From positions 1-56,790 of the forward strand of contig SHXD01000013.1 of assembly GCA_009693505.1 (NCBI GenBank): a stretch of 56,790 nucleotides of DNA. The letters run 5' to 3'. The DNA is from Limnohabitans sp. (GTDB lineage Bacteria; Pseudomonadota; Gammaproteobacteria; Burkholderiales; Burkholderiaceae_C). Position numbers and translations under genes: made by a program. How positions within the stretch are numbered: the first letter of the stretch is position 1; each line of letters opens with the position of its first letter. Of the stretch, positions 1 to 56,790 are shown piece by piece. The notes beneath the pieces are model-generated. The model did not search any database, had not been told where the DNA came from, and saw nothing but the letters and a program-made list of their open reading frames with translations.

Positions 1-1161
1 ATGAACTTCTTGAATGCTGGCATTCCCGTCAAGATGCTCGAAATGAAACAAGAAGCCCTTGACCGAGGCATTGCCACCATTCGCAAAAATTACGAATCGC
101 AAGTTAAAAAAGGCAAGCTCAAGCAAGACAAGTATGAGCAGCGCATGGCCTTGCTCACCACCACATTAAGTTATGACGACATTGGCAGCGCCGACTTGGT
201 CATTGAAGCGGTGTTCGAAGAGATGGGCGTGAAAGAAACTGTCTTTAAGAAACTTGACGAAGTCATGAAGCCAGGTGCCATCTTGGCTTCGAATACGTCC
301 ACTTTAGATGTCAACAAAATTGCGGCCTTTACCAAGCGCCCTGAAGACGTGGTGGGCATGCATTTTTTCAGTCCTGCCAACGTCATGAAGCTGTTGGAAG
401 TTGTTCGAGGCGCTAAAACCAGCAAAGATGTTTTGGCCACTGTCATGGCATTGGGCAAGAAGATCAAGAAAACTTCAGTGGTTTCCGGCGTGTGCGATGG
501 CTTCATTGGCAACCGCATGATTGAACAATACAGCCGTCAAGCAGGCTTCCTTATTGAAGAAGGTTGCACGCCAGCGCAAGTCGACAAGGCCGTTGAAAAA
601 TTTGGTTTTGCCATGGGCCCTTTCCGTATGGGCGATCTGGCAGGCAACGACATTGGTTGGGCCATTCGCAAACGTCGAAATGTCGAGCGCCCAGGCATGA
701 AGTACAGCAAAACAGCCGACCTCTTGTGCGAGATGGGCCGCTATGGTCAAAAGACGGGTGCAGGTTGGTACGACTACCAGGCCGGCAAGCGTGACGCCAT
801 TCCGAGTGCCTTGGTGGTTGAAATGATTGAAAAACACCGCGCTGCGGAAGGCATTAGCACTCGCAAAATTTCTGATGAAGAAATTGTGCAACGCTTGGTG
901 TTCGCTATGGTCAACGAAGCCGCTCATATTTTGGAAGAGGGCATTGCTGGCAAGGCCAGCGACATTGACATGGTCTACCTCACGGGTTATGGCTTCCCCA
1001 TCTTCCGTGGTGGCCCCATGTTGTATGCAGACCAAGTGGGCCTGTTCAATGTGGCAGAAGCCATGAAACGCTTTGCTAAAAATCCTCACGACGATGCCGC
1101 ATTTTGGCAACCCGCTCCTCTGCTAGCCCGCTTGGTGGCAGACGGCAAAACATTCAACTGA
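1..1161 (+). CDS. 3-hydroxyacyl-CoA dehydrogenase part of a multifunctional beta-oxidation protein (5' partial)
   Basis: C-terminal 386 residues of an FadB/FadJ-type protein that oxidises L-3-hydroxyacyl-CoA to 3-ketoacyl-CoA with NAD. The frame is open to base 1, and the first Met matches an internal Met that follows the NAD-binding glycine loop in this family, so the enoyl-CoA hydratase half and the Rossmann glycines lie upstream of the window. Visible here are the I-E-A-V-F-E motif (about 68-73), the catalytic His121 in G-M-H-F-F-S-P, and two 3HCDH C-terminal domains with G-D-L-A-G-N-D and G-R-Y-G-Q-K-T-G-A-G-W. The thiolase gene follows after 15 bases, so the two beta-oxidation steps are coded together. 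Family assignment is firm; the exact paralogue (FadB or FadJ) is not decided. Confidence 0.93.
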   Translation: MNFLNAGIPVKMLEMKQEALDRGIATIRKNYESQVKKGKLKQDKYEQRMALLTTTLSYDDIGSADLVIEAVFEEMGVKETVFKKLDEVMKPGAILASNTSTLDVNKIAAFTKRPEDVVGMHFFSPANVMKLLEVVRGAKTSKDVLATVMALGKKIKKTSVVSGVCDGFIGNRMIEQYSRQAGFLIEEGCTPAQVDKAVEKFGFAMGPFRMGDLAGNDIGWAIRKRRNVERPGMKYSKTADLLCEMGRYGQKTGAGWYDYQAGKRDAIPSALVVEMIEKHRAAEGISTRKISDEEIVQRLVFAMVNEAAHILEEGIAGKASDIDMVYLTGYGFPIFRGGPMLYADQVGLFNVAEAMKRFAKNPHDDAAFWQPAPLLARLVADGKTFN

Positions 1162-1176
1162 TCAGAGGTATACAAA

Positions 1177-2352
1177 ATGTCCAACGCCGTCATTGTTTCG
1201 ACCGCACGCACGCCTCTGGCCAAAAGCTGGAAGGGCGCATTCAACATGACCCATGGTGCCACTTTGGGTGGCCATGCGGTACAGCACGCTATTCAACGCG
1301 CAGGCATCGACGCCGCAGAAGTTGAAGACGTCATCATGGGTTGCGCCACACCTGAAGGTGCCACAGGCGCCAACATTGCGCGTCAAATTGCATTGAAAGC
1401 AGGTCTGCCAATTTCTGTTTCCGGCATGACCGTCAATCGTTTTTGTTCATCTGGTTTGCAGACCATCGCATTGGCTGCGCAGCGCATCATTGCGGGTGAA
1501 GGCCAGGTCTATGTTGCCGGTGGTGTCGAAAGTATTTCTTGCGTGCAGCAAGAAGCCAATCAACACATGCTGCAAGATTTGGCGCTGGCCAAAATGAAGC
1601 CCGAGATCTACTGGAACATGTTGCAAACAGCAGAACAAGTTGCCAAGCGTTACAAAATTTCACGTGATCGCATGGACGAATACGGTGCTGGCAGCCAACA
1701 AAAAGCATGCGCCGCACAAGCCGCTGGCCTATTCAATGACGAAATTGCCCCTATCACCGTGTCCTCAGGTGTTATCGATAAAGTCATGGGCCTCATGACC
1801 AAGCAAGTCACCGTCAGCGTAGACGAAGGTTTGCGTGAAGGCACCACCATCGAAGCTATTTCTGGCTTGCGATCTGCACTGCCAGGTGGTTTGGTCACCG
1901 CGGGCAATGCCAGTCAGTTCTCTGACGGCGCTGGTGCTTGCGTCCTGATGGACGAAAAATTGGCAGAGCAACGTGGTTTGAAACCTCTTGGCCGTTTCTT
2001 GGGCTTTGCGGTTGCTGGTTGCGAACCCGATGAAATGGGCATTGGCCCTGTGTATGCAGTGCCAAAGGCTTTGGCACGCTTGGGACTCAAGGTTTCCGAC
2101 ATTGACTTGTGGGAGCTGAACGAAGCCTTCGCAGTTCAAGTCTTGTATTGCCGCGATACCCTGGGCATTCCACCCGATCGCCTCAACGTCAATGGCGGCG
2201 CCATTGCGGTGGGTCACCCCTACGGTGTCAGCGGTCAGCGTTTAACCGGACATGCTTTGATTGAAGGCAAACGCCGTGGCGCCAAGCGTGTGGCTGTCAC
2301 CATGTGCATTGGCGGCGGCATGGGTGCTTGCGGCATTTTCGAAGTACTCTGA
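1177..2352 (+). CDS. acetyl-CoA acyltransferase (thiolase)
   Basis: A 391-residue thiolase, the usual length for the family, which cleaves 3-ketoacyl-CoA with CoA in the last step of beta-oxidation. The three catalytic signatures are intact: nucleophile Cys90 in N-R-F-C-S-S-G, His347 in G-H-P-Y-G-V-S-G, and Cys377 in M-C-I-G-G-G-M-G. The start is supported by AGAGGT eight bases upstream of the ATG. It lies 15 bases after the 3-hydroxyacyl-CoA dehydrogenase gene and is probably co-transcribed with it. A hairpin at 2370-2404 follows. The sequence resembles FadA/FadI-type degradative thiolases more than PhaA, but substrate chain length cannot be read from it. Confidence 0.95.
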
Positions 2353-2369
2353 ACTTTAATTTCATTGGC

Positions 2370-2408
2370 AACGGGCGTCCCGCAAATCATGCAGGTCGCC
2401 CGTTTTAA
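2370..2408 (+). terminator. probable terminator or attenuator after the thiolase gene
   Basis: An 8-bp GC-rich stem, AACGGGCG at 2370-2377 pairing with CGCCCGTT at 2397-2404, is followed by TTAATT. The loop is long (19 bases) and partly self-complementary, so the structure is weaker than a classical terminator. It sits between the thiolase and acyl-CoA dehydrogenase genes and may reduce read-through. Confidence 0.5.
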
Positions 2409-2425
2409 TTAGGACATCCACTGAC

Positions 2426-4276
2426 ATGAGCCTTCGGTCAACTTTAGATTTTTTGCTGTACGAATGGTTGGACGTAACCAGCCTGCAGCAACGCGAACGA
2501 TTTTCCGACCACAGCCGAGAAACTTTTGACGCCGTTCTTGACACCTGCGAGCGCATCGCAAAAGAAAAATACGCGCCCTTCAATCGTTTGGTGGATACCG
2601 AAGAACCGCGCTTCGATGGTGAGAAAGTCATTCTTCCTCAAGCTACGCACGATGCACAAAAAGCCTATGCAGAATCTGGCATGCTCAGTGCAGCGCAAGA
2701 TTACGACATCGGTGGCATGCAATTGCCCTATACGCTGGAGGCAGCAGCCAACTCATTTTTTGCCATGGCTTCAGTCAGCATGGGCTCCGGCTTATTGACA
2801 GTTGGCAATGCCAATTTGCTCATGGCGCATGGGACTGATTTACAGCGCCAAGTGTTTGCATTGAATGAGTTCTCTGGCAGATGGTCTGGGACCATGTGTT
2901 TGTCTGAACCACAAGCGGGTTCGTCACTCAGTGATGTCATGACCCGAGCCACACCAGACGGTGATGCCTATGCTTTAGACCCCTTAGGCGCACGTTATCG
3001 TCTGAGGGGCAACAAAATGTGGATTTCTGCTGGCGATCACGAACTGACTGAAAACATCATTCATTTGGTATTGGCCAAGATACCCGATGCCGATGGCAAA
3101 TTAATTCCTGGCGTACGAGGTATTTCTCTTTTCATTGTGCCCAAGAAAATGGTCAACACCCAAGCAGAGCTTTCGGGTGAGCGCAACGATGTTGCCTTAG
3201 CAGGCTTGAATCACAAGTGCGGATGGCGCGGCACGACCAACACCTTGCTCAATTTTGGCGAAGGCAAGTTCCGAGTTAAAACAGACAACACAGCCAGTGA
3301 TGGATCAGGTGCCGTCGGTTATTTGGTAGGTGAGCCAGGCCGCGGTTTAAGTTACATGTTCCACATGATGAACGAAGCGCGCATTGGCGTTGGCATGGCA
3401 GCCACCATGTTGGGCATGGCAGGCTACGAAGCCAGTTTGGAATATGCCAAAAATCGACCCCAAGGTCGTCCGGTTGCGGGCGGTAGTCATAAGGTCGTGA
3501 AAGATGCCGCACAGGCACAGGTTCGTATCATTGAGCATGCCGACATCAAGCGCATGTTGCTGGCCCAAAAGTCCTACAGCGAAGGCGCCTTGGCGCTTGA
3601 GTTGTATTGCGCAAAATTGGTAGATGAACAACACACCGGTAGCGCCAACGTTGCCGATGAAGCCAGACTGTTATTGGAGGTTTTGACACCCATCGCTAAA
3701 AGCTGGCCCAGCGAATGGTGTCTTGAGGCCAATAGCTTGGCCATTCAAATTCATGGTGGCTATGGTTACACCCGCGATTTCCCCGTTGAGCAGTACTGGC
3801 GCGACAACCGCTTGAACATGATTCATGAAGGCACGCATGGCATTCAGGGCATGGACTTGCTGGGACGCAAAGTTTTGATGGAAGAGGGCAGGGGCGTGCA
3901 TTTACTCGGGGCTCGAATGAGAGAGACAGCGGACAAAGCCATGGTGTTCGCAGATTTGGCCGCAGATGCCAAGGCCCTCAACACAGCTTTACAAAAAGTC
4001 ATTGCAGCCACGCAAATGGCCTGGTCTTCTGGCCAACCTCAAGAAGCTTTGGCCAATGCAGTGCCGTACCTACAAGCTTTTGGCCATTTGGTATTGGCAT
4101 GGATTTGGTTGGATGTCAGTGCTTCATGCAGGGGCGCACAGACGCCTGCCCAAACTGGTCGTCAGGCTGCTGCCAAGTATTTCTATCATTACGAACTGCC
4201 CAAAATTGATGCATGGTTGCAAGTTGTCAGCAACCGCGACATGACTTGTGCCAATTTGGCAGAGGATGCTTTCTAA
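2426..4276 (+). CDS. acyl-CoA dehydrogenase, large (about 600 residue) type
   Basis: A 616-residue flavoprotein of the acyl-CoA dehydrogenase family; its FAD-dependent reaction forms the 2,3-double bond of acyl-CoA and feeds the hydratase/dehydrogenase coded upstream. Visible are the FAD/substrate motif C-L-S-E-P-Q-A-G-S-S (about 155-165), the helical C-terminal ACAD region, and the likely catalytic Glu468 in M-I-H-E-G-T-H-G-I-Q-G-M-D. About 120 residues follow that Glu, as in the group with an extra C-terminal helical domain. AGGAC upstream supports the ATG at 2426. The next gene follows after 32 bases. Chain-length preference is unknown. Confidence 0.93.
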   Translation: MSLRSTLDFLLYEWLDVTSLQQRERFSDHSRETFDAVLDTCERIAKEKYAPFNRLVDTEEPRFDGEKVILPQATHDAQKAYAESGMLSAAQDYDIGGMQLPYTLEAAANSFFAMASVSMGSGLLTVGNANLLMAHGTDLQRQVFALNEFSGRWSGTMCLSEPQAGSSLSDVMTRATPDGDAYALDPLGARYRLRGNKMWISAGDHELTENIIHLVLAKIPDADGKLIPGVRGISLFIVPKKMVNTQAELSGERNDVALAGLNHKCGWRGTTNTLLNFGEGKFRVKTDNTASDGSGAVGYLVGEPGRGLSYMFHMMNEARIGVGMAATMLGMAGYEASLEYAKNRPQGRPVAGGSHKVVKDAAQAQVRIIEHADIKRMLLAQKSYSEGALALELYCAKLVDEQHTGSANVADEARLLLEVLTPIAKSWPSEWCLEANSLAIQIHGGYGYTRDFPVEQYWRDNRLNMIHEGTHGIQGMDLLGRKVLMEEGRGVHLLGARMRETADKAMVFADLAADAKALNTALQKVIAATQMAWSSGQPQEALANAVPYLQAFGHLVLAWIWLDVSASCRGAQTPAQTGRQAAAKYFYHYELPKIDAWLQVVSNRDMTCANLAEDAF

Positions 4277-4308
4277 TTTTCGAATCTACTTTTTACAAAG
4301 GACAAAAC

Positions 4309-5100
4309 ATGACTCGCACCGTCAAACAACTATTCGACTTAACAGGTCAAACTGCGCTGGTCACGGGTGGCTCTCGGGGTCTTGGGCTTCAAATGGCCCA
4401 TGCACTCGGTGAAGCCGGCGCACGATTGATGTTGAGTTCGCGCAAGGCTGCAGATTTAGAAGAGGCTGTGGCCGAGCTCAAAGCGGCGGGCATAGAGGCT
4501 GACTACATTGCCGCCGATTGTGGGCAAGAAGAAGACATTCGCCGCTTGGCCCATGAAACAGTTCAAAAATTAGGCCGCATTGACATTTTGCTGAACAACG
4601 CCGGCGCTTCTTGGGGTGCTGCAGCCGAAGTTCATCCTGTGTCAGCTTGGGACAAAGTCATGAATTTGAATGTTCGTGGCTATTTCATTTTGGCCCAAGA
4701 AGTTGCCAACCTGTCTATGATTCCCAACAGACATGGCCGAATTTTGAACGTTGCTTCCATTGCTGGTTTGGCAGGCAATCCGCCTGAGATGCAAACCATT
4801 GCCTACAACACGTCCAAGGGTGCTGTGGTGAATTTCACCAAGGCCTTGGCAGGCGAGTGGGGTAAATACGGCATCACGGTCAACGCCATTTGTCCTGGCT
4901 TTTTTCCCAGCAAAATGACTTACGGTTTGCTCGAAAAAATGGGTGTAGAGAACATGGCCAGCCATGCGCCTCTTTTGCGTTTGGGCGACGATGAAGACCT
5001 GAAGGGTCTTACCCTGCTGTATGCAAGCGAAGCTGGAAAACACATCACGGGTCAGTGGTTGGCGGTTGACGGTGGCGTTAGTGCCATCATTGGCGGGTAA
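4309..5100 (+). CDS. short-chain dehydrogenase/reductase
   Basis: A 263-residue classical SDR, an NAD(P)-dependent oxidoreductase. It has the coenzyme motif T-G-G-S-R-G-L-G (19-26), N-N-A-G (96-99), and the catalytic Ser150, Tyr166 and Lys170 in Y-N-T-S-K. The frame extends upstream to 4213, but the ATG at 4309 is preferred: it has AAAGGAC 6 bases upstream, and a longer start would overlap the acyl-CoA dehydrogenase gene. In this setting it could act on a 3-hydroxyacyl- or other hydroxy-intermediate. The substrate is not visible. Confidence 0.92.
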   Translation: MTRTVKQLFDLTGQTALVTGGSRGLGLQMAHALGEAGARLMLSSRKAADLEEAVAELKAAGIEADYIAADCGQEEDIRRLAHETVQKLGRIDILLNNAGASWGAAAEVHPVSAWDKVMNLNVRGYFILAQEVANLSMIPNRHGRILNVASIAGLAGNPPEMQTIAYNTSKGAVVNFTKALAGEWGKYGITVNAICPGFFPSKMTYGLLEKMGVENMASHAPLLRLGDDEDLKGLTLLYASEAGKHITGQWLAVDGGVSAIIGG

Positions 5101-5108
5101 GATTCTGC

Positions 5109-5537
5109 ATGAGCATTCCATTTGGCGTCCACATTCCATTTGTAGACAACCTCGGCTTCACACTTGAGAAGTTTGAAAACGGTCACTCTGAGTTGCATTT
5201 CAGACCTCGATCCGAGCATCTCAACTCATATGACGTCACACATGGCGGCGCGGTCATGACACTGCTTGATGTTGTGATGGCCACCGCCGCCCGAAGTGTT
5301 GAGCAAGACATGGGCGTGGTCACCATTGAGATGAAGACGAGTTTCATGCGACCTGCCAAGGTCACCAATGACGAACACTTAGTGGCCAAAGGATTGCTGC
5401 TGCTCAGAACCAAAACCATGATCTTTACCGAAGGCAAGGTCTATGATGCAGCCGGACAGCTGTGTGCTCACGCTACAGGCACTTTCAAATATGTGAAGCG
5501 AACGCCTTCGGTCACATCGCCCATTTCAACCGATTAG
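5109..5537 (+). CDS. PaaI-family hotdog thioesterase
   Basis: A 142-residue single hotdog-fold protein. The signature T-H-G-G-A-V-M-T-L-L-D (44-54) matches the PaaI/YdiI thioesterases, in which the acidic residue (Asp54 here) takes part in hydrolysis of acyl- or aryl-CoA thioesters. It starts 8 bases after the SDR stop and ends 12 bases before the next start, so it is inside the acyl-CoA operon. A housekeeping role, releasing CoA from stalled intermediates, is plausible but inferred. Confidence 0.88.
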   Translation: MSIPFGVHIPFVDNLGFTLEKFENGHSELHFRPRSEHLNSYDVTHGGAVMTLLDVVMATAARSVEQDMGVVTIEMKTSFMRPAKVTNDEHLVAKGLLLLRTKTMIFTEGKVYDAAGQLCAHATGTFKYVKRTPSVTSPISTD

Positions 5538-5549
5538 AAAGAAACCAAC

Positions 5550-6566
5550 ATGCCTACCAATCACGCCATCGTTTTAGACAACCGCCCTGAAGCTGAAGTC
5601 TCAACTTCCAACTTCAAAATGATCACGGCAGAAACGCCTGCATTGCAAGATGGGCAAGTCTTGGTCAAACACCATTACCTCAGCCTCGACCCCTACATGC
5701 GCGGCCGCATGAATGCCGGTAAAAATTATGCCCAACCTCAGCCTCTGGGTGAACCCATGATAGGCGGCACTGTGGGCGAAGTTGCTGAAAGTAAAAATGC
5801 AAAGTTCACGGTGGGTCAAACAGTCCAATGTATGGGCGGCTGGCAAGCATACAGCGTGATCAACGCAGACGCGCCCGGCGCACTCAAGCATGTCAACGCT
5901 GAAAAAATCTCGATGAGCCATTATCTTGGCGCAGTGGGCATGCCCGGTGTCACAGCTTGGTATGGGCTGAACAAAATCATTCAAGCCAAACCAGGTGCCA
6001 CTGTGACTGTCAGTGCTGCCAGCGGTGCGGTGGGCAGTGCCTATGGTGCATTGGCCAAAGCGCGTGGTTTTCGCGTGGTGGGCATTGCCGGTGGCAAGGC
6101 CAAATGCGAGTACGTCGTCAATGAATTGGGCTTTGATGCTTGCGTTGATTACAAAGCACACACTGATTACATCTCCTTGTCGAAAGCCTTGCGCGATGCA
6201 TGCCCCAATGGCATTGACGGTCATTTTGAAAATGTAGGCGGCATGGTGTTAGATGCCGTCATGTTGCGTGCCAATGATTTTTCGCGCATTGCTGTGTGCG
6301 GCATGATTGCTGGCTACAACGGTGAGCCCCTGGCCATGACCAACCCCACCGTGATTTTGAAGAGCCGCATGACTATTGAGGGCTTCATTGTGAGTGAGCA
6401 CATGGAAGTTTGGCCTGAAGCTTTGGCTGAATTGGCTGAGCTGATTGCCAGCGGTAAGTTCAATCCTAGACAAACCATTGCTCAAGGTTTAGCGTCTGCA
6501 CCTGAAGCTTTCATGGGCTTGCTCAAAGGCCATAACTTTGGCAAGCAAGTGGTCAAGTTGATTTAA
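5550..6566 (+). CDS. zinc-independent medium-chain NADP-dependent oxidoreductase
   Basis: A 338-residue MDR protein of the leukotriene-B4-dehydrogenase/prostaglandin-reductase (PTGR, CurA-like) group, which reduces activated C=C bonds of enones with NADPH. Visible are the substrate-pocket motif L-S-L-D-P-Y-M-R-G-R-M (about 46-56), G-M-P-G-V-T-A-W-Y-G-L, and the nucleotide-binding S-A-A-S-G-A-V-G-S. The zinc-ligand residues of alcohol dehydrogenases are absent. AGAAAG precedes the ATG. It lies in the same + strand run as the thioesterase and GST genes, so a role in saturating or detoxifying unsaturated intermediates is likely but not proven. Confidence 0.9.
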   Translation: MPTNHAIVLDNRPEAEVSTSNFKMITAETPALQDGQVLVKHHYLSLDPYMRGRMNAGKNYAQPQPLGEPMIGGTVGEVAESKNAKFTVGQTVQCMGGWQAYSVINADAPGALKHVNAEKISMSHYLGAVGMPGVTAWYGLNKIIQAKPGATVTVSAASGAVGSAYGALAKARGFRVVGIAGGKAKCEYVVNELGFDACVDYKAHTDYISLSKALRDACPNGIDGHFENVGGMVLDAVMLRANDFSRIAVCGMIAGYNGEPLAMTNPTVILKSRMTIEGFIVSEHMEVWPEALAELAELIASGKFNPRQTIAQGLASAPEAFMGLLKGHNFGKQVVKLI

Positions 6567-6595
6567 CTTTGCGAGCCATTTGAATAGGAATTGCC

Positions 6596-7531
6596 ATGAG
6601 CCAACTGATCTTGCACCATTATCCAACTTCGCCTTTTGCTGAAAAAATTCGTCTGATTTTGGGCTACAAGAAGTTGGCTTGGCAAAGTGTGATCATTCCC
6701 AGAATCATGCCTAAACCAGACCTCACGGCACTCACCGGCGGTTATCGCCGTACTCCCGTTATGCAAATTGGCGCAGATATTTATTGCGATACTGCCTTGA
6801 TTGCCGATGTGCTAGAAAAGATAGCACCCGCACCCAGTCTGTATCCATCGCCGGTCAATGGCGCTTCTAGAATTGTGGCGCAGTGGGCAGACAGCCAAGT
6901 TTTCTCTGCTGCCATGGCCTACAACTTTCAGCCAGCTGGCATTGCGGATGTGTTTGCGGGTGTGCCTGAAGAAGGCATTCAAGCCTTTGTGGCAGACCGC
7001 GCTGCCATGCGAGGGGGTGCTCCGCGCATGGCCATTGGAGAAGGTACAAGTACATACAAGAGTCAGTTACGCCGACTGTCTGACATGCTCACTGAGCATG
7101 CTTATTTGCTGGGCAATGTACCCAGCACTGCCGATTTTTCTGCTTACCACCCTATGTGGTTTACCTTAGAACGTGCGCCCAGTTTGTCTGGTATTTTGGA
7201 TGCTACGCCTTTGCTGAAAGATTGGATGACACGCATGAAAGCCATCGGTCATGGCGTTCATGAAAAGATGACATCTGAGCAAGCCTTAGGAGTGGCAAAT
7301 CAAGCGACACCCATCGATGTCACTCAAATGCCCTTTGTCAATGAGCATGGCATTGATTTGGGGTCGGAAGTCACCGTCACCGCTGACAATTTTGGACTAG
7401 AGCCTACTCAAGGCTTCTTGGTGGCTGCTACCAAAACACGGCTCACACTGCGCCGCGAAGACAATCGCACTGGCACAGTTCATGTTCATTTTCCACGCAA
7501 TGGATTTATTTTGAAGAAGGTCAAATCATGA
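6596..7531 (+). CDS. glutathione S-transferase family protein with extra C-terminal domain
   Basis: The N-terminal thioredoxin-like fold is clear (Y-P-T-S-P-F-A-E-K-I-R at about 10-20, the position of the GST active site, with Pro-Val near 61-62 as the cis-Pro), followed by an all-helical GST C-domain to about residue 230. At 311 residues it is about 90 longer than a usual GST. The tail (about 235-311) is rich in predicted beta strands (V-T-V-T-A-D-N, R-L-T-L-R-R-E-D, V-H-V-H-F-P-R). AGGAA supports the start. Its stop overlaps the next start as ATGA, so the GST and the following SDR are translationally coupled. The substrate is unknown. Confidence 0.85.
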   Translation: MSQLILHHYPTSPFAEKIRLILGYKKLAWQSVIIPRIMPKPDLTALTGGYRRTPVMQIGADIYCDTALIADVLEKIAPAPSLYPSPVNGASRIVAQWADSQVFSAAMAYNFQPAGIADVFAGVPEEGIQAFVADRAAMRGGAPRMAIGEGTSTYKSQLRRLSDMLTEHAYLLGNVPSTADFSAYHPMWFTLERAPSLSGILDATPLLKDWMTRMKAIGHGVHEKMTSEQALGVANQATPIDVTQMPFVNEHGIDLGSEVTVTADNFGLEPTQGFLVAATKTRLTLRREDNRTGTVHVHFPRNGFILKKVKS

Positions 7532-8430
7532 TTCGCAATTTTGAAAATAAAACGGCTGTTTTAACGGGCGGCGGTTCTGGTTTTGGTTTGGAATGTGCTC
7601 GCATTGCAGCCAGGCTCAAAATGAATGTGGTCTTGGTCGATGTGCAACAAGACGCGCTCGACAAAGCCGAAGCTGAAATCAAAGCCTTGGGTGTCAAAGT
7701 GTTTGCTAAACGCGTTGACGTTTCCAATGCTGAGCAAATGGAAGCTTTGGCCAAAGACGTTGTTGCGCATTTTGGTGTGCCGCATTTTGTCTTCAACAAT
7801 GCAGGTGTAGGTTCAGGCGGTTTGGTTTGGGAAAACTCTGTGGCCGATTGGCAGTGGGTTTTGGGTGTCAATGTTTGGGGTGTGGTGCATGGGGTGCGCT
7901 TGTTCACGCCCATGATGTTGGATGCCGCTAAAAAAGACCCTCATTACCAAGGTCACATCGTCAATACAGCCAGCATGGCCGGCTTGCTGACTGCGCCCAA
8001 CATGGGCGTCTACAACGTCAGCAAACATGCCGTGGTAGCTTTGACTGAAACCTTGTACCAAGATTTGAAATTGGTCTCTGATCGGGTCAGTGCCAGCGTT
8101 TTGTGTCCTTACTTTGTGCCCACTGGCATCAGTCAGAGCCATCGCAACCGTCCTGCCGATTTGCCCCATCAAAAGGCCACCAAGAGCCAATTGATTGGTC
8201 AAGCCATGAGCAACAAAGCTGTTAGCAGTGGCAAGGTTTCTGCGGCTCAAATGGCAGAATTGGTGTTTGAGGCCGTTGCCAACGATCAGTTTTATATTTA
8301 CAGCCATCCACAGGCTTTGGGTAACGTCCAAACTCGCATGGAAGCCATTGTTCAGCAGCAAAATCCGCCCAATCCTTTTGCATCCCGCCCCGATATTGGT
8401 GAAAAACTCAAGGCCGAGCTGCGGGGTTAA
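7528..8430 (+). CDS. short-chain dehydrogenase/reductase
   Basis: A 300-residue SDR with the coenzyme motif T-G-G-G-S-G-F-G (13-20), N-N-A-G near 90-93, and catalytic Tyr162 and Lys166 in Y-N-V-S-K. V-D-V following the second strand near 35 suggests NAD(H) rather than NADP(H) as the natural cofactor, which is a weak inference. AAGGT lies 7-8 bases before the ATG, and the start overlaps the GST stop by four bases. It is the last gene of the acyl-CoA/redox run; tex follows after 21 bases. The substrate is unknown. Confidence 0.9.
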   Translation: MIRNFENKTAVLTGGGSGFGLECARIAARLKMNVVLVDVQQDALDKAEAEIKALGVKVFAKRVDVSNAEQMEALAKDVVAHFGVPHFVFNNAGVGSGGLVWENSVADWQWVLGVNVWGVVHGVRLFTPMMLDAAKKDPHYQGHIVNTASMAGLLTAPNMGVYNVSKHAVVALTETLYQDLKLVSDRVSASVLCPYFVPTGISQSHRNRPADLPHQKATKSQLIGQAMSNKAVSSGKVSAAQMAELVFEAVANDQFYIYSHPQALGNVQTRMEAIVQQQNPPNPFASRPDIGEKLKAELRG

Positions 8431-8451
8431 AAATAGAAAATATCCTTCGAG

Positions 8452-10851
8452 ATGCAGAAAATATTGGGCCAACTGGCCATTGAAATCAAAATTCGCCCTG
8501 AGCAGGTTCAGGCGGCTGTGAGTTTGCTCGATGGTGGTGCCACCGTGCCCTTCATTGCACGTTACCGCAAAGAAGCCACTGGCGGCTTAGACGATATTCA
8601 GTTGCGTGAACTTGAATACCGTTTGGGCTATTTGCGCGAAATGCAAGAGCGTCGCGCAACCATCCTCAAAAGCATTACCGAGCAAGGCAAACTCACACCC
8701 GATTTGCAATTGGCCATCGATCAAGCGGCTACCAAGCAAGACTTGGAAGATTTGTATTTGCCCTACAAGCCCAAGCGCAGAACCAAAGGCATGATTGCCA
8801 AAGAGGCTGGCATTGAGCCGTTGGCAGATGCTTTGTGGGGCAATCCTTCTCTCAATCCGCAAGACGAAGCTCAAGCTTTTTTGAAACCTGCGGATGCCAT
8901 TGAAGGCGCAGACTTTTCAACGGTCATTGCTGTGCTGGATGGCGTGCGCGATATTTTGTCGGAGCGTTGGGCAGAAGACGCGTCACTCATTCAAGCCTTG
9001 CGAGAGTGGCTTTGGCAGGAGGGCTTGTTGACCAGCCAACTGACCTCGGGCAAAGATGAAAATCAGCCGGAAGTTGCTAAGTTCAGAGATTATTTTGATT
9101 ACAGCGAGCCCATTGGCCGTGTGCCTTCTCACCGCGCTTTGGCAGTATTCAGAGGCCGTGCTTTGGCGGTCTTGGATGCCAAACTTAGCTTGCCAGAACC
9201 AGAAGCACTCAGTGCATCTGTTGCACCCATTACCGCAACCGCCGCAGCCCAAGCAGCAAGTGCTTTGGCCGAAGGGCGTATTGCTTTGCACCTCAAATGG
9301 TCGCACAGTGCCAGACCGTCTGACGACCTCATTCGCAAAACAGTTTTATGGACTTGGCGCGTCAAACTGAGCTTGTCTTTAGAGCGTGATCTTTTTACCC
9401 GATTGCGCGAAGATGCAGAGAAGGTGGCCATCAAAGTCTTTGCAGACAATTTGCGTGATTTATTGCTAGCAGCACCTGCAGGCCCTCGTGTGGTTTTGGG
9501 ACTTGACCCTGGTATTCGCACAGGCGTGAAAGTGGCTGTGGTGGATGCCACTGGCAAACTGGTTGAAACTGCCACGGTTTATCCCCATGAGCCAAGACGT
9601 GACTGGGACGGTTCCTTGCACACATTGCTCAAGCTGAGTCAAAAACATGGCGTCAATTTGATCGCCATTGGCAATGGCACAGCCAGCCGAGAAACTGACA
9701 AGTTGGCTGCCGACCTCATCAAGCAACTCACTTCTCCTGACGGTTCTGAAATTCAGAAAGTGGTGGTGAGCGAGGCGGGTGCCTCTGTTTATTCTGCCAG
9801 TGAATTTGCCAGCCAAGAAATGCCCGATGTCGACGTCAGCTTGCGCGGCGCCGCCAGCATTGCGCGGCGCTTGCAAGATCCTTTGGCGGAACTTGTCAAA
9901 ATTGATCCTAAATCTATAGGCGTGGGTCAATACCAACACGATGTCAATCAAACCGAGTTGGCGCGCACCTTAGAAGCCGTGGTGGAAGACTGCGTGAATG
10001 CGGTGGGTGTCGATCTGAACACGGCCAGCGTTCCCTTGTTGTCGCGTGTTTCTGGTTTGTCGGGTGGCGTGGCCAAGTCAGTGGTGCGCTGGCGTGAGGC
10101 CAATGGTGCTTTTAAGAGCCGTCAAGATTTGTTGAAAGTCACGGGCCTTGGCGCTAAAACTTTTGAGCAAAGCGCTGGTTTTTTGCGCATCCGCGGTGGC
10201 AACAACCCGCTCGACATGACGGGCGTTCACCCTGAAACTTACCCTGTGGTTGAGGCCATCATGGCCAAAGTGGCGCAGCCTGTAGAGAACGTCATGGGCC
10301 GTGCTGACATGCTCAAAACATTGCGCCCTGAATTGTTTGCCAACGAGAAGTTTGGTGTCATTACCGTCAAAGACATTCTGATTGAACTTGAAAAACCTGG
10401 CCGCGATCCTCGTCCAGATTTCAAGGTGGCTAGGTTCAACGATGGCGTCGATGACATCCGTGACTTGAAGGAAGGCATGATCCTTGAAGGCACTGTCAGC
10501 AACGTGGCTGCCTTTGGTGCCTTTGTTGATTTGGGTGTTCACCAAGATGGCTTGGTTCACGTCAGCCAGCTCAGCAACAAATTCATCACGGATGCGCGTG
10601 AAGTCGTGAAGACCGGCGACATTGTGAAAGTCAAAGTGACCGAAGTAGATGTGGCACGCAAGCGCATTGGCCTCACCATGAAACTGAACGATGCCGCACC
10701 TGCCAATGCGCATCGCACCAGAGAAAATCGTTTTGAGGGTGGCCCTCGTCAGGGGCAACACGTTCATCGCTCACAAGGGCCTGCACAAACGGTTAACAAA
10801 GGGCAAAGTGCCATGGCCTCTGCATTTGCCAAACTCCAAAACAAGGCTTAA
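8452..10851 (+). CDS. tex: Tex family RNA-binding transcription accessory protein
   Basis: A 799-residue protein matching Tex along its full length: N-terminal helical region (L-L-D-G-G-A-T-V-P-F-I-A-R-Y-R-K-E-A-T-G at about 23-42), a YqgF/RNase-H-like domain (L-G-L-D-P-G-I-R-T-G-V-K near 347-358), helix-hairpin-helix repeats (S-R-V-S-G-L-S-G-G-V-A, V-T-G-L-G-A-K-T-F-E), and an S1 RNA-binding domain (about 665-740, G-T-V-S-N-V-A-A-F-G-A-F-V-D-L-G). Tex binds nucleic acid and affects transcription and stress tolerance in other bacteria. The C-tail is basic and Gln-rich. The ribosome site is weak. The next gene starts 4 bases after the stop. Confidence 0.96.
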   Translation: MQKILGQLAIEIKIRPEQVQAAVSLLDGGATVPFIARYRKEATGGLDDIQLRELEYRLGYLREMQERRATILKSITEQGKLTPDLQLAIDQAATKQDLEDLYLPYKPKRRTKGMIAKEAGIEPLADALWGNPSLNPQDEAQAFLKPADAIEGADFSTVIAVLDGVRDILSERWAEDASLIQALREWLWQEGLLTSQLTSGKDENQPEVAKFRDYFDYSEPIGRVPSHRALAVFRGRALAVLDAKLSLPEPEALSASVAPITATAAAQAASALAEGRIALHLKWSHSARPSDDLIRKTVLWTWRVKLSLSLERDLFTRLREDAEKVAIKVFADNLRDLLLAAPAGPRVVLGLDPGIRTGVKVAVVDATGKLVETATVYPHEPRRDWDGSLHTLLKLSQKHGVNLIAIGNGTASRETDKLAADLIKQLTSPDGSEIQKVVVSEAGASVYSASEFASQEMPDVDVSLRGAASIARRLQDPLAELVKIDPKSIGVGQYQHDVNQTELARTLEAVVEDCVNAVGVDLNTASVPLLSRVSGLSGGVAKSVVRWREANGAFKSRQDLLKVTGLGAKTFEQSAGFLRIRGGNNPLDMTGVHPETYPVVEAIMAKVAQPVENVMGRADMLKTLRPELFANEKFGVITVKDILIELEKPGRDPRPDFKVARFNDGVDDIRDLKEGMILEGTVSNVAAFGAFVDLGVHQDGLVHVSQLSNKFITDAREVVKTGDIVKVKVTEVDVARKRIGLTMKLNDAAPANAHRTRENRFEGGPRQGQHVHRSQGPAQTVNKGQSAMASAFAKLQNKA

Positions 10852-10854
10852 GGT

Positions 10855-11940
10855 GTGAAAGCCCTTTGCATTTTCGCGGGTCCAGATGCAAAGCAACACC
10901 TGTCTCAGCATGGTTTGAGTGCTGCGGACATAGGCGTCATACCTGCTGCCGCGGGTGGGCCTAAAGGTTTAATTCTAGGCCCCCTAGACCGTTTTATATT
11001 CAACGAATGGTTGCCAACAAGTCATCAACCAGTCGATTTGGTAGGCGCTTCTATTGGCGCTTGGCGTATGGCCACGGCTTGCATGCCAGACAGTCAAGCA
11101 GGGCTGCTTAGACTTGAAAAAGATTACATTCAGCAACATTACGCTTTAAAGCCGGGTGAAAAATTTCCAAGCGCGCAACAAGTGAGCGATTCTTTTCGAG
11201 AGAACTTGGATGTGTTTTACGGTGGGAGCATTGAGTCCTTGTTGACGCATCCACGCTACCGACTTCATGTGCTCACATCTCGCGGCAAAGGCTTGCTGAA
11301 GCGCGAACACAGTGTGCTCAGTCCGCTGGGATATGGCGCCGCATTTTTAAGCAATGTCATCCATCGCAAAGCCATGGGCGCTTGGCTTGAGCGAGTTGTA
11401 TTTTCTTCGTCAGGCGCTTTGCCCTTTGGCACGCAAGATTATCCAACCCGTCATTTGTCATTGACACCTGGCAATTTCATGGACGTCCTGCAAGCCAGCT
11501 GCGCCATTCCATTCGCATTGAAGTCGGTACACGACATTGAAGGCGCCCCATCAGGCGCTTATTGGGATGGCGGCATCACGGATTACCACTTGCACCTTGA
11601 TTGGCAAGCCAGCGCTGCATCTGTCAAACAAAGCAGGCTTGTTTTGTACCCTCATTTTCAAAAATCTGTGGTACCGGGTTGGCTGGACAAACGATTGAAA
11701 TGGCGTCACAAGGCCACGTCATTTTTAGACAACACGGTGGTGTTGGCACCCAATCCAGAATGGGTGAAAACATTGCCCAACGGCAAGCTGCCAGACCGAA
11801 AAGACTTTTCAACCTACGGCCAAGATTTGAAATCTCGTGTGAAAGTTTGGCAAGCTGCAGTGACGGCCAGTGAGCAAATGGCCGAAGAGTTTGCAGCTTG
11901 GCTTCGTCAGCCTCAGATGTCACAGGTTCAAGACCTCTGA
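10855..11940 (+). CDS. patatin-like phospholipase family protein
   Basis: A 361-residue protein with the patatin serine-aspartate dyad: oxyanion loop A-A-G-G-P-K-G (33-39, a G-G-x-K-G variant), nucleophile Ser67 in G-A-S-I-G, and Asp238 in W-D-G-G-I-T-D. Such enzymes hydrolyse acyl esters of lipids. No signal peptide is visible, so it is probably cytoplasmic or peripheral to the membrane. The start is GTG at 10855 with AAGG 5 bases upstream, only 4 bases after tex, suggesting co-transcription. Its stop touches the stop of the convergent alcohol dehydrogenase gene with no spacer. Confidence 0.86.
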   Translation: MKALCIFAGPDAKQHLSQHGLSAADIGVIPAAAGGPKGLILGPLDRFIFNEWLPTSHQPVDLVGASIGAWRMATACMPDSQAGLLRLEKDYIQQHYALKPGEKFPSAQQVSDSFRENLDVFYGGSIESLLTHPRYRLHVLTSRGKGLLKREHSVLSPLGYGAAFLSNVIHRKAMGAWLERVVFSSSGALPFGTQDYPTRHLSLTPGNFMDVLQASCAIPFALKSVHDIEGAPSGAYWDGGITDYHLHLDWQASAASVKQSRLVLYPHFQKSVVPGWLDKRLKWRHKATSFLDNTVVLAPNPEWVKTLPNGKLPDRKDFSTYGQDLKSRVKVWQAAVTASEQMAEEFAAWLRQPQMSQVQDL

Positions 11941-13077
11941 TTACATAGATGCCGTTAACATTTCTCTGTATTCCTCGGGAGTGGCAATGCGTGGATTGGT
12001 TTTGTGGCAATGGTCGGCCATGGCGCCATGGATGATGGCTTCAAACATAGACGTTGTGACCCCCATGGCCGCCAGACCGGTTGGCAATCCCAATCTGGCA
12101 TTCATGTCTTGAATGGCTTGTGGAATGTCTGAACCAGAGCTTAGCCCCATCACTTGTGCCATGCGGTTTAAACGATTCTCTTTTTGAACCGATTCAGCGC
12201 TGGCATTGAACTGAACCACGGCTGGCAAGAACATGGCATTCAAAGTGCCATGGTGCAGCCTGGGATTGACGCCGCCTAAGCTGTGGCTCAGGGAGTGAAC
12301 ACACCCTAGACCTTTTTGAAAAGCCATGGCACCTTGCATGGAAGCGCTCATAAGATGCATGCGGGCTTCTTTGTCTTGGCCATTTAGAGTGGCGCGTTCG
12401 ATGTGCGCCCATGCGCGTTGCAAGCCATCCAAGCCAATGCCATCGGCGGGAGGATTGAATGGGGCCGCCATGAAGGTTTCCATGCAATGGGCAATGGCGT
12501 CCATGCCGGTGGCCGCTGTGAGAAAGGGGGGCAAGCCGAATGTCAGCTCGGGATCGCAAATGGCTGCTTTGGGCACAATGAACCAAGAATGAAAGCCCAA
12601 TTTGCGGCCATCGTCGACAATCAAAATGGCACCTCTGGCCACTTCACTGCCTGTGCCGCTGGTGGTAGGCACTGCAATGAGGGGGGCCACGCGGTCTGTG
12701 ATTTTCAGTGAGCCGCCTTCAATGGTGGCGTAGGTTTTCAGTGGCCCTTCATGGGACACCGCAATGGATACGCATTTGGCGCAGTCGATGGAGGATCCAC
12801 CGCCAACGGCAATCAAACCATCGCAGCCATGGGCCTTGTAAACCTCGGTGGCCGCCCTGACTGCCGCTTCTGTTGGGTTGGAGGGCGTTTGGTCAAACAC
12901 CGCCACTTGAACACCTGGCAGCGCATCCAATGCTTTTTGCAAAACGCCTGCAGCCTTGACACCTTGGTCTGTGACGATGAGGGGTTTGTGAATACCGACC
13001 CGTTCGCACTCTTGCTTCAAGAGCTGAATGGCGCCGAAATCGATTTGAATTTGGGTGACGTAATTGATGAAGGCCAT
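11941..13077 (-). CDS. iron-containing alcohol dehydrogenase
   Basis: A 378-residue group III (Fe-ADH) dehydrogenase. It has the NAD-binding motif G-G-G-S-S-I-D (92-98), P-T-T-S-G-T-G-S-E (137-145), and likely iron ligands Asp193, His197, His261 and His276 (G-M-D-A-I-A-H, V-H-S-L-S-H, L-H-H-G). The family oxidises alcohols or reduces aldehydes, and also includes maleylacetate reductases and hydroxyacid-oxoacid transhydrogenases; the sequence does not decide the substrate. It is transcribed toward the patatin gene and divergently from the thioesterase-GNAT gene across a 73-base gap. It is one of only two - strand genes left of the dif site. Confidence 0.93.
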   Translation of the reverse strand: MAFINYVTQIQIDFGAIQLLKQECERVGIHKPLIVTDQGVKAAGVLQKALDALPGVQVAVFDQTPSNPTEAAVRAATEVYKAHGCDGLIAVGGGSSIDCAKCVSIAVSHEGPLKTYATIEGGSLKITDRVAPLIAVPTTSGTGSEVARGAILIVDDGRKLGFHSWFIVPKAAICDPELTFGLPPFLTAATGMDAIAHCMETFMAAPFNPPADGIGLDGLQRAWAHIERATLNGQDKEARMHLMSASMQGAMAFQKGLGCVHSLSHSLGGVNPRLHHGTLNAMFLPAVVQFNASAESVQKENRLNRMAQVMGLSSGSDIPQAIQDMNARLGLPTGLAAMGVTTSMFEAIIHGAMADHCHKTNPRIATPEEYREMLTASM

Positions 13078-13150
13078 AGTGGTCTCTGGTGATGCGGTAC
13101 GATTGAACTCAACTTTTTTATTTTACCCTTGTGAAACAGAAAGCCCAACC

Positions 13151-14011
13151 ATGAAAAGAAGCGACTTCCGATTTTTTCACCGTCTGCGCGTGCGCTGGGC
13201 CGAAATCGACATGCAAAAAATTGTCTTCAATGGGCATTATTTATCCTACATCGACACAGCCGTCACAGCCTATTGGGGCCGTATCGCACTGCCTTACGAA
13301 ACTGCTTTTCAATTGCTGGGCGGTGAGTTGTATGTGAAAAAAGCCACGCTTGAATACCATGCGTCTGCCGTCATGGACGACGATCTCAGCATCGGCATGA
13401 AATGCAGCAGGGTGGGCAATTCGTCCATGGTGTTTGTAGCGGGTATTTTCCGAGGTGACAAGTTGCTGGTGAGTGGCGAGTTAATTTACGTTTTTGCAGA
13501 TCCCCAAACACAAACCTCTAAACCCATACCCGAAGCCCTGCGACATATTTTGCTCATTTATGAAGCTGGACAGTCTGTGGTTGATCTCAAAATGGGTTCA
13601 TGGTCTGAAATGAAAACCATGGCCGCAGCTTTGCGGCATGAAGTTTTCGTGGACGAACAAGAAGTTCCGGTTGAACTTGAGTTGGACGAACTCGACGATC
13701 AAGCTTTGCACGCCGTGGTGCTCAACAAACTCGGCCAAGGCGTGGCAACAGGACGCCTGCTGCAGCCTCAAGCCCATGTGGCTCAAATTGGCAGAATGGC
13801 TGTTTCAAAGCCTCTGAGAGGTGGCAACCTAGGCCGTATGCTTGTAGAGGCTTTCATTGAAGCTGCACGCCAAAGAGGCGATCATGAGGTCATCTTGCAT
13901 GCTCAATGCAGCGCAGAAGGTTTTTACCGCAAGCTAGGATTCAAAACACATGGCGAGGTCTTTCAAGACGCAGGCATTGATCACATTGAAATGACGCTTC
14001 AGATAAATTGA
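13151..14011 (+). CDS. YbgC-type thioesterase fused to GNAT acetyltransferase
   Basis: A 286-residue two-domain protein. Residues 1 to about 135 form a 4-hydroxybenzoyl-CoA/YbgC-type hotdog thioesterase, with the catalytic-position Asp20 in W-A-E-I-D-M-Q-K-I-V-F-N. Residues about 145-286 form an ElaA-like GNAT acetyltransferase: A-A-L-R-H-E-V-F-V-D-E-Q, acetyl-CoA loop L-R-G-G-N-L-G-R-M-L, and a C-terminal G-F-Y-R-K-L-G-F-K. The ATG at 13151 is preferred over the upstream start of the open frame at 13064 because homology begins there and the gap then leaves room for a promoter shared with the divergent gene. Hydrolysis of acyl-CoA and acyl transfer from acetyl-CoA in one chain is notable; the physiological substrates are unknown. 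Confidence 0.88.
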   Translation: MKRSDFRFFHRLRVRWAEIDMQKIVFNGHYLSYIDTAVTAYWGRIALPYETAFQLLGGELYVKKATLEYHASAVMDDDLSIGMKCSRVGNSSMVFVAGIFRGDKLLVSGELIYVFADPQTQTSKPIPEALRHILLIYEAGQSVVDLKMGSWSEMKTMAAALRHEVFVDEQEVPVELELDELDDQALHAVVLNKLGQGVATGRLLQPQAHVAQIGRMAVSKPLRGGNLGRMLVEAFIEAARQRGDHEVILHAQCSAEGFYRKLGFKTHGEVFQDAGIDHIEMTLQIN

Positions 14012-14017
14012 TTGAGC

Positions 14018-15004
14018 TTAAAGATCTTCTAGCAAGGGGTAGGGGAGTGCCTTGAGCGTCAGGCTGGCGCCACCTGCTTGGCCCAATTGCAGCGCATGCT
14101 CTGTGGCACTGAGTTGCAGTGATGCGATGCCCCACCACTGCGGTGCTTGACCCTCAAGGGGTTCGAGCTTGCCTACACTCGAGACCATGCCGCAGGCTTG
14201 CTCGGCATCCTCAGAGGAGAAAATTTCTTGGCCTACATGCATGGGCGCGGGGCATGAAACGATGAATGCTCTGCGTTTTAAAGTACCGCGAAATTGACTT
14301 CTGGCCACAACTTCCTGGCCAGGGTAGCAGCCCTTCTTAAAGCTGACGCCGTCTACAGATTCGTAGTTCAACATTTGCGGCACAAAGGCCTCGGCGGTTG
14401 CCGTTTGAACCATGCTGATACCAGACAAGACTTCTGCAAGCTGCCACGCTTCCACGGTGATGTTGGGGTAGGGCTGGTTCAAGAATGCGGCGCTTGATGC
14501 TTCGCCTTTTAATCCGAGCCAAATAAGCCGTTGCACTTCAGTTCCGGCATTCAGTGCATTGTGTAATTTGACAAAGTAAGTTTCACCTTCTTGCGTTGCC
14601 TGCCACGGCGCTGCTTCTTTCAAAGCTGGGCAGGCAAGCAGAGCAGCTTCACCTAGCAGGCCGCGAATTTCGTAAAGCGCTGACGCATCGCTGATTTTCA
14701 ACTTGGCACGCATCACAAACATCGACAAGCGCTTGACCATGGCTTGGAGCAAATCTTGGTGGCAAACCAAGAGGTACTTTTCTTTGCTGATCTTCAGCAC
14801 CACAAAACTGCCCAACAAGCGGCCTTTGGCAGAGCAATATCCTGCAAAGCGAGCTTGTCCCTCTGGCAATAGCAAGACATCGTTGGTCAGTTGACCTTGT
14901 AAAAATGTGCCGGTATCAGGGCCTTCGGCCAAAATGAGCCCCCAATGCTGGGGCGTCAATAGGCCAGAAGGCGAGAATTTCAAATGGGGTTCAATCAGGT
15001 CCAT
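14018..15004 (-). CDS. ygfZ: YgfZ/GcvT-like folate-binding protein
   Basis: A 328-residue YgfZ-family protein, which in other bacteria supports assembly or repair of some iron-sulfur enzymes in a folate-dependent way. The family signature K-G-C-Y-P-G-Q-E is intact at 224-231, including the conserved Cys226. The N-terminus contains L-Q-G-Q-L-T-N-D-V (35-43), also typical. It is divergent from mltG across 44 bases and convergent with the thioesterase-GNAT gene across 6 bases. It is one of the two genes left of dif transcribed away from it. Confidence 0.93.
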   Translation of the reverse strand: MDLIEPHLKFSPSGLLTPQHWGLILAEGPDTGTFLQGQLTNDVLLLPEGQARFAGYCSAKGRLLGSFVVLKISKEKYLLVCHQDLLQAMVKRLSMFVMRAKLKISDASALYEIRGLLGEAALLACPALKEAAPWQATQEGETYFVKLHNALNAGTEVQRLIWLGLKGEASSAAFLNQPYPNITVEAWQLAEVLSGISMVQTATAEAFVPQMLNYESVDGVSFKKGCYPGQEVVARSQFRGTLKRRAFIVSCPAPMHVGQEIFSSEDAEQACGMVSSVGKLEPLEGQAPQWWGIASLQLSATEHALQLGQAGGASLTLKALPYPLLEDL

Positions 15005-15013
15005 GGCTGAATT

Positions 15014-15052
15014 ATGATCTCCTCTGAGAAACCCAAAGGATCCAAGGTTTGA
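15014..15052 (+). other. possible 12-codon leader reading frame overlapping the mltG start
   Basis: ATG at 15014 opens 12 codons that end in TGA at 15050-15052, overlapping the TTG start of mltG (15049-15051) as TTGA. This would allow translational coupling of a weak start. There is no strong ribosome site before the ATG and no evidence that it is translated. Confidence 0.25.
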
Positions 15053-16131
15053 GTCGCCCCGCTTCTAAAGCTCAAAAAAGCATTACTTCACGAAAGAAAG
15101 CTTCGTGGGGCGTATTTCTGACCCTGTCGACTTTGATGCTGGTGGCTGTTTTGGCGGCTGCTCTGGCTTGGCTTCATTTGCCCATGGGTTTCAAACCCCA
15201 ACTTTTAAGCACATCACCCAGCCCGCAGGCACTCGATTTGTCCATTGAGCTTGGAACCTCGCCCAAAGGCGTGGCACAAGCCATTGCGGATGCGGGCGCC
15301 GATGTTTCTCCCCCATTGCTTGTGCTGTGGTTTAGGCTGTCTGGGCAAGATCGTGCCATCAAAGCAGGCAGCTATGAAATCATGTCAGAGATGTCACCTC
15401 GCATGGTTTTGAACATGCTGGCCCGTGGCGAGGAAAGCCTGCGTTATGTGACCCTGGTGGAGGGTTGGACTTTCAAGCAGGTCAAGCAAGCCTTGGCTAA
15501 GGCTGAAACCCTGAAAGGCAGCACACAAGGCATGTCGGATGCTCAAATCATGGCGCAATTGGGTCGTCCCAATATGCACCCTGAAGGGCGCTTCTATCCC
15601 GACACCTACAGCTACTCAAAGGGCTCGAGCGACCTTGCTTTGATGAACCGCGCACTCAAAGCCATGGACCTTCAGTTGACCAAGGTTTGGGCGCAAAAGT
15701 CAGCCAATTTGCCCCTCGTCAGTCCAGATGAGCTTCTCAGTTTGGCCAGCATTGTTGAAAAAGAAACAGGCCGTGCCAGCGACCGTCCTTTCATTTCATC
15801 TGTGTTTCACAACCGACTCAAAATTGGCATGCGCCTGCAAACCGACCCCACCGTGATTTACGGTTTGGGCGATGCCTTTGATGGCAATTTAAGGCGCGTC
15901 GATTTGCGTACCGATACGCCTTACAACACCTACACGCGTGCAGGTTTGCCTCCCACGCCCATTGCCATGCCGGGTAAAGCGGCTTTGAAGGCTGCCTTGG
16001 AGCCTGCACCGTCCAACTTTCTTTATTTTGTGGCGAAAGGCGATGGCAGCAGCCATTTCAGCCAGTCGCTGAACGAGCACAATAACGCGGTGAACAAATA
16101 CCAACGCGGAATTAACAAACAGGATCCCTGA
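15049..16131 (+). CDS. mltG: endolytic murein transglycosylase MltG
   Basis: A 360-residue inner-membrane protein with one N-terminal helix (about 19-42, basic residues before it), then a periplasmic LysM-like part and a YceG domain. The active-site signature A-S-I-V-E-K-E-T (about 233-240) with R-L-Q-T-D-P-T-V-I-Y-G after it is intact. MltG cuts nascent glycan strands and helps set their length. The best start is TTG at 15049, with AAAGGA 8 bases upstream; it overlaps the stop of a possible 12-codon reading frame starting at 15014. No ATG lies in a suitable place before the membrane helix. tmk follows after 3 bases. Confidence 0.93.
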   Translation: MSRPASKAQKSITSRKKASWGVFLTLSTLMLVAVLAAALAWLHLPMGFKPQLLSTSPSPQALDLSIELGTSPKGVAQAIADAGADVSPPLLVLWFRLSGQDRAIKAGSYEIMSEMSPRMVLNMLARGEESLRYVTLVEGWTFKQVKQALAKAETLKGSTQGMSDAQIMAQLGRPNMHPEGRFYPDTYSYSKGSSDLALMNRALKAMDLQLTKVWAQKSANLPLVSPDELLSLASIVEKETGRASDRPFISSVFHNRLKIGMRLQTDPTVIYGLGDAFDGNLRRVDLRTDTPYNTYTRAGLPPTPIAMPGKAALKAALEPAPSNFLYFVAKGDGSSHFSQSLNEHNNAVNKYQRGINKQDP

Positions 16132-16134
16132 TTC

Positions 16135-16767
16135 ATGCGCCAAGCCTGGTTTATCAGTTTTGAAGGCATTGATGGTGCCGGCAAGTCAACCCACATTGAG
16201 GGTTTGGCCCAGTGGTTCAAAAGCCGCGGTCATGTGGTCACGCTAACGCGTGAGCCTGGCGGCACGCCTTTGGCTGAAAAATTTCGAGCGCTGGCATTGC
16301 ACGAATCGATGGACCCCTTAACCGAAGCCTTGCTCATGTTTGCAGCCAGACGTGAACATTTAATCAATGTCATCGAACCGGCACTGGCAAGAGGTGAAGT
16401 GGTTCTTTGCGATCGCTTTACCGATGCTACTTTTGCTTACCAAGGCGGCGGCCGCGGTTTCGATTGGGACGTTTTGAAATCACTCGAAAAGATGGTGCAA
16501 CAGGTTCCAGCCAGCACATTGCGTCAACCCGATCTGACCATTTGGTTTGACCTACCGCCCTCGGTGGCAGCAGCGCGTTTAAGTGCCGCCCGTGTGCCTG
16601 ATAAATTTGAATCTCAACCTCAATCTTTCTTTCAGTCTGTGAGGGAAGGCTATGCCAAAAGAATGCAAGAAGCGCCCTCGCGATTTGCGCAAATTCCTGC
16701 CGACCAATCGCGCGATGCAGTTTGGGCCGATGTTTTGAAGGCCGTTGAAACGGCCTATGCTAAATGA
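16135..16767 (+). CDS. tmk: thymidylate kinase
   Basis: A 210-residue dTMP kinase, making dTDP from dTMP and ATP. It has the P-loop G-I-D-G-A-G-K-S-T (11-19), the D-R-F motif at Asp93 followed by A-Y-Q-G-G-G-R-G, and a lid region with R-V-P-D-K-F-E. Length is normal. It starts 3 bases after mltG and its stop overlaps the holB start by four bases (ATGA at 16764), the common mltG-tmk-holB order of proteobacteria. Confidence 0.97.
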
Positions 16768-17768
16768 TTGACTTAGCGCCCTGGATTCAAAAACAAACGC
16801 TGGCTTTGCTTTCGCAAAAAGGCCATGCGTGGCTGCTTCAAGGCCCTTCAGGTTTGGGTCAGTACGAATTGGCAACGGCCATTGTCAGTGCTTGGTTGTG
16901 CGAGTCTGACAATGCATTGCTGCAAGGCGCTTGTGGCCATTGCGGCAGCTGTCACGCGCTCAGTGTGCATACGCATGCCGACTTGTTTGTGCTCATGCCA
17001 GAAACTATATTGATCGATTTAGGTTGGCCCTTGAGCGAAAAAGCGCAGTCTGAAATTGACAATAAAACACGCAAACCCAGCAAAGAAATTCGCATTGACG
17101 CCATGCGAGATGCCATCGAGTTTTCACAGCGTACCAATGCGCGAGGCAAGGGCAAGGCAGTCTTGGTATTTCCGGCCGAGCGCATGAACCATGTCACCGC
17201 CAATGCCTTGCTGAAAACTTTAGAAGAGCCGCCAGGCGACGTGAAATTTGTTCTGGCCACAGAAGCTGCGCACCAATTGCTGCCCACCATTAGAAGCCGT
17301 TGCTTGAGTCACACCATGGCCTGGCCTTTAACGGCAGAAGCCGTGACTTGGCTACAAGGCCAAGGCCTGTCATCTGAAGATGCACAAGCCCTGCTCAAAG
17401 CAGCGGGTGGTCGGCCCGATGAAGTTTTGAAGCAACGTAATTTGGGTCAGACCATGCCGTGGTGGTCCAAGTTTCCTGAAGCCATGATGGCGGGTGACGC
17501 AAGCTATTGTTCCAATTTGCCGCCTTCAGAAGTGATTGATGCCTTGCAAAAGTTGTGTCACGATTTGCTCATGGTACAAACGCAGGCCAGCTTGCGCTAT
17601 TTCAATGAAGCGGATCTGCCCAAATTGAAAGTTTCGTCTGTGCAACTGACGGCCTGGTTTAAACGTTTGTCTCAAGCGGCCAAAACTTCTGAGCATCCTT
17701 TCAATGCGGGCCTGATGCTTGAAGCGCTTTGCACTGAGGCACGCGAAGTCATGAACAGCACCACCTAA
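16764..17768 (+). CDS. holB: DNA polymerase III delta-prime subunit
   Basis: A 334-residue clamp-loader delta-prime subunit. It has the RecA-like N-terminal fold with a zinc module whose likely ligands are Cys46, Cys57, Cys60 and Cys63 (C-G-H-C-G-S-C), and the sensor region L-L-K-T-L-E-E-P-P. The P-loop is degenerate (G-P-S-G-L-G-Q-Y, with Gln33 in place of Lys), as expected because delta-prime does not hydrolyse ATP in the clamp loader. Overlap with tmk and the 1-base gap to the TatD-family gene indicate one operon. Confidence 0.94.
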
Positions 17769-17769
17769 T

Positions 17770-18579
17770 ATGTACACCGATTCTCATTGTCATCTCTCAT
17801 TTCCTGAACTGGTTGCGCAGTTGCCAGACATTCGCCAAAAAATGCAGGACGCACATGTCACGCGTGCTTTGTGCATTTGCACCACCATCGAAGAGTTTGA
17901 CCAAGTGCACCACTTGGCAAAGACTTACGATAATTTTTGGAGTACTGTTGGCGTACACCCTGACAATGAAGATATTTACGAACCTACGGTTCAAGATTTG
18001 GTTGAGAAGGGCCAATTGCCCCGTGTCATTGCCATCGGAGAAACAGGGCTTGATTACTATCAGATGTCAGAACGCAAAGGGGGCCGCGCCATTGAAGACA
18101 TGGAATGGCAGCGTGATCGATTTAGAAACCACATCAGGGCAGCACGCCAAATTCAGCTTCCCATGGTGATTCATACCCGAGCTTCTTCCGACGACACGAT
18201 TCGAATTTTGAAAGAAGAGGGTGAAGCAGGGGACGCAATCAGTGCCGGTGGCGTGTTTCACTGCTTCACTGAAACCCAGGCAGTGGCCAAGGCCGCCCTG
18301 GATTTGGGCTTTTACATCTCTTTTTCGGGTATTTTGACCTTTAAAACAGCCCAAGAATTAAGGGATGTGGCGGCATGGATGCCCCTCGATCGAATGCTGA
18401 TAGAGACTGACAGCCCTTATTTGGCGCCTGTTCCTTACCGTGGCAAGACCAACAACCCATCGTATGTTCCTTTTGTGGCCAAAATTTTGGCTGAGCTTAA
18501 AGGCATGACACCTGAACAAATAGGTGAGCTGACAAGCGCCAATTTCGATCGCCTTTTCCCTAAGTTACAGGCCTCTTAG
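17770..18579 (+). CDS. TatD family metal-dependent hydrolase
   Basis: A 269-residue amidohydrolase-fold protein with the metal-binding H-C-H (His6, His8), E in G-E-T-G-L-D, His in V-I-H-T-R, His in F-H-C-F-T-E, and the final Asp in I-E-T-D-S-P-Y-L-A-P. TatD-family members are metal-dependent nucleases and D-aminoacyl-tRNA deacylase-like enzymes. It follows holB by one base, the typical tmk-holB-tatD (YcfH) arrangement. It is the last gene of the + strand operon. Confidence 0.94.
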   Translation: MYTDSHCHLSFPELVAQLPDIRQKMQDAHVTRALCICTTIEEFDQVHHLAKTYDNFWSTVGVHPDNEDIYEPTVQDLVEKGQLPRVIAIGETGLDYYQMSERKGGRAIEDMEWQRDRFRNHIRAARQIQLPMVIHTRASSDDTIRILKEEGEAGDAISAGGVFHCFTETQAVAKAALDLGFYISFSGILTFKTAQELRDVAAWMPLDRMLIETDSPYLAPVPYRGKTNNPSYVPFVAKILAELKGMTPEQIGELTSANFDRLFPKLQAS

Positions 18580-18590
18580 CTATCAAATTC

Positions 18591-19271
18591 ATGTTTATAA
18601 TTTACTTTAAAAAACAATTTAAGTATTATGTTTATATTGGTTTTTTTATATATTCATCATTCAGCTTTGCGGGTTCGTATGAAGACTTTTTCATTGCCAT
18701 CAAAAATGATGAAATTAAAGTCATTTCGAGCTTATTTGTGCGTGGCTTTGATCCCAACACAGTTGATTTAAATGCAGAACCAGCCATTCTTAACACCCTA
18801 CGGCATGGCTCATTGAAATCATTTGAGTTGATTGCCAAGCACCCAAAGGTCAATTTAAATGTTCGAAACAGCCATGGCGAATCCGCCTTAATGCTGCTTT
18901 GCTTAAAAGGCGACCTCGAGCTCGCCAAAATGCTCATCACACGCGATGCAGACATCAACCATCCTGGTTGGACTGCATTGCATTACGCGGCAACGGGTGG
19001 TCACACGGCCATCATTCAGTTGTTATTGGAAGAAAGTGCCTACATTGATGCTGAATCTCCCAATGGCACCACGCCATTGATGATGGCCGCACGCTATGGC
19101 AATGAAAAAGCGGTGCAATTGTTGATCAATGAAGGCGCAGATCTGCAATTAAAGAATCAATTGGGATTGACTGCATTGGATTTTGCAGTTCAAGGACGAC
19201 GGCTCGAATCGATTAAGTTGCTGCAATCTGTATCTAGACCAACGGAAGAAGCCAATAGCAAGCAGAAGTAA
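18591..19271 (+). CDS. exported ankyrin-repeat protein
   Basis: A 226-residue protein with an N-terminal signal peptide (about 1-28, hydrophobic with aromatic residues, ending F-S-F-A-G) and four to five ankyrin repeats, for example G-E-S-A-L-M-L-L-C-L-K-G, G-W-T-A-L-H-Y-A-A-T-G-G-H and G-T-T-P-L-M-M-A-A-R-Y-G-N. It is probably periplasmic and binds a protein partner; no partner is indicated. The first 80 bases are strikingly AT-rich compared with neighbours, and the ribosome site is weak. It is the last gene before dif, 78 bases from it. The protein family is clear; the function is not. Confidence 0.85.
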   Translation: MFIIYFKKQFKYYVYIGFFIYSSFSFAGSYEDFFIAIKNDEIKVISSLFVRGFDPNTVDLNAEPAILNTLRHGSLKSFELIAKHPKVNLNVRNSHGESALMLLCLKGDLELAKMLITRDADINHPGWTALHYAATGGHTAIIQLLLEESAYIDAESPNGTTPLMMAARYGNEKAVQLLINEGADLQLKNQLGLTALDFAVQGRRLESIKLLQSVSRPTEEANSKQK

Positions 19272-19349
19272 GTCGGCTTTAGAAGCTATTGTTTCGATAG
19301 GCTACAACCGAGCGGTCACGCTTAATTGACTCAAATACCCGTCTTATAT

Positions 19350-19377
19350 ACTTCATACGATGTATATTATGTTAAGT
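19350..19377 (+). other. dif: dif-like XerC/XerD chromosome dimer resolution site
   Basis: 28 bp read as XerC arm ACTTCATACGA (19350-19360), central TGTATA (19361-19366) and XerD arm TTATGTTAAGT (19367-19377). The centre plus XerD arm matches the E. coli dif site at 16 of 17 bases from memory; the XerC arm is more divergent (4 of 11), as is common between phyla and classes. The arms are partly inverted repeats of each other (7 of 11). The site lies in a 184-base gap, and gene orientation switches from + to - exactly here, as expected at the point where replication forks meet. Confidence 0.8.
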
Positions 19378-19455
19378 CAAGTTAAGGTCTATCAAACGAC
19401 AATTTAAAACTCACCTTTCTCAGAAACGATGGCTCTAGTTAGGGTCATGGGCTTG

Positions 19456-21936
19456 TTAGGGGTTTAGTCTAAGGGTCTGAGTTGATCCGGTGGTAGACAT
19501 CCTTAAAGGACGGTACTTGGTTTGACCCCATTCAGCCTTCATGTCTTGGTAGCGTGAAGAAAAAGGATGGCCACTTTGACCAGTTTGGTAAATGAAGACA
19601 GACTCGTCTAGGTTGGCCAAATCGTAGACAGCCCTCATAGAGGCCGCGTGACGCGTTGCGAAAGGCACCGTGGCGCTACTGGTCCAGTATTGACCGACGT
19701 TGACCGTGAAGTTATCACCACCGCTGGGACCAGTGACGTCAAAGTATGTCGCCAAAGCTTTGACGTTGCCAAAAGGCCTGTGTGCGCTAAGGGCTGGATG
19801 AGCACGACCCCAATTCCAATCGGACACGTTAGAGCCCTGCATGGCCAAAATTTTATCCAATGCTGTGTCGAGTGCCTTGTTCATCAGCGCCTGGCATCCG
19901 GCATCACCACACCAAGATTTATCTTGAGTGGCTAAAACACCTTCGATAGCAGGACGAAAAGCGCGTTTACCAAACAAAGCTTTAAAACGTGCTTCACCCA
20001 ATTTGGGAATGAGAATGGCGCGTGTCACTTCGTCAATCCAAACGGCATAAATCAAAGCGCCGGCTGAATCACGGGTCATGTCACCCCTGAAAGATTTCAA
20101 TAGAGGCAATGCCTCACCTGCCTTTGCATGCTGAGACGAAAGTGTTTGCAGATATGGCAACAAACGGTCTGCAGCCAATGAATGCACATCGGCTTGGATG
20201 GCCTTCATATTGTTGGCATCAAATTTAGAGCCGGCAGAAAGCAATTGTGAAATTCGGTCAAAGCGCTCTGGACCTGTCCAGTCATGGGTTAAAAACTGCG
20301 CATAGGCAGGCGGCAAAATCTTTTGATTGGCAGTGGCATGCCATCCGCGTTTTTCAATGTTCGCTTGTGTCACCTCAGGCGTTTGCTCAAAAGGAACCCA
20401 AGACTGCCAATCGTATTGGCTTAACCAACCCGGTGCAGGCACCATGCCTTGTAAATCGTGGGCCGCTGAGCGAATGGGTACTTTGCCGATTGCTTTGAAA
20501 AGGACATGGCCTTGTGTGTCGGCCATCACCGCACTTTGCATCGGTGAATGGTTTTTTGAAAATGCCTGACGCAACTCAGCGACAGAATTTGCAAAATTGG
20601 CATCCATGCCCGCCACAATGGTTTGGTTGTCAACATCCAGGGCTGTCCAGCGTAACGCAATGGCGTATTTGTCCATGTTCAAAAACTGGGCATAGGCAGG
20701 TTGTACATCCGAAATAACAGGGCCATGGCGAGTGCTTCGCACCTTGATGCTGACATCGCCCTGCCCCTTCACTTTGATCACTTCATTGCGTATTTCAAAA
20801 GCTTTTTGGCCCAGCGGTGTGCGGTAATTGTCTTTGCCTTCCAAGGCCTCCAAATACAAGTCTTGAACATCAGGGCCCGTGTTGGTAAAGCCCCATGCAG
20901 CCTTGTTGGTTCGACCCAAAACAACTAATGGCAAACCAGGCAAAGTGGCGCCCACCACATCCAAAGCAGCATGAGCCTTGCCATCAGCAAATTGGCCTGC
21001 AGGCGCATGTAACCCTGCAAAATACCAAACAGCAGGCGCACTTAAACCCAAATGCGGGTCGTTGGCCAACAACGGAAAACCGGATTGTGTGTTGCTTCCT
21101 GGCACCACCCAGTTGTTGCTGCCCTTGCCTTCTAACACGCCCACATCCAAAGTGGTGGAGGCCAATAGTTGTTGTGTGGCCAAAGCTTTGGCTTGTGGCG
21201 ATGCCTCTTTGGCATATACCCCCAAATTTTGATAAAGGGCTGCAATGTCAACTTTGGAGCCGCGTGACTCACCTGGATACGGTGGAAAGAGCTTCCACAG
21301 ATCCTCTGTGTTCAGAGCTTGTGCAGACATCAAGCGGGCAAATTCATTGCCCCAGTTGCCACCCAAATCCAGTGCCATCATCAATGCCCAGCCCACGCTG
21401 TCGACAGCAGTCCAAGGCTTCATGGTCTTAGAAGGATTGATCCCCAAAATGACAAACTCTGGCGCACGCCATTGCGCACTGGCATACCCAGCTTGAACGC
21501 CTTCTGCGTAGGCTTCAAGAGCCTTCTGTGTGTTGGGCGGTAACTTGTCAAACTGTGCTTGCGCAGACTTCATGATGCCCAATGTGCGCATCAATTTGTC
21601 TGTTTCTAAAGTAGTGGGGCCTAGCCACTCAGACAATTCGCCGTGCATCACTTGACGATTGAATGCCAACTGCCAACCTCGTTCTTGAGCATGTACATAA
21701 CCAATGGCACGCCATGCATCCATCGGTGTCTTGGCATAGATATGCGTCACATCTGAAGCGTCGCGTTTAATCTCAACACCAGATGACAAGCCAGCCAGTT
21801 GAGCTTCACCTGACAGTGGCGCTATAGATTTGAGTAAATAAACTTGGAAAACGCCAAAGGCTGTTAAGGCCAGCAACACAAGGGCCAAAACGGCACGCAA
21901 AAACCAGAGGCCCCATCTAATTTTTTTGGATGGCAT
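19456..21936 (-). CDS. penicillin acylase family protein (Ntn hydrolase)
   Basis: An 826-residue exported precursor. An N-terminal hydrophobic segment (about 9-30) anchors or exports it. The alpha chain is followed by the self-cleavage site before Ser273 in K-G-S-N-N-W-V-V, the nucleophile that becomes the N-terminus of the beta chain; N-D-P-H-L-G and the later A-W-G-F-T-N-T support the family. Members hydrolyse amides such as penicillin G or acyl-homoserine lactones; the substrate cannot be told here. The frame extends to 21951, but the ATG at 21936 is preferred because it overlaps the upstream stop as TAATG. It is the last gene of a coupled run of five and ends about 80 bases from dif. Confidence 0.92.
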   Translation of the reverse strand: MPSKKIRWGLWFLRAVLALVLLALTAFGVFQVYLLKSIAPLSGEAQLAGLSSGVEIKRDASDVTHIYAKTPMDAWRAIGYVHAQERGWQLAFNRQVMHGELSEWLGPTTLETDKLMRTLGIMKSAQAQFDKLPPNTQKALEAYAEGVQAGYASAQWRAPEFVILGINPSKTMKPWTAVDSVGWALMMALDLGGNWGNEFARLMSAQALNTEDLWKLFPPYPGESRGSKVDIAALYQNLGVYAKEASPQAKALATQQLLASTTLDVGVLEGKGSNNWVVPGSNTQSGFPLLANDPHLGLSAPAVWYFAGLHAPAGQFADGKAHAALDVVGATLPGLPLVVLGRTNKAAWGFTNTGPDVQDLYLEALEGKDNYRTPLGQKAFEIRNEVIKVKGQGDVSIKVRSTRHGPVISDVQPAYAQFLNMDKYAIALRWTALDVDNQTIVAGMDANFANSVAELRQAFSKNHSPMQSAVMADTQGHVLFKAIGKVPIRSAAHDLQGMVPAPGWLSQYDWQSWVPFEQTPEVTQANIEKRGWHATANQKILPPAYAQFLTHDWTGPERFDRISQLLSAGSKFDANNMKAIQADVHSLAADRLLPYLQTLSSQHAKAGEALPLLKSFRGDMTRDSAGALIYAVWIDEVTRAILIPKLGEARFKALFGKRAFRPAIEGVLATQDKSWCGDAGCQALMNKALDTALDKILAMQGSNVSDWNWGRAHPALSAHRPFGNVKALATYFDVTGPSGGDNFTVNVGQYWTSSATVPFATRHAASMRAVYDLANLDESVFIYQTGQSGHPFSSRYQDMKAEWGQTKYRPLRMSTTGSTQTLRLNP

Positions 21937-22844
21937 TAAATGTGTCCCCAAACTAAAAATGCGTCTCGACCTTCAGTGGCCAAATCTACTTTGGCGCCGA
22001 TGGGCAAAAGTACTTTGGTTGAAACATGCCCAAATGGCAGTCCGGTCAAAACTGGAATTTTGAGCTGAGTCCGCAACCTGTTAATCACCGTCTTCAATTT
22101 GAAACCCTTGTCGTGAGACACCAATTGATAGGACGTGAATTGTCCAAACACAATAGCCTTTTGATTTTGCAAAACACCTGCGTTGAGCAATTGCGTCAAC
22201 ATGCGTTCAATTTTGTAAGGATGCTCACCCACATCTTCAAAAAATAAAACGCCCTTATTCATCAATGGAAAATAAGGGGTGCCCAGCAGAGAAGTGAGAA
22301 CCGCTAAATTGCCGCCCCACAAAACAGCATTGTTCACCTTCACACTTTTTTGCAAAGACTCAACAGGCATGCGCCAACCTGTGCCCTCCCCTTGCTCCAC
22401 ACACAAATCATCAAAGCACGCTTGCATGATGTCATCGGGTTCATTTTCAGATCCAAAGTCTTCTCCAAGCGCAGGGCCTTGCCATGTGATGCGCTGAGTT
22501 TTAGCATAGACTGCCAATTGAAAAGCGGTGAAGTCACTTAAACCCACATATTGGGTGCCATTGTCGATCGATTTTGCAATGGCTTTGTACGGCAATTGTG
22601 TCAACAGACGCGTCAGTCCATAACCGCCCCTGGAAATCATGGCAATGTTGGCGCCACTGGCGGCAGCACGACCGATGGCGTTCAATCGGGTTTCATCATT
22701 CCCTGCAAACCGCATGTGACTGCTCAGTGCATCAGGGTCAACTTGGACTTCATGACCCAGTGCTTCAAGGCGTTTGATGCCGCGCTTAAAAGCAGCCTTG
22801 TCACGCACTGCACTGGAGGGAGAAAAGATGTAGATGTGGCTCAT
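21936..22844 (-). CDS. ldcA: LD-carboxypeptidase (peptidase S66)
   Basis: A 302-residue cytoplasmic enzyme that removes the terminal D-Ala from murein tetrapeptides during peptidoglycan recycling. It shows S-R-G-G-Y-G-L-T-R-L-L (71-81), nucleophile Ser103 in G-L-S-D-F-T-A, the Glu-containing F-F-E-D-V-G-E, and the His in F-G-H-V-S-T-K, matching the Ser-Glu-His triad of S66. It has no signal peptide. The start overlaps the stop of the TadA-dehalogenase gene (ATGA at 22841-22844), and its stop overlaps the next start (TAATG). This places murein recycling in the same transcript as tRNA editing. Confidence 0.92.
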   Translation of the reverse strand: MSHIYIFSPSSAVRDKAAFKRGIKRLEALGHEVQVDPDALSSHMRFAGNDETRLNAIGRAAASGANIAMISRGGYGLTRLLTQLPYKAIAKSIDNGTQYVGLSDFTAFQLAVYAKTQRITWQGPALGEDFGSENEPDDIMQACFDDLCVEQGEGTGWRMPVESLQKSVKVNNAVLWGGNLAVLTSLLGTPYFPLMNKGVLFFEDVGEHPYKIERMLTQLLNAGVLQNQKAIVFGQFTSYQLVSHDKGFKLKTVINRLRTQLKIPVLTGLPFGHVSTKVLLPIGAKVDLATEGRDAFLVWGHI

Positions 22845-24247
22845 GAGGTGCTAACTTTGAAATACAGTACGGCTGATTCAGCAATGGATTGCCCGTGCTC
22901 TTGCACAAAATGGCCGGCCTGCGGCAACAGAATGGGTTCTGGGCAGCCTTTGATGTTTTGCTGCAGTTCACGCATCACAGGTTCTCCCAACACAGGGTCT
23001 TGAAGACCAATGGCCATCATGGTTTGGCCTTGCCACTGATCTCGCCAAAAGTGAAGGGCTTGTCTTGAAATTTCTGCGCCTGGGCTGTTTTCAAACTCTG
23101 GCACCATGGGTGGAAAAGCATGAAGCGCTGCGCGATGGCCACGGTCTTTGAAGGGGCTGTTGTAGGCTTGCGTTTCTGCATCAGACATGTGTTTGTTGCC
23201 CCGCGCAAAGAGCTTGGCCACATCAAAGTCGGGATTGGCTTGGCACCATTCACGCCAACTTAAAAAACCTTTTGACAAGGGCTGATTGCCTGTTGCCAAC
23301 GCCGTGTTCATCACCAACAGACCTGCAAATCGATCGGGCATGTCCATCGGCAAGGTCAAACCCAATATGCCGCCCCAATCTTGCACAACCAAAACGATGC
23401 GTTTCAAATCTAAACGTTCAATGAAATCTAGCAAAACTTGGCGGTGGAATTCAAAGCTGTGTTGATTGGCTTTTTTAAACTTATCACTTTTCCCAAAACC
23501 TATGAGGTCTGGCGCCACGACACGGTGGTCATCGGCTGTGAAAGTAGGAATCATCTTTCGGAACAAATAACTCCATGCAGGATTGCCATGCAAACACAAA
23601 AAAGTGATCTGTTGGTGATTCAATGAATCTTGAATTTCATTCGGAATTTCACTGCGACCTTCATCCAAATAGTGCAAGCGCAGACCATTCAGCGATGGCA
23701 AATCTGACACATAGTGGGCAGCCCATGGATAATCAGGAATTTCATCAAACCATTCGTCTGGTGGCCTTAAGGCATCTTCGCGCAGTGGGTTCATATTGAC
23801 ACGCTTTGGTTTGAAAAATTGTTGCAAAAGTTGTCGGCAATCTTGGGCTAATACGTCGCCTTTCACTTCTGTTTGGTGGTTGATGTCTTGATTGGAAAAC
23901 ACATTCAAAACAGAACCCGCCGCACCAGTTCTGGGCTCTGACGCACCAAACACCAGCCGAGAAATACGTGAATTGAGAATGGCCCCAGCGCACATGGTGC
24001 AAGGCTCTAAAGTGACATACAGCGTACAGTTTTCAAGGCGGTAATTGCCAATTGTTTTAGCAGCATCACGCAAAGCCATGATTTCCGCATGGGCAGTTGG
24101 GTCTGTGGTGCCAACAGGACCATTTCGACCTCTGCCTACAAGGATGCCATCTCGAACAACCACGGCACCCACTGGAACTTCACCGGCCTGCCCCGCTTCT
24201 TTGGCCAATTCAATGGCTGCTTGCATCCACTGTAAATCAGTGTTCAT
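22841..24247 (-). CDS. tadA: TadA tRNA adenosine deaminase fused to haloalkane dehalogenase
   Basis: A 468-residue two-domain protein in one unbroken frame. Residues 1 to about 148 are TadA, which makes inosine at tRNA position 34: zinc ligand His53 and catalytic Glu55 in H-A-E, then P-C-T-M-C with Cys83 and Cys86. Residues 152-468 are an alpha/beta hydrolase closely like DhlA of Xanthobacter: nucleophile Asp290 and halide-binding Trp291 in V-V-Q-D-W-G-G, second Trp331, Asp417 in G-L-Q-D-P-V-L-G, His446 in A-G-H-F-V-Q-E. Asn222 replaces the DhlA Glu56. The ATG at 24247 is preferred over 24274 because it overlaps the upstream stop as ATGA. An internal Met152 (23794) could start a separate hydrolase but has no clear ribosome site. 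Confidence 0.93.
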   Translation of the reverse strand: MNTDLQWMQAAIELAKEAGQAGEVPVGAVVVRDGILVGRGRNGPVGTTDPTAHAEIMALRDAAKTIGNYRLENCTLYVTLEPCTMCAGAILNSRISRLVFGASEPRTGAAGSVLNVFSNQDINHQTEVKGDVLAQDCRQLLQQFFKPKRVNMNPLREDALRPPDEWFDEIPDYPWAAHYVSDLPSLNGLRLHYLDEGRSEIPNEIQDSLNHQQITFLCLHGNPAWSYLFRKMIPTFTADDHRVVAPDLIGFGKSDKFKKANQHSFEFHRQVLLDFIERLDLKRIVLVVQDWGGILGLTLPMDMPDRFAGLLVMNTALATGNQPLSKGFLSWREWCQANPDFDVAKLFARGNKHMSDAETQAYNSPFKDRGHRAALHAFPPMVPEFENSPGAEISRQALHFWRDQWQGQTMMAIGLQDPVLGEPVMRELQQNIKGCPEPILLPQAGHFVQEHGQSIAESAVLYFKVSTS

Positions 24248-24885
24248 GAAACCAATCCGAGACGCCGCATCCAAAGGGCCAAAGCTTTTTCAGATTCCTT
24301 GCCTGCATCATAGGCGGCATGCATGGCAGCATGAGCCTCGGGGCGATGCTGGTTGAGCTTGACCTTGGTCTGCACTTTCAATAACTTCATCTCAAAGGCC
24401 ACGATGGCATTCATCATGGGATGCGTGTAGGTTTCTGGAAGGCCTCGCCATTGCTTCGCATAGGCCGGTTCGTGATCGGCAATCAATTGTTTCAACAGGG
24501 CATCTTTGGCCTCTTCGCCTTCTAAAATGCGAACTTCGGCTTTGACATGCACGGCCACATAACTCCATGTAGGCACCCTGATCAAATCAGGGTAGACGGC
24601 TGGCGACATGTAAGCCTGAGGTCCCATGAATGTCAAAAGGACTTCAGGCCGTTTGTACAACAAGCCAGCATGTGGATTGCCTTTGGCAACATGACCAAGC
24701 AAGATGTCTAGTTGCGCATCAGTTGCATGGGGCATCAACTTAATAGGGATGTGGCTGACGAATGGAAAACCTTCATCATCGTTCGAAATCAAACTGGCAA
24801 ATGGATTTTCCAAAATGATGTTTCTGGCATGCTCAGGATGATTGAACTGTTGAGGTAAATACATAAAGTTTTTTTGACTTTCCAA
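24244..24885 (-). CDS. FMN-binding PaiB-family protein
   Basis: A 213-residue protein of the PaiB family (FMN-binding split-barrel fold), annotated elsewhere as a negative transcriptional regulator after Bacillus PaiB. It shows M-Y-L-P-Q-Q-F near the start, the split-barrel segment N-P-F-A-S-L-I-S-N-D-D-E-G-F-P (about 26-40), and the terminal R-P-E-A-H-A-A-M. No helix-turn-helix is seen, so DNA binding is doubtful and a flavin-dependent reaction is possible. It starts 2 bases after the FemAB-like gene and overlaps tadA by four bases. Confidence 0.87.
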   Translation of the reverse strand: MESQKNFMYLPQQFNHPEHARNIILENPFASLISNDDEGFPFVSHIPIKLMPHATDAQLDILLGHVAKGNPHAGLLYKRPEVLLTFMGPQAYMSPAVYPDLIRVPTWSYVAVHVKAEVRILEGEEAKDALLKQLIADHEPAYAKQWRGLPETYTHPMMNAIVAFEMKLLKVQTKVKLNQHRPEAHAAMHAAYDAGKESEKALALWMRRLGLVS

Positions 24886-24887
24886 GC

Positions 24888-25808
24888 TTAAATATAAGTA
24901 CCTGCCAAGGTCAGCACCTTGCCACCTGTGCGCATCTTAAATCTAGCGACACCTGCACTTCGAATCGTATTGACCCCGCCCAAATCCAGTGTTCTAACGC
25001 CCCTTTCGCGCAGCTCTTCAATCGCACGCCACAAAATCAAGTGGTGTGCATTCAGCTCACGGCCTTGATCCGAGGTCCAGCCCACTTGGTAGGTGGCCGC
25101 TTCGCCATGAATCAAAAACATCATGGCAGCAATGCGCTCTCTGCCCAAATCGCTTCTGATCGTCAAAATATTTTTTGCGGGTTGTTTGCGCGATTGCACA
25201 TAGAGGTCAAAAAAAGGCAACGGCAATCCTTCAAGATGCTTGTCAACCCTTTGTTGCTTTTCATTGTCGAGCAACCACCTGTACTGACCTTCGTTGGTGC
25301 CCACACGGTGAACCGTCATTGCGCTTGATTCAGCACTCACCAAGCTGGCTCGCCAGCGTCCTTCAAGATGCGTTCGCATCTCGGAAATAGGCTGACCGAT
25401 GTCAAGCATGACAGTCGACATACCCGACATGATTCTGCGCATGGGGTGCAAGCCGTGTACTTGACCCTCTGGAACTTCTGGCGTGACGGCCATGAAACGA
25501 ATACCCTTGAGTGGCAATGATTTCTTCAATGCTTTGTAAACGATGGATTCGACTTCAGGTGTTAAGGACTTAGACCAAATAGGGCCGCGAGTACAAAGGG
25601 CGACAGCACCTAATTTGCCCCACTTCCTGACAATGAACTGCGCTTGGGCAACTTGTTGCCCCTGATCCAAGACCCGAGCTCTTAGGACGGGCACCCCCAA
25701 CAATTTCAAACTTGAGCCATAGTCCCACCCTTGCTGCAAAGCCCCAGCCGCCGCTGTGTGAACCGCATCCCACTCTACAAGGTCATGACCATCCCAATGC
25801 ACTATCAT
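24888..25808 (-). CDS. FemAB/GNAT-like aminoacyltransferase
   Basis: A 306-residue protein resembling FemAB-type transferases, which add amino acids to murein precursors or transfer acyl groups: M-R-R-I-M-S-G-M-S-T-V-M-L-D, W-R-A-S-L-V-S-A-E, H-L-I-L-W-R-A-I-E-E-L and the closing D-L-G-G-V-N near 275-280. In gram-negative bacteria such genes also act in polysaccharide or lipid modification, so the substrate is open. The open frame begins at 25883, but the ATG at 25808 has AAGGTG 5 bases upstream and homology begins there. It is first in the five-gene - strand run and divergent from the small membrane protein gene. Confidence 0.75.
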   Translation of the reverse strand: MIVHWDGHDLVEWDAVHTAAAGALQQGWDYGSSLKLLGVPVLRARVLDQGQQVAQAQFIVRKWGKLGAVALCTRGPIWSKSLTPEVESIVYKALKKSLPLKGIRFMAVTPEVPEGQVHGLHPMRRIMSGMSTVMLDIGQPISEMRTHLEGRWRASLVSAESSAMTVHRVGTNEGQYRWLLDNEKQQRVDKHLEGLPLPFFDLYVQSRKQPAKNILTIRSDLGRERIAAMMFLIHGEAATYQVGWTSDQGRELNAHHLILWRAIEELRERGVRTLDLGGVNTIRSAGVARFKMRTGGKVLTLAGTYI

Positions 25809-25847
25809 TGGCACACCTTTTTGAAGATTGAAATTAAGCGCAATAGC

Positions 25848-26048
25848 ATGCTGAAAAAATTCCTTGAAAAACGTCAGGCCCAAACAGTCATGGGCTACAA
25901 GCTCAAAGAGCCACGCCCAACCTGGTTGGCAGGATTTTGGGCTGCCGTGTATTTTGGGTTGCCATTTTTTCTTTTTACCGTACTGCTTGATGTTGCCATC
26001 GAATGGTTTTCAGGCAAGTGTTATGGATTGTGGTGCTATTTTCAATGA
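25848..26048 (+). CDS. small single-span membrane protein, unknown function
   Basis: A 66-residue protein: a basic N-terminus (K-K-F-L-E-K-R-Q-A-Q-T) followed by E-P-R-P-T-W and one strong hydrophobic helix (about 27-48, A-G-F-W-A-A-V-Y-F-G-L-P-F-F-L-F). It ends in a Cys/Trp-rich tail (K-C-Y-G-L-W-C-Y-F). The open frame runs from 25731, but the upstream part overlaps the divergent FemAB-like gene, so the ATG at 25848 is chosen; its ribosome site is poor. Composition argues for a real gene. I do not recognise a function. Confidence 0.6.
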   Translation: MLKKFLEKRQAQTVMGYKLKEPRPTWLAGFWAAVYFGLPFFLFTVLLDVAIEWFSGKCYGLWCYFQ

Positions 26049-26057
26049 ACTTTGTGT

Positions 26058-27314
26058 TTAAGCTTTGAAAATTCCATCCAGGCTGTCATCCCATCTAAAA
26101 TCAGGAAACACGTCAGCAGCGCTTGCTTTTGTCAAACCTAAGCTCGCCACCAGAGCTTGCGCAAAAACCCCTCTAAAGTCGTGGTGCACGGGCAAATCTC
26201 TGCCCTCGTTCAGTTGATTTTGGGCCAGTCCGTTCCATCTTCCGTGCCATTTTCCACCCTGCACGCGATTGCCTAACAGCCACATCACATTGCCGTGACC
26301 GTGGTCGGTGCCGCGAGTGCCGTTTTCAGCGCAAGTTCGGCCAAATTCACTGGCCACAATCACCACATCATTGGGCTCATTGAAAGCCGCTCTGAGTTGA
26401 ATGAGTGTGTTCGAAAGATTGTTCAAATTGTTGGCCAACAAGCCGGCCACATTGCCTTGATTGATGTGGGTATCCCAGCCCCCTGAAGACAAAAATCCAA
26501 GCCGAAGCTGTCGATTTTGTTGCATCAAGGTTCCAAGGTGTTTGGCATCTAAGGCCAGGCCCTGAGGAGAACCTGCACCATTGTTGGCAGCTTGTTGCTC
26601 GTTGCTTGAAGCCATGCTGGGCGCCTTGAGCATGGCCGCTGTAGACATGCGGTTGCTGGCACCCTCCAACATGGCGTTGGCCATCTTCTCGTTTCCCGCA
26701 TACAACTGGAGGACTGCCTCTCGCGTTTTGCTTTCTGCAAGCGTTCCTGCTCTTGTAGCTGACAAGCCGTTTCCCACCAATTGAACGGGTCTGGGACCCG
26801 ACAAAATACGGGGGCTGCTCTCCCCGACACCCAAGGCATGAAGGCCAACGCCATTGCCAACCATGCCCGAAAGCACATTGAGCCAGCCGGGTGATGGTGA
26901 GCTGGAACCCGGTTTACCTGTTTCCCAATGGTATTGCGCATCAAAATGAGAACGACTTACATCGGGTGAACCCGCACAGGGAATAGCAGCCAAAACACCT
27001 TGCTGCCAAAGCGGCAGCAAGGAAGCACAAGCGGGATGCAGGCCAAATGTTGCGTCAAGCGCTAAGGCCGTTTTTTGAGAACCATCCGGTTTTGGTATAC
27101 CGATGTTGGGACGAATCTGCGAATACCTTTCATCGCCATGTGGAACCAACATCGAAAGGCCATCGTAGGCGCCGCGCAAAAATACCAGCACCATTCGACC
27201 AGAAGATAAGGGTACATTGGCGAATGCGGAAATAGCAGGCAAAGCAAACGCCCCCATGCTGAGTGTTTGAAAAATGGCCTGGCGGCGATTAGACAACATG
27301 TGTTCTGCTTTCAT
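26058..27314 (-). CDS. DUF1501 domain protein, Tat-type exported
   Basis: A 418-residue protein of the DUF1501 family (alkaline-phosphatase-like fold in distant comparisons). The N-terminus has a twin-arginine-type signal (S-N-R-R-Q-A-I-F-Q followed by a hydrophobic stretch to about 33). Family motifs include L-R-G-A-Y-D-G-L-S-M-L-V-P (about 48-60), W-D-T-H, and A-S-E-F-G-R-T, which resembles a metal-binding region. It follows the DUF1800 gene after 5 bases, the standard pairing of these two exported families. No enzymatic activity is established for the family to my knowledge. Confidence 0.9.
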   Translation of the reverse strand: MKAEHMLSNRRQAIFQTLSMGAFALPAISAFANVPLSSGRMVLVFLRGAYDGLSMLVPHGDERYSQIRPNIGIPKPDGSQKTALALDATFGLHPACASLLPLWQQGVLAAIPCAGSPDVSRSHFDAQYHWETGKPGSSSPSPGWLNVLSGMVGNGVGLHALGVGESSPRILSGPRPVQLVGNGLSATRAGTLAESKTREAVLQLYAGNEKMANAMLEGASNRMSTAAMLKAPSMASSNEQQAANNGAGSPQGLALDAKHLGTLMQQNRQLRLGFLSSGGWDTHINQGNVAGLLANNLNNLSNTLIQLRAAFNEPNDVVIVASEFGRTCAENGTRGTDHGHGNVMWLLGNRVQGGKWHGRWNGLAQNQLNEGRDLPVHHDFRGVFAQALVASLGLTKASAADVFPDFRWDDSLDGIFKA

Positions 27315-27319
27315 CGTGG

Positions 27320-28867
27320 TTACTTGAAAACCAATTCTGAACTCCCCAACACAAAGCCCATTCTTTGTAAGGGCGGCTGCTTCATGACAGCCTTGGTGGT
27401 GGTGTCGCTGAGGTAGGGATACAAATCGATTCGCTCTGGTGCGTTACGCGCAATGGTGAGTGCAAAGTCAATGCGCCGCGTTAAGGCCTCGGGCGTGAAC
27501 CACGTATTGGCATTGAAGGCATAGCCATCGGGTGTTTGCCAATTTTGAATGCCATGTCCCGCAACAAATGAGTAACCAAAGGCTTGCAGCCACTTGTTGC
27601 GATCATGCGCCATGTTCAGAACACGCAAACTGGCACAAGCAAAATCGTAGGGTGTTCTAAACAGTTTGTTTTCAGGGTCCCAAAAGGCGGCACTGCTCAG
27701 CATCACTTGCATGACTTGATAAATGTCACCGCCTGTTGCTAAGAATGTCTTGGCCATTTGATCAACCAAAGCTTGAGGTGGCAAGTCAGCGACAAAATAT
27801 TCTGCGAGTCTCAGAGAAATTCGTTGCGCTGTTGCAGGATGGTTGGCTAAGAAGCGTATGGCTTGCTCGCCTTCTTTCATGCCTGTGAATTGCGCAGAAC
27901 TTGGAATGCTCTGTCCCATGATTGTTTTGTTGCCCGACTCGTGCAAGCGCATGACAAATTGAAAACCATCTTGAGAACGTGGGGCGACAGTCCATCCTGT
28001 GAGCACACGGGCCAATTCACGCACGTCTTCTTGGGTGTAACCGCCATGCACGCCCAATGTATGGAGTTCCATCAATTCTCGGGCGTAGTTTTCATTCAAA
28101 CCGCGGGTGCTTTGCCCAGCTCGTCCTGGTTGCGGGCTGACACTGAGCCATTGGTCCAAGTAGTAAAGCATGGCGGGATGCTTGGCGCTGGCCAGCACCA
28201 GGTCTTCAAACTTGCCCAATGCATGAGCCCTGGCCACATTGATGGCATAGTGCCCTGTAAAAGGTCGCACGCTGCCCTTTTGTTGGTAAACATTGAAATG
28301 GTTGAACCAGAACTCTGTCATTCTGGCCAGTAAAGGCTGTTCAACATCGTCGCTACTGCAACTGGCCAAGCGCCAAGCAATGGCTTTGTTCACCTGGGTT
28401 CGGTTGTAAAACAAGGCTTCTGACTTTTCTTGAAAATTGAAACGCCTTTCGTTGGCCACTAATTCGTTGAGGCGCGTTCCCGCAGGTACGGCAGCGCGGG
28501 CTTCGCGTTCATTGCGAGCACCGTCAAAGATCAGAGGAAGGCTGTCGTTAATGGACGCTAAATCTGACGGAAGCTTGGGAGCCTCAAGGCTAGCTTTGCG
28601 CGCAGCATCCAACTGGTTCAAAGCCCAATCTTTTGGATGAGCTTTAGACTTGATGTCGGCAATCAAGGTGGGCGTTGGGCCATAACTCAGTCGGTTAATG
28701 GCGCGCCACTCTGCCGCGGGCCCCTGAGGTTCTATGTGAGTGACAGGCAATGATGCAGTCCGAAGTGACAATGGCGACTGAGCACAACCCCATAAACACA
28801 AAAACAAAAAAGACTCAAGGACAAGCCACAAAGGTCTGTTGCTCTTGAATCTTGGTGTTTGAATCAT
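27320..28867 (-). CDS. DUF1800 domain lipoprotein
   Basis: A 515-residue DUF1800 protein with a lipoprotein-like signal (L-F-L-C-L-W-G-C, lipid-accepting Cys28), so probably anchored in a membrane and facing the periplasm or outside. Typical motifs: A-I-N-R-L-S-Y-G-P-T-P near 57-67, M-T-E-F-W-F-N-H-F-N-V-Y near 185-196, N-E-N-Y-A-R-E-L-M-E-L-H-T-L-G and V-R-E-L-A-R-V-L-T-G-W. It pairs with the downstream DUF1501 gene. DUF1800 is seen beside exported or surface proteins in many bacteria, but the biochemical role is unknown. Confidence 0.9.
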   Translation of the reverse strand: MIQTPRFKSNRPLWLVLESFLFLCLWGCAQSPLSLRTASLPVTHIEPQGPAAEWRAINRLSYGPTPTLIADIKSKAHPKDWALNQLDAARKASLEAPKLPSDLASINDSLPLIFDGARNEREARAAVPAGTRLNELVANERRFNFQEKSEALFYNRTQVNKAIAWRLASCSSDDVEQPLLARMTEFWFNHFNVYQQKGSVRPFTGHYAINVARAHALGKFEDLVLASAKHPAMLYYLDQWLSVSPQPGRAGQSTRGLNENYARELMELHTLGVHGGYTQEDVRELARVLTGWTVAPRSQDGFQFVMRLHESGNKTIMGQSIPSSAQFTGMKEGEQAIRFLANHPATAQRISLRLAEYFVADLPPQALVDQMAKTFLATGGDIYQVMQVMLSSAAFWDPENKLFRTPYDFACASLRVLNMAHDRNKWLQAFGYSFVAGHGIQNWQTPDGYAFNANTWFTPEALTRRIDFALTIARNAPERIDLYPYLSDTTTKAVMKQPPLQRMGFVLGSSELVFK

Positions 28868-28897
28868 GTTCGCTATCGTAAGTCAGAATCTATTTTT

Positions 28898-30040
28898 TCA
28901 AGGTTTGACTGGCTCCAGCCTGAGCAAAGCCCCTTGAGCTTCGTCAGTCAGCAAGTAGACAAAACCGTCTGGCCCCATCCGCACATCGCGTAGCCGAGAC
29001 CGTCCTTGAAGCAAACGCTCTTCGCCCAAGACTTTCTCGCCCTCGAGCGTCAGACGAACCAGCGTCTGCCCGCGCAAAGCGCCCACAAGCAAATTGCCCT
29101 GCCATTGGGGAAACTGTGAGCCGCTCACAAAAGCCATGCCCGATGGCGCAATCGAGGGCACCCACACGTGCAAGGGTTGCACCAAGCCAGCTTTGGCCTG
29201 GCCCTCACCAATTTTGGTACCCAAGCCGTAATTGACGCCGTAGGTGATAACGGGCCAGCCGTAGTTCAATCCTGAACGCATCACGTTAACCTCATCCCCA
29301 CCCTGCGGCCCGTGTTCGTGTGTCCACAGTTCACCCGTTTGGGGATGCAGTGCAGCACCCTGCATGTTGCGATTTCCCAAGGTCCATTTTTCTGCCAAGG
29401 CCCCTGCACGGTTGACAAAAGGGTTGTTGGCTGGCACTCGGCCATCGTCGTGGAGGCGAATGACCGAACCCGCATGGTCGCTCAGTTTTTGGGCACGGTC
29501 TTTGTCGCCACGGTCACCCAAAGTCAGATAAAGCAAGCCAGCTTGGTCGAACACAATACGTCCGCCGAAATGATGGCCTGAACGCGTTTTAGGCTGCATG
29601 CTGAACAGCACCTGCACCTCGGTCATTCGGTGGTCTTGAAGTTTGCCTCTGGCCAAGGCCGTACCCCAACCGCCTGGCCCAGGTGCGTTGTAAGCCCAAT
29701 AAATCCAGCCATTTTGAGCATATTGAGGGTGCAAGACCACATCAAACAAACCACCTTGGCCTTGTGGCACAACTTCAGGCAAACCATCAATCGGTTTGGG
29801 GTTCAGTTTGAAATCATGAGTCACTAAGCGTAAACGTCCCGCCCTTTCAGTGACCAGCATCCGGCCGTCAGGCAAAAAAGCAATGGACCATGGATTTTCA
29901 AGGCCCGTCACCAAAGTTACCAGACGGAACGCGTGTTTTTCTGATTTGAAGACCGGCGTCCCTTCCTGAGCCCAAGTGGGAAGACAGGCTGCCATGCACA
30001 TCAGCAGGACATGAATTAATCGAACAAGTTGGACTCTCAT
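28898..30040 (-). CDS. PQQ-dependent sugar dehydrogenase (YliI-like)
   Basis: A 380-residue exported six-bladed beta-propeller of the soluble aldose sugar dehydrogenase/sorbosone dehydrogenase family. A signal peptide (about 1-25, ending P-T-W-A-Q) precedes L-E-N-P-W-S-I-A-F-L-P-D-G-R-M-L-V-T-E-R and further repeats such as L-Y-L-T-L-G-D-R-G-D and E-H-G-P-Q-G-G-D-E; the H-x-F-G-G-R site is H-H-F-G-G-R. Family members use PQQ to oxidise sugars in the periplasm. The start at 30040 has AGAGGT 5 bases upstream; the upstream TTG at 30061 is less likely. It runs in line with the DUF1800/DUF1501 genes, 30 bases ahead of them. No pqq biosynthesis gene is in the window. Confidence 0.9.
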   Translation of the reverse strand: MRVQLVRLIHVLLMCMAACLPTWAQEGTPVFKSEKHAFRLVTLVTGLENPWSIAFLPDGRMLVTERAGRLRLVTHDFKLNPKPIDGLPEVVPQGQGGLFDVVLHPQYAQNGWIYWAYNAPGPGGWGTALARGKLQDHRMTEVQVLFSMQPKTRSGHHFGGRIVFDQAGLLYLTLGDRGDKDRAQKLSDHAGSVIRLHDDGRVPANNPFVNRAGALAEKWTLGNRNMQGAALHPQTGELWTHEHGPQGGDEVNVMRSGLNYGWPVITYGVNYGLGTKIGEGQAKAGLVQPLHVWVPSIAPSGMAFVSGSQFPQWQGNLLVGALRGQTLVRLTLEGEKVLGEERLLQGRSRLRDVRMGPDGFVYLLTDEAQGALLRLEPVKP

Positions 30041-30592
30041 GAGACCTCTATTTCCACTCAATAGTTACTCAGTTAAAAAACTTAAACAAAGCAAATAGTT
30101 AAGGTCACCAAAACGAGTGCGTGTAACTTGGTTGAGTTGGGACTGTTTTTAACAAAGCAAAATCCTATTCGTTTTTAATGCTCAATTTTAACGCTGTTAG
30201 AAAGGTTGCGGAACTTAAATTAAGCTACTTTTTAGCTTTACAAGTGCTCTTGAAAATCAACAAACACACGCTTTATATCTTCAACATTTCCAAGCTCTCG
30301 CTTAGCTTCTTGGGTCGTTAATTGGCAAGGGCCTGGTAGTCAGAAGACAACTCGGTCAAGGCAGTGTTGAGTGGCGCTGGAGTAATGACGCATCGGTGTA
30401 GCCGCTCATCTTACTTGCTGGCTTCAGTTTGATTCTTCAGTCCCAAGAAATGACATGGTGATGACAAGGGATCGACGCCGTTCGAATTCCGGATCTTGCG
30501 CTTGGGGATATTGGGGTCAACCCCTAGTCTCTGATTTTATTTTCCATGATTAAATAACCTGCGTTTGTAATTTCAACACTAGGAGTCATTCG
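30041..30592. other. 552-base AT-rich non-coding stretch upstream of dctP
   Basis: No convincing gene was found on either strand. The left half is AT-rich with short A and T runs; the right half has several short open stretches without starts. Near 30238-30351 the - strand reads as a short open tail ending in TAA, without a start codon, possibly a remnant of a lost gene. The dctP regulatory region must lie at the right end. It separates the - strand PQQ dehydrogenase gene from the + strand TRAP genes and probably marks the left edge of an inserted block. Confidence 0.6.
30513..30524. promoter_or_regulatory. palindrome upstream of dctP, possible operator
   Basis: A perfect inverted repeat, GGGGT-CA-ACCCC, lies 69 bases before the dctP start. 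Position and symmetry suit a regulator-binding site, but no regulator gene is in the window and a single palindrome of this size may be chance. Confidence 0.25.
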
Positions 30593-31747
30593 ATGACAGA
30601 TACGTTAAAAACTCAACTGACAGAAGCCACGTCCATACCAAGTCGCCGCCGTTTTCTCGGTCGGGCTGTCGCTGGGGTTGCTGGTACCACCGCCCTGGCA
30701 GCACCGATGGTCTCAATTGCCCAGGCTCCCATCGTTCTGAAAATGCAGGGCTCTTGGGGTGCCAAGGACATCTTCAATGAGATGGCCGAAGAGTACGTGA
30801 AGCGAGTCAATGATATGGCCGGTGGTCGTTTGCGTATTGATTACCTGGTGGCAGGTGCTGTGGTCAAACCGTTCGAGGTGATGGATGCTGTGTCCAAGGG
30901 CGTGCTTGACGCAGGCCATACCGTTCCGGTGTATTGGTATGGCAAGAGCAAGGTTGCTTCGCTGTTTGGCTCCGGCCCGATCAATGGCTGCGATGCACCA
31001 CAAACCTTGGCCTGGATTTACCGTGGCGGCGGATTGGCGCTCTATAACGAGTTACTTGCAAAACTCAATCTTGATGTGGTTGGCTTTTTTGCAATGCCAA
31101 TGCCAACCCAACCCCTGGGTTGGTTCAAGAAGGAAATCAAACAGGCTTCTGAGCTCAAAGGCCTCAAATACCGAACCGTCGGTTTGGCAGCCGATCTGTT
31201 CCAGCAAATGGGGGCAAAAGTCACCCAGCTGCCTGGCGGCGAAATCATCCCCGCATTGGAAAAAGGCGTGATCGATGCCTTCGAGTTCAACAACCCGACC
31301 TCGGACATGCGTTTCGGTGCCCAAGACGTGATCAAGAACTACATGATGGGTAGCTTTCACCAGGCCATGGAATTCTTTGAGATTTCCTTCAACAAGAAAA
31401 AATGGGACACGATTCCGAAAGATCTTCAAGCCATCCTGCAATACTCAGTCGAAGCGGCCAGTGCGTCAAACTGGTGGACCGGTATGGACAATTATTCGCG
31501 TGACCTGGCAGTCCTCCAAGACAAGCATAAAGTCAAAGTCATTCGCACACCCAAAGCCGTCATGAAAGCGCAGCTGGTAGCCTGGGATGCCATCACTGAC
31601 AAGCTCTCTGCAGAAGATCCATTCTTCAAGAAGGTGGTTGAATCTCAGCGTGCCTGGGCCAAGCGTGTGGCATACTACATGTTTGTCAATGAGGCTGATT
31701 TCGCCATGGGCTACGAGCACGTCTTTAAGACCAAGTTGCCCGCCTAA
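30593..31747 (+). CDS. dctP: TRAP transporter periplasmic substrate-binding protein
   Basis: A 384-residue DctP-type binding protein that delivers an organic anion to the DctQM permease. The N-terminus is a twin-arginine signal (S-R-R-R-F-L-G, then a hydrophobic stretch to about A43 in I-A-Q-A). Family features: L-K-G-L-K-Y-R near 190 (the Arg that binds the carboxylate in TRAP proteins), L-P-G-G-E-I-I-P-A-L-E-K-G-V-I-D-A (about 211-227) and N-N-P. The pattern resembles the subgroup that includes alpha-keto-acid and lactate binders, but the ligand is not decided. AGGAGT 8 bases upstream is a strong ribosome site. A hairpin follows the gene. Confidence 0.93.
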   Translation: MTDTLKTQLTEATSIPSRRRFLGRAVAGVAGTTALAAPMVSIAQAPIVLKMQGSWGAKDIFNEMAEEYVKRVNDMAGGRLRIDYLVAGAVVKPFEVMDAVSKGVLDAGHTVPVYWYGKSKVASLFGSGPINGCDAPQTLAWIYRGGGLALYNELLAKLNLDVVGFFAMPMPTQPLGWFKKEIKQASELKGLKYRTVGLAADLFQQMGAKVTQLPGGEIIPALEKGVIDAFEFNNPTSDMRFGAQDVIKNYMMGSFHQAMEFFEISFNKKKWDTIPKDLQAILQYSVEAASASNWWTGMDNYSRDLAVLQDKHKVKVIRTPKAVMKAQLVAWDAITDKLSAEDPFFKKVVESQRAWAKRVAYYMFVNEADFAMGYEHVFKTKLPA

Positions 31748-31768
31748 GCGCTTTTATTGAAGACCTCT

Positions 31769-31805
31769 GGGGGGCGTCCGAAAAGACGCCCCCCCTTTTT
31801 ATTTT
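31769..31805 (+). terminator. hairpin between dctP and dctQ (attenuator or mRNA stabiliser)
   Basis: A perfect 10-bp stem, GGGGGGCGTC (31769-31778) with GACGCCCCCC (31785-31794), six-base loop CGAAAA, then C and TTTTTATTTT. It is a textbook intrinsic terminator, placed inside the operon 21 bases after the dctP stop. It probably allows partial read-through, giving more binding protein than permease, and may protect the dctP message from 3' decay. Confidence 0.88.
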
Positions 31806-31816
31806 GTTATGACTGG

Positions 31817-32422
31817 ATGCCTAGTGTGGACTATCTAATTAAAGCAATTGACCAATTCAGCAAGACTGTTGGTCATGCCTTTGCATGGTGCGTCGTCATC
31901 CTGACAATTGGCACTTGTTACGAGGTGTTTATCCGCTACATACTCAATGATCCCACCAGTTGGGCATTTGACCTCAGCTACTTGATGTATGGCGCAGTGT
32001 TTTATATGGCTGGCGCCTATACGTTGTCCCGCGGCGGCCATGTTCGGGCCGATATGTATTACCGAAATTGGCAGGAAACAACACAGGCCAAGGTGGAACT
32101 GACGCTCTACATTCTGTTCTTTTTCCCCGGCATTTTGGCCTTGGTGGTGGCCGGTAGTTCCTATGGTCTCGAGTCGATGCGAATTGGCGAGATGAGCATC
32201 AACAGCCCGGCTGGCATTCCGATCTGGCCTCTCAAAATGATGATCCCCGTTGGTGCCACCCTGATCGGCCTGCAAGGTTTTGCCGAAGTCTTGCGTTGCT
32301 TTGTTTGCCTGCGTGATGGCGCATGGCCGGAGCGCTTGCAAGACGTAGAAGAGCTTGAGAACCAGTTGATCGCGCAACACGCCAACAAAAACCCCACTGA
32401 AACACAAGGAGTTTCGCCATGA
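31817..32422 (+). CDS. dctQ: TRAP transporter small permease
   Basis: A 201-residue membrane protein with four predicted helices (about 16-40, 52-72, 92-112, 140-160), typical of DctQ. It partners DctM in sodium- or proton-driven uptake. The open frame begins at a TTG (31757) inside the region before the hairpin; the ATG at 31817 gives a normal N-terminus and lies after the hairpin. Its stop overlaps the dctM start as ATGA (32419-32422). Gln/Glu-rich tail (E-E-L-E-N-Q-L-I-A-Q-H). Confidence 0.9.
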   Translation: MPSVDYLIKAIDQFSKTVGHAFAWCVVILTIGTCYEVFIRYILNDPTSWAFDLSYLMYGAVFYMAGAYTLSRGGHVRADMYYRNWQETTQAKVELTLYILFFFPGILALVVAGSSYGLESMRIGEMSINSPAGIPIWPLKMMIPVGATLIGLQGFAEVLRCFVCLRDGAWPERLQDVEELENQLIAQHANKNPTETQGVSP

Positions 32423-33765
32423 GCGATCCCTTAGTCGCCCTGGTCATGCTTGGCATCTTGGTATTCGTGATCTGTATTGGTTTTCCAGTCGCTTTCACCC
32501 TCATGGCTTTGGGAGTGGGTTTTGGTTTTTACGGCTACTTTCAGGCCGGCCAAGCTTTTTTTGATAACCGCGTTTTCTATCTTTTGACACAAAACACCTT
32601 CACGGTGTTGAACAATGACGCCCTCGTTTCGATTCCCCTGTTCCTGTTAATGGGTTACATGGTCGAGCGAGCTAACATTTTGGACAAACTGTTCCTGAGT
32701 CTGCAAGTGGCTCTGAAACACATTCCGGGCTCACTGGCAGTCGCTACCCTGCTGACCTGCGCCCTGTTTGCCACTGCCACCGGCATTGTGGGTGCTGTGG
32801 TGACTCTGATGGGCCTGTTGGCTTACCCACAGATGATCAAAGCAGGCTACGACAAACGACTGGCGGCTGGCGTGATTTGTGCCGGTGGTTGCCTGGGTAT
32901 CTTGATCCCACCCTCGATCATGCTGATTGTTTATGGTGCCATGGCCGGCCAGTCAGTGGTCAAACTGTACGCTGCCGCATTCGTCCCCGGCTTCATGTTG
33001 GCTTTCATGTACATCGCTTATGTGATGATCATTACCACCCTGAAGCCCGAACTGGCTCCAAAACTTCCCAAGGAAGAGGGAGACTTCCCCCTGTCCGAAG
33101 TGGTCGTGATGGTGATGAAATCCTTTTTTCCGCTGTCGATGCTGATCCTCTCCGTGCTTGGCGCGATTATGTTTGGTTTGGCAACGCCGACCGAAGCCGC
33201 TTCGGTCGGTGCTCTAGGCGCCACGATTTTGGCCGCATGTTACCGGACCCTGACCTGGCAAGGCATTCGGGAGTCGGTTTTCCTGACGGCACGCACCTCA
33301 GCCATGGTGTGCTGGCTTTTCGTCGGATCTGCCACCTTCGCGTCGATCTTTGCTTACTTGGGCGGAAACCAAATCATCAAAGAGTTTGTGCTCGGTATGG
33401 ACTTGTCCCCCCTCACCTTCATGCTGGTGGCTCAAGTCATCATTTTCCTCTTGGGTTGGCCGCTTGAGTGGACCGAGATCATTATCATCTTCGTGCCGAT
33501 TTTCTTGCCTATGCTGGACAATTTCGGAATCCACCCCATTCTGTTTGGCGTCTTGATCGCGGTTAACCTACAGACCGCCTTCTTGTCGCCGCCGATGGCA
33601 ATGGCGGCGTATTACCTCAAGGGGGTTAGTCCGCCATCGGTCAAGCTAAGCGAGATTTTCGCAGGGTGTATGCCGTTTGTTTATATCGTGCTGGTGACCA
33701 TGCTCTTGATTTATGTCTTCCCCGGCATTGCCATGTGGTTACCTAACACCCTCTACTCAAATTAA
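32419..33765 (+). CDS. dctM: TRAP transporter large permease
   Basis: A 448-residue polytopic inner-membrane protein, the transport channel of the TRAP system. Signatures include G-F-P-V-A-F-T-L-M near 15-23, the substrate/ion region A-T-G-I-V-G-A-V-V-T-L-M-G, C-A-G-G-C-L-G-I-L-I-P-P-S-I (about 153-166), and A-T-P-T-E-A-A-S-V-G-A (about 255-265), with P-I-L-F-G-V-L near the C-terminus. Leucine is coded mainly by CTG, unlike the TTG-rich housekeeping genes around the block. The amidase gene starts 3 bases after the stop. Confidence 0.95.
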   Translation: MSDPLVALVMLGILVFVICIGFPVAFTLMALGVGFGFYGYFQAGQAFFDNRVFYLLTQNTFTVLNNDALVSIPLFLLMGYMVERANILDKLFLSLQVALKHIPGSLAVATLLTCALFATATGIVGAVVTLMGLLAYPQMIKAGYDKRLAAGVICAGGCLGILIPPSIMLIVYGAMAGQSVVKLYAAAFVPGFMLAFMYIAYVMIITTLKPELAPKLPKEEGDFPLSEVVVMVMKSFFPLSMLILSVLGAIMFGLATPTEAASVGALGATILAACYRTLTWQGIRESVFLTARTSAMVCWLFVGSATFASIFAYLGGNQIIKEFVLGMDLSPLTFMLVAQVIIFLLGWPLEWTEIIIIFVPIFLPMLDNFGIHPILFGVLIAVNLQTAFLSPPMAMAAYYLKGVSPPSVKLSEIFAGCMPFVYIVLVTMLLIYVFPGIAMWLPNTLYSN

Positions 33766-33768
33766 TGC

Positions 33769-35100
33769 ATGAGTGTTGAACTCAGTCAGCTGAGCGCTAC
33801 CCAAGCAGCGCAGGCTATCGCCGATGGGCTAATTAGTTCGGAACAACTGGTTCAAGCCTGCCTTGATCGGATTCGCGAGATCGAACCCCAAGTGCAGGCT
33901 TGGCAGTTTCTCGATGAGAAACTCGCATTGGCACAGGCTCGCGCCCGTGACCAGGACCGGGCTGAGGGAAGGGCCATTGGCGTGCTCCATGGCATTCCGA
34001 TTGGCATCAAAGACATCATCGACACCGACGATATGCCGACCGAGGATGGAACGAGCTTGCATGCGGGCAGAACGCCGGCTAACGATGCCACCGTGGTAGC
34101 GTTGCTGCGTGCGGCCGGTGCGGTCATCATGGGGAAAACTGTCACCACCGAACTTGCCAACATGACCCCAGGCAAGACCCGTAACCCACAGAACCTGGAA
34201 CGCAGCCCTGGCGGTTCATCCTCGGGTTCGGCCGCAGCAGTGGCTGCGGGCATGGTCCCGCTGGCGATCGGCACCCAAACCTCGGGCTCGGTCATCCGGC
34301 CCGCTGCCTATTGTGGCGTTTATGGTTTCAAGCCAACCCATGGCCTGATCTCGCGCCATGGCATCTTGAAACTGTCTCGCACCTTGGACACTGTGGGTCT
34401 GTTTGCCCGCAGTCTGGAAGACTTGGCACTGCTGGCCGAACCGCTGATCATGCATGATGAAAAGGACTTCGATACCCGGCCTCGTGCGCGCATGCAGTTT
34501 CCCGCCATGGTGAAATCAGAGCCACCGCTCCCGCCGAGTTTGGCTTTCGTCAAAACAGAGGTTTGGGATCGGGCCGACGAAACCACTCAGCAAGCCTTTG
34601 CCGAGTTGATTGAAGAGCTGGGCGAACGTTGCAAGATCATCGAACTACCCACGTCACTCAAAGTGGCCTGGGAATTTCAACGCATTATTGCTGAGGCTGA
34701 AACGGCCTTTAACCTCGATTTGGAATGGCAAAAAGGGCAATCTGTGTTGTCGCCTTCATTGCGTGAGCGCCTAGAACGCGGCCGCAGCACCTCGGCACTG
34801 AGTTACCAAAAAGCGGTGGCGGCCATCCCCAAACTGATTGCCGAGTTTGACGAGGTGTTTGATAGCTTTGATGCCATCATCACTCCGTCCACCACCGGTA
34901 CGGCGCCGGGCCTAGATAGTACGGGCGATCCGGTGTTCTGCGTCCTGTGGTCCCTGCTCGGCATGCCTGCTGTCAATCTTCCTTTCATGACCGGTGTGGA
35001 CAACATGCCTCTGGGTGTCCAGTTGGTGGGCGCCCGGTTAATGGACGCCCGCTTGTTGCGAACCGCCAAGTGGTTGCAACAACGCGTCTCGCCCTCTTAA
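33769..35100 (+). CDS. amidase (amidase signature family)
   Basis: A 443-residue amidase-signature enzyme that hydrolyses carboxamides to acid and ammonia. The Ser-cisSer-Lys triad is visible: Lys in G-I-P-I-G-I-K-D-I-I-D-T (about 76-87), cis-Ser in the S-P-G-G-S-S-S-G-S-A-A-A-V loop (about 146-158), and nucleophile Ser in Q-T-S-G-S-V-I-R-P (about 168-176). Placed 3 bases after dctM, it probably acts on the compound imported by the TRAP system or a metabolite of it; that link is inference. The paired Asp-tRNA amidotransferase genes (gatB, gatC) are absent, so it is not GatA. The gene is clearly GC-rich (one 60-base line counted by hand has 44 G+C). Confidence 0.92.
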   Translation: MSVELSQLSATQAAQAIADGLISSEQLVQACLDRIREIEPQVQAWQFLDEKLALAQARARDQDRAEGRAIGVLHGIPIGIKDIIDTDDMPTEDGTSLHAGRTPANDATVVALLRAAGAVIMGKTVTTELANMTPGKTRNPQNLERSPGGSSSGSAAAVAAGMVPLAIGTQTSGSVIRPAAYCGVYGFKPTHGLISRHGILKLSRTLDTVGLFARSLEDLALLAEPLIMHDEKDFDTRPRARMQFPAMVKSEPPLPPSLAFVKTEVWDRADETTQQAFAELIEELGERCKIIELPTSLKVAWEFQRIIAEAETAFNLDLEWQKGQSVLSPSLRERLERGRSTSALSYQKAVAAIPKLIAEFDEVFDSFDAIITPSTTGTAPGLDSTGDPVFCVLWSLLGMPAVNLPFMTGVDNMPLGVQLVGARLMDARLLRTAKWLQQRVSPS

Positions 35101-35131
35101 AATTACCATTACCCTGATCTGGAGAACCCCT

Positions 35132-35299
35132 ATGAACTTAAGATATATCTTCGCCGCTGTCGCCGTTGTCTTAATGCTGGGCTACCTCGCACCCATCGTC
35201 GTCAAACTGAAGGATGTTCCTTTGGGACTTGTGATCCTAGCCGGGCTGGGCATGATGGCGGTCGATATGTGGCAATCCCTCACAGGCAAAGAAGCTTAA
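35132..35299 (+). CDS. 55-residue two-helix membrane protein in the TRAP-amidase operon
   Basis: The ATG at 35132 opens 55 codons ending in TAA at 35297-35299. GGAG lies 7 bases upstream. The protein has a hydrophobic helix (about 5-24, ending at P-I-V-V-K-L-K-D) and a second one (about 30-47, L-G-L-V-I-L-A-G-L-G-M-M), with a short charged tail (T-G-K-E-A). It begins 31 bases after the amidase stop in the same direction, with matching base composition, so it is probably the last gene of the operon. I do not recognise the family. It might be an accessory subunit of the transporter, but nothing shows this directly. Confidence 0.7.
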   Translation: MNLRYIFAAVAVVLMLGYLAPIVVKLKDVPLGLVILAGLGMMAVDMWQSLTGKEA

Positions 35300-35326
35300 C
35301 AATCCGAACTGGCATTCGCCTAAAGG

Positions 35327-35472
35327 GTGATTGCCAGCGAACTCGCATTTGGCTCATCAGTGGTGCCAGGCCGGTTGAGACTGTATTGATCGATGTTCGA
35401 ACCGACGCTGAACGTGAGTGGGTCGGCTTTATTCCCGGCGCAATCGACCACAGCCGTCAATTCAAGCGCTAA
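35327..35472 (+). pseudogene. truncated, frameshifted rhodanese-domain remnant
   Basis: One frame from about 35327 reads I-A-S-E-L-A-F and the next frame continues W-L-I-S-G-A-R-P, then V-L-I-D-V-R-T-D-A-E-R-E-W-V-G-F-I-P-G-A, which matches the first third of rhodanese sulfurtransferases (consensus A-W-x-L-I followed by L-I-D-V-R-x-x-x-E). A frameshift near 35350 breaks it, and the frame then ends early (TAA at 35470-35472) before the catalytic Cys loop, so it cannot make an active enzyme. It follows the 55-residue protein gene by 27 bases and may be the decayed tail of the operon. Confidence 0.55.
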
Positions 35473-35521
35473 CTCAGCCCTTTGTAGTTACGCAATTTGC
35501 GTAAGCGCCTAGAGTTAACAA

Positions 35522-35800
35522 TCAATTAACGGGTCTGGTTAAAAGCACCAGGGCAACCAACACAATGCACACCAGTGCAACCACGTAAACGTAATTGCCA
35601 TAGGTAATAAAGCCGAACTTGCGCAGGGTGTGGCTCAAGTAGGTATTCAAGCAATGGGGGCAACGAACCGTGAACTTACGGGCTCGCTTGACACTGGGCC
35701 ACTCCAAGCTAATCAGCGACTTGGGAATCTCTAACAACGATTCACGCAGGATATGGCGCTGAGGTTCAAGTTCTTCGTTGCAGTGTGGGCAAGATTCCAT
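35522..35800 (-). CDS. small zinc-ribbon membrane protein, unknown function
   Basis: A 92-residue protein with two C-P-H-C knuckles (Cys4/Cys7 and Cys47/Cys50) that could bind one zinc ion, followed by a C-terminal hydrophobic helix (about 70-89). The tail after the helix is only a few residues (T-R-P-V-N). An AGGT lies about 8 bases before the ATG. It stands alone between the TRAP block and guaA; composition and the paired motifs favour a real gene. I do not recognise a named family. Confidence 0.7.
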   Translation of the reverse strand: MESCPHCNEELEPQRHILRESLLEIPKSLISLEWPSVKRARKFTVRCPHCLNTYLSHTLRKFGFITYGNYVYVVALVCIVLVALVLLTRPVN

Positions 35801-36053
35801 TCAGAGACCTAACAAAAAAACAAACTAAGGGCGTTGAGTGTTTATCGCCGTTTGAGCGTTCACACTCGCTGTGAAAAGAAAAGCGCAGGAAACGATTAGA
35901 CGTATTTAAAAATTATTTCGAGTAGTGTCGCTAGTGTGTAAGTTTATGTGTAACTTAAAACTCGCACAATCAATAAAATCAATGACTTAGTGATTTCTTA
36001 GATTGACACTTAAAAATAAAAGTCTTTACTGATCAATCACTTAAAAATTACTG
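35801..36053. other. AT-rich intergenic stretch between the zinc-ribbon gene and guaA
   Basis: 253 bases with strong A/T bias and no gene. The sequence ACTTAAAAAT occurs twice (about 36007 and 36041). No clear terminator for the guaA transcript was found, although the guaA message must end here or read into the - strand zinc-ribbon gene. Confidence 0.55.
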
Positions 36054-37667
36054 TCATTCCCACTCAATGGTGGCGGGCGGTTTGCTGCTGACGTCATAGG
36101 TTACTCGGTTGATACCACGAACCTCATTGATGATGCGACCCGAAACTTTCTTAAGCAAGGCATAAGGCAGCTCGGCCGAATCAGCGGTCATGAAGTCAGA
36201 TGTTTGTACAGCACGCAAAGCCACCACGTAATCGTAAGTGCGTCCATCGCCCATCACACCCACGCTTTTCACGGGTAAAAACACAGTGAAGGCTTGGCTG
36301 GTGAGGTCGTACCAAGATGTGCCTTTGTCGTCGGTGAAGTTGCGCAACTCTTCAATGAAAATGGCATCGGCCCGGCGAAGTAACTCGGCGTATTCTTTTT
36401 TAACTTCGCCCAATATACGCACACCCAAGCCCGGGCCTGGAAATGGATGGCGATAAACCATTTCGCGTGGCAACCCCAACGCCACACCCAATTCGCGCAC
36501 TTCGTCTTTGAACAGTTCACGCAAAGGCTCTAACAATTTCAAGCCCAATTGTTCAGGCAAACCGCCTACATTGTGGTGGCTCTTGATGGTCACAGCCTTC
36601 TTGCTTTTAGCGCCGCCCGACTCAATGACGTCGGGGTAAATGGTGCCTTGTGCTAGGAAGCTTGCACCTTTGTGCCCACCCGTACCCGCTTTCAATTTGG
36701 CGGCTTCGTCTTTGAACACATCGACAAACAAACCGCCTATGATCTTGCGTTTTTGCTCGGGTTCGCTCACGCCTGCCAACTTGCCTAAGAACAAATCGCT
36801 GGCATTGACGCGTATCACGCGTGCATGCAATTTGCCTTCAAACATTTCCATCACCATGTCACCTTCGTTCAGGCGCAGCAGTCCATGGTCCACAAACACA
36901 CAGGTGAGTTGATCGCCAATGGCGCGGTGAATCAAGGCTGCAGCCACGGATGAATCTACGCCACCCGACAAGCCCAAGATCACTTCTTCGTCGCCCACTT
37001 GTTCGCGAATCTTGGTAACGGCTTCTTCAATGTAGTCGCCCATGATCCAGTCAGGGCTGGCTTTGCAAATGTCCAAGACAAAGCGGTTGAGCAAGGCTTG
37101 GCCTTGAATGGTATGCGTTACCTCTGGGTGAAACTGAACCGCGTAAAAACGACGCGCTTCATCGGCCATGCCGGCAATGGGGCAAGCAGGCGTAGAGGCC
37201 ATGACTTTGAAACCTTGGGGTAACTGCGTTACTTTGTCGCCATGGCTCATCCAGACTTTGAGCATGCCGTGGCCTTCTGCTGTGGCAAAGTCTTCAATGT
37301 CTTTGAGCAATTCGGTGTGGCCATGCGCTTGCACTTCGGCATAACCAAATTCACGTGTGGTGCCTGCTTCCACTTTGCCGCCCAATTGCTCGGCCATTGT
37401 TTGCATGCCGTAGCAAATACCTAAAACAGGAACTCCCAATTCAAACACAGCATCGGGCGCACGATCGTCGACTTCATAAACACTGGCGTGTGAGCCCGAC
37501 AAAATAATGCCCTTCAGGCTTCCATCTTTGGCGTAATCACGCACCCAGTCGCTGCTCACATCGCACGGATGAACGTCACAAAACACATGGGCTTCACGAA
37601 CTCGGCGCGCAATGAGTTGCGTCACTTGTGAGCCAAAGTCGAGGATCAGAATTTTGGAATGCTGCAT
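36054..37667 (-). CDS. guaA: GMP synthase (glutamine-hydrolysing)
   Basis: A 537-residue enzyme that aminates XMP to GMP using glutamine and ATP. The glutaminase domain has Cys85 in G-I-C-Y-G-M, and His180/Glu182 in F-H-P-E-V; the synthetase domain starts with the ATP pyrophosphatase loop S-G-G-V-D-S (234-239); the C-terminus ([13 protein letters not shown], ending W-E) is standard. It lies 48 bases downstream of guaB, the usual operon for GMP synthesis. Confidence 0.98.
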
Positions 37668-37715
37668 GGAACGTTCAGAATCAAAAAAATAGTTTCAAAA
37701 AAGCGATGCACTGAA

Positions 37716-39600
<1,885 letters not shown>

Positions 39601-39604
<4 letters not shown>

Positions 39605-40053
39605 GCTTTGTTGGCTCCGTAAACTTGTTCAGCGCGTTTGACAAAGGCATCTACCAAGCTGGCGGCTATTTTGTCAAATACGGGGCCCACCACAGCGGCC
39701 AAAGTGGCGCTCGCAAAACCATATTCAAGAGACAGGGTGATCTTGCAGGCTCGTTGGGTATTGTCACCCACGGGGTCAAAGGTCCAAGTGCCATCCAAAT
39801 TAGAAAAAGGCCCTTTGACCAATTTCATTCGGACCTCATGGTTTTCAACGTGCGTATTGTGAGTGACAAAAACTTGGCTGAAACCGGCCAAGCCGATTCC
39901 TACCTCGGCATCCATCTCAAGTTCGCTGAATTGCAGCACTTTGGAGTGACTGCACCAAGGCAAAAACTGGACGTATTGGTCAACATCCGTCACAAGACGG
40001 TACATTTCCTCTGGGGTGTACCAGATGAGAACAGATTTGAGGAGTTTCTTCAT
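39601..40053 (-). CDS. ratA: RatA/Coq10-like START-domain protein
   Basis: A 150-residue SRPBCC-fold protein (M-K-K-L-L-K-S-V at the start, V-D-Q-Y-V-Q-F-L-P-W-C, and E-Y-G-F-A-S-A-T-L). The family was named RatA for a claimed toxin activity toward ribosomes; the Coq10 homologues bind ubiquinone and support respiration. Which role applies here is open. The open frame begins at 40203 but overlaps smpB; the ATG at 40053 gives the family N-terminus and leaves an 88-base divergent promoter region. It ends overlapping rnfH. Confidence 0.92.
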
Positions 40054-40141
40054 ACAATAAGACTTATTCTGCAGATTGTAATTTCTCAGAGGCCCCTCTT
40101 GCAAATACAACAAACATAAGCACTTCGCAAATTCTCGCACC

Positions 40142-40633
40142 ATGGCTACGCCACCTCCCAAAAACAAAGGCCCTGGTAAATCTGGCCTCATCGCCGAAAA
40201 CAAAAAAGCCGCCTTTGACTACTTTTTTGAGGAACGGCATGAGTGCGGCATGGTGCTTGAAGGTTGGGAAGTAAAGGCTGTCAGGGAAGGCAAGGTTCAA
40301 CTGACAGATGGGTATGTGGTCATTCGCAACAAAGAGATGTACATCATCGGTTGTTTGATCAACCCCCTGAAAACCGCCTCAACGCATGTCAACCCGGAAG
40401 CAGCCCGAACCCGCAAGCTGCTTTTGAAGCGCGAGGAAATTGACCGCCTGACCAGCAAAGTCGAACAAAAGGGGTTTACGCTTGTTCCCATCAATCTTCA
40501 TTGGAAGACAGGCTTCATCAAGTGCGAAGTTGCTCTTGCAAAAGGCAAGGCTGAACACGATAAACGCGACACCATCAAGGATCGCGAAGGCAAGCGCGAA
40601 GTGGAGCGGGCCATGAAAAGCCGCAACCGCTAA
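40142..40633 (+). CDS. smpB: SsrA-binding protein SmpB
   Basis: A 163-residue RNA-binding protein that brings tmRNA to stalled ribosomes. Motifs include N-K-K-A-x-F-D-Y-F-F-E-E (about 20-31), [13 protein letters not shown], and the basic tail ([13 protein letters not shown]). The N-terminus ([11 protein letters not shown]) is flexible and typical. It is the only + strand gene between guaA and rimP, and is divergent from ratA, a widespread arrangement. Confidence 0.97.
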
Positions 40634-40640
40634 GCTGACT

Positions 40641-41756
40641 TCAGTTCAAATGGCGCAATGGATGCGTCTCTGGCGTCCAAGGACTTTCGAAAAAAACCAG
40701 CCATTCGTCTGGAACGACATCTGATAACTGCGCATGCGCCCAATTGGGGTGGTGGTCTTTGTCAATGGCCAATGCGCGAATGCCCTCCACCGTTTCACTC
40801 TTTTGGCGCAAGTGAAAACAATGGTGCACCATGTCGCGCTCCATGCGCAAATTGTCAGCCAAACCCATGGTACGCGCTTTGCGAATTTGGGCCAAGACCA
40901 CATGCACCATTAAGGGCGAAGCCTTATTGAGACTCTCAAGTGTTTGGTTGGCCCAAGGCGTATTTTCCTGCTCTAAGGCGAGGCTGATTTCAAAGGGACT
41001 AGACATTGCAAAGCACTTATCGATGGCCGCTTTGTCAGGAAATTGTGCAGGTTCAAACTTCGTAAATTGGCTTTGCACCCATCGCTCCACTGCCTCACTA
41101 CTTTCAAAGGGCGTGCTGAGCAATGTTTTCCATAAGAGCGGCAACCTCTGGGCCTCAATCAGGCCATCCGCAAGCCCTGCCAAGATGGCTTGATGACCAT
41201 TGATTTTTTGCCCAGTGAGTCCTAAGTATTCACCCAGATGACCAGGGCATCGGCTGAGAAAATAACCACCACCAACATCTGGAAACAAACCAATGTGAGT
41301 TTCAGGCATGGCCATCTGCGTTCTGTCTGTAACGACGCGAATACTGGCGCCCTGGCTGATGCCCATGCCACCGCCTACTACAACACCATCCATAAAAGCA
41401 ATGTAGGGTTTGGAGTAGGTGTGAATCAAATGGTTCAAAGCATATTCTTCTGTGAAGAAGTCACCTAAGCTGTCATCACCTGCCAAAGCAGCTTGGTGAA
41501 AAAACCGAATATCGCCACCAGCACAAAAATGTCCGAACGCTTCTTCTTTGCCCTGCCCCCGAACCAAGACAGCCAAGACCTGCGGGTTGTTCTGAAATTC
41601 CAACAAGGCATTGGTGAGCAAGCGCACCATGTCAAGCGAAAGCGCATTCAAGGCCTTGGGTCGATTCAAGGTAATGCAACCCACACGCCCCGACACTTCT
41701 TTCCTTACAAGGGCTTCAGGATTCATTGAAGGATTGATCACGTTCACATCAGACAT
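40641..41756 (-). CDS. enoyl-CoA hydratase/isomerase family protein, HIBYL-CoA hydrolase-like
   Basis: A 371-residue crotonase-fold protein of the 3-hydroxyisobutyryl-CoA hydrolase group, which acts in valine breakdown. Motifs: L-N-R-P-K-A-L-N-A-L-S near 29-39, F-C-A-G-G-D-I-R near 75-82, M-D-G-V-V-V-G-G-G-M-G near 120-130 and I-G-L-F-P-D-V-G-G-G-Y-F-L-S near 155-168. The C-terminal extension (to 371) is usual for the group rather than for short enoyl-CoA hydratases. The ATG at 41756 overlaps the stop of the EamA gene by 8 bases, so the two are coupled. It could also be a general enoyl-CoA hydratase. Confidence 0.88.
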   Translation of the reverse strand: MSDVNVINPSMNPEALVRKEVSGRVGCITLNRPKALNALSLDMVRLLTNALLEFQNNPQVLAVLVRGQGKEEAFGHFCAGGDIRFFHQAALAGDDSLGDFFTEEYALNHLIHTYSKPYIAFMDGVVVGGGMGISQGASIRVVTDRTQMAMPETHIGLFPDVGGGYFLSRCPGHLGEYLGLTGQKINGHQAILAGLADGLIEAQRLPLLWKTLLSTPFESSEAVERWVQSQFTKFEPAQFPDKAAIDKCFAMSSPFEISLALEQENTPWANQTLESLNKASPLMVHVVLAQIRKARTMGLADNLRMERDMVHHCFHLRQKSETVEGIRALAIDKDHHPNWAHAQLSDVVPDEWLVFFESPWTPETHPLRHLN

Positions 41757-42636
41757 TGCGTTGTCTCCATCCAAACCATTCATTGGCAAACAAGGCTGCA
41801 ATGACCAGGCTACCACCGATTAAAACACTGAGCTGGGGCTCTTCGTTGGCGCCCCACCAAGCCAATGCAATACCGAAAATAACTTCCAGCAATGCCAACA
41901 AAGAAACTTCAGGCGCCTTTAACACCCTTGCACAGATGACTGACAGCGTACACGGAATTGCCAATTGCACAATGCCCAACAAGGCCAGCAAACTGATGTC
42001 GTGTGCGTTGGCTTGTAAGGGCCAAGCCATTGGCAGAGTCAGGATGCAAGAGATGATGGCACCCAATAGAACCGATGGAACCAAATCAATGGAAACGCCC
42101 GATTTTTGACTCTGTTGAGTCAGATTCCATTGAGTGGCACCCGCCAAAGGAACACACAAGGCGATGCTCACACCCAAAAGAAAATTAGGATCACCCAATT
42201 GCAATTGACTTACAAACATCATGGCAATGCCCGCACCAGCAACACCAATGGCAATCCAAGTTCGAAGGGGCAAACGGTGAGCGGTAAACAGCCAGGCGCC
42301 TAAAGCTGTTAGCAGAGGCCCACAGGCAAGGGTAATCAAGACATTGGCAACGGCTGTCAGCGTCAAAGCCATCATGAAAGCAGTAAACATGATGCACCAG
42401 CATAAACCTGACAGCCAAAAATAGTGGCTGCGCCAAGGAAGCCGCGTCCATACACGCCACCCTTGCCAAGCAGTCAGAATGATGATCAGACCCAGCGCAG
42501 TGAACGAGCTTCTCCAGAAGGTGACTTCAAAGCCTCTGGCTTGATCAAGATGTCTAGAAATCACACCTGCAATGGACCACAAAGCGGTTACCAGCACCAT
42601 CAAGGCGACTGCATAACCGTGTTTGAGTTTCAGCAC
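41749..42636 (-). CDS. EamA/DMT-type transporter
   Basis: A 295-residue inner-membrane protein with about ten helices and the two EamA repeats; typical small exporter of metabolites or amino acids. L-W-S-I-A-G-V-I-S-R-H-L lies in the first repeat and L-E-V-I-F-G-I-A-L-A-W in the second. It overlaps the downstream HIBYL-CoA hydrolase-like gene by 8 bases and starts 36 bases after the typA stop. The transported compound is unknown. Confidence 0.9.
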   Translation of the reverse strand: MLKLKHGYAVALMVLVTALWSIAGVISRHLDQARGFEVTFWRSSFTALGLIIILTAWQGWRVWTRLPWRSHYFWLSGLCWCIMFTAFMMALTLTAVANVLITLACGPLLTALGAWLFTAHRLPLRTWIAIGVAGAGIAMMFVSQLQLGDPNFLLGVSIALCVPLAGATQWNLTQQSQKSGVSIDLVPSVLLGAIISCILTLPMAWPLQANAHDISLLALLGIVQLAIPCTLSVICARVLKAPEVSLLALLEVIFGIALAWWGANEEPQLSVLIGGSLVIAALFANEWFGWRQRNV

Positions 42637-42672
42637 TTGGGTGCTTCAAAGTCTTGCCGACTCGATCGCAAT

Positions 42673-44496
42673 TTAGGCGCGACCGGCGCGCTTGCGCTCG
42701 TGCTCTTTCAAGAAGCGCTTTCGCAAACGAACACTCTTAGGCGTAATTTCCACCAACTCGTCATCGTCAATGAATTCAACACCGTATTCAAGCGTGAGGT
42801 CAATTGGCGGTGTAATTTTGATGGCGTCTTCTTTGCCAGAAACACGGAAGTTGGTAAGCTGTTTGGTACGTGTTGCGTTGACCACCAAATCGTTGTCACG
42901 GCTGTGGATGCCCACAATCATGCCTTCGTACACAGGATCGTTGGCTTTGACAAACATGCGACCACGATCGTCCAATTTTCCCAACGCGTAGGTGAAAATT
43001 TCACCATCGTCCATGGAAATTAGAACGCCGTTTTTACGGCTGCCAATTTCACCCTTGTGCGCTTCATAGCTGTCAAAGATGTTGGAAATCAAACCAGAGC
43101 CACGCGTCAAGTTCAAGAACTCATTGGTAAAACCAATCAGACCACGCGCTGGAATACGGTATTCCAAACGAACACGACCGCGGCCATCGGGCTCCATGTT
43201 CACCAGTTCGCCTTTGCGCTCACCCAAGGCTTGCATCACGCCGCCTTGATGGGTTTCTTCGATATCTGCAGTGACCAATTCAATGGGTTCGTGACGCTCG
43301 CCATTGACATCGCGATAAACCACGCGTGGCTTGGAGACAGCCAATTCATAACCTTCACGGCGCATATTTTCAAGCAAGATGGTGAGGTGCAATTCACCAC
43401 GACCTGCCACGTCAAAGATACCTTCTTCGTCAGTTTCTTTCACGCGCAAAGCCACGTTGTGTTGCAGTTCTTTTTGCAAACGGTCCCAAATTTGACGACT
43501 GGTGACGTACTTGCCTTCGCGTCCAGCCAAGGGGCTGGTGTTCACGCAGAAGTTCATGGTCAAAGTGGGCTCGTCAATATTGAGCATGGGCAATGGCGCA
43601 GGATTAATTGGGTCTGTGACTGTGATACCAATGTTCAAATCGGCAATGCCGTTGATGAGCACAATGTCGCCAGGACCGGCCTCGGTCACTTGAACGCGAT
43701 CGAGTCCGCGAAAAGTCAAAACTTGGTTAACACGACCCTTAATGGCAGTGCCGTCAGGGCCTTCCATCATCAATACATCCATCATGGGCTTGATGGTGCC
43801 TTGGCTAATACGACCTACACCAATACGACCTACAAATGTAGAGAAATCGAGCGCTGAAATTTGCAGTTGCAGCGGTGCTTCTGGGTCACCTGCTTGCGGT
43901 GGCACATGCTTCAATACGGTGTTGAAAAGCGCCGACATATCGGGGCCCCACTGCTCACCAGGTGCGCCCTCTGTCAAGGAAGTCCAGCCATTGATGCCAG
44001 AGGCATAAACCACTGGGAAATCGAGCTGTTCGTCCGTAGCGCCCAATTTATCAAACAAGTCGAAGGCCTGATTCACCACTTTGTCGGGATTGGCACCAGG
44101 CTTGTCCACTTTATTGACAACAACGATAGGCTTGAGACCCAAAGCCAAAGCTTTCTTGGTCACAAAACGTGTTTGGGGCATAGGGCCCTCTTGCGCGTCA
44201 ATGAGCAAAACCACACCGTCCACCATGGACAAGGCGCGTTCCACTTCGCCACCAAAGTCGGCGTGGCCTGGGGTGTCAACGATGTTGATGTGGGTGCCCT
44301 CCCAACTGACGGCGCAGTTCTTGGCCAAAATGGTAATACCGCGTTCACGTTCAATGGCGTTGTTGTCCATGACGGAGTCAACGATTTTTTCGTGAATGGC
44401 AAATGTACCGGACTGACGCAGTAACTGGTCAACCATGGTTGTTTTACCATGGTCAACGTGGGCGATGATGGCAATGTTGCGAATTTGTTTTGTCAT
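42673..44496 (-). CDS. typA: translational GTPase TypA/BipA
   Basis: A 607-residue ribosome-binding GTPase. G1 motif A-H-V-D-H-G-K-T (12-19), D-T-P-G-H (G3), N-K-V-D (G4), and the C-terminal BipA domains ending in a basic tail ([12 protein letters not shown]). TypA aids ribosome biogenesis and growth in cold or stress. It overlaps truB by four bases (ATG inside the truB stop region at 44493-44496). The length is typical. Confidence 0.97.
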
Positions 44497-45446
44497 GCTA
44501 AGGTCTTCTCCAAAATAGATTGAATTTCTAGGGGGCTTAACAAGCGCCCCGGAATGAGTTCACCGGCCTTCACGTGTGCAGAGCCCAAAAGCGCGCGTGG
44601 TGATTCGCCGTACACAGCGACATGCAGGTTGTCGGGCCAATCGCCACGACGGCGCACGCCGCTTAAGAATCTGCCCGCATCATCAGGGGGCAAGGTGACA
44701 GGGGTATGACCGTCGAGCAAGGCATCGACAGGCAACAATTGTATTTCGCGCTCTGCCTCAGTCAGAGCTTCTAACTCTTGAAGGCTGACGCATTGCTTGG
44801 CCATAAAGGGGCCAGTTTGAACACGCCGCAAAGCACTTAAGTGCGCGCAGGTGCCAAGAGCGATGGCGATGTCTTCACCCAAAGTTCGGATGTAGGTGCC
44901 TTTGCTACAAGTGACTGTGATTTTCAGACGACGTTGCTTGTTTTCAAGTGCAAGTTCTTCTAAAGCCAAGGCATGAATGACGATATGTCTTGTTTCCCGT
45001 TCGACTTCAATGCCGGCACGGGCATAGTCGTACAAGGCTTTACCGTCTTTTTTCAAGGCGCTGTACATGGGGGGAATTTGTTCTAGCGACCCAGTGAATT
45101 GAGTTTGAACTTCTTGCAATTGAGCAGACGTAAAGCTCACGGCCTTTTCTGCAATGACGTCACCTTCCAAATCACCCGTGCTGGTTTGGACACCCAAAAC
45201 AGCAATGGCTTCGTAGATTTTGTCAGCGTCTAAATGCAACTGACTGAATTTGGTGGCAGCCCCAAAGCACAAAGGCAATACGCCTGTGGCCAACGGATCC
45301 AAAGTGCCCGTGTGCCCTGCCTTCTCGGCGCGCAAAAGCCACTTTGCTTTTTGCAAAGCATCGTTACTCGACAAGCCATATGGTTTGTCTAACAACAGCA
45401 CCCCATGCACAGGGCGCCGCTGCACCCTGGTGCGTGGCGCGTTCAT
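44493..45446 (-). CDS. truB: tRNA pseudouridine synthase B
   Basis: A 317-residue enzyme that forms pseudouridine at position 55 of tRNA. Catalytic Asp50 sits in G-T-L-D-P-L-A-T-G, after H-G-V-L-L-L-D-K-P-Y-G near 14-24. A C-terminal PUA-like region follows (to 317). It starts 1 base after the rbfA stop and its stop overlaps typA, so it is inside the infB-rbfA-truB-typA transcript. Confidence 0.97.
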   Translation of the reverse strand: MNAPRTRVQRRPVHGVLLLDKPYGLSSNDALQKAKWLLRAEKAGHTGTLDPLATGVLPLCFGAATKFSQLHLDADKIYEAIAVLGVQTSTGDLEGDVIAEKAVSFTSAQLQEVQTQFTGSLEQIPPMYSALKKDGKALYDYARAGIEVERETRHIVIHALALEELALENKQRRLKITVTCSKGTYIRTLGEDIAIALGTCAHLSALRRVQTGPFMAKQCVSLQELEALTEAEREIQLLPVDALLDGHTPVTLPPDDAGRFLSGVRRRGDWPDNLHVAVYGESPRALLGSAHVKAGELIPGRLLSPLEIQSILEKTLA

Positions 45447-45447
45447 G

Positions 45448-45822
45448 TTAGACCTCGTCTTTGGAACGTGAAGCCACAGCCTTGGAGATCAAGGCATTCA
45501 TGTCGGATGCGCGTTCGGTGGTGCGATCAAATATGAAATGGAGCGTGGGAACAGTGTGAATTTGCAAACGCTTGAACAAGCCATTTCGCAGAAAACCAGC
45601 AGCAGCATTTAAGCCTTCAGTGGCTTCCTCTGGCTTGCCAGTAATAAGGCTGAAAAAAACCTTGGCATGAGCGTAATCGGGAGTGACCTCGACTGCATTC
45701 AAAGTGACCATGCCCACACGGGGATCTTTGAGCTCGCGCGCAATCAGCTCCGACAGATCCCTTTGGATCTGGTCGGCCACGCGGAATCCGCGATGCGCTA
45801 AGCTAGTAGGTTTGCGAGCCAT
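45448..45822 (-). CDS. rbfA: ribosome-binding factor A
   Basis: A 124-residue KH-fold protein that helps mature the small ribosomal subunit. [14 protein letters not shown] (about 15-28), [17 protein letters not shown] and the terminal R-T-T-E-R-A-S-D-M are family features. The open frame extends to 46080 but the upstream part overlaps infB; the ATG at 45822 gives the normal protein and leaves 29 bases after infB. Confidence 0.95.
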
Positions 45823-45851
45823 GGTGACTAAATTTGAACGAACTGAAAAAA

Positions 45852-48791
45852 TTAAATCGTACGAGCGATCTCTTTGACTTCGAAGAATTCCAGTTGGTCG
45901 CCCACTGAAATGTCGTTGTAGTTTTTGAGTTTGATACCGCACTCGAAGCCTTCTTTGACTTCGCGAACGTCGTCTTTGAGGCGTTTGAGTGAATCGATGT
46001 CGCCGGTGTAAATCACCACGTTGTCGCGCAACAAACGGAACCTGGAAGAACGCGTAACTTGTCCGGTGGTAACCATACAACCCGCAACCGTACCAATTTT
46101 GGAAGCCACAAACACGGTCCGAATTTCGGCCATGCCAATGACTTCTTCTTTTTGTTCGGGCGCCAACATGCCTGACATGGCGGCTTTCAGTTCATCGACA
46201 GCGTCATAAATGATGTTGTAGTAATTGATGCTGACGCCATTGCTTTCGGCTTGTTTGCGCGCACCTGCATCGGCACGCACATTAAAGCCAATGACGACCG
46301 CTTTGGAAGCGATGGCCAAATTGATGTCGGACTCGCTAATGCCACCTACCGCGGCATAGACCAATTGAACTTTGATCTCATCGGTAGAAAGTTTGAGTAA
46401 AGAAGCGGCCAAGGCTTCTTGCGAACCTTGTACGTCTGCTTTAACAATGATGGGCAAGGTTTTGACTTCGCCAGCGCTCATGTCTGTGAACATGTTTTCC
46501 AACTTGGCGGCTTGCTGCTTGGCCAGTTTGGTGTTGCGGAATTTGCCAGCACGGTAAGTGGCAATTTCACGGGCGCGACGTTCGTCATTGAGCACCATGA
46601 ATTCGTCACCAGCTTGCGGTACTTCCGTCAAACCTTGAATCTCAACAGGAATGGAGGGGCCTGCCGATTTGATGGCCTTGCCGTTTTCATCCAACATGGC
46701 TCGAACACGGCCAAATGTTTGACCCGCCAACACCACATCTCCCGTTGACAAAGTGCCCGACTGAACAAGAATGGTGGCCACAGGACCACGACCTTTGTCC
46801 AAACGCGCTTCAATGACCAAGCCTTTGGCAGCTGCGGCCACAGGCGCACGGAGCTCAAGTACTTCAGCTTGCAATAAAACTTGCTCTAGCAAAGCATCAA
46901 TGCCCGCACCCGTTTTGGCGGAGACACCCACGAAAGGTGATTCACCACCGAACTCTTCAGGCACCACTTGTTCTGCTACCAACTCGCCTTTGACGCGGTC
47001 AAGGTTGGCATCGGGCTTGTCAATTTTGTTGATGGCCACAACGATAGGAACACCTGCTGCTTTGGCATGCTTGATGGCTTCTTTGGTTTGCGGCATCACA
47101 CCGTCATCGGCGGCAACCACCAAGATGACGATGTCGGTAGCTTTTGCACCCCGTGCCCGCATGGCCGTAAACGCCTCGTGGCCTGGCGTGTCCAAGAAGG
47201 ACACCATGCCACGTGCTGTTTCAACGTGATAGGCACCAATGTGCTGGGTAATACCACCGGCTTCGCCAGAGGCCACTTTGGCACGGCGAATGTAGTCGAG
47301 CAACGAAGTTTTGCCATGATCGACGTGACCCATGACGGTGACCACTGGCGCACGCGGCAACAATGGCGCATCACTTTGTGACACCTCTTCATCGGTAAAG
47401 GCTTCTGGATCGTCTAGCGCAGCAACGACGGCTTTGTGACCCAACTCTTCCACCAAAATCATTGCGGTGTCTTGGTCCAAAGGCTGATTGATGGTGACCA
47501 TCTGACCCAATTTCATGAGCTGCTTGATGACCTCAGACGCCTTGATAGCCATCTTGTGAGCCAACTCGGCAACGGTGATGGTTTCTGGCACGTGAACTTC
47601 AATGACGCGTGTTTCCGCAGGTGCGGCTTGCACATGCTCTTCTCGATCACGCTCGTTGCCTTTGCGGTTTTTAGGACCACCGCGCCAGTTGTTTCTACCA
47701 ACGCCACCACTGGTATCACCACGTGTTGGAATGGCTTTCTTTTTGGCAGGATCACCCGCCCAACTTGACGAAAGCTTGGCAGATTTAACTTCCTTGTTGC
47801 CGCCTGGTGCAGCATCCTTGGTCTCTGTGGTTGCGGCTGCTTTTTTAGAAACAGCACCTGGTACTTGGACTGGCTTGTGAAGTGTTCCTTTGGCGGTTTT
47901 AGGATCAACTTTAGGAACTTCTTTAGGCGGTGCCTTTTTAGCCGGACCACTCATCATGGCGCGAATGGCTTCTGCTTCAGCCAAAGCTTTATTGCGGCGT
48001 TGGTTCAGATCGCGTTCACGAACTGCTTCATCTTCAATAATGGCTTTTGCATCGGCATCAGCCTGATCTTCTGCAACTTTGTTCTTGGCAACCTTGTCAG
48101 CTTTGAACAAGGCTTCAGCATTCACGCGTTCGTTTTCGGCAGATTGGGAAATAGAGGGATCAGCAGGCTTAGAAGCAGCATTGATGCTGTCTGCCTCGTG
48201 CTGAGCAGCGGCGACTTTTGCGCTGCGAATGGCAGTGGCTTGGGCCACAAGCTCTTCGGGTGATTGCGCAGCTGCGACTTCATCAATGTCAGATGCCTTG
48301 GCTTTAGCCTCTTCGCGTTTGGCCAATTCCTTGGCTTCACGCTCACGGCGTTTTTCGGCCAACTCTTCTTCTTGACGCCTTAGTAACTCGGCTTGACTGC
48401 GGGCTTCCTCTTCGCGCCTTGCCAATTCAGCATGGTTGATGAGGGGCGCGGCGGGCTCGGCAGCCGGCGTCGATGTTGTTTCAGCTTCGTCGTCGCGTTT
48501 AATGAATGTGCGTTTTTTACGCACTTCAACTTGGATGGTTCTTGCTTTGCCTGTGGCATCGGCTTGTTTAATTTCGCTGGTAGATTTTTTCACCAACGTG
48601 ATCTTTTTACGTTCGCCGGCGACGGTGCCATGACTGGCTTGCAAATAGCTTAAAAGCATTTGCTTGTCGTGTTCAGTCAGCGGGTCGGTGGCCGCTGATT
48701 TGTCGACACCCGCTGAGCGCAACTGCTCTAGCAAGGTATCAGGTGATTTTTTGAGTTCGCTGGCAAACTCGGCGACAGTATTACTGGACAT
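45852..48791 (-). CDS. infB: translation initiation factor IF-2
   Basis: A 979-residue factor that places initiator tRNA on the ribosome. The N-terminus has the IF2-N fold (about 1-55), then a long Ala/Glu/Lys-rich charged linker (about 90-400) as in other proteobacterial IF-2 proteins, a second IF2-N fold near 400, the GTPase domain with V-D-H-G-K-T (G1) at about 485-492, D-T-P-G-H and N-K-I-D, then domains II-IV. The open frame starts at 48836, but the ATG at 48791 matches the family and has GGAGG 11 bases upstream. nusA ends 23 bases before it. Confidence 0.96.
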
Positions 48792-48814
48792 ATGGGGTTC
48801 TAGCCTCCTTGAGA

Positions 48815-50299
48815 TTAGGCCTGACCAGCGAACCAATGTTCACGGGCTTTCATGATCAGGGCGGTGGCTTCACCATCGGTTTGTCCGGTGATGTCGGTGA
48901 GTTCGTCAGTGGCCAAGTCGGCCAGATCGTCGCGTGTAATGACACCCGCTTCAGCCAATTTGGCAATCAGTTCTGGGGTCAGGCCTTCAAGATCGCGAAG
49001 ATCTTGAGAGACATCGTCAACACTTTCTTCCCGCACGATTTCTTGTGTGAGCAGGGCATCCTTGGCGCGAGTGCGCAGCTCGTTCACAGTATCTTCATCG
49101 AAGCTGTCGATCTCCAACATTTCTTGGATGGGCACATAAGCCACTTCTTCCAAGCTTGCGAAGCCTTCTTCAATCAGAATGTCTGCAATTTCTTGGTCAA
49201 CATCCAATTTGTCCATGAACAATGCGCGAATACCGGTTGTTTCTTCAGCTTGCTTTTGAGCTGATTCGGCGGCATCCATGATGTTTATTTTCCAACCAGT
49301 CAGGTCAGAAGCCAAGCGAACATTTTGTCCGCCACGGCCAATGGCAATGGCCAAGTTTTCTTCATCAACCACCACGTCCATGGCGTGCTTTTCTTCGTCC
49401 ACCACAATGGATTGAACGTTGGCAGGCGCCAAAGCGCCAATGACAAATTGAGCTGGATCTTCACTCCAGAGCACAATGTCAACACGCTCGCCAGCCAACT
49501 CATTTGTGACGCCATTGACGCGTGTACCACGAACACCCACGCAGGTGCCGATAGGATCAACGCGTTTGTCATGTGACAACACAGCAATCTTGGCACGTGA
49601 ACCGGGGTCGCGTGCGCAAGATTTAATCTCCAACAAGCCTTGTTCAATTTCGGGAACTTCTTGGCTGAAAAGTTCAATCATGAATTCGGGTGAGGAACGA
49701 GACAAGATAATGGGCGCACCCCGCAAGGTGAGATCGACTTCCATGATCATGGCGCGAACGCGGTCACCATTGCGAAGGTTTTCTTTGGGAATCATTTCGC
49801 TGCGGCGAAGGCGACCTTCAACACGGCCAGATTCGACAATGATGTCGCCCTTGTCCATGCGCTTGACGGTACCAACCAAAATTTTCTCGCCGCGCGCCAT
49901 GAACTCGTTGAGTAACATTTCGCGCTCGGCATCGCGAATCTTTTGCAAGATGACTTGTTTGGCCGCCATAGCGCCAATGCGGCCAATAGGCAATGATTCA
50001 ACTGACTCTTCAATGTACTCGTCGACTTCAATGTCCGCAATCTGCTCGACAGCCTCAAACAGCAAGATTTCTTGGTCAGGCAATTGCAGGCCAGCTTCAT
50101 CTGGCACCACATGCCAGCGGCGGAAAGTTTCGTAGTTACCGCTGTCACGGTCAATGGCCACGCGAATATCGACGTCGCCTTCGTAAAGCTTTTTGGTGGC
50201 TTGGGCTAAAGCAGATTCAACGGCACCAAAGACGATGTCACGTTCAACGTTCTTTTCACGTGAGATGGCTTCAACCAGCATCAACAGTTCGCGGTTCAT
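48815..50299 (-). CDS. nusA: transcription termination/antitermination protein NusA
   Basis: A 494-residue RNA-polymerase-associated factor. N-terminal domain ([12 protein letters not shown]), an S1 domain (about 135-200, [13 protein letters not shown]), two KH domains ([15 protein letters not shown]), and acidic repeat regions at the C-terminus (L-x-x-L-x-G-L-T-P). It modulates pausing and termination. It starts 1 base after the rimP stop, the normal rimP-nusA-infB order. Confidence 0.97.
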
Positions 50300-50300
50300 G

Positions 50301-50885
50301 TTATTTCTCTCCTAAGTCTGTTTTGGGCTTACGGCCCTTGAAATCAACCACTGGCGCGAGACGCGCCTCTCTTAATTCATTCAAATAAAACCCAAGTACT
50401 TGCATGGGCACTGGCGGACGATTCTTGCTGACACGCGCACCAGGCTTTGGCTCTGGCGCATCTGACCAAACAATTTGCCATGTATTCTCGGCATCGGCTT
50501 TTTCAAGCGTTCCCCTGAACTTCTTGCGCGTTGCATTGACCAATCCAGCAGCAGCCTCTCCCATGGGGGCCTTCAGCGTGATATCAATTAACTCACCTTC
50601 AAAGCGGGCTAAGTCTTTTTCATTGCGCAGCGGACGATCAATGCCAGGCGATGACACTTCCAAACGTCGGTATTCAGCACCATCAACCTCAAGTGCAAAC
50701 ATCAATTGCCGATTGACCTTTTCACAATCTTCAACTGTGACCAAGGGTATTTCGAATCGGTCAACACTGTCTTGCCAAGGGTTGTCAATGGTGATGCGCA
50801 CAAGACCACCGGCTGAGCGTTCAATCTCAACCAGTTCATAGCCCAAACCGGCTACGGTTTCTTCAACAATCTGCTGCAATGCCAC
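50301..50885 (-). CDS. rimP: ribosome maturation factor RimP
   Basis: A 194-residue protein needed for 30S subunit maturation. Motifs: [17 protein letters not shown] (about 7-23) and [12 protein letters not shown]. The start is a GTG at 50885 with only a weak ribosome site; no better one is seen close by. It heads the rimP-nusA-infB-rbfA-truB-typA run; the promoter should lie in the 50886-50981 gap. Confidence 0.94.
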
Positions 50886-50981
50886 GCGAAATGGATCTTT
50901 TTAAAAAGGATTAACTCAAAATTGCTTCATTTTTCAAAGGATTTTTAAGCGGTAAAAACCCTGCTCACTAATCGATCGACC

Positions 50982-51013
50982 AAAAAAAACGGGCGGTGAA
51001 AACCCGCCCGTTT
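50982..51013 (-). terminator. intrinsic terminator of the oligopeptide ABC operon
   Basis: On the - strand a 10-bp stem, AAACGGGCGG with CCGCCCGTTT (right arm 51004-51013, left arm 50987-50996 in + coordinates), encloses a 7-base loop and is followed by a T run (A run at 50982-50989 on the + strand). It lies 70 bases after the ABC ATPase stop and separates that transcript from rimP. Confidence 0.88.
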
Positions 51014-51082
51014 GGTCGTGAACAAGCATTCTAATCCATAAATACTTGATTTGGAACGATTTTGTTAGAAAAAAGCGGCGAC

Positions 51083-52918
51083 TTAGGCCAGTGTCTGGTT
51101 CAGTTGAGGCACGGCTGAAAGCAAGGTTTTTGTATAAATTGCCTGCGGACTGTTCAAAATTTGAGAAGCATCTCCAATTTCCACAATTTCCCCTTCATGC
51201 ATGACAGCCACCTTGTCGGCCAAATAAGCAACAACACCGATGTTGTGGGTCACAAAAAGGAAGCTGACGTCTAGCGAATCTTGAAGTTCTTTGAGCAAGT
51301 TCAAAATTTGCGCTTGTACCGACACATCCAGTGCCGATGTGGGTTCATCGCAAACGATCAAACTTGGTTTCACGGCCAACGCTCTTGCAATGGCAATTCT
51401 CTGACGCTGACCGCCTGAAAATTCGTGTGGATATCTGTCAAGGGCATCCTTGCGCAGTCCCACTTGGTCCATCAAAACCTTCAAGTCAGCCTGACGTTGA
51501 TCGGTCGACCACTCGGGGTGAAGGCTCTTCATGCCCTCTTCCAATATTTCCTGCACGCGCATGCGGGGATTCAAGGAGGCAAAAGGATTTTGGAAAATAA
51601 TTTGCAATTGACGACGCGATGCCATCAGGTCGCGCCCCTTTAATTGGAACAAATTTTGTCCCTGAAAAACAGCAACGCCAGTGACTTGGGTTTGAGGGGT
51701 TAGCAATTGAAGCAGCGCTTTGCCGATGGTGGTTTTACCGCAACCTGACTCCCCAACCAAAGCCAATGTTTGGCCTTTTTGAATGTCAAAACTGACGTTC
51801 TTGACTGCCTTAAAGCTTTGACGTCGGCCCAAGACCCCGCCACCCATTGAATAGGTCACTGACAAGTTTTGTACAGAGAGCAAGACTGAATGATCATTGG
51901 ACACAATGCTGGAACGATCGCGCAATGGTGGAAGAGACAAGGCTTGTAGTCCGGCATCATGAACCCTGACGCATCGAACATGGTGATCTTCTGCCAGGGC
52001 CGTCATGGACACAGATTTTTCAACACACGACTCCGTTTGATAGGGGCATCTTGGCGCAAATCGACAACCCTGAAAAACTTGCGTTAAAGCAGGCACCGTG
52101 CCATGAATGGCCGCCAATTGACGGTCCCGTAAGTCTTCTCCCGGCAATGCCTGAAGTAGCAACTTGGCATAAGGGTGCGACGGACGGAGAAAAAAATCTG
52201 CAGCCGAAGCAACTTCAACGATTTGGCCGGCATACATCAAGGCCACTTGGTCTGCCATGCCGCTCACAACAGCCAGATCATGGGTAATGAGAAGCATGGC
52301 CATGCCGCGCTCCTTCTGCAGGCTTTTCAACAAGTCCAAAATCTGCGCTTGAATGGTGACATCAAGGGCTGTTGTGGGCTCGTCTGCAATCAATAAATCT
52401 GGTTCGGCCGCCAAGGCGATGGCAATCATGACCCGTTGCAATTGTCCCCCGGACATTTCAAAAGGGTAACTGCCCATTCGCCTTGCAGGCTCTGGCAAGC
52501 CTACTTTGGTCAGCCATTCAAGAGCACGCCCACGAGCCGCCTCCCCCTTCAATGAAGTGTGCTGAGAGATGACTTCCAAAATTTGATCGCCCACCGTCAT
52601 GACCGGATTGAGGCTGGTGGATGGCTCTTGAAAAATGATGGAGATGCGGCGCCCCCGAATAGATCGCATCTGATTTTCACTGAGCTGAAAAACATCGACA
52701 TCCGATAATTTGACTTGGCCACTTTGAATCACAGCATTGTCAGGTAACAAGCGCAGCAAAGAGAGTGCGGTCATGGATTTGCCGCAACCGGATTCGCCGA
52801 CCAATGCAAATGTTTGGCCTTTTTGAAGGGTCAAATTGAGTGCATCCACCGCGCGGGCCATGCCCGATTCAGTTTGCAAATCAACCACCAGATTCTTCAC
52901 ATTCAGTTGCTGGGTCAT
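51083..52918 (-). CDS. oligopeptide ABC transporter ATP-binding protein, double NBD
   Basis: A 611-residue protein with two complete ATPase domains, as in YejF. First domain: Walker A G-E-S-G-C-G-K-S (about 38-45), signature M-S-G-G-Q-L-Q-R, Walker B L-L-I-A-D-E-P. An oligopeptide-type C-terminal region (C-R-F-A-P-R-C-P-Y, about 285-294) joins it to the second domain: [16 protein letters not shown] and L-I-V-C-D-E-P. It powers uptake by the two permeases coded just upstream and overlaps the first by four bases. It is the last gene of the operon before the terminator. Confidence 0.95.
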
Positions 52919-54357
52919 GCTGCCACCTCTTTCGTTGGGGCTGGTGTCGAACTTGCACTGCGAAGTCTGGTTCGAGGATCGAAAGCATCTCTGATGGCGT
53001 CAGCCAGTAAGTTGGCACTAAGGACAATCAGGAACATGAAACCGAAGGCCGTCGTCAGTGTCCACCAAACCAAAGGCGTTGCAGCCAGTTCAGCTCGTGC
53101 GGTGTTGATCATGACGCCAAAACTGGCGGTCTTTGGATCGACGCCCACCCCGACATAGGACAAAACAGCCTCAGCCAAGACAAAGCTAGAAAATTGCATC
53201 ACGGTGTTAATAAGCACCAAGTGCATCAAATTCGGAATAATGTGGCGCCATAAAACGCGAGGTGTTGAGACACCAAAAGCTCGGGCAGATTGGATGTATT
53301 CCAATTCGCGCAACTTCAAAGTTTCACCGCGAACCAGCCGGCATAAACCCGTAAACGATGTAATACCTAAGATGAGGCATAAGAAAAACAAACGGGCATC
53401 AGCACGTTCTAAAGATGTTTCAAAAACACCTTGATTTTTATCGATGAAGACTTGAAGCAGTAATACCGAGGCTGCAATCAAAAGGACATCTGGAATCGAT
53501 GAAAGGAGGGTGTAGATATATTGAATCACCTCATCCACCCAGCCACGCAAATAGCCCGCCGTGACGCCCAGCAGAAGTGCCAATGGCAATACCACCAAGG
53601 TTGTTAACCCACCAATGACCAAGGCGGTGCGAACACTCTTCATGGCAAAGACCAGCACAGAATTGCCTGTTCGATCAGTGCCAAACACATGGTAGCCCTG
53701 TGACAGGAATACCACCCAGCAGATGGCCAAGCTCATGAGTGTGAAAGTGATCGCCATCGAACGCCATGGCCATTCGGTCTTTCCGTTGACGAATTTCGAA
53801 ACAACGATCGAAAAAGATTGCCGGCTTAAAAAACTGGCCACCACAAGCCCAAGCATCAGGACGACAACAACAAGGCAGGTACCCCCAGCAAGCGCAATCA
53901 ACGTGCGCTTGGAGACATCGGCCGAAAGTTGAACCTCGGGGTTACCCAGATGTTTGCCGCCAAACTTCAAACGTGGATAGTCACGGACAGACACCCCATC
54001 TTGCTCAAAAGTTTCTTTTCGAAATGCGACAGCTGAAAGCGGCTCTGAATAACTGCGCTCTCTGGCTGAAGACAGTGGCTGCAATATTTGATCAAGAACT
54101 GAATTGGCCTCAGATGAATATTGCGTGGCCTGATCAGGTGCAGATGGCAAAACTTGTCTGTAATGAATGGAGTCTGAGAACGCCACCAACAAAAAGAAAC
54201 CCAAGACCATGCTGCTGACCATGGCAACAGGCCGTTTCATGGCCAAGCGCCAATTTGCTCTGAGGTTGCGATCTGATCGAACTTGCCACATGTACCAAAG
54301 TACAAACAACAAGATGGCATAAACAAAAATGTCGGTTAACAGGAATACGGGTTGCAT
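52915..54357 (-). CDS. oligopeptide ABC transporter permease with large periplasmic insert
   Basis: A 480-residue DppC/YejE-like permease. It has an N-terminal helix pair before the usual core, and a long non-membrane region (about 65-150, with S-A-P-D-Q-A-T-Q and D-Y-P-R-L-K-F-G-G-K-H) between helices, as in YejE. The binding-protein-dependent transport motif appears in the C-terminal half (E-L-E-Y-I-Q-S-A-R-A-F-G-V-S, R-H-I-I-P-N). It starts 7 bases after the partner permease and overlaps the ATPase by four bases (ATGA at 52915-52918). Confidence 0.92.
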   Translation of the reverse strand: MQPVFLLTDIFVYAILLFVLWYMWQVRSDRNLRANWRLAMKRPVAMVSSMVLGFFLLVAFSDSIHYRQVLPSAPDQATQYSSEANSVLDQILQPLSSARERSYSEPLSAVAFRKETFEQDGVSVRDYPRLKFGGKHLGNPEVQLSADVSKRTLIALAGGTCLVVVVLMLGLVVASFLSRQSFSIVVSKFVNGKTEWPWRSMAITFTLMSLAICWVVFLSQGYHVFGTDRTGNSVLVFAMKSVRTALVIGGLTTLVVLPLALLLGVTAGYLRGWVDEVIQYIYTLLSSIPDVLLIAASVLLLQVFIDKNQGVFETSLERADARLFFLCLILGITSFTGLCRLVRGETLKLRELEYIQSARAFGVSTPRVLWRHIIPNLMHLVLINTVMQFSSFVLAEAVLSYVGVGVDPKTASFGVMINTARAELAATPLVWWTLTTAFGFMFLIVLSANLLADAIRDAFDPRTRLRSASSTPAPTKEVAA

Positions 54358-54364
54358 GGTGCGC

Positions 54365-55342
54365 TTACTGCAAACGAATGCGTGGATCAGCCAAGGTGTA
54401 GCTGATGTCGGTCAAAATCAAACCAAGAATGTACAGAAATGAGCCGATGAAAACCATCGCTCGAACGATGGCAAAGTCTTGACCTGCAATGGCTTCAATC
54501 AAATAACTGCCCAAGCCTGGAATAGCAAAAAATGATTCAGTGATCAAACTGCCCATGAACAGCAAAGGAATCACGGCCACAGAGGCACTCAAGATGGGGA
54601 TAAGTGCATTTCGCAGAACATGAACCAAAAGGACCCTGCTTTCAGACAAGCCTTTGGATCTAGCGGTTCGAACATAGTCCTTGCCAATTTCTTCCATGAA
54701 AAGCGTTCTGTTAAATCGCACCTCGCCACCCAGTCTAGACAAGATACCCACAGCAATTGGCAGCACCAAGAAGCGCCAAGCATCCATCCCAGGCGCAAAG
54801 CCCGATACGGGCATGAGCTGCAACACACGCGAGAACATGAACTGCCCCATCACGATGAAAAACAGCGACGAAATGGACATGAACACCACGCACAAAACGG
54901 TGCCCCAAAAATCAAGGTAGGTGGCTCTAAAAAATGCCAAGCCCAAAGCCAACACAATCGACACGCCTAAGCCAACAACAAAGGTCGGTAAAGCCAACGC
55001 AATAGAAGGCCCAGCACGCCTCACAATTTCTGAAGCGATGTCCCGGCCACTGTCTGCACGACCAAAGTCAAAGGCAAACATTCGCAAAGAGCTGTCCATG
55101 AATAACGTATTGCTTAATTTTGCAATGCCCTGTTCTTGTTCATTGAAAAACAAAGGCCGGTCATAGCCCCGTTCGGCCTTCCATTTTTCGATGGCATCGG
55201 GTGTGACGCGCTTACCACCCAATTGCATGCGTGCCATGTCGTCTGGCGTATTCACTTTGAAAAAAAGGACAAAGGTGAGTAAGTTAATGCCAATCAAAAT
55301 GGCCAATCCATAGGTCAACTTGCGTGTTAAAAATCGCAGCAT
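54365..55342 (-). CDS. oligopeptide ABC transporter permease (DppB/YejB-like)
   Basis: A 325-residue inner-membrane permease. It begins with an N-terminal helix (L-R-F-L-T-R-K-L-T-Y-G-L-A, 2-14), then the conserved L-G-G-K-R-V-T-P-D-A-I-E region, and D-Y-V-R-T-A-R-S-K-G-L-S, the EAA-type loop that contacts the ATPase. The open frame starts at 55483, but the ATG at 55342 overlaps the upstream stop as TGATG and gives the normal N-terminus. It is the upstream permease of the operon. Confidence 0.93.
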   Translation of the reverse strand: MLRFLTRKLTYGLAILIGINLLTFVLFFKVNTPDDMARMQLGGKRVTPDAIEKWKAERGYDRPLFFNEQEQGIAKLSNTLFMDSSLRMFAFDFGRADSGRDIASEIVRRAGPSIALALPTFVVGLGVSIVLALGLAFFRATYLDFWGTVLCVVFMSISSLFFIVMGQFMFSRVLQLMPVSGFAPGMDAWRFLVLPIAVGILSRLGGEVRFNRTLFMEEIGKDYVRTARSKGLSESRVLLVHVLRNALIPILSASVAVIPLLFMGSLITESFFAIPGLGSYLIEAIAGQDFAIVRAMVFIGSFLYILGLILTDISYTLADPRIRLQ

Positions 55343-56790
55343 CACAAACTCCTTGGTGTGGCAACGTCCGTTTGCACGGCACGCTGTGATTGACGCCTTC
55401 GCCAAGCTTGCCATGCAGGCCAAGCCACTGCAAGTAACAAGAGCGGCAGCACGGCAAGAGGCCACCAAATGGCTTGATTCCACTCTTTGATTTTGCGGGT
55501 GCGCAGCGGCGCATCAATTTTCAAATAAGGCAAGCTGTCGCGAATGATGTTGGAGGGCTTGCCGTTGCCCACCCACTGATGGTAGGCGCCGCCAAATTCT
55601 TCAGACCAACCAAATAGCATAGGCATTTCTTCCTGCATGATTTCAATCATGCGGGCAATCATGGCGGCTCTTTCGGGCGTATCTTCAAGGTCCTTCATGC
55701 GATCGAACAATTGATCAAATTCTGGGTGCGCAAAATTGCTTGCATTTTCACCGTCAAACTTGACCTTAGAATTTGGACCATACAACAAGAACAGAAAATT
55801 TTCTGGATCGGGATAGTCAGCCAGCCAACCCCAGAAGAAAAATTGGGCAGACCCTTTGCGCATTTTGTCTTGAAAACGGTTGTAGTCTGTGTTGCGAATT
55901 TCAATTTGAACATTGAGCTTTGCAAATTGTTTGGACACCCAATCCAAGCGTGCTTTGTAGCCAGGTCCTACGCCTTGCGTGTCGTAGTTCAACACCAAGG
56001 GTTGCCCTGTTTTAAGATCGCGACCCTCTGGATAACCCGCTTCAGCCAATAATTTTTTCGCAACTTCAATGGACTTGCGTTTGAATTTACCATCTGGCAT
56101 TTTGTCGTAAATGACGGGGTTGTGATTAGACAAGTTGTTGCCAAATAAACCAGGCACAACCACGCTGTGATTCACCTGAGCACGGTCATCTTCAAAGATA
56201 GAGACATACTCTTCAAAGTCAAAGGCAATGGCCAATGCTTGCCTTAATTTTTTATTTCGAACTTGGTCTTCGGGTGTTTTACCTAAACCAACAACGGGGT
56301 CTAACCAATTGAAACCGAAGTGCCAAAAACCAACTTGAATGGTGCTGGGCAGTTGAATTTTTCGTTCAAGTAATTCTTTGGCGCGTCCAGTGCCATCTTG
56401 AATTGAAACCTGGTAGCCAATGCCTGGCTCGCCACGTTCAAGTTGCGGAATGTCGTAGTAGCCTTGGATGAATTTGGTGGCCACCGAAGTTCCTTCTTTT
56501 TCAATGACCGACACCACCTTGTCAACAAAGGGGGTTCTTTTGCCACAGTCCTTCAGCAGCCCTTTTTCTTGATCGCCGGGCTCACCCTCGCAAGGATAAG
56601 GAACACCTCGGTAATTGGGATTGCGTACCAATTCCATGCGCGAATTGGGCACGTATTCGGTCAGCATGTAAGGCCCGGTTCCGACTGGCCAGGTATCTGG
56701 ATTTAAATTTCGACGTGACATGCCATCTTGCGCATAAAAAGCATCAACTTCCCAAGGGATGGGTGAGAAGAAGGTCATGGCCAACCAATA
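55342..56790 (-). CDS. oligopeptide ABC transporter substrate-binding protein, C-terminally membrane-anchored (5' partial)
   Basis: A family 5 extracellular solute-binding protein, cut by the right end of the window; 483 codons are visible and the frame is open to base 56790 (Y-W-L-A-M-T-F-F before the part shown). It shows W-P-V-G-T-G-P-Y, F-W-H-F-G-F-N-W, R-Q-A-L-A-I-A-F-D and W-G-W-L-A-D-Y-P-D-P-E-N, typical of peptide/YejA-like binders. Unusually, residues near the C-terminus (about 440-462 of the visible part) form a strong hydrophobic helix flanked by W-W-P and R-R-R, which should anchor it in the inner membrane. The stop overlaps the permease start as TGATG. The N-terminal signal is outside the window. 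Confidence 0.92.
   Translation of the reverse strand, partial: YWLAMTFFSPIPWEVDAFYAQDGMSRRNLNPDTWPVGTGPYMLTEYVPNSRMELVRNPNYRGVPYPCEGEPGDQEKGLLKDCGKRTPFVDKVVSVIEKEGTSVATKFIQGYYDIPQLERGEPGIGYQVSIQDGTGRAKELLERKIQLPSTIQVGFWHFGFNWLDPVVGLGKTPEDQVRNKKLRQALAIAFDFEEYVSIFEDDRAQVNHSVVVPGLFGNNLSNHNPVIYDKMPDGKFKRKSIEVAKKLLAEAGYPEGRDLKTGQPLVLNYDTQGVGPGYKARLDWVSKQFAKLNVQIEIRNTDYNRFQDKMRKGSAQFFFWGWLADYPDPENFLFLLYGPNSKVKFDGENASNFAHPEFDQLFDRMKDLEDTPERAAMIARMIEIMQEEMPMLFGWSEEFGGAYHQWVGNGKPSNIIRDSLPYLKIDAPLRTRKIKEWNQAIWWPLAVLPLLLLAVAWPAWQAWRRRQSQRAVQTDVATPRSL

Follow-up and report, generated by a model that had tools for sequence, protein, structure and literature searches.

A dif site lies between an ankyrin-repeat gene and a penicillin-amidase gene

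The window analysed here is a stretch of 56,790 nucleotides that corresponds to an entire contig (C35) of a Limnohabitans sp. assembly. Its features of interest are collected in Table 1, together with related loci in other replicons; published work is cited throughout from excerpts of the papers. A preliminary description, made from the sequence alone, had placed a 28-bp dif-like site in an intergenic gap. Its coordinates and sequence proved to be exact, and the gap is the one between the ankyrin-repeat ORF and the penicillin-amidase ORF.

Table 1. Features around the dif site of the window and loci of the dif-associated element elsewhere
Feature	Position	Strand	Evidence
tatD, constant left neighbour of dif	17770..18579	+	Pfam TatD_DNase; tatD-dif order
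Ankyrin-repeat gene (ank) between tatD and dif	18591..19271	+	Pfam Ank; homologue there in most examined loci
Gap from ank to dif, empty here and filled by a transposon in five congeners	19272..19349	.	Neither transposase match nor right end in own genome
Chromosomal dif site, 28 bp	19350..19377	+	Sequence; single match in own genome; presence in congeners
XerC-side arm ACTTCATACGA, presumed XerC-binding by analogy with E. coli	19350..19360	+	Equals consensus of 28 genus sites
Central hexamer TGTATA	19361..19366	+	Sequence
XerD-side arm TTATGTTAAGT, presumed XerD-binding by analogy with E. coli	19367..19377	+	Identical to E. coli dif at 10 of 11 bases
Penicillin-amidase family gene, right neighbour	19456..21951	-	Pfam Penicil_amidase; varies among relatives
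Element copies at dif (G007, G025, G034, G321, G037, G461)	L143-L149, L266, L295-L299		XerC side of dif; right end 38-40 bp away
Plasmid copies and relatives of the element near 11-6-11 repeats	L293 8231-11452; L280 25192-27723; end of L281 with start of L307; L302, L303, L312, L313

The site follows an 11-6-11 layout in which ACTTCATACGA and TTATGTTAAGT flank the centre TGTATA, and its XerD arm is conserved. Compared with E. coli dif, centre and XerD arm together agree in 16 of 17 bases, the same figure as in the preliminary description, the XerC arm in 4 of 11 and the whole site in 20 of 28. The XerC arm had been called diverged, which is correct with respect to E. coli; a degenerate arm is, however, ruled out, since 28 genus sites have ACTTCATACGA as their consensus and it differs by one base from the arm of the Rhodoferax ferrireducens dif, which in the excerpt of PMC2731167 is identical to the window's site in 27 of 28 bases. 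The consensus, which equals the window's 28-mer exactly, was derived from 30 fetched loci including the window's own, minus L004 and L011, the second sites of genomes G013 and G054, whose left arm is unrelated.

When the 2,838,849-base assembly was searched with the 17-base half (centre plus XerD arm), a single match with at most 3 mismatches was found, namely the site itself; the assembly has 2.84 Mb in 107 contigs and is 97% complete, so that a second dif in the missing sequence is possible. The reversed 17-mer, used as a control, had no match in this assembly at the same threshold. A search for further copies, as the preliminary description had suggested, thus returned none within 3 mismatches of the 17-base half. 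The 17-mer with at most 2 mismatches is contained in 51 of 60 genomes of the genus; as the window's own genome is one of these, the figure for congeners is 50 of 59. The remaining 9 congeners have no match at this threshold, and profile scans revealed more diverged dif-like sites in two of them, G032 and G043. The same site is present in the corresponding gap of related genomes, where the preliminary description had proposed to look for it. Family-wide, the 17-mer was matched in 181 of 299 genomes, again with at most 2 mismatches.

Additional dif-like sites were seen in a few relatives. G013 (L154, C10:741515) and G054 (L155, C2:247017) have second sites in the same orientation as the resident dif and 74 and 78 kb away from it, with centre and XerD arm intact and an unrelated XerC arm. 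In six genomes of other genera (G063, G092, G288, G163, G119 and G230) pairs of dif-like sites in the same orientation lie ~7-12 kb apart; our guess is that this spacing reflects filamentous prophages at dif, for which such a size would be expected.

Genes for the recombination machinery were sought in the same genome, as had been advised for xerC, xerD and ftsK. It encodes an FtsK gamma domain (98.4 bits, cut-off 30.6) and a 327-aa protein whose best model is XerC, although its score of 321.7 bits is just under that model's cut-off of 335.15. XerD was found only as two pieces at contig ends, the N-terminal one at the end of C68 and the C-terminal one at the start of C7, a split that we take to be an assembly break; a weaker partial match of the XerD search lies on C80. 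By analogy with E. coli, XerC would bind the left arm of dif and XerD the right one, and FtsK would pump DNA along GGGNAGGG motifs that point to dif from both replichores. On meeting XerD at the septum, FtsK would elicit strand exchange between the two sister copies of dif, which would return a chromosome dimer to two monomers ahead of cell division. Binding, activation and recombination at the Limnohabitans site are all modelled on the E. coli system in this account.

The dif site is at the junction of the two replichores

GC skew across the window is mostly positive to the left of dif and mostly negative to the right. The cumulative skew reaches its maximum of 329 at 19,802; the value at 19,363 is 301, and between 13,480 and 21,338 the curve never falls more than 30 below the peak, so the inflection anticipated in the preliminary description does occur near the site. 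With 500-bp blocks, the strongest split falls at 14,500 and not at dif itself, and it exceeds all 5000 block shuffles. The reported flip of the gene strand bias is real as well: among ORFs of at least 130 aa, chosen greedily, 16 are on the plus and 2 on the minus strand to the left of dif, compared to 22 on the minus and 6 on the plus strand to the right. The wording 'nearly all' is too strong for the right side, where four plus-strand ORFs form a block (30593-35100). Three segments of the window show a strong local AT skew, with values of -0.196 (32001-34000), -0.212 (47001-49000) and +0.285 (53001-55000).

The wider context was surveyed in G006, a congener assembled in one contig, which has the dif 17-mer at 1,829,354-1,829,370. 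In the 400 kb around dif the maximum of its cumulative skew is at 1,834,647. In skew samples of 20 kb the sign changes from negative at 300 kb to positive at 375 kb and beyond, roughly opposite dif, and the samples at 1 and 75,001 are at odds with a simple two-arm pattern. Within 200 kb on either side of dif, the E. coli KOPS motif GGGNAGGG occurs at strand ratios of 18:1 (left) and 1:16 (right); in the window the corresponding ratios are 3:0 and 1:4. Moreover, among the 14,746 gapped octamers with at least 30 occurrences in 1.08 Mb of G006, GGGNAGGG ranks first by leading-strand excess (82:5). In view of its polarity around dif and its top rank in G006, the genome makes use of this motif, which converges on dif. 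The preliminary description had the site mark the replication terminus, a wording that is better taken to mean a position at the replichore junction: replication would end near rather than necessarily at dif, as is argued in the excerpt of PMC3025954.

In this family dif follows tatD

The position of dif relative to tatD is kept. In 48 genomes of the genus, the window's own included, both are on one contig, and dif is downstream of tatD in the same orientation in every case and no more than 2 kb away in 43; a further 3 genomes have the two on separate contigs. Both were found in 70 of 110 genomes sampled across the family, on one contig in 56. Of these, 41 have dif downstream within 5 kb and in the same orientation, 2 have it close but inverted and 13 have it elsewhere. 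The two inverted cases (G106, contig C18, and G139, contig C1) have dif 0.7-1.3 kb downstream of tatD. The tatD-dif order is seen, for example, in Limnohabitans sp. Rim11, Polaromonas glacialis, a Rubrivivax MAG and Derxia gummosa; in the last, dif comes right after tatD, ank not having been found. The right side of dif is variable, and in L037, L047 and L049 no amidase gene was seen there. According to the excerpt of PMC2731167, dif has no specific genetic environment. This statement does not hold in the present family, and the kept tatD-ank-dif order departs from the published view of a dif without a particular neighbourhood. Further to the right, on the minus strand (22841-24274), a single ORF combines a TadA-type tRNA adenosine deaminase (residues 13-165) with a haloalkane-dehalogenase-type hydrolase (167-472), and the same long match is found in relatives, e.g. 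L040-L045 and L047-L049.

We conclude that the 28-bp site is almost certainly the chromosomal dif of this Limnohabitans-type bacterium, because its 17-base half is single in the genome and present in 50 of 59 congeners, the whole site agrees with R. ferrireducens dif in 27 of 28 bases, the skew switches here and machinery genes are present. It could alternatively have been left behind by a Xer-exploiting element (IMEX) as an attachment remnant, or be a plasmid-type Xer site. The second dif-like sites of G013 and G054 and the closely spaced pairs in other genera would fit such an origin, which we nevertheless regard as very improbable in view of the single copy, the conserved tatD-ank position and the location at the skew switch. 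As a resident dif, the site fixes the terminus on this contig and extends the standard FtsK-XerCD layout, KOPS included, to a freshwater genus. It shares with proteobacterial dif/XerCD systems, as exemplified by R. ferrireducens in the excerpt of PMC2731167, the 28-bp 11-6-11 layout, the centre, the XerD arm, the single copy and the skew switch; what differs are the one XerC-arm base and, in the window's family, the position after tatD. Taken by itself, the dif site is ordinary.

A transposon repeatedly inserts beside dif in congeners

In three congeners (G025, G007 and G034) dif is 19, 31 and 46 kb away from tatD. All three carry the same inserted element, whose copies are mostly 97-99% identical and partly rearranged, with adjoining host DNA that is only 82-83% identical. 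IMEX are mobile elements that integrate at dif through XerCD and would lie between two dif-type sites. The regions in G007, G025 and G034 contain one dif-like site each and none just behind ank, and the inserts are therefore not IMEX.

The left end of the element has ORFs of 689, 337 and 617 aa, the right end genes for a tyrosine recombinase and a KfrA-domain protein, and the interior includes ORFs that look like metal-efflux genes, as judged from the ORF starts. Searched singly against Pfam and NCBIfam, the 689- and 617-aa proteins have no match, and the 337-aa protein hits Pfam AAA_22. Once aligned with their plasmid homologues and used in profile searches of the PDB, the 689-aa protein matches TnsB (E 3.9e-8) and the 617-aa protein TniQ (E 4.6e-5); the alignment of the 337-aa protein had no PDB match. 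The Aquincola homologues of the three proteins carry the Pfam domains rve_3, AAA_22 and TniQ. Judging from these similarities, the element is a Tn7/Tn5053-like transposon with a TnsB/TniA-type transposase, a TnsC/TniB-type AAA ATPase and a TniQ/TnsD-type selector.

Both ends were seen in five copies of 18,551-44,947 bp (G007, G025, G034, G321 and G461, in this order below), and all five have terminal repeat arrays and a 5-bp duplication. The duplications (ATCCC, GTAGG, TTCAA, TCCTT and TGGTC) match within each copy and differ between copies. All five elements are on the XerC side of dif and in one orientation, their right ends being 39, 38, 38, 39 and 38 bp from the dif 28-mer and the spacers unrelated in sequence. 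From the ank stop to the left end there are 14, 104, 19, 6 and 17 bp. In G321 the transposase gene is broken. The 18-base right end has matches in 9 of the 90 genus genomes searched, 7 of which also have the element's repeat array; G459 and G046, which have the right end and no array, were dropped before counting. Six of the seven elements are at dif, the sixth being that of G037, 40 bp from dif and with its left end beyond the contig, and the one in G059 is elsewhere. The transposon thus uses dif repeatedly and with a fixed geometry. In the window's own genome there is neither a match to the transposase nor an 18-base right end, and beside its dif the target of this dif-seeking transposon is vacant.

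A seventh copy and several plasmid relatives end near other 11-6-11 repeats

The G059 copy shares its contig with ParA-, ParB- and Rep-type genes. It lies 35 bp from a perfect 28-bp inverted repeat of 11-6-11 layout that is unlike dif; past the repeat there are an ORF of 241 aa and then a gene for a 785-aa tyrosine recombinase. Relatives of the transposase were found in 68 of 72,556 plasmid records. We fetched 18 of the 68, of which 16 are distinct after removal of H15 (pHG1 again) and H18 (pMTS2, a near-duplicate of pRK1-1).

In 6 of the 16 records a right end was identified and has an 11-6-11 repeat with 1-3 mismatched pairs outside it. The distance is 39 bp in both Aquincola and Polaromonas, where the repeat directly precedes a tyrosine recombinase gene, and 32 bp in C. 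necator C39, 34 bp in pRK1-1, 32 bp in KK10 and 32 bp in copy b of pBB2. With G059, three of the repeats are thus near tyrosine recombinase genes. About 0.7% of random sequences would show such a repeat, with no more than 3 mismatched pairs, if any one of six positions is allowed, a figure that serves as a guide rather than a test, as the 32-40 range was set post hoc. Variovorax and Robbsia, both distant relatives, have a right end and no 11-6-11 repeat at 32-40 bp. For the other 8 records (P. hospita, PGU19, PREW-6R, Caballeronia, pHG1, B. aenigmatica, Azonexus and Janthinobacterium) no right end was found by repeat. The transposases of the six positive records are 41-57% identical to the Limnohabitans one and those of the two negative ones 30-31%, with six of the eight endless ones above 41%. 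The right end of pBB2 copy a abuts copy b, and there is no repeat outside it. At the identified ends of the Aquincola and Polaromonas copies, no matching 5-bp duplication was seen. By their appearance, the repeats on plasmids are putative tyrosine-recombinase sites.

The transposon family may sense site-bound recombinases

We consider it likely that this TniA-TniB-TniQ family hunts tyrosine-recombinase sites, placing its right end 32-40 bp from a 28-bp 11-6-11 site, which would be dif on chromosomes and a resolution site on plasmids. It would be the tyrosine-recombinase counterpart of the Tn5053 res-site hunters, settling at the terminus without breaking dif and gaining vehicles through the plasmid sites. 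Because the target sites differ in sequence and share their layout, the selector probably senses the recombinase-DNA complex. TniQ would dock on a site occupied by its recombinase pair, TniB would span a fixed length from the docked TniQ, and TniA would join the transposon ends at the distance set by TniB.

Alternatively, the transposon might read the DNA of dif itself, as Tn7 TnsD does with attTn7, the plasmid repeats being coincidental or the targets of other selectors. Tn7-like elements do insert at a fixed distance from a target sequence, according to the excerpt of PMC8649781. Between lineages the identity of the TniQ-like protein is just 20-25%, so each could read its own sequence, and the plasmid repeats are putative recombinase-binding sites only. 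Such direct reading is possible, though we are inclined to doubt it: the G059 copy lies 35 bp from a perfect repeat that is unlike dif, with a tyrosine recombinase gene one ORF on, and two plasmid relatives end 39 bp from repeats that directly precede tyrosine recombinase genes. That the fixed distance stems from one ancestral insertion inherited together with its dif has next to no probability and is refuted by the five different 5-bp duplications, the unrelated spacers and the host DNA of only 82-83% identity, even though the element itself shows mostly 97-99% DNA identity among three hosts.

The transposon would be a Tn7-like element that targets a dimer-resolution site, and as such would add a target type to protein-guided transposition and tie its cargo to chromosome termini and plasmids. 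Whether a transposon selector reads site-bound recombinase would also become directly testable.

Relation to known site-hunting elements

Res-site hunting by Tn5053/Tn402 was reportedly described by Minakhina in 1999, and another study (PMC9765430) reportedly deals with a dif-integrating element of Legionellales. IMEX and the transposon both occupy the dif region; the transposon, however, is bounded by ends and duplications of its own, and only one dif is present after its insertion. The IS1202 family (ISAjo2 group) comprises dif-site hunting insertion sequences of Acinetobacter, which, according to the excerpt of PMC10132070, resemble the present element in being beside dif or pdif, on the XerC side, in a fixed orientation and with a 5-bp duplication. 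They are ~1.5 kb long, have one transposase and insert 5 bp from the XerC arm, whereas the element here is 18.6-45 kb long, has predicted TniA, TniB and TniQ and is 38-40 bp from dif, which sets it apart from IS1202. Tn5053/Tn402 elements share tniA-tniB-tniQ, the 5-bp duplication and a target that is another replicon's resolution site (excerpt of PMC7765201). Their targets are serine-resolvase res sites and they carry tniR, in contrast to the tyrosine recombinase at the right end and the putative tyrosine-recombinase sites seen here. Tn7-like elements with TnsD/TniQ selectors have TnsB-like and TniQ-like proteins, terminal-repeat arrays and a fixed target distance in common with it, and the whole word dif is absent from the main text of the two papers concerned (PMC8649781 and PMC10293859). 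Hunting of dif is thus already known for the single-transposase IS1202 family, and that of res sites for Tn5053/Tn402. In the open-access literature, where most subscription papers are absent, we found no description of a Tn7/Tn5053-like dif hunter, including in excerpts of PMC10293859, PMC8649781, PMC11472951, PMC12907356, PMC8373256 and PMC12893667.

Related sequences near dif in other genomes

In seven genomes of other genera (G146, G205, G357, G325, G443, G388 and G382; L267-L272 and L278) a tyrosine recombinase gene and a KfrA-domain gene are found ~0.2-1.2 kb from dif. They are 61-68% and 33-38% identical, respectively, to the pair at the right end of the transposon, and the same genomes yielded no relative of the transposase. 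The pair may be an independent dif-associated one or a transposon relic. Finally, in G459 (L300, ~1,001,618-1,001,864 of its contig) two transposon-type ends enclose ~0.25 kb, with flanks that do not match; the segment looks like a miniature derivative of the transposon.
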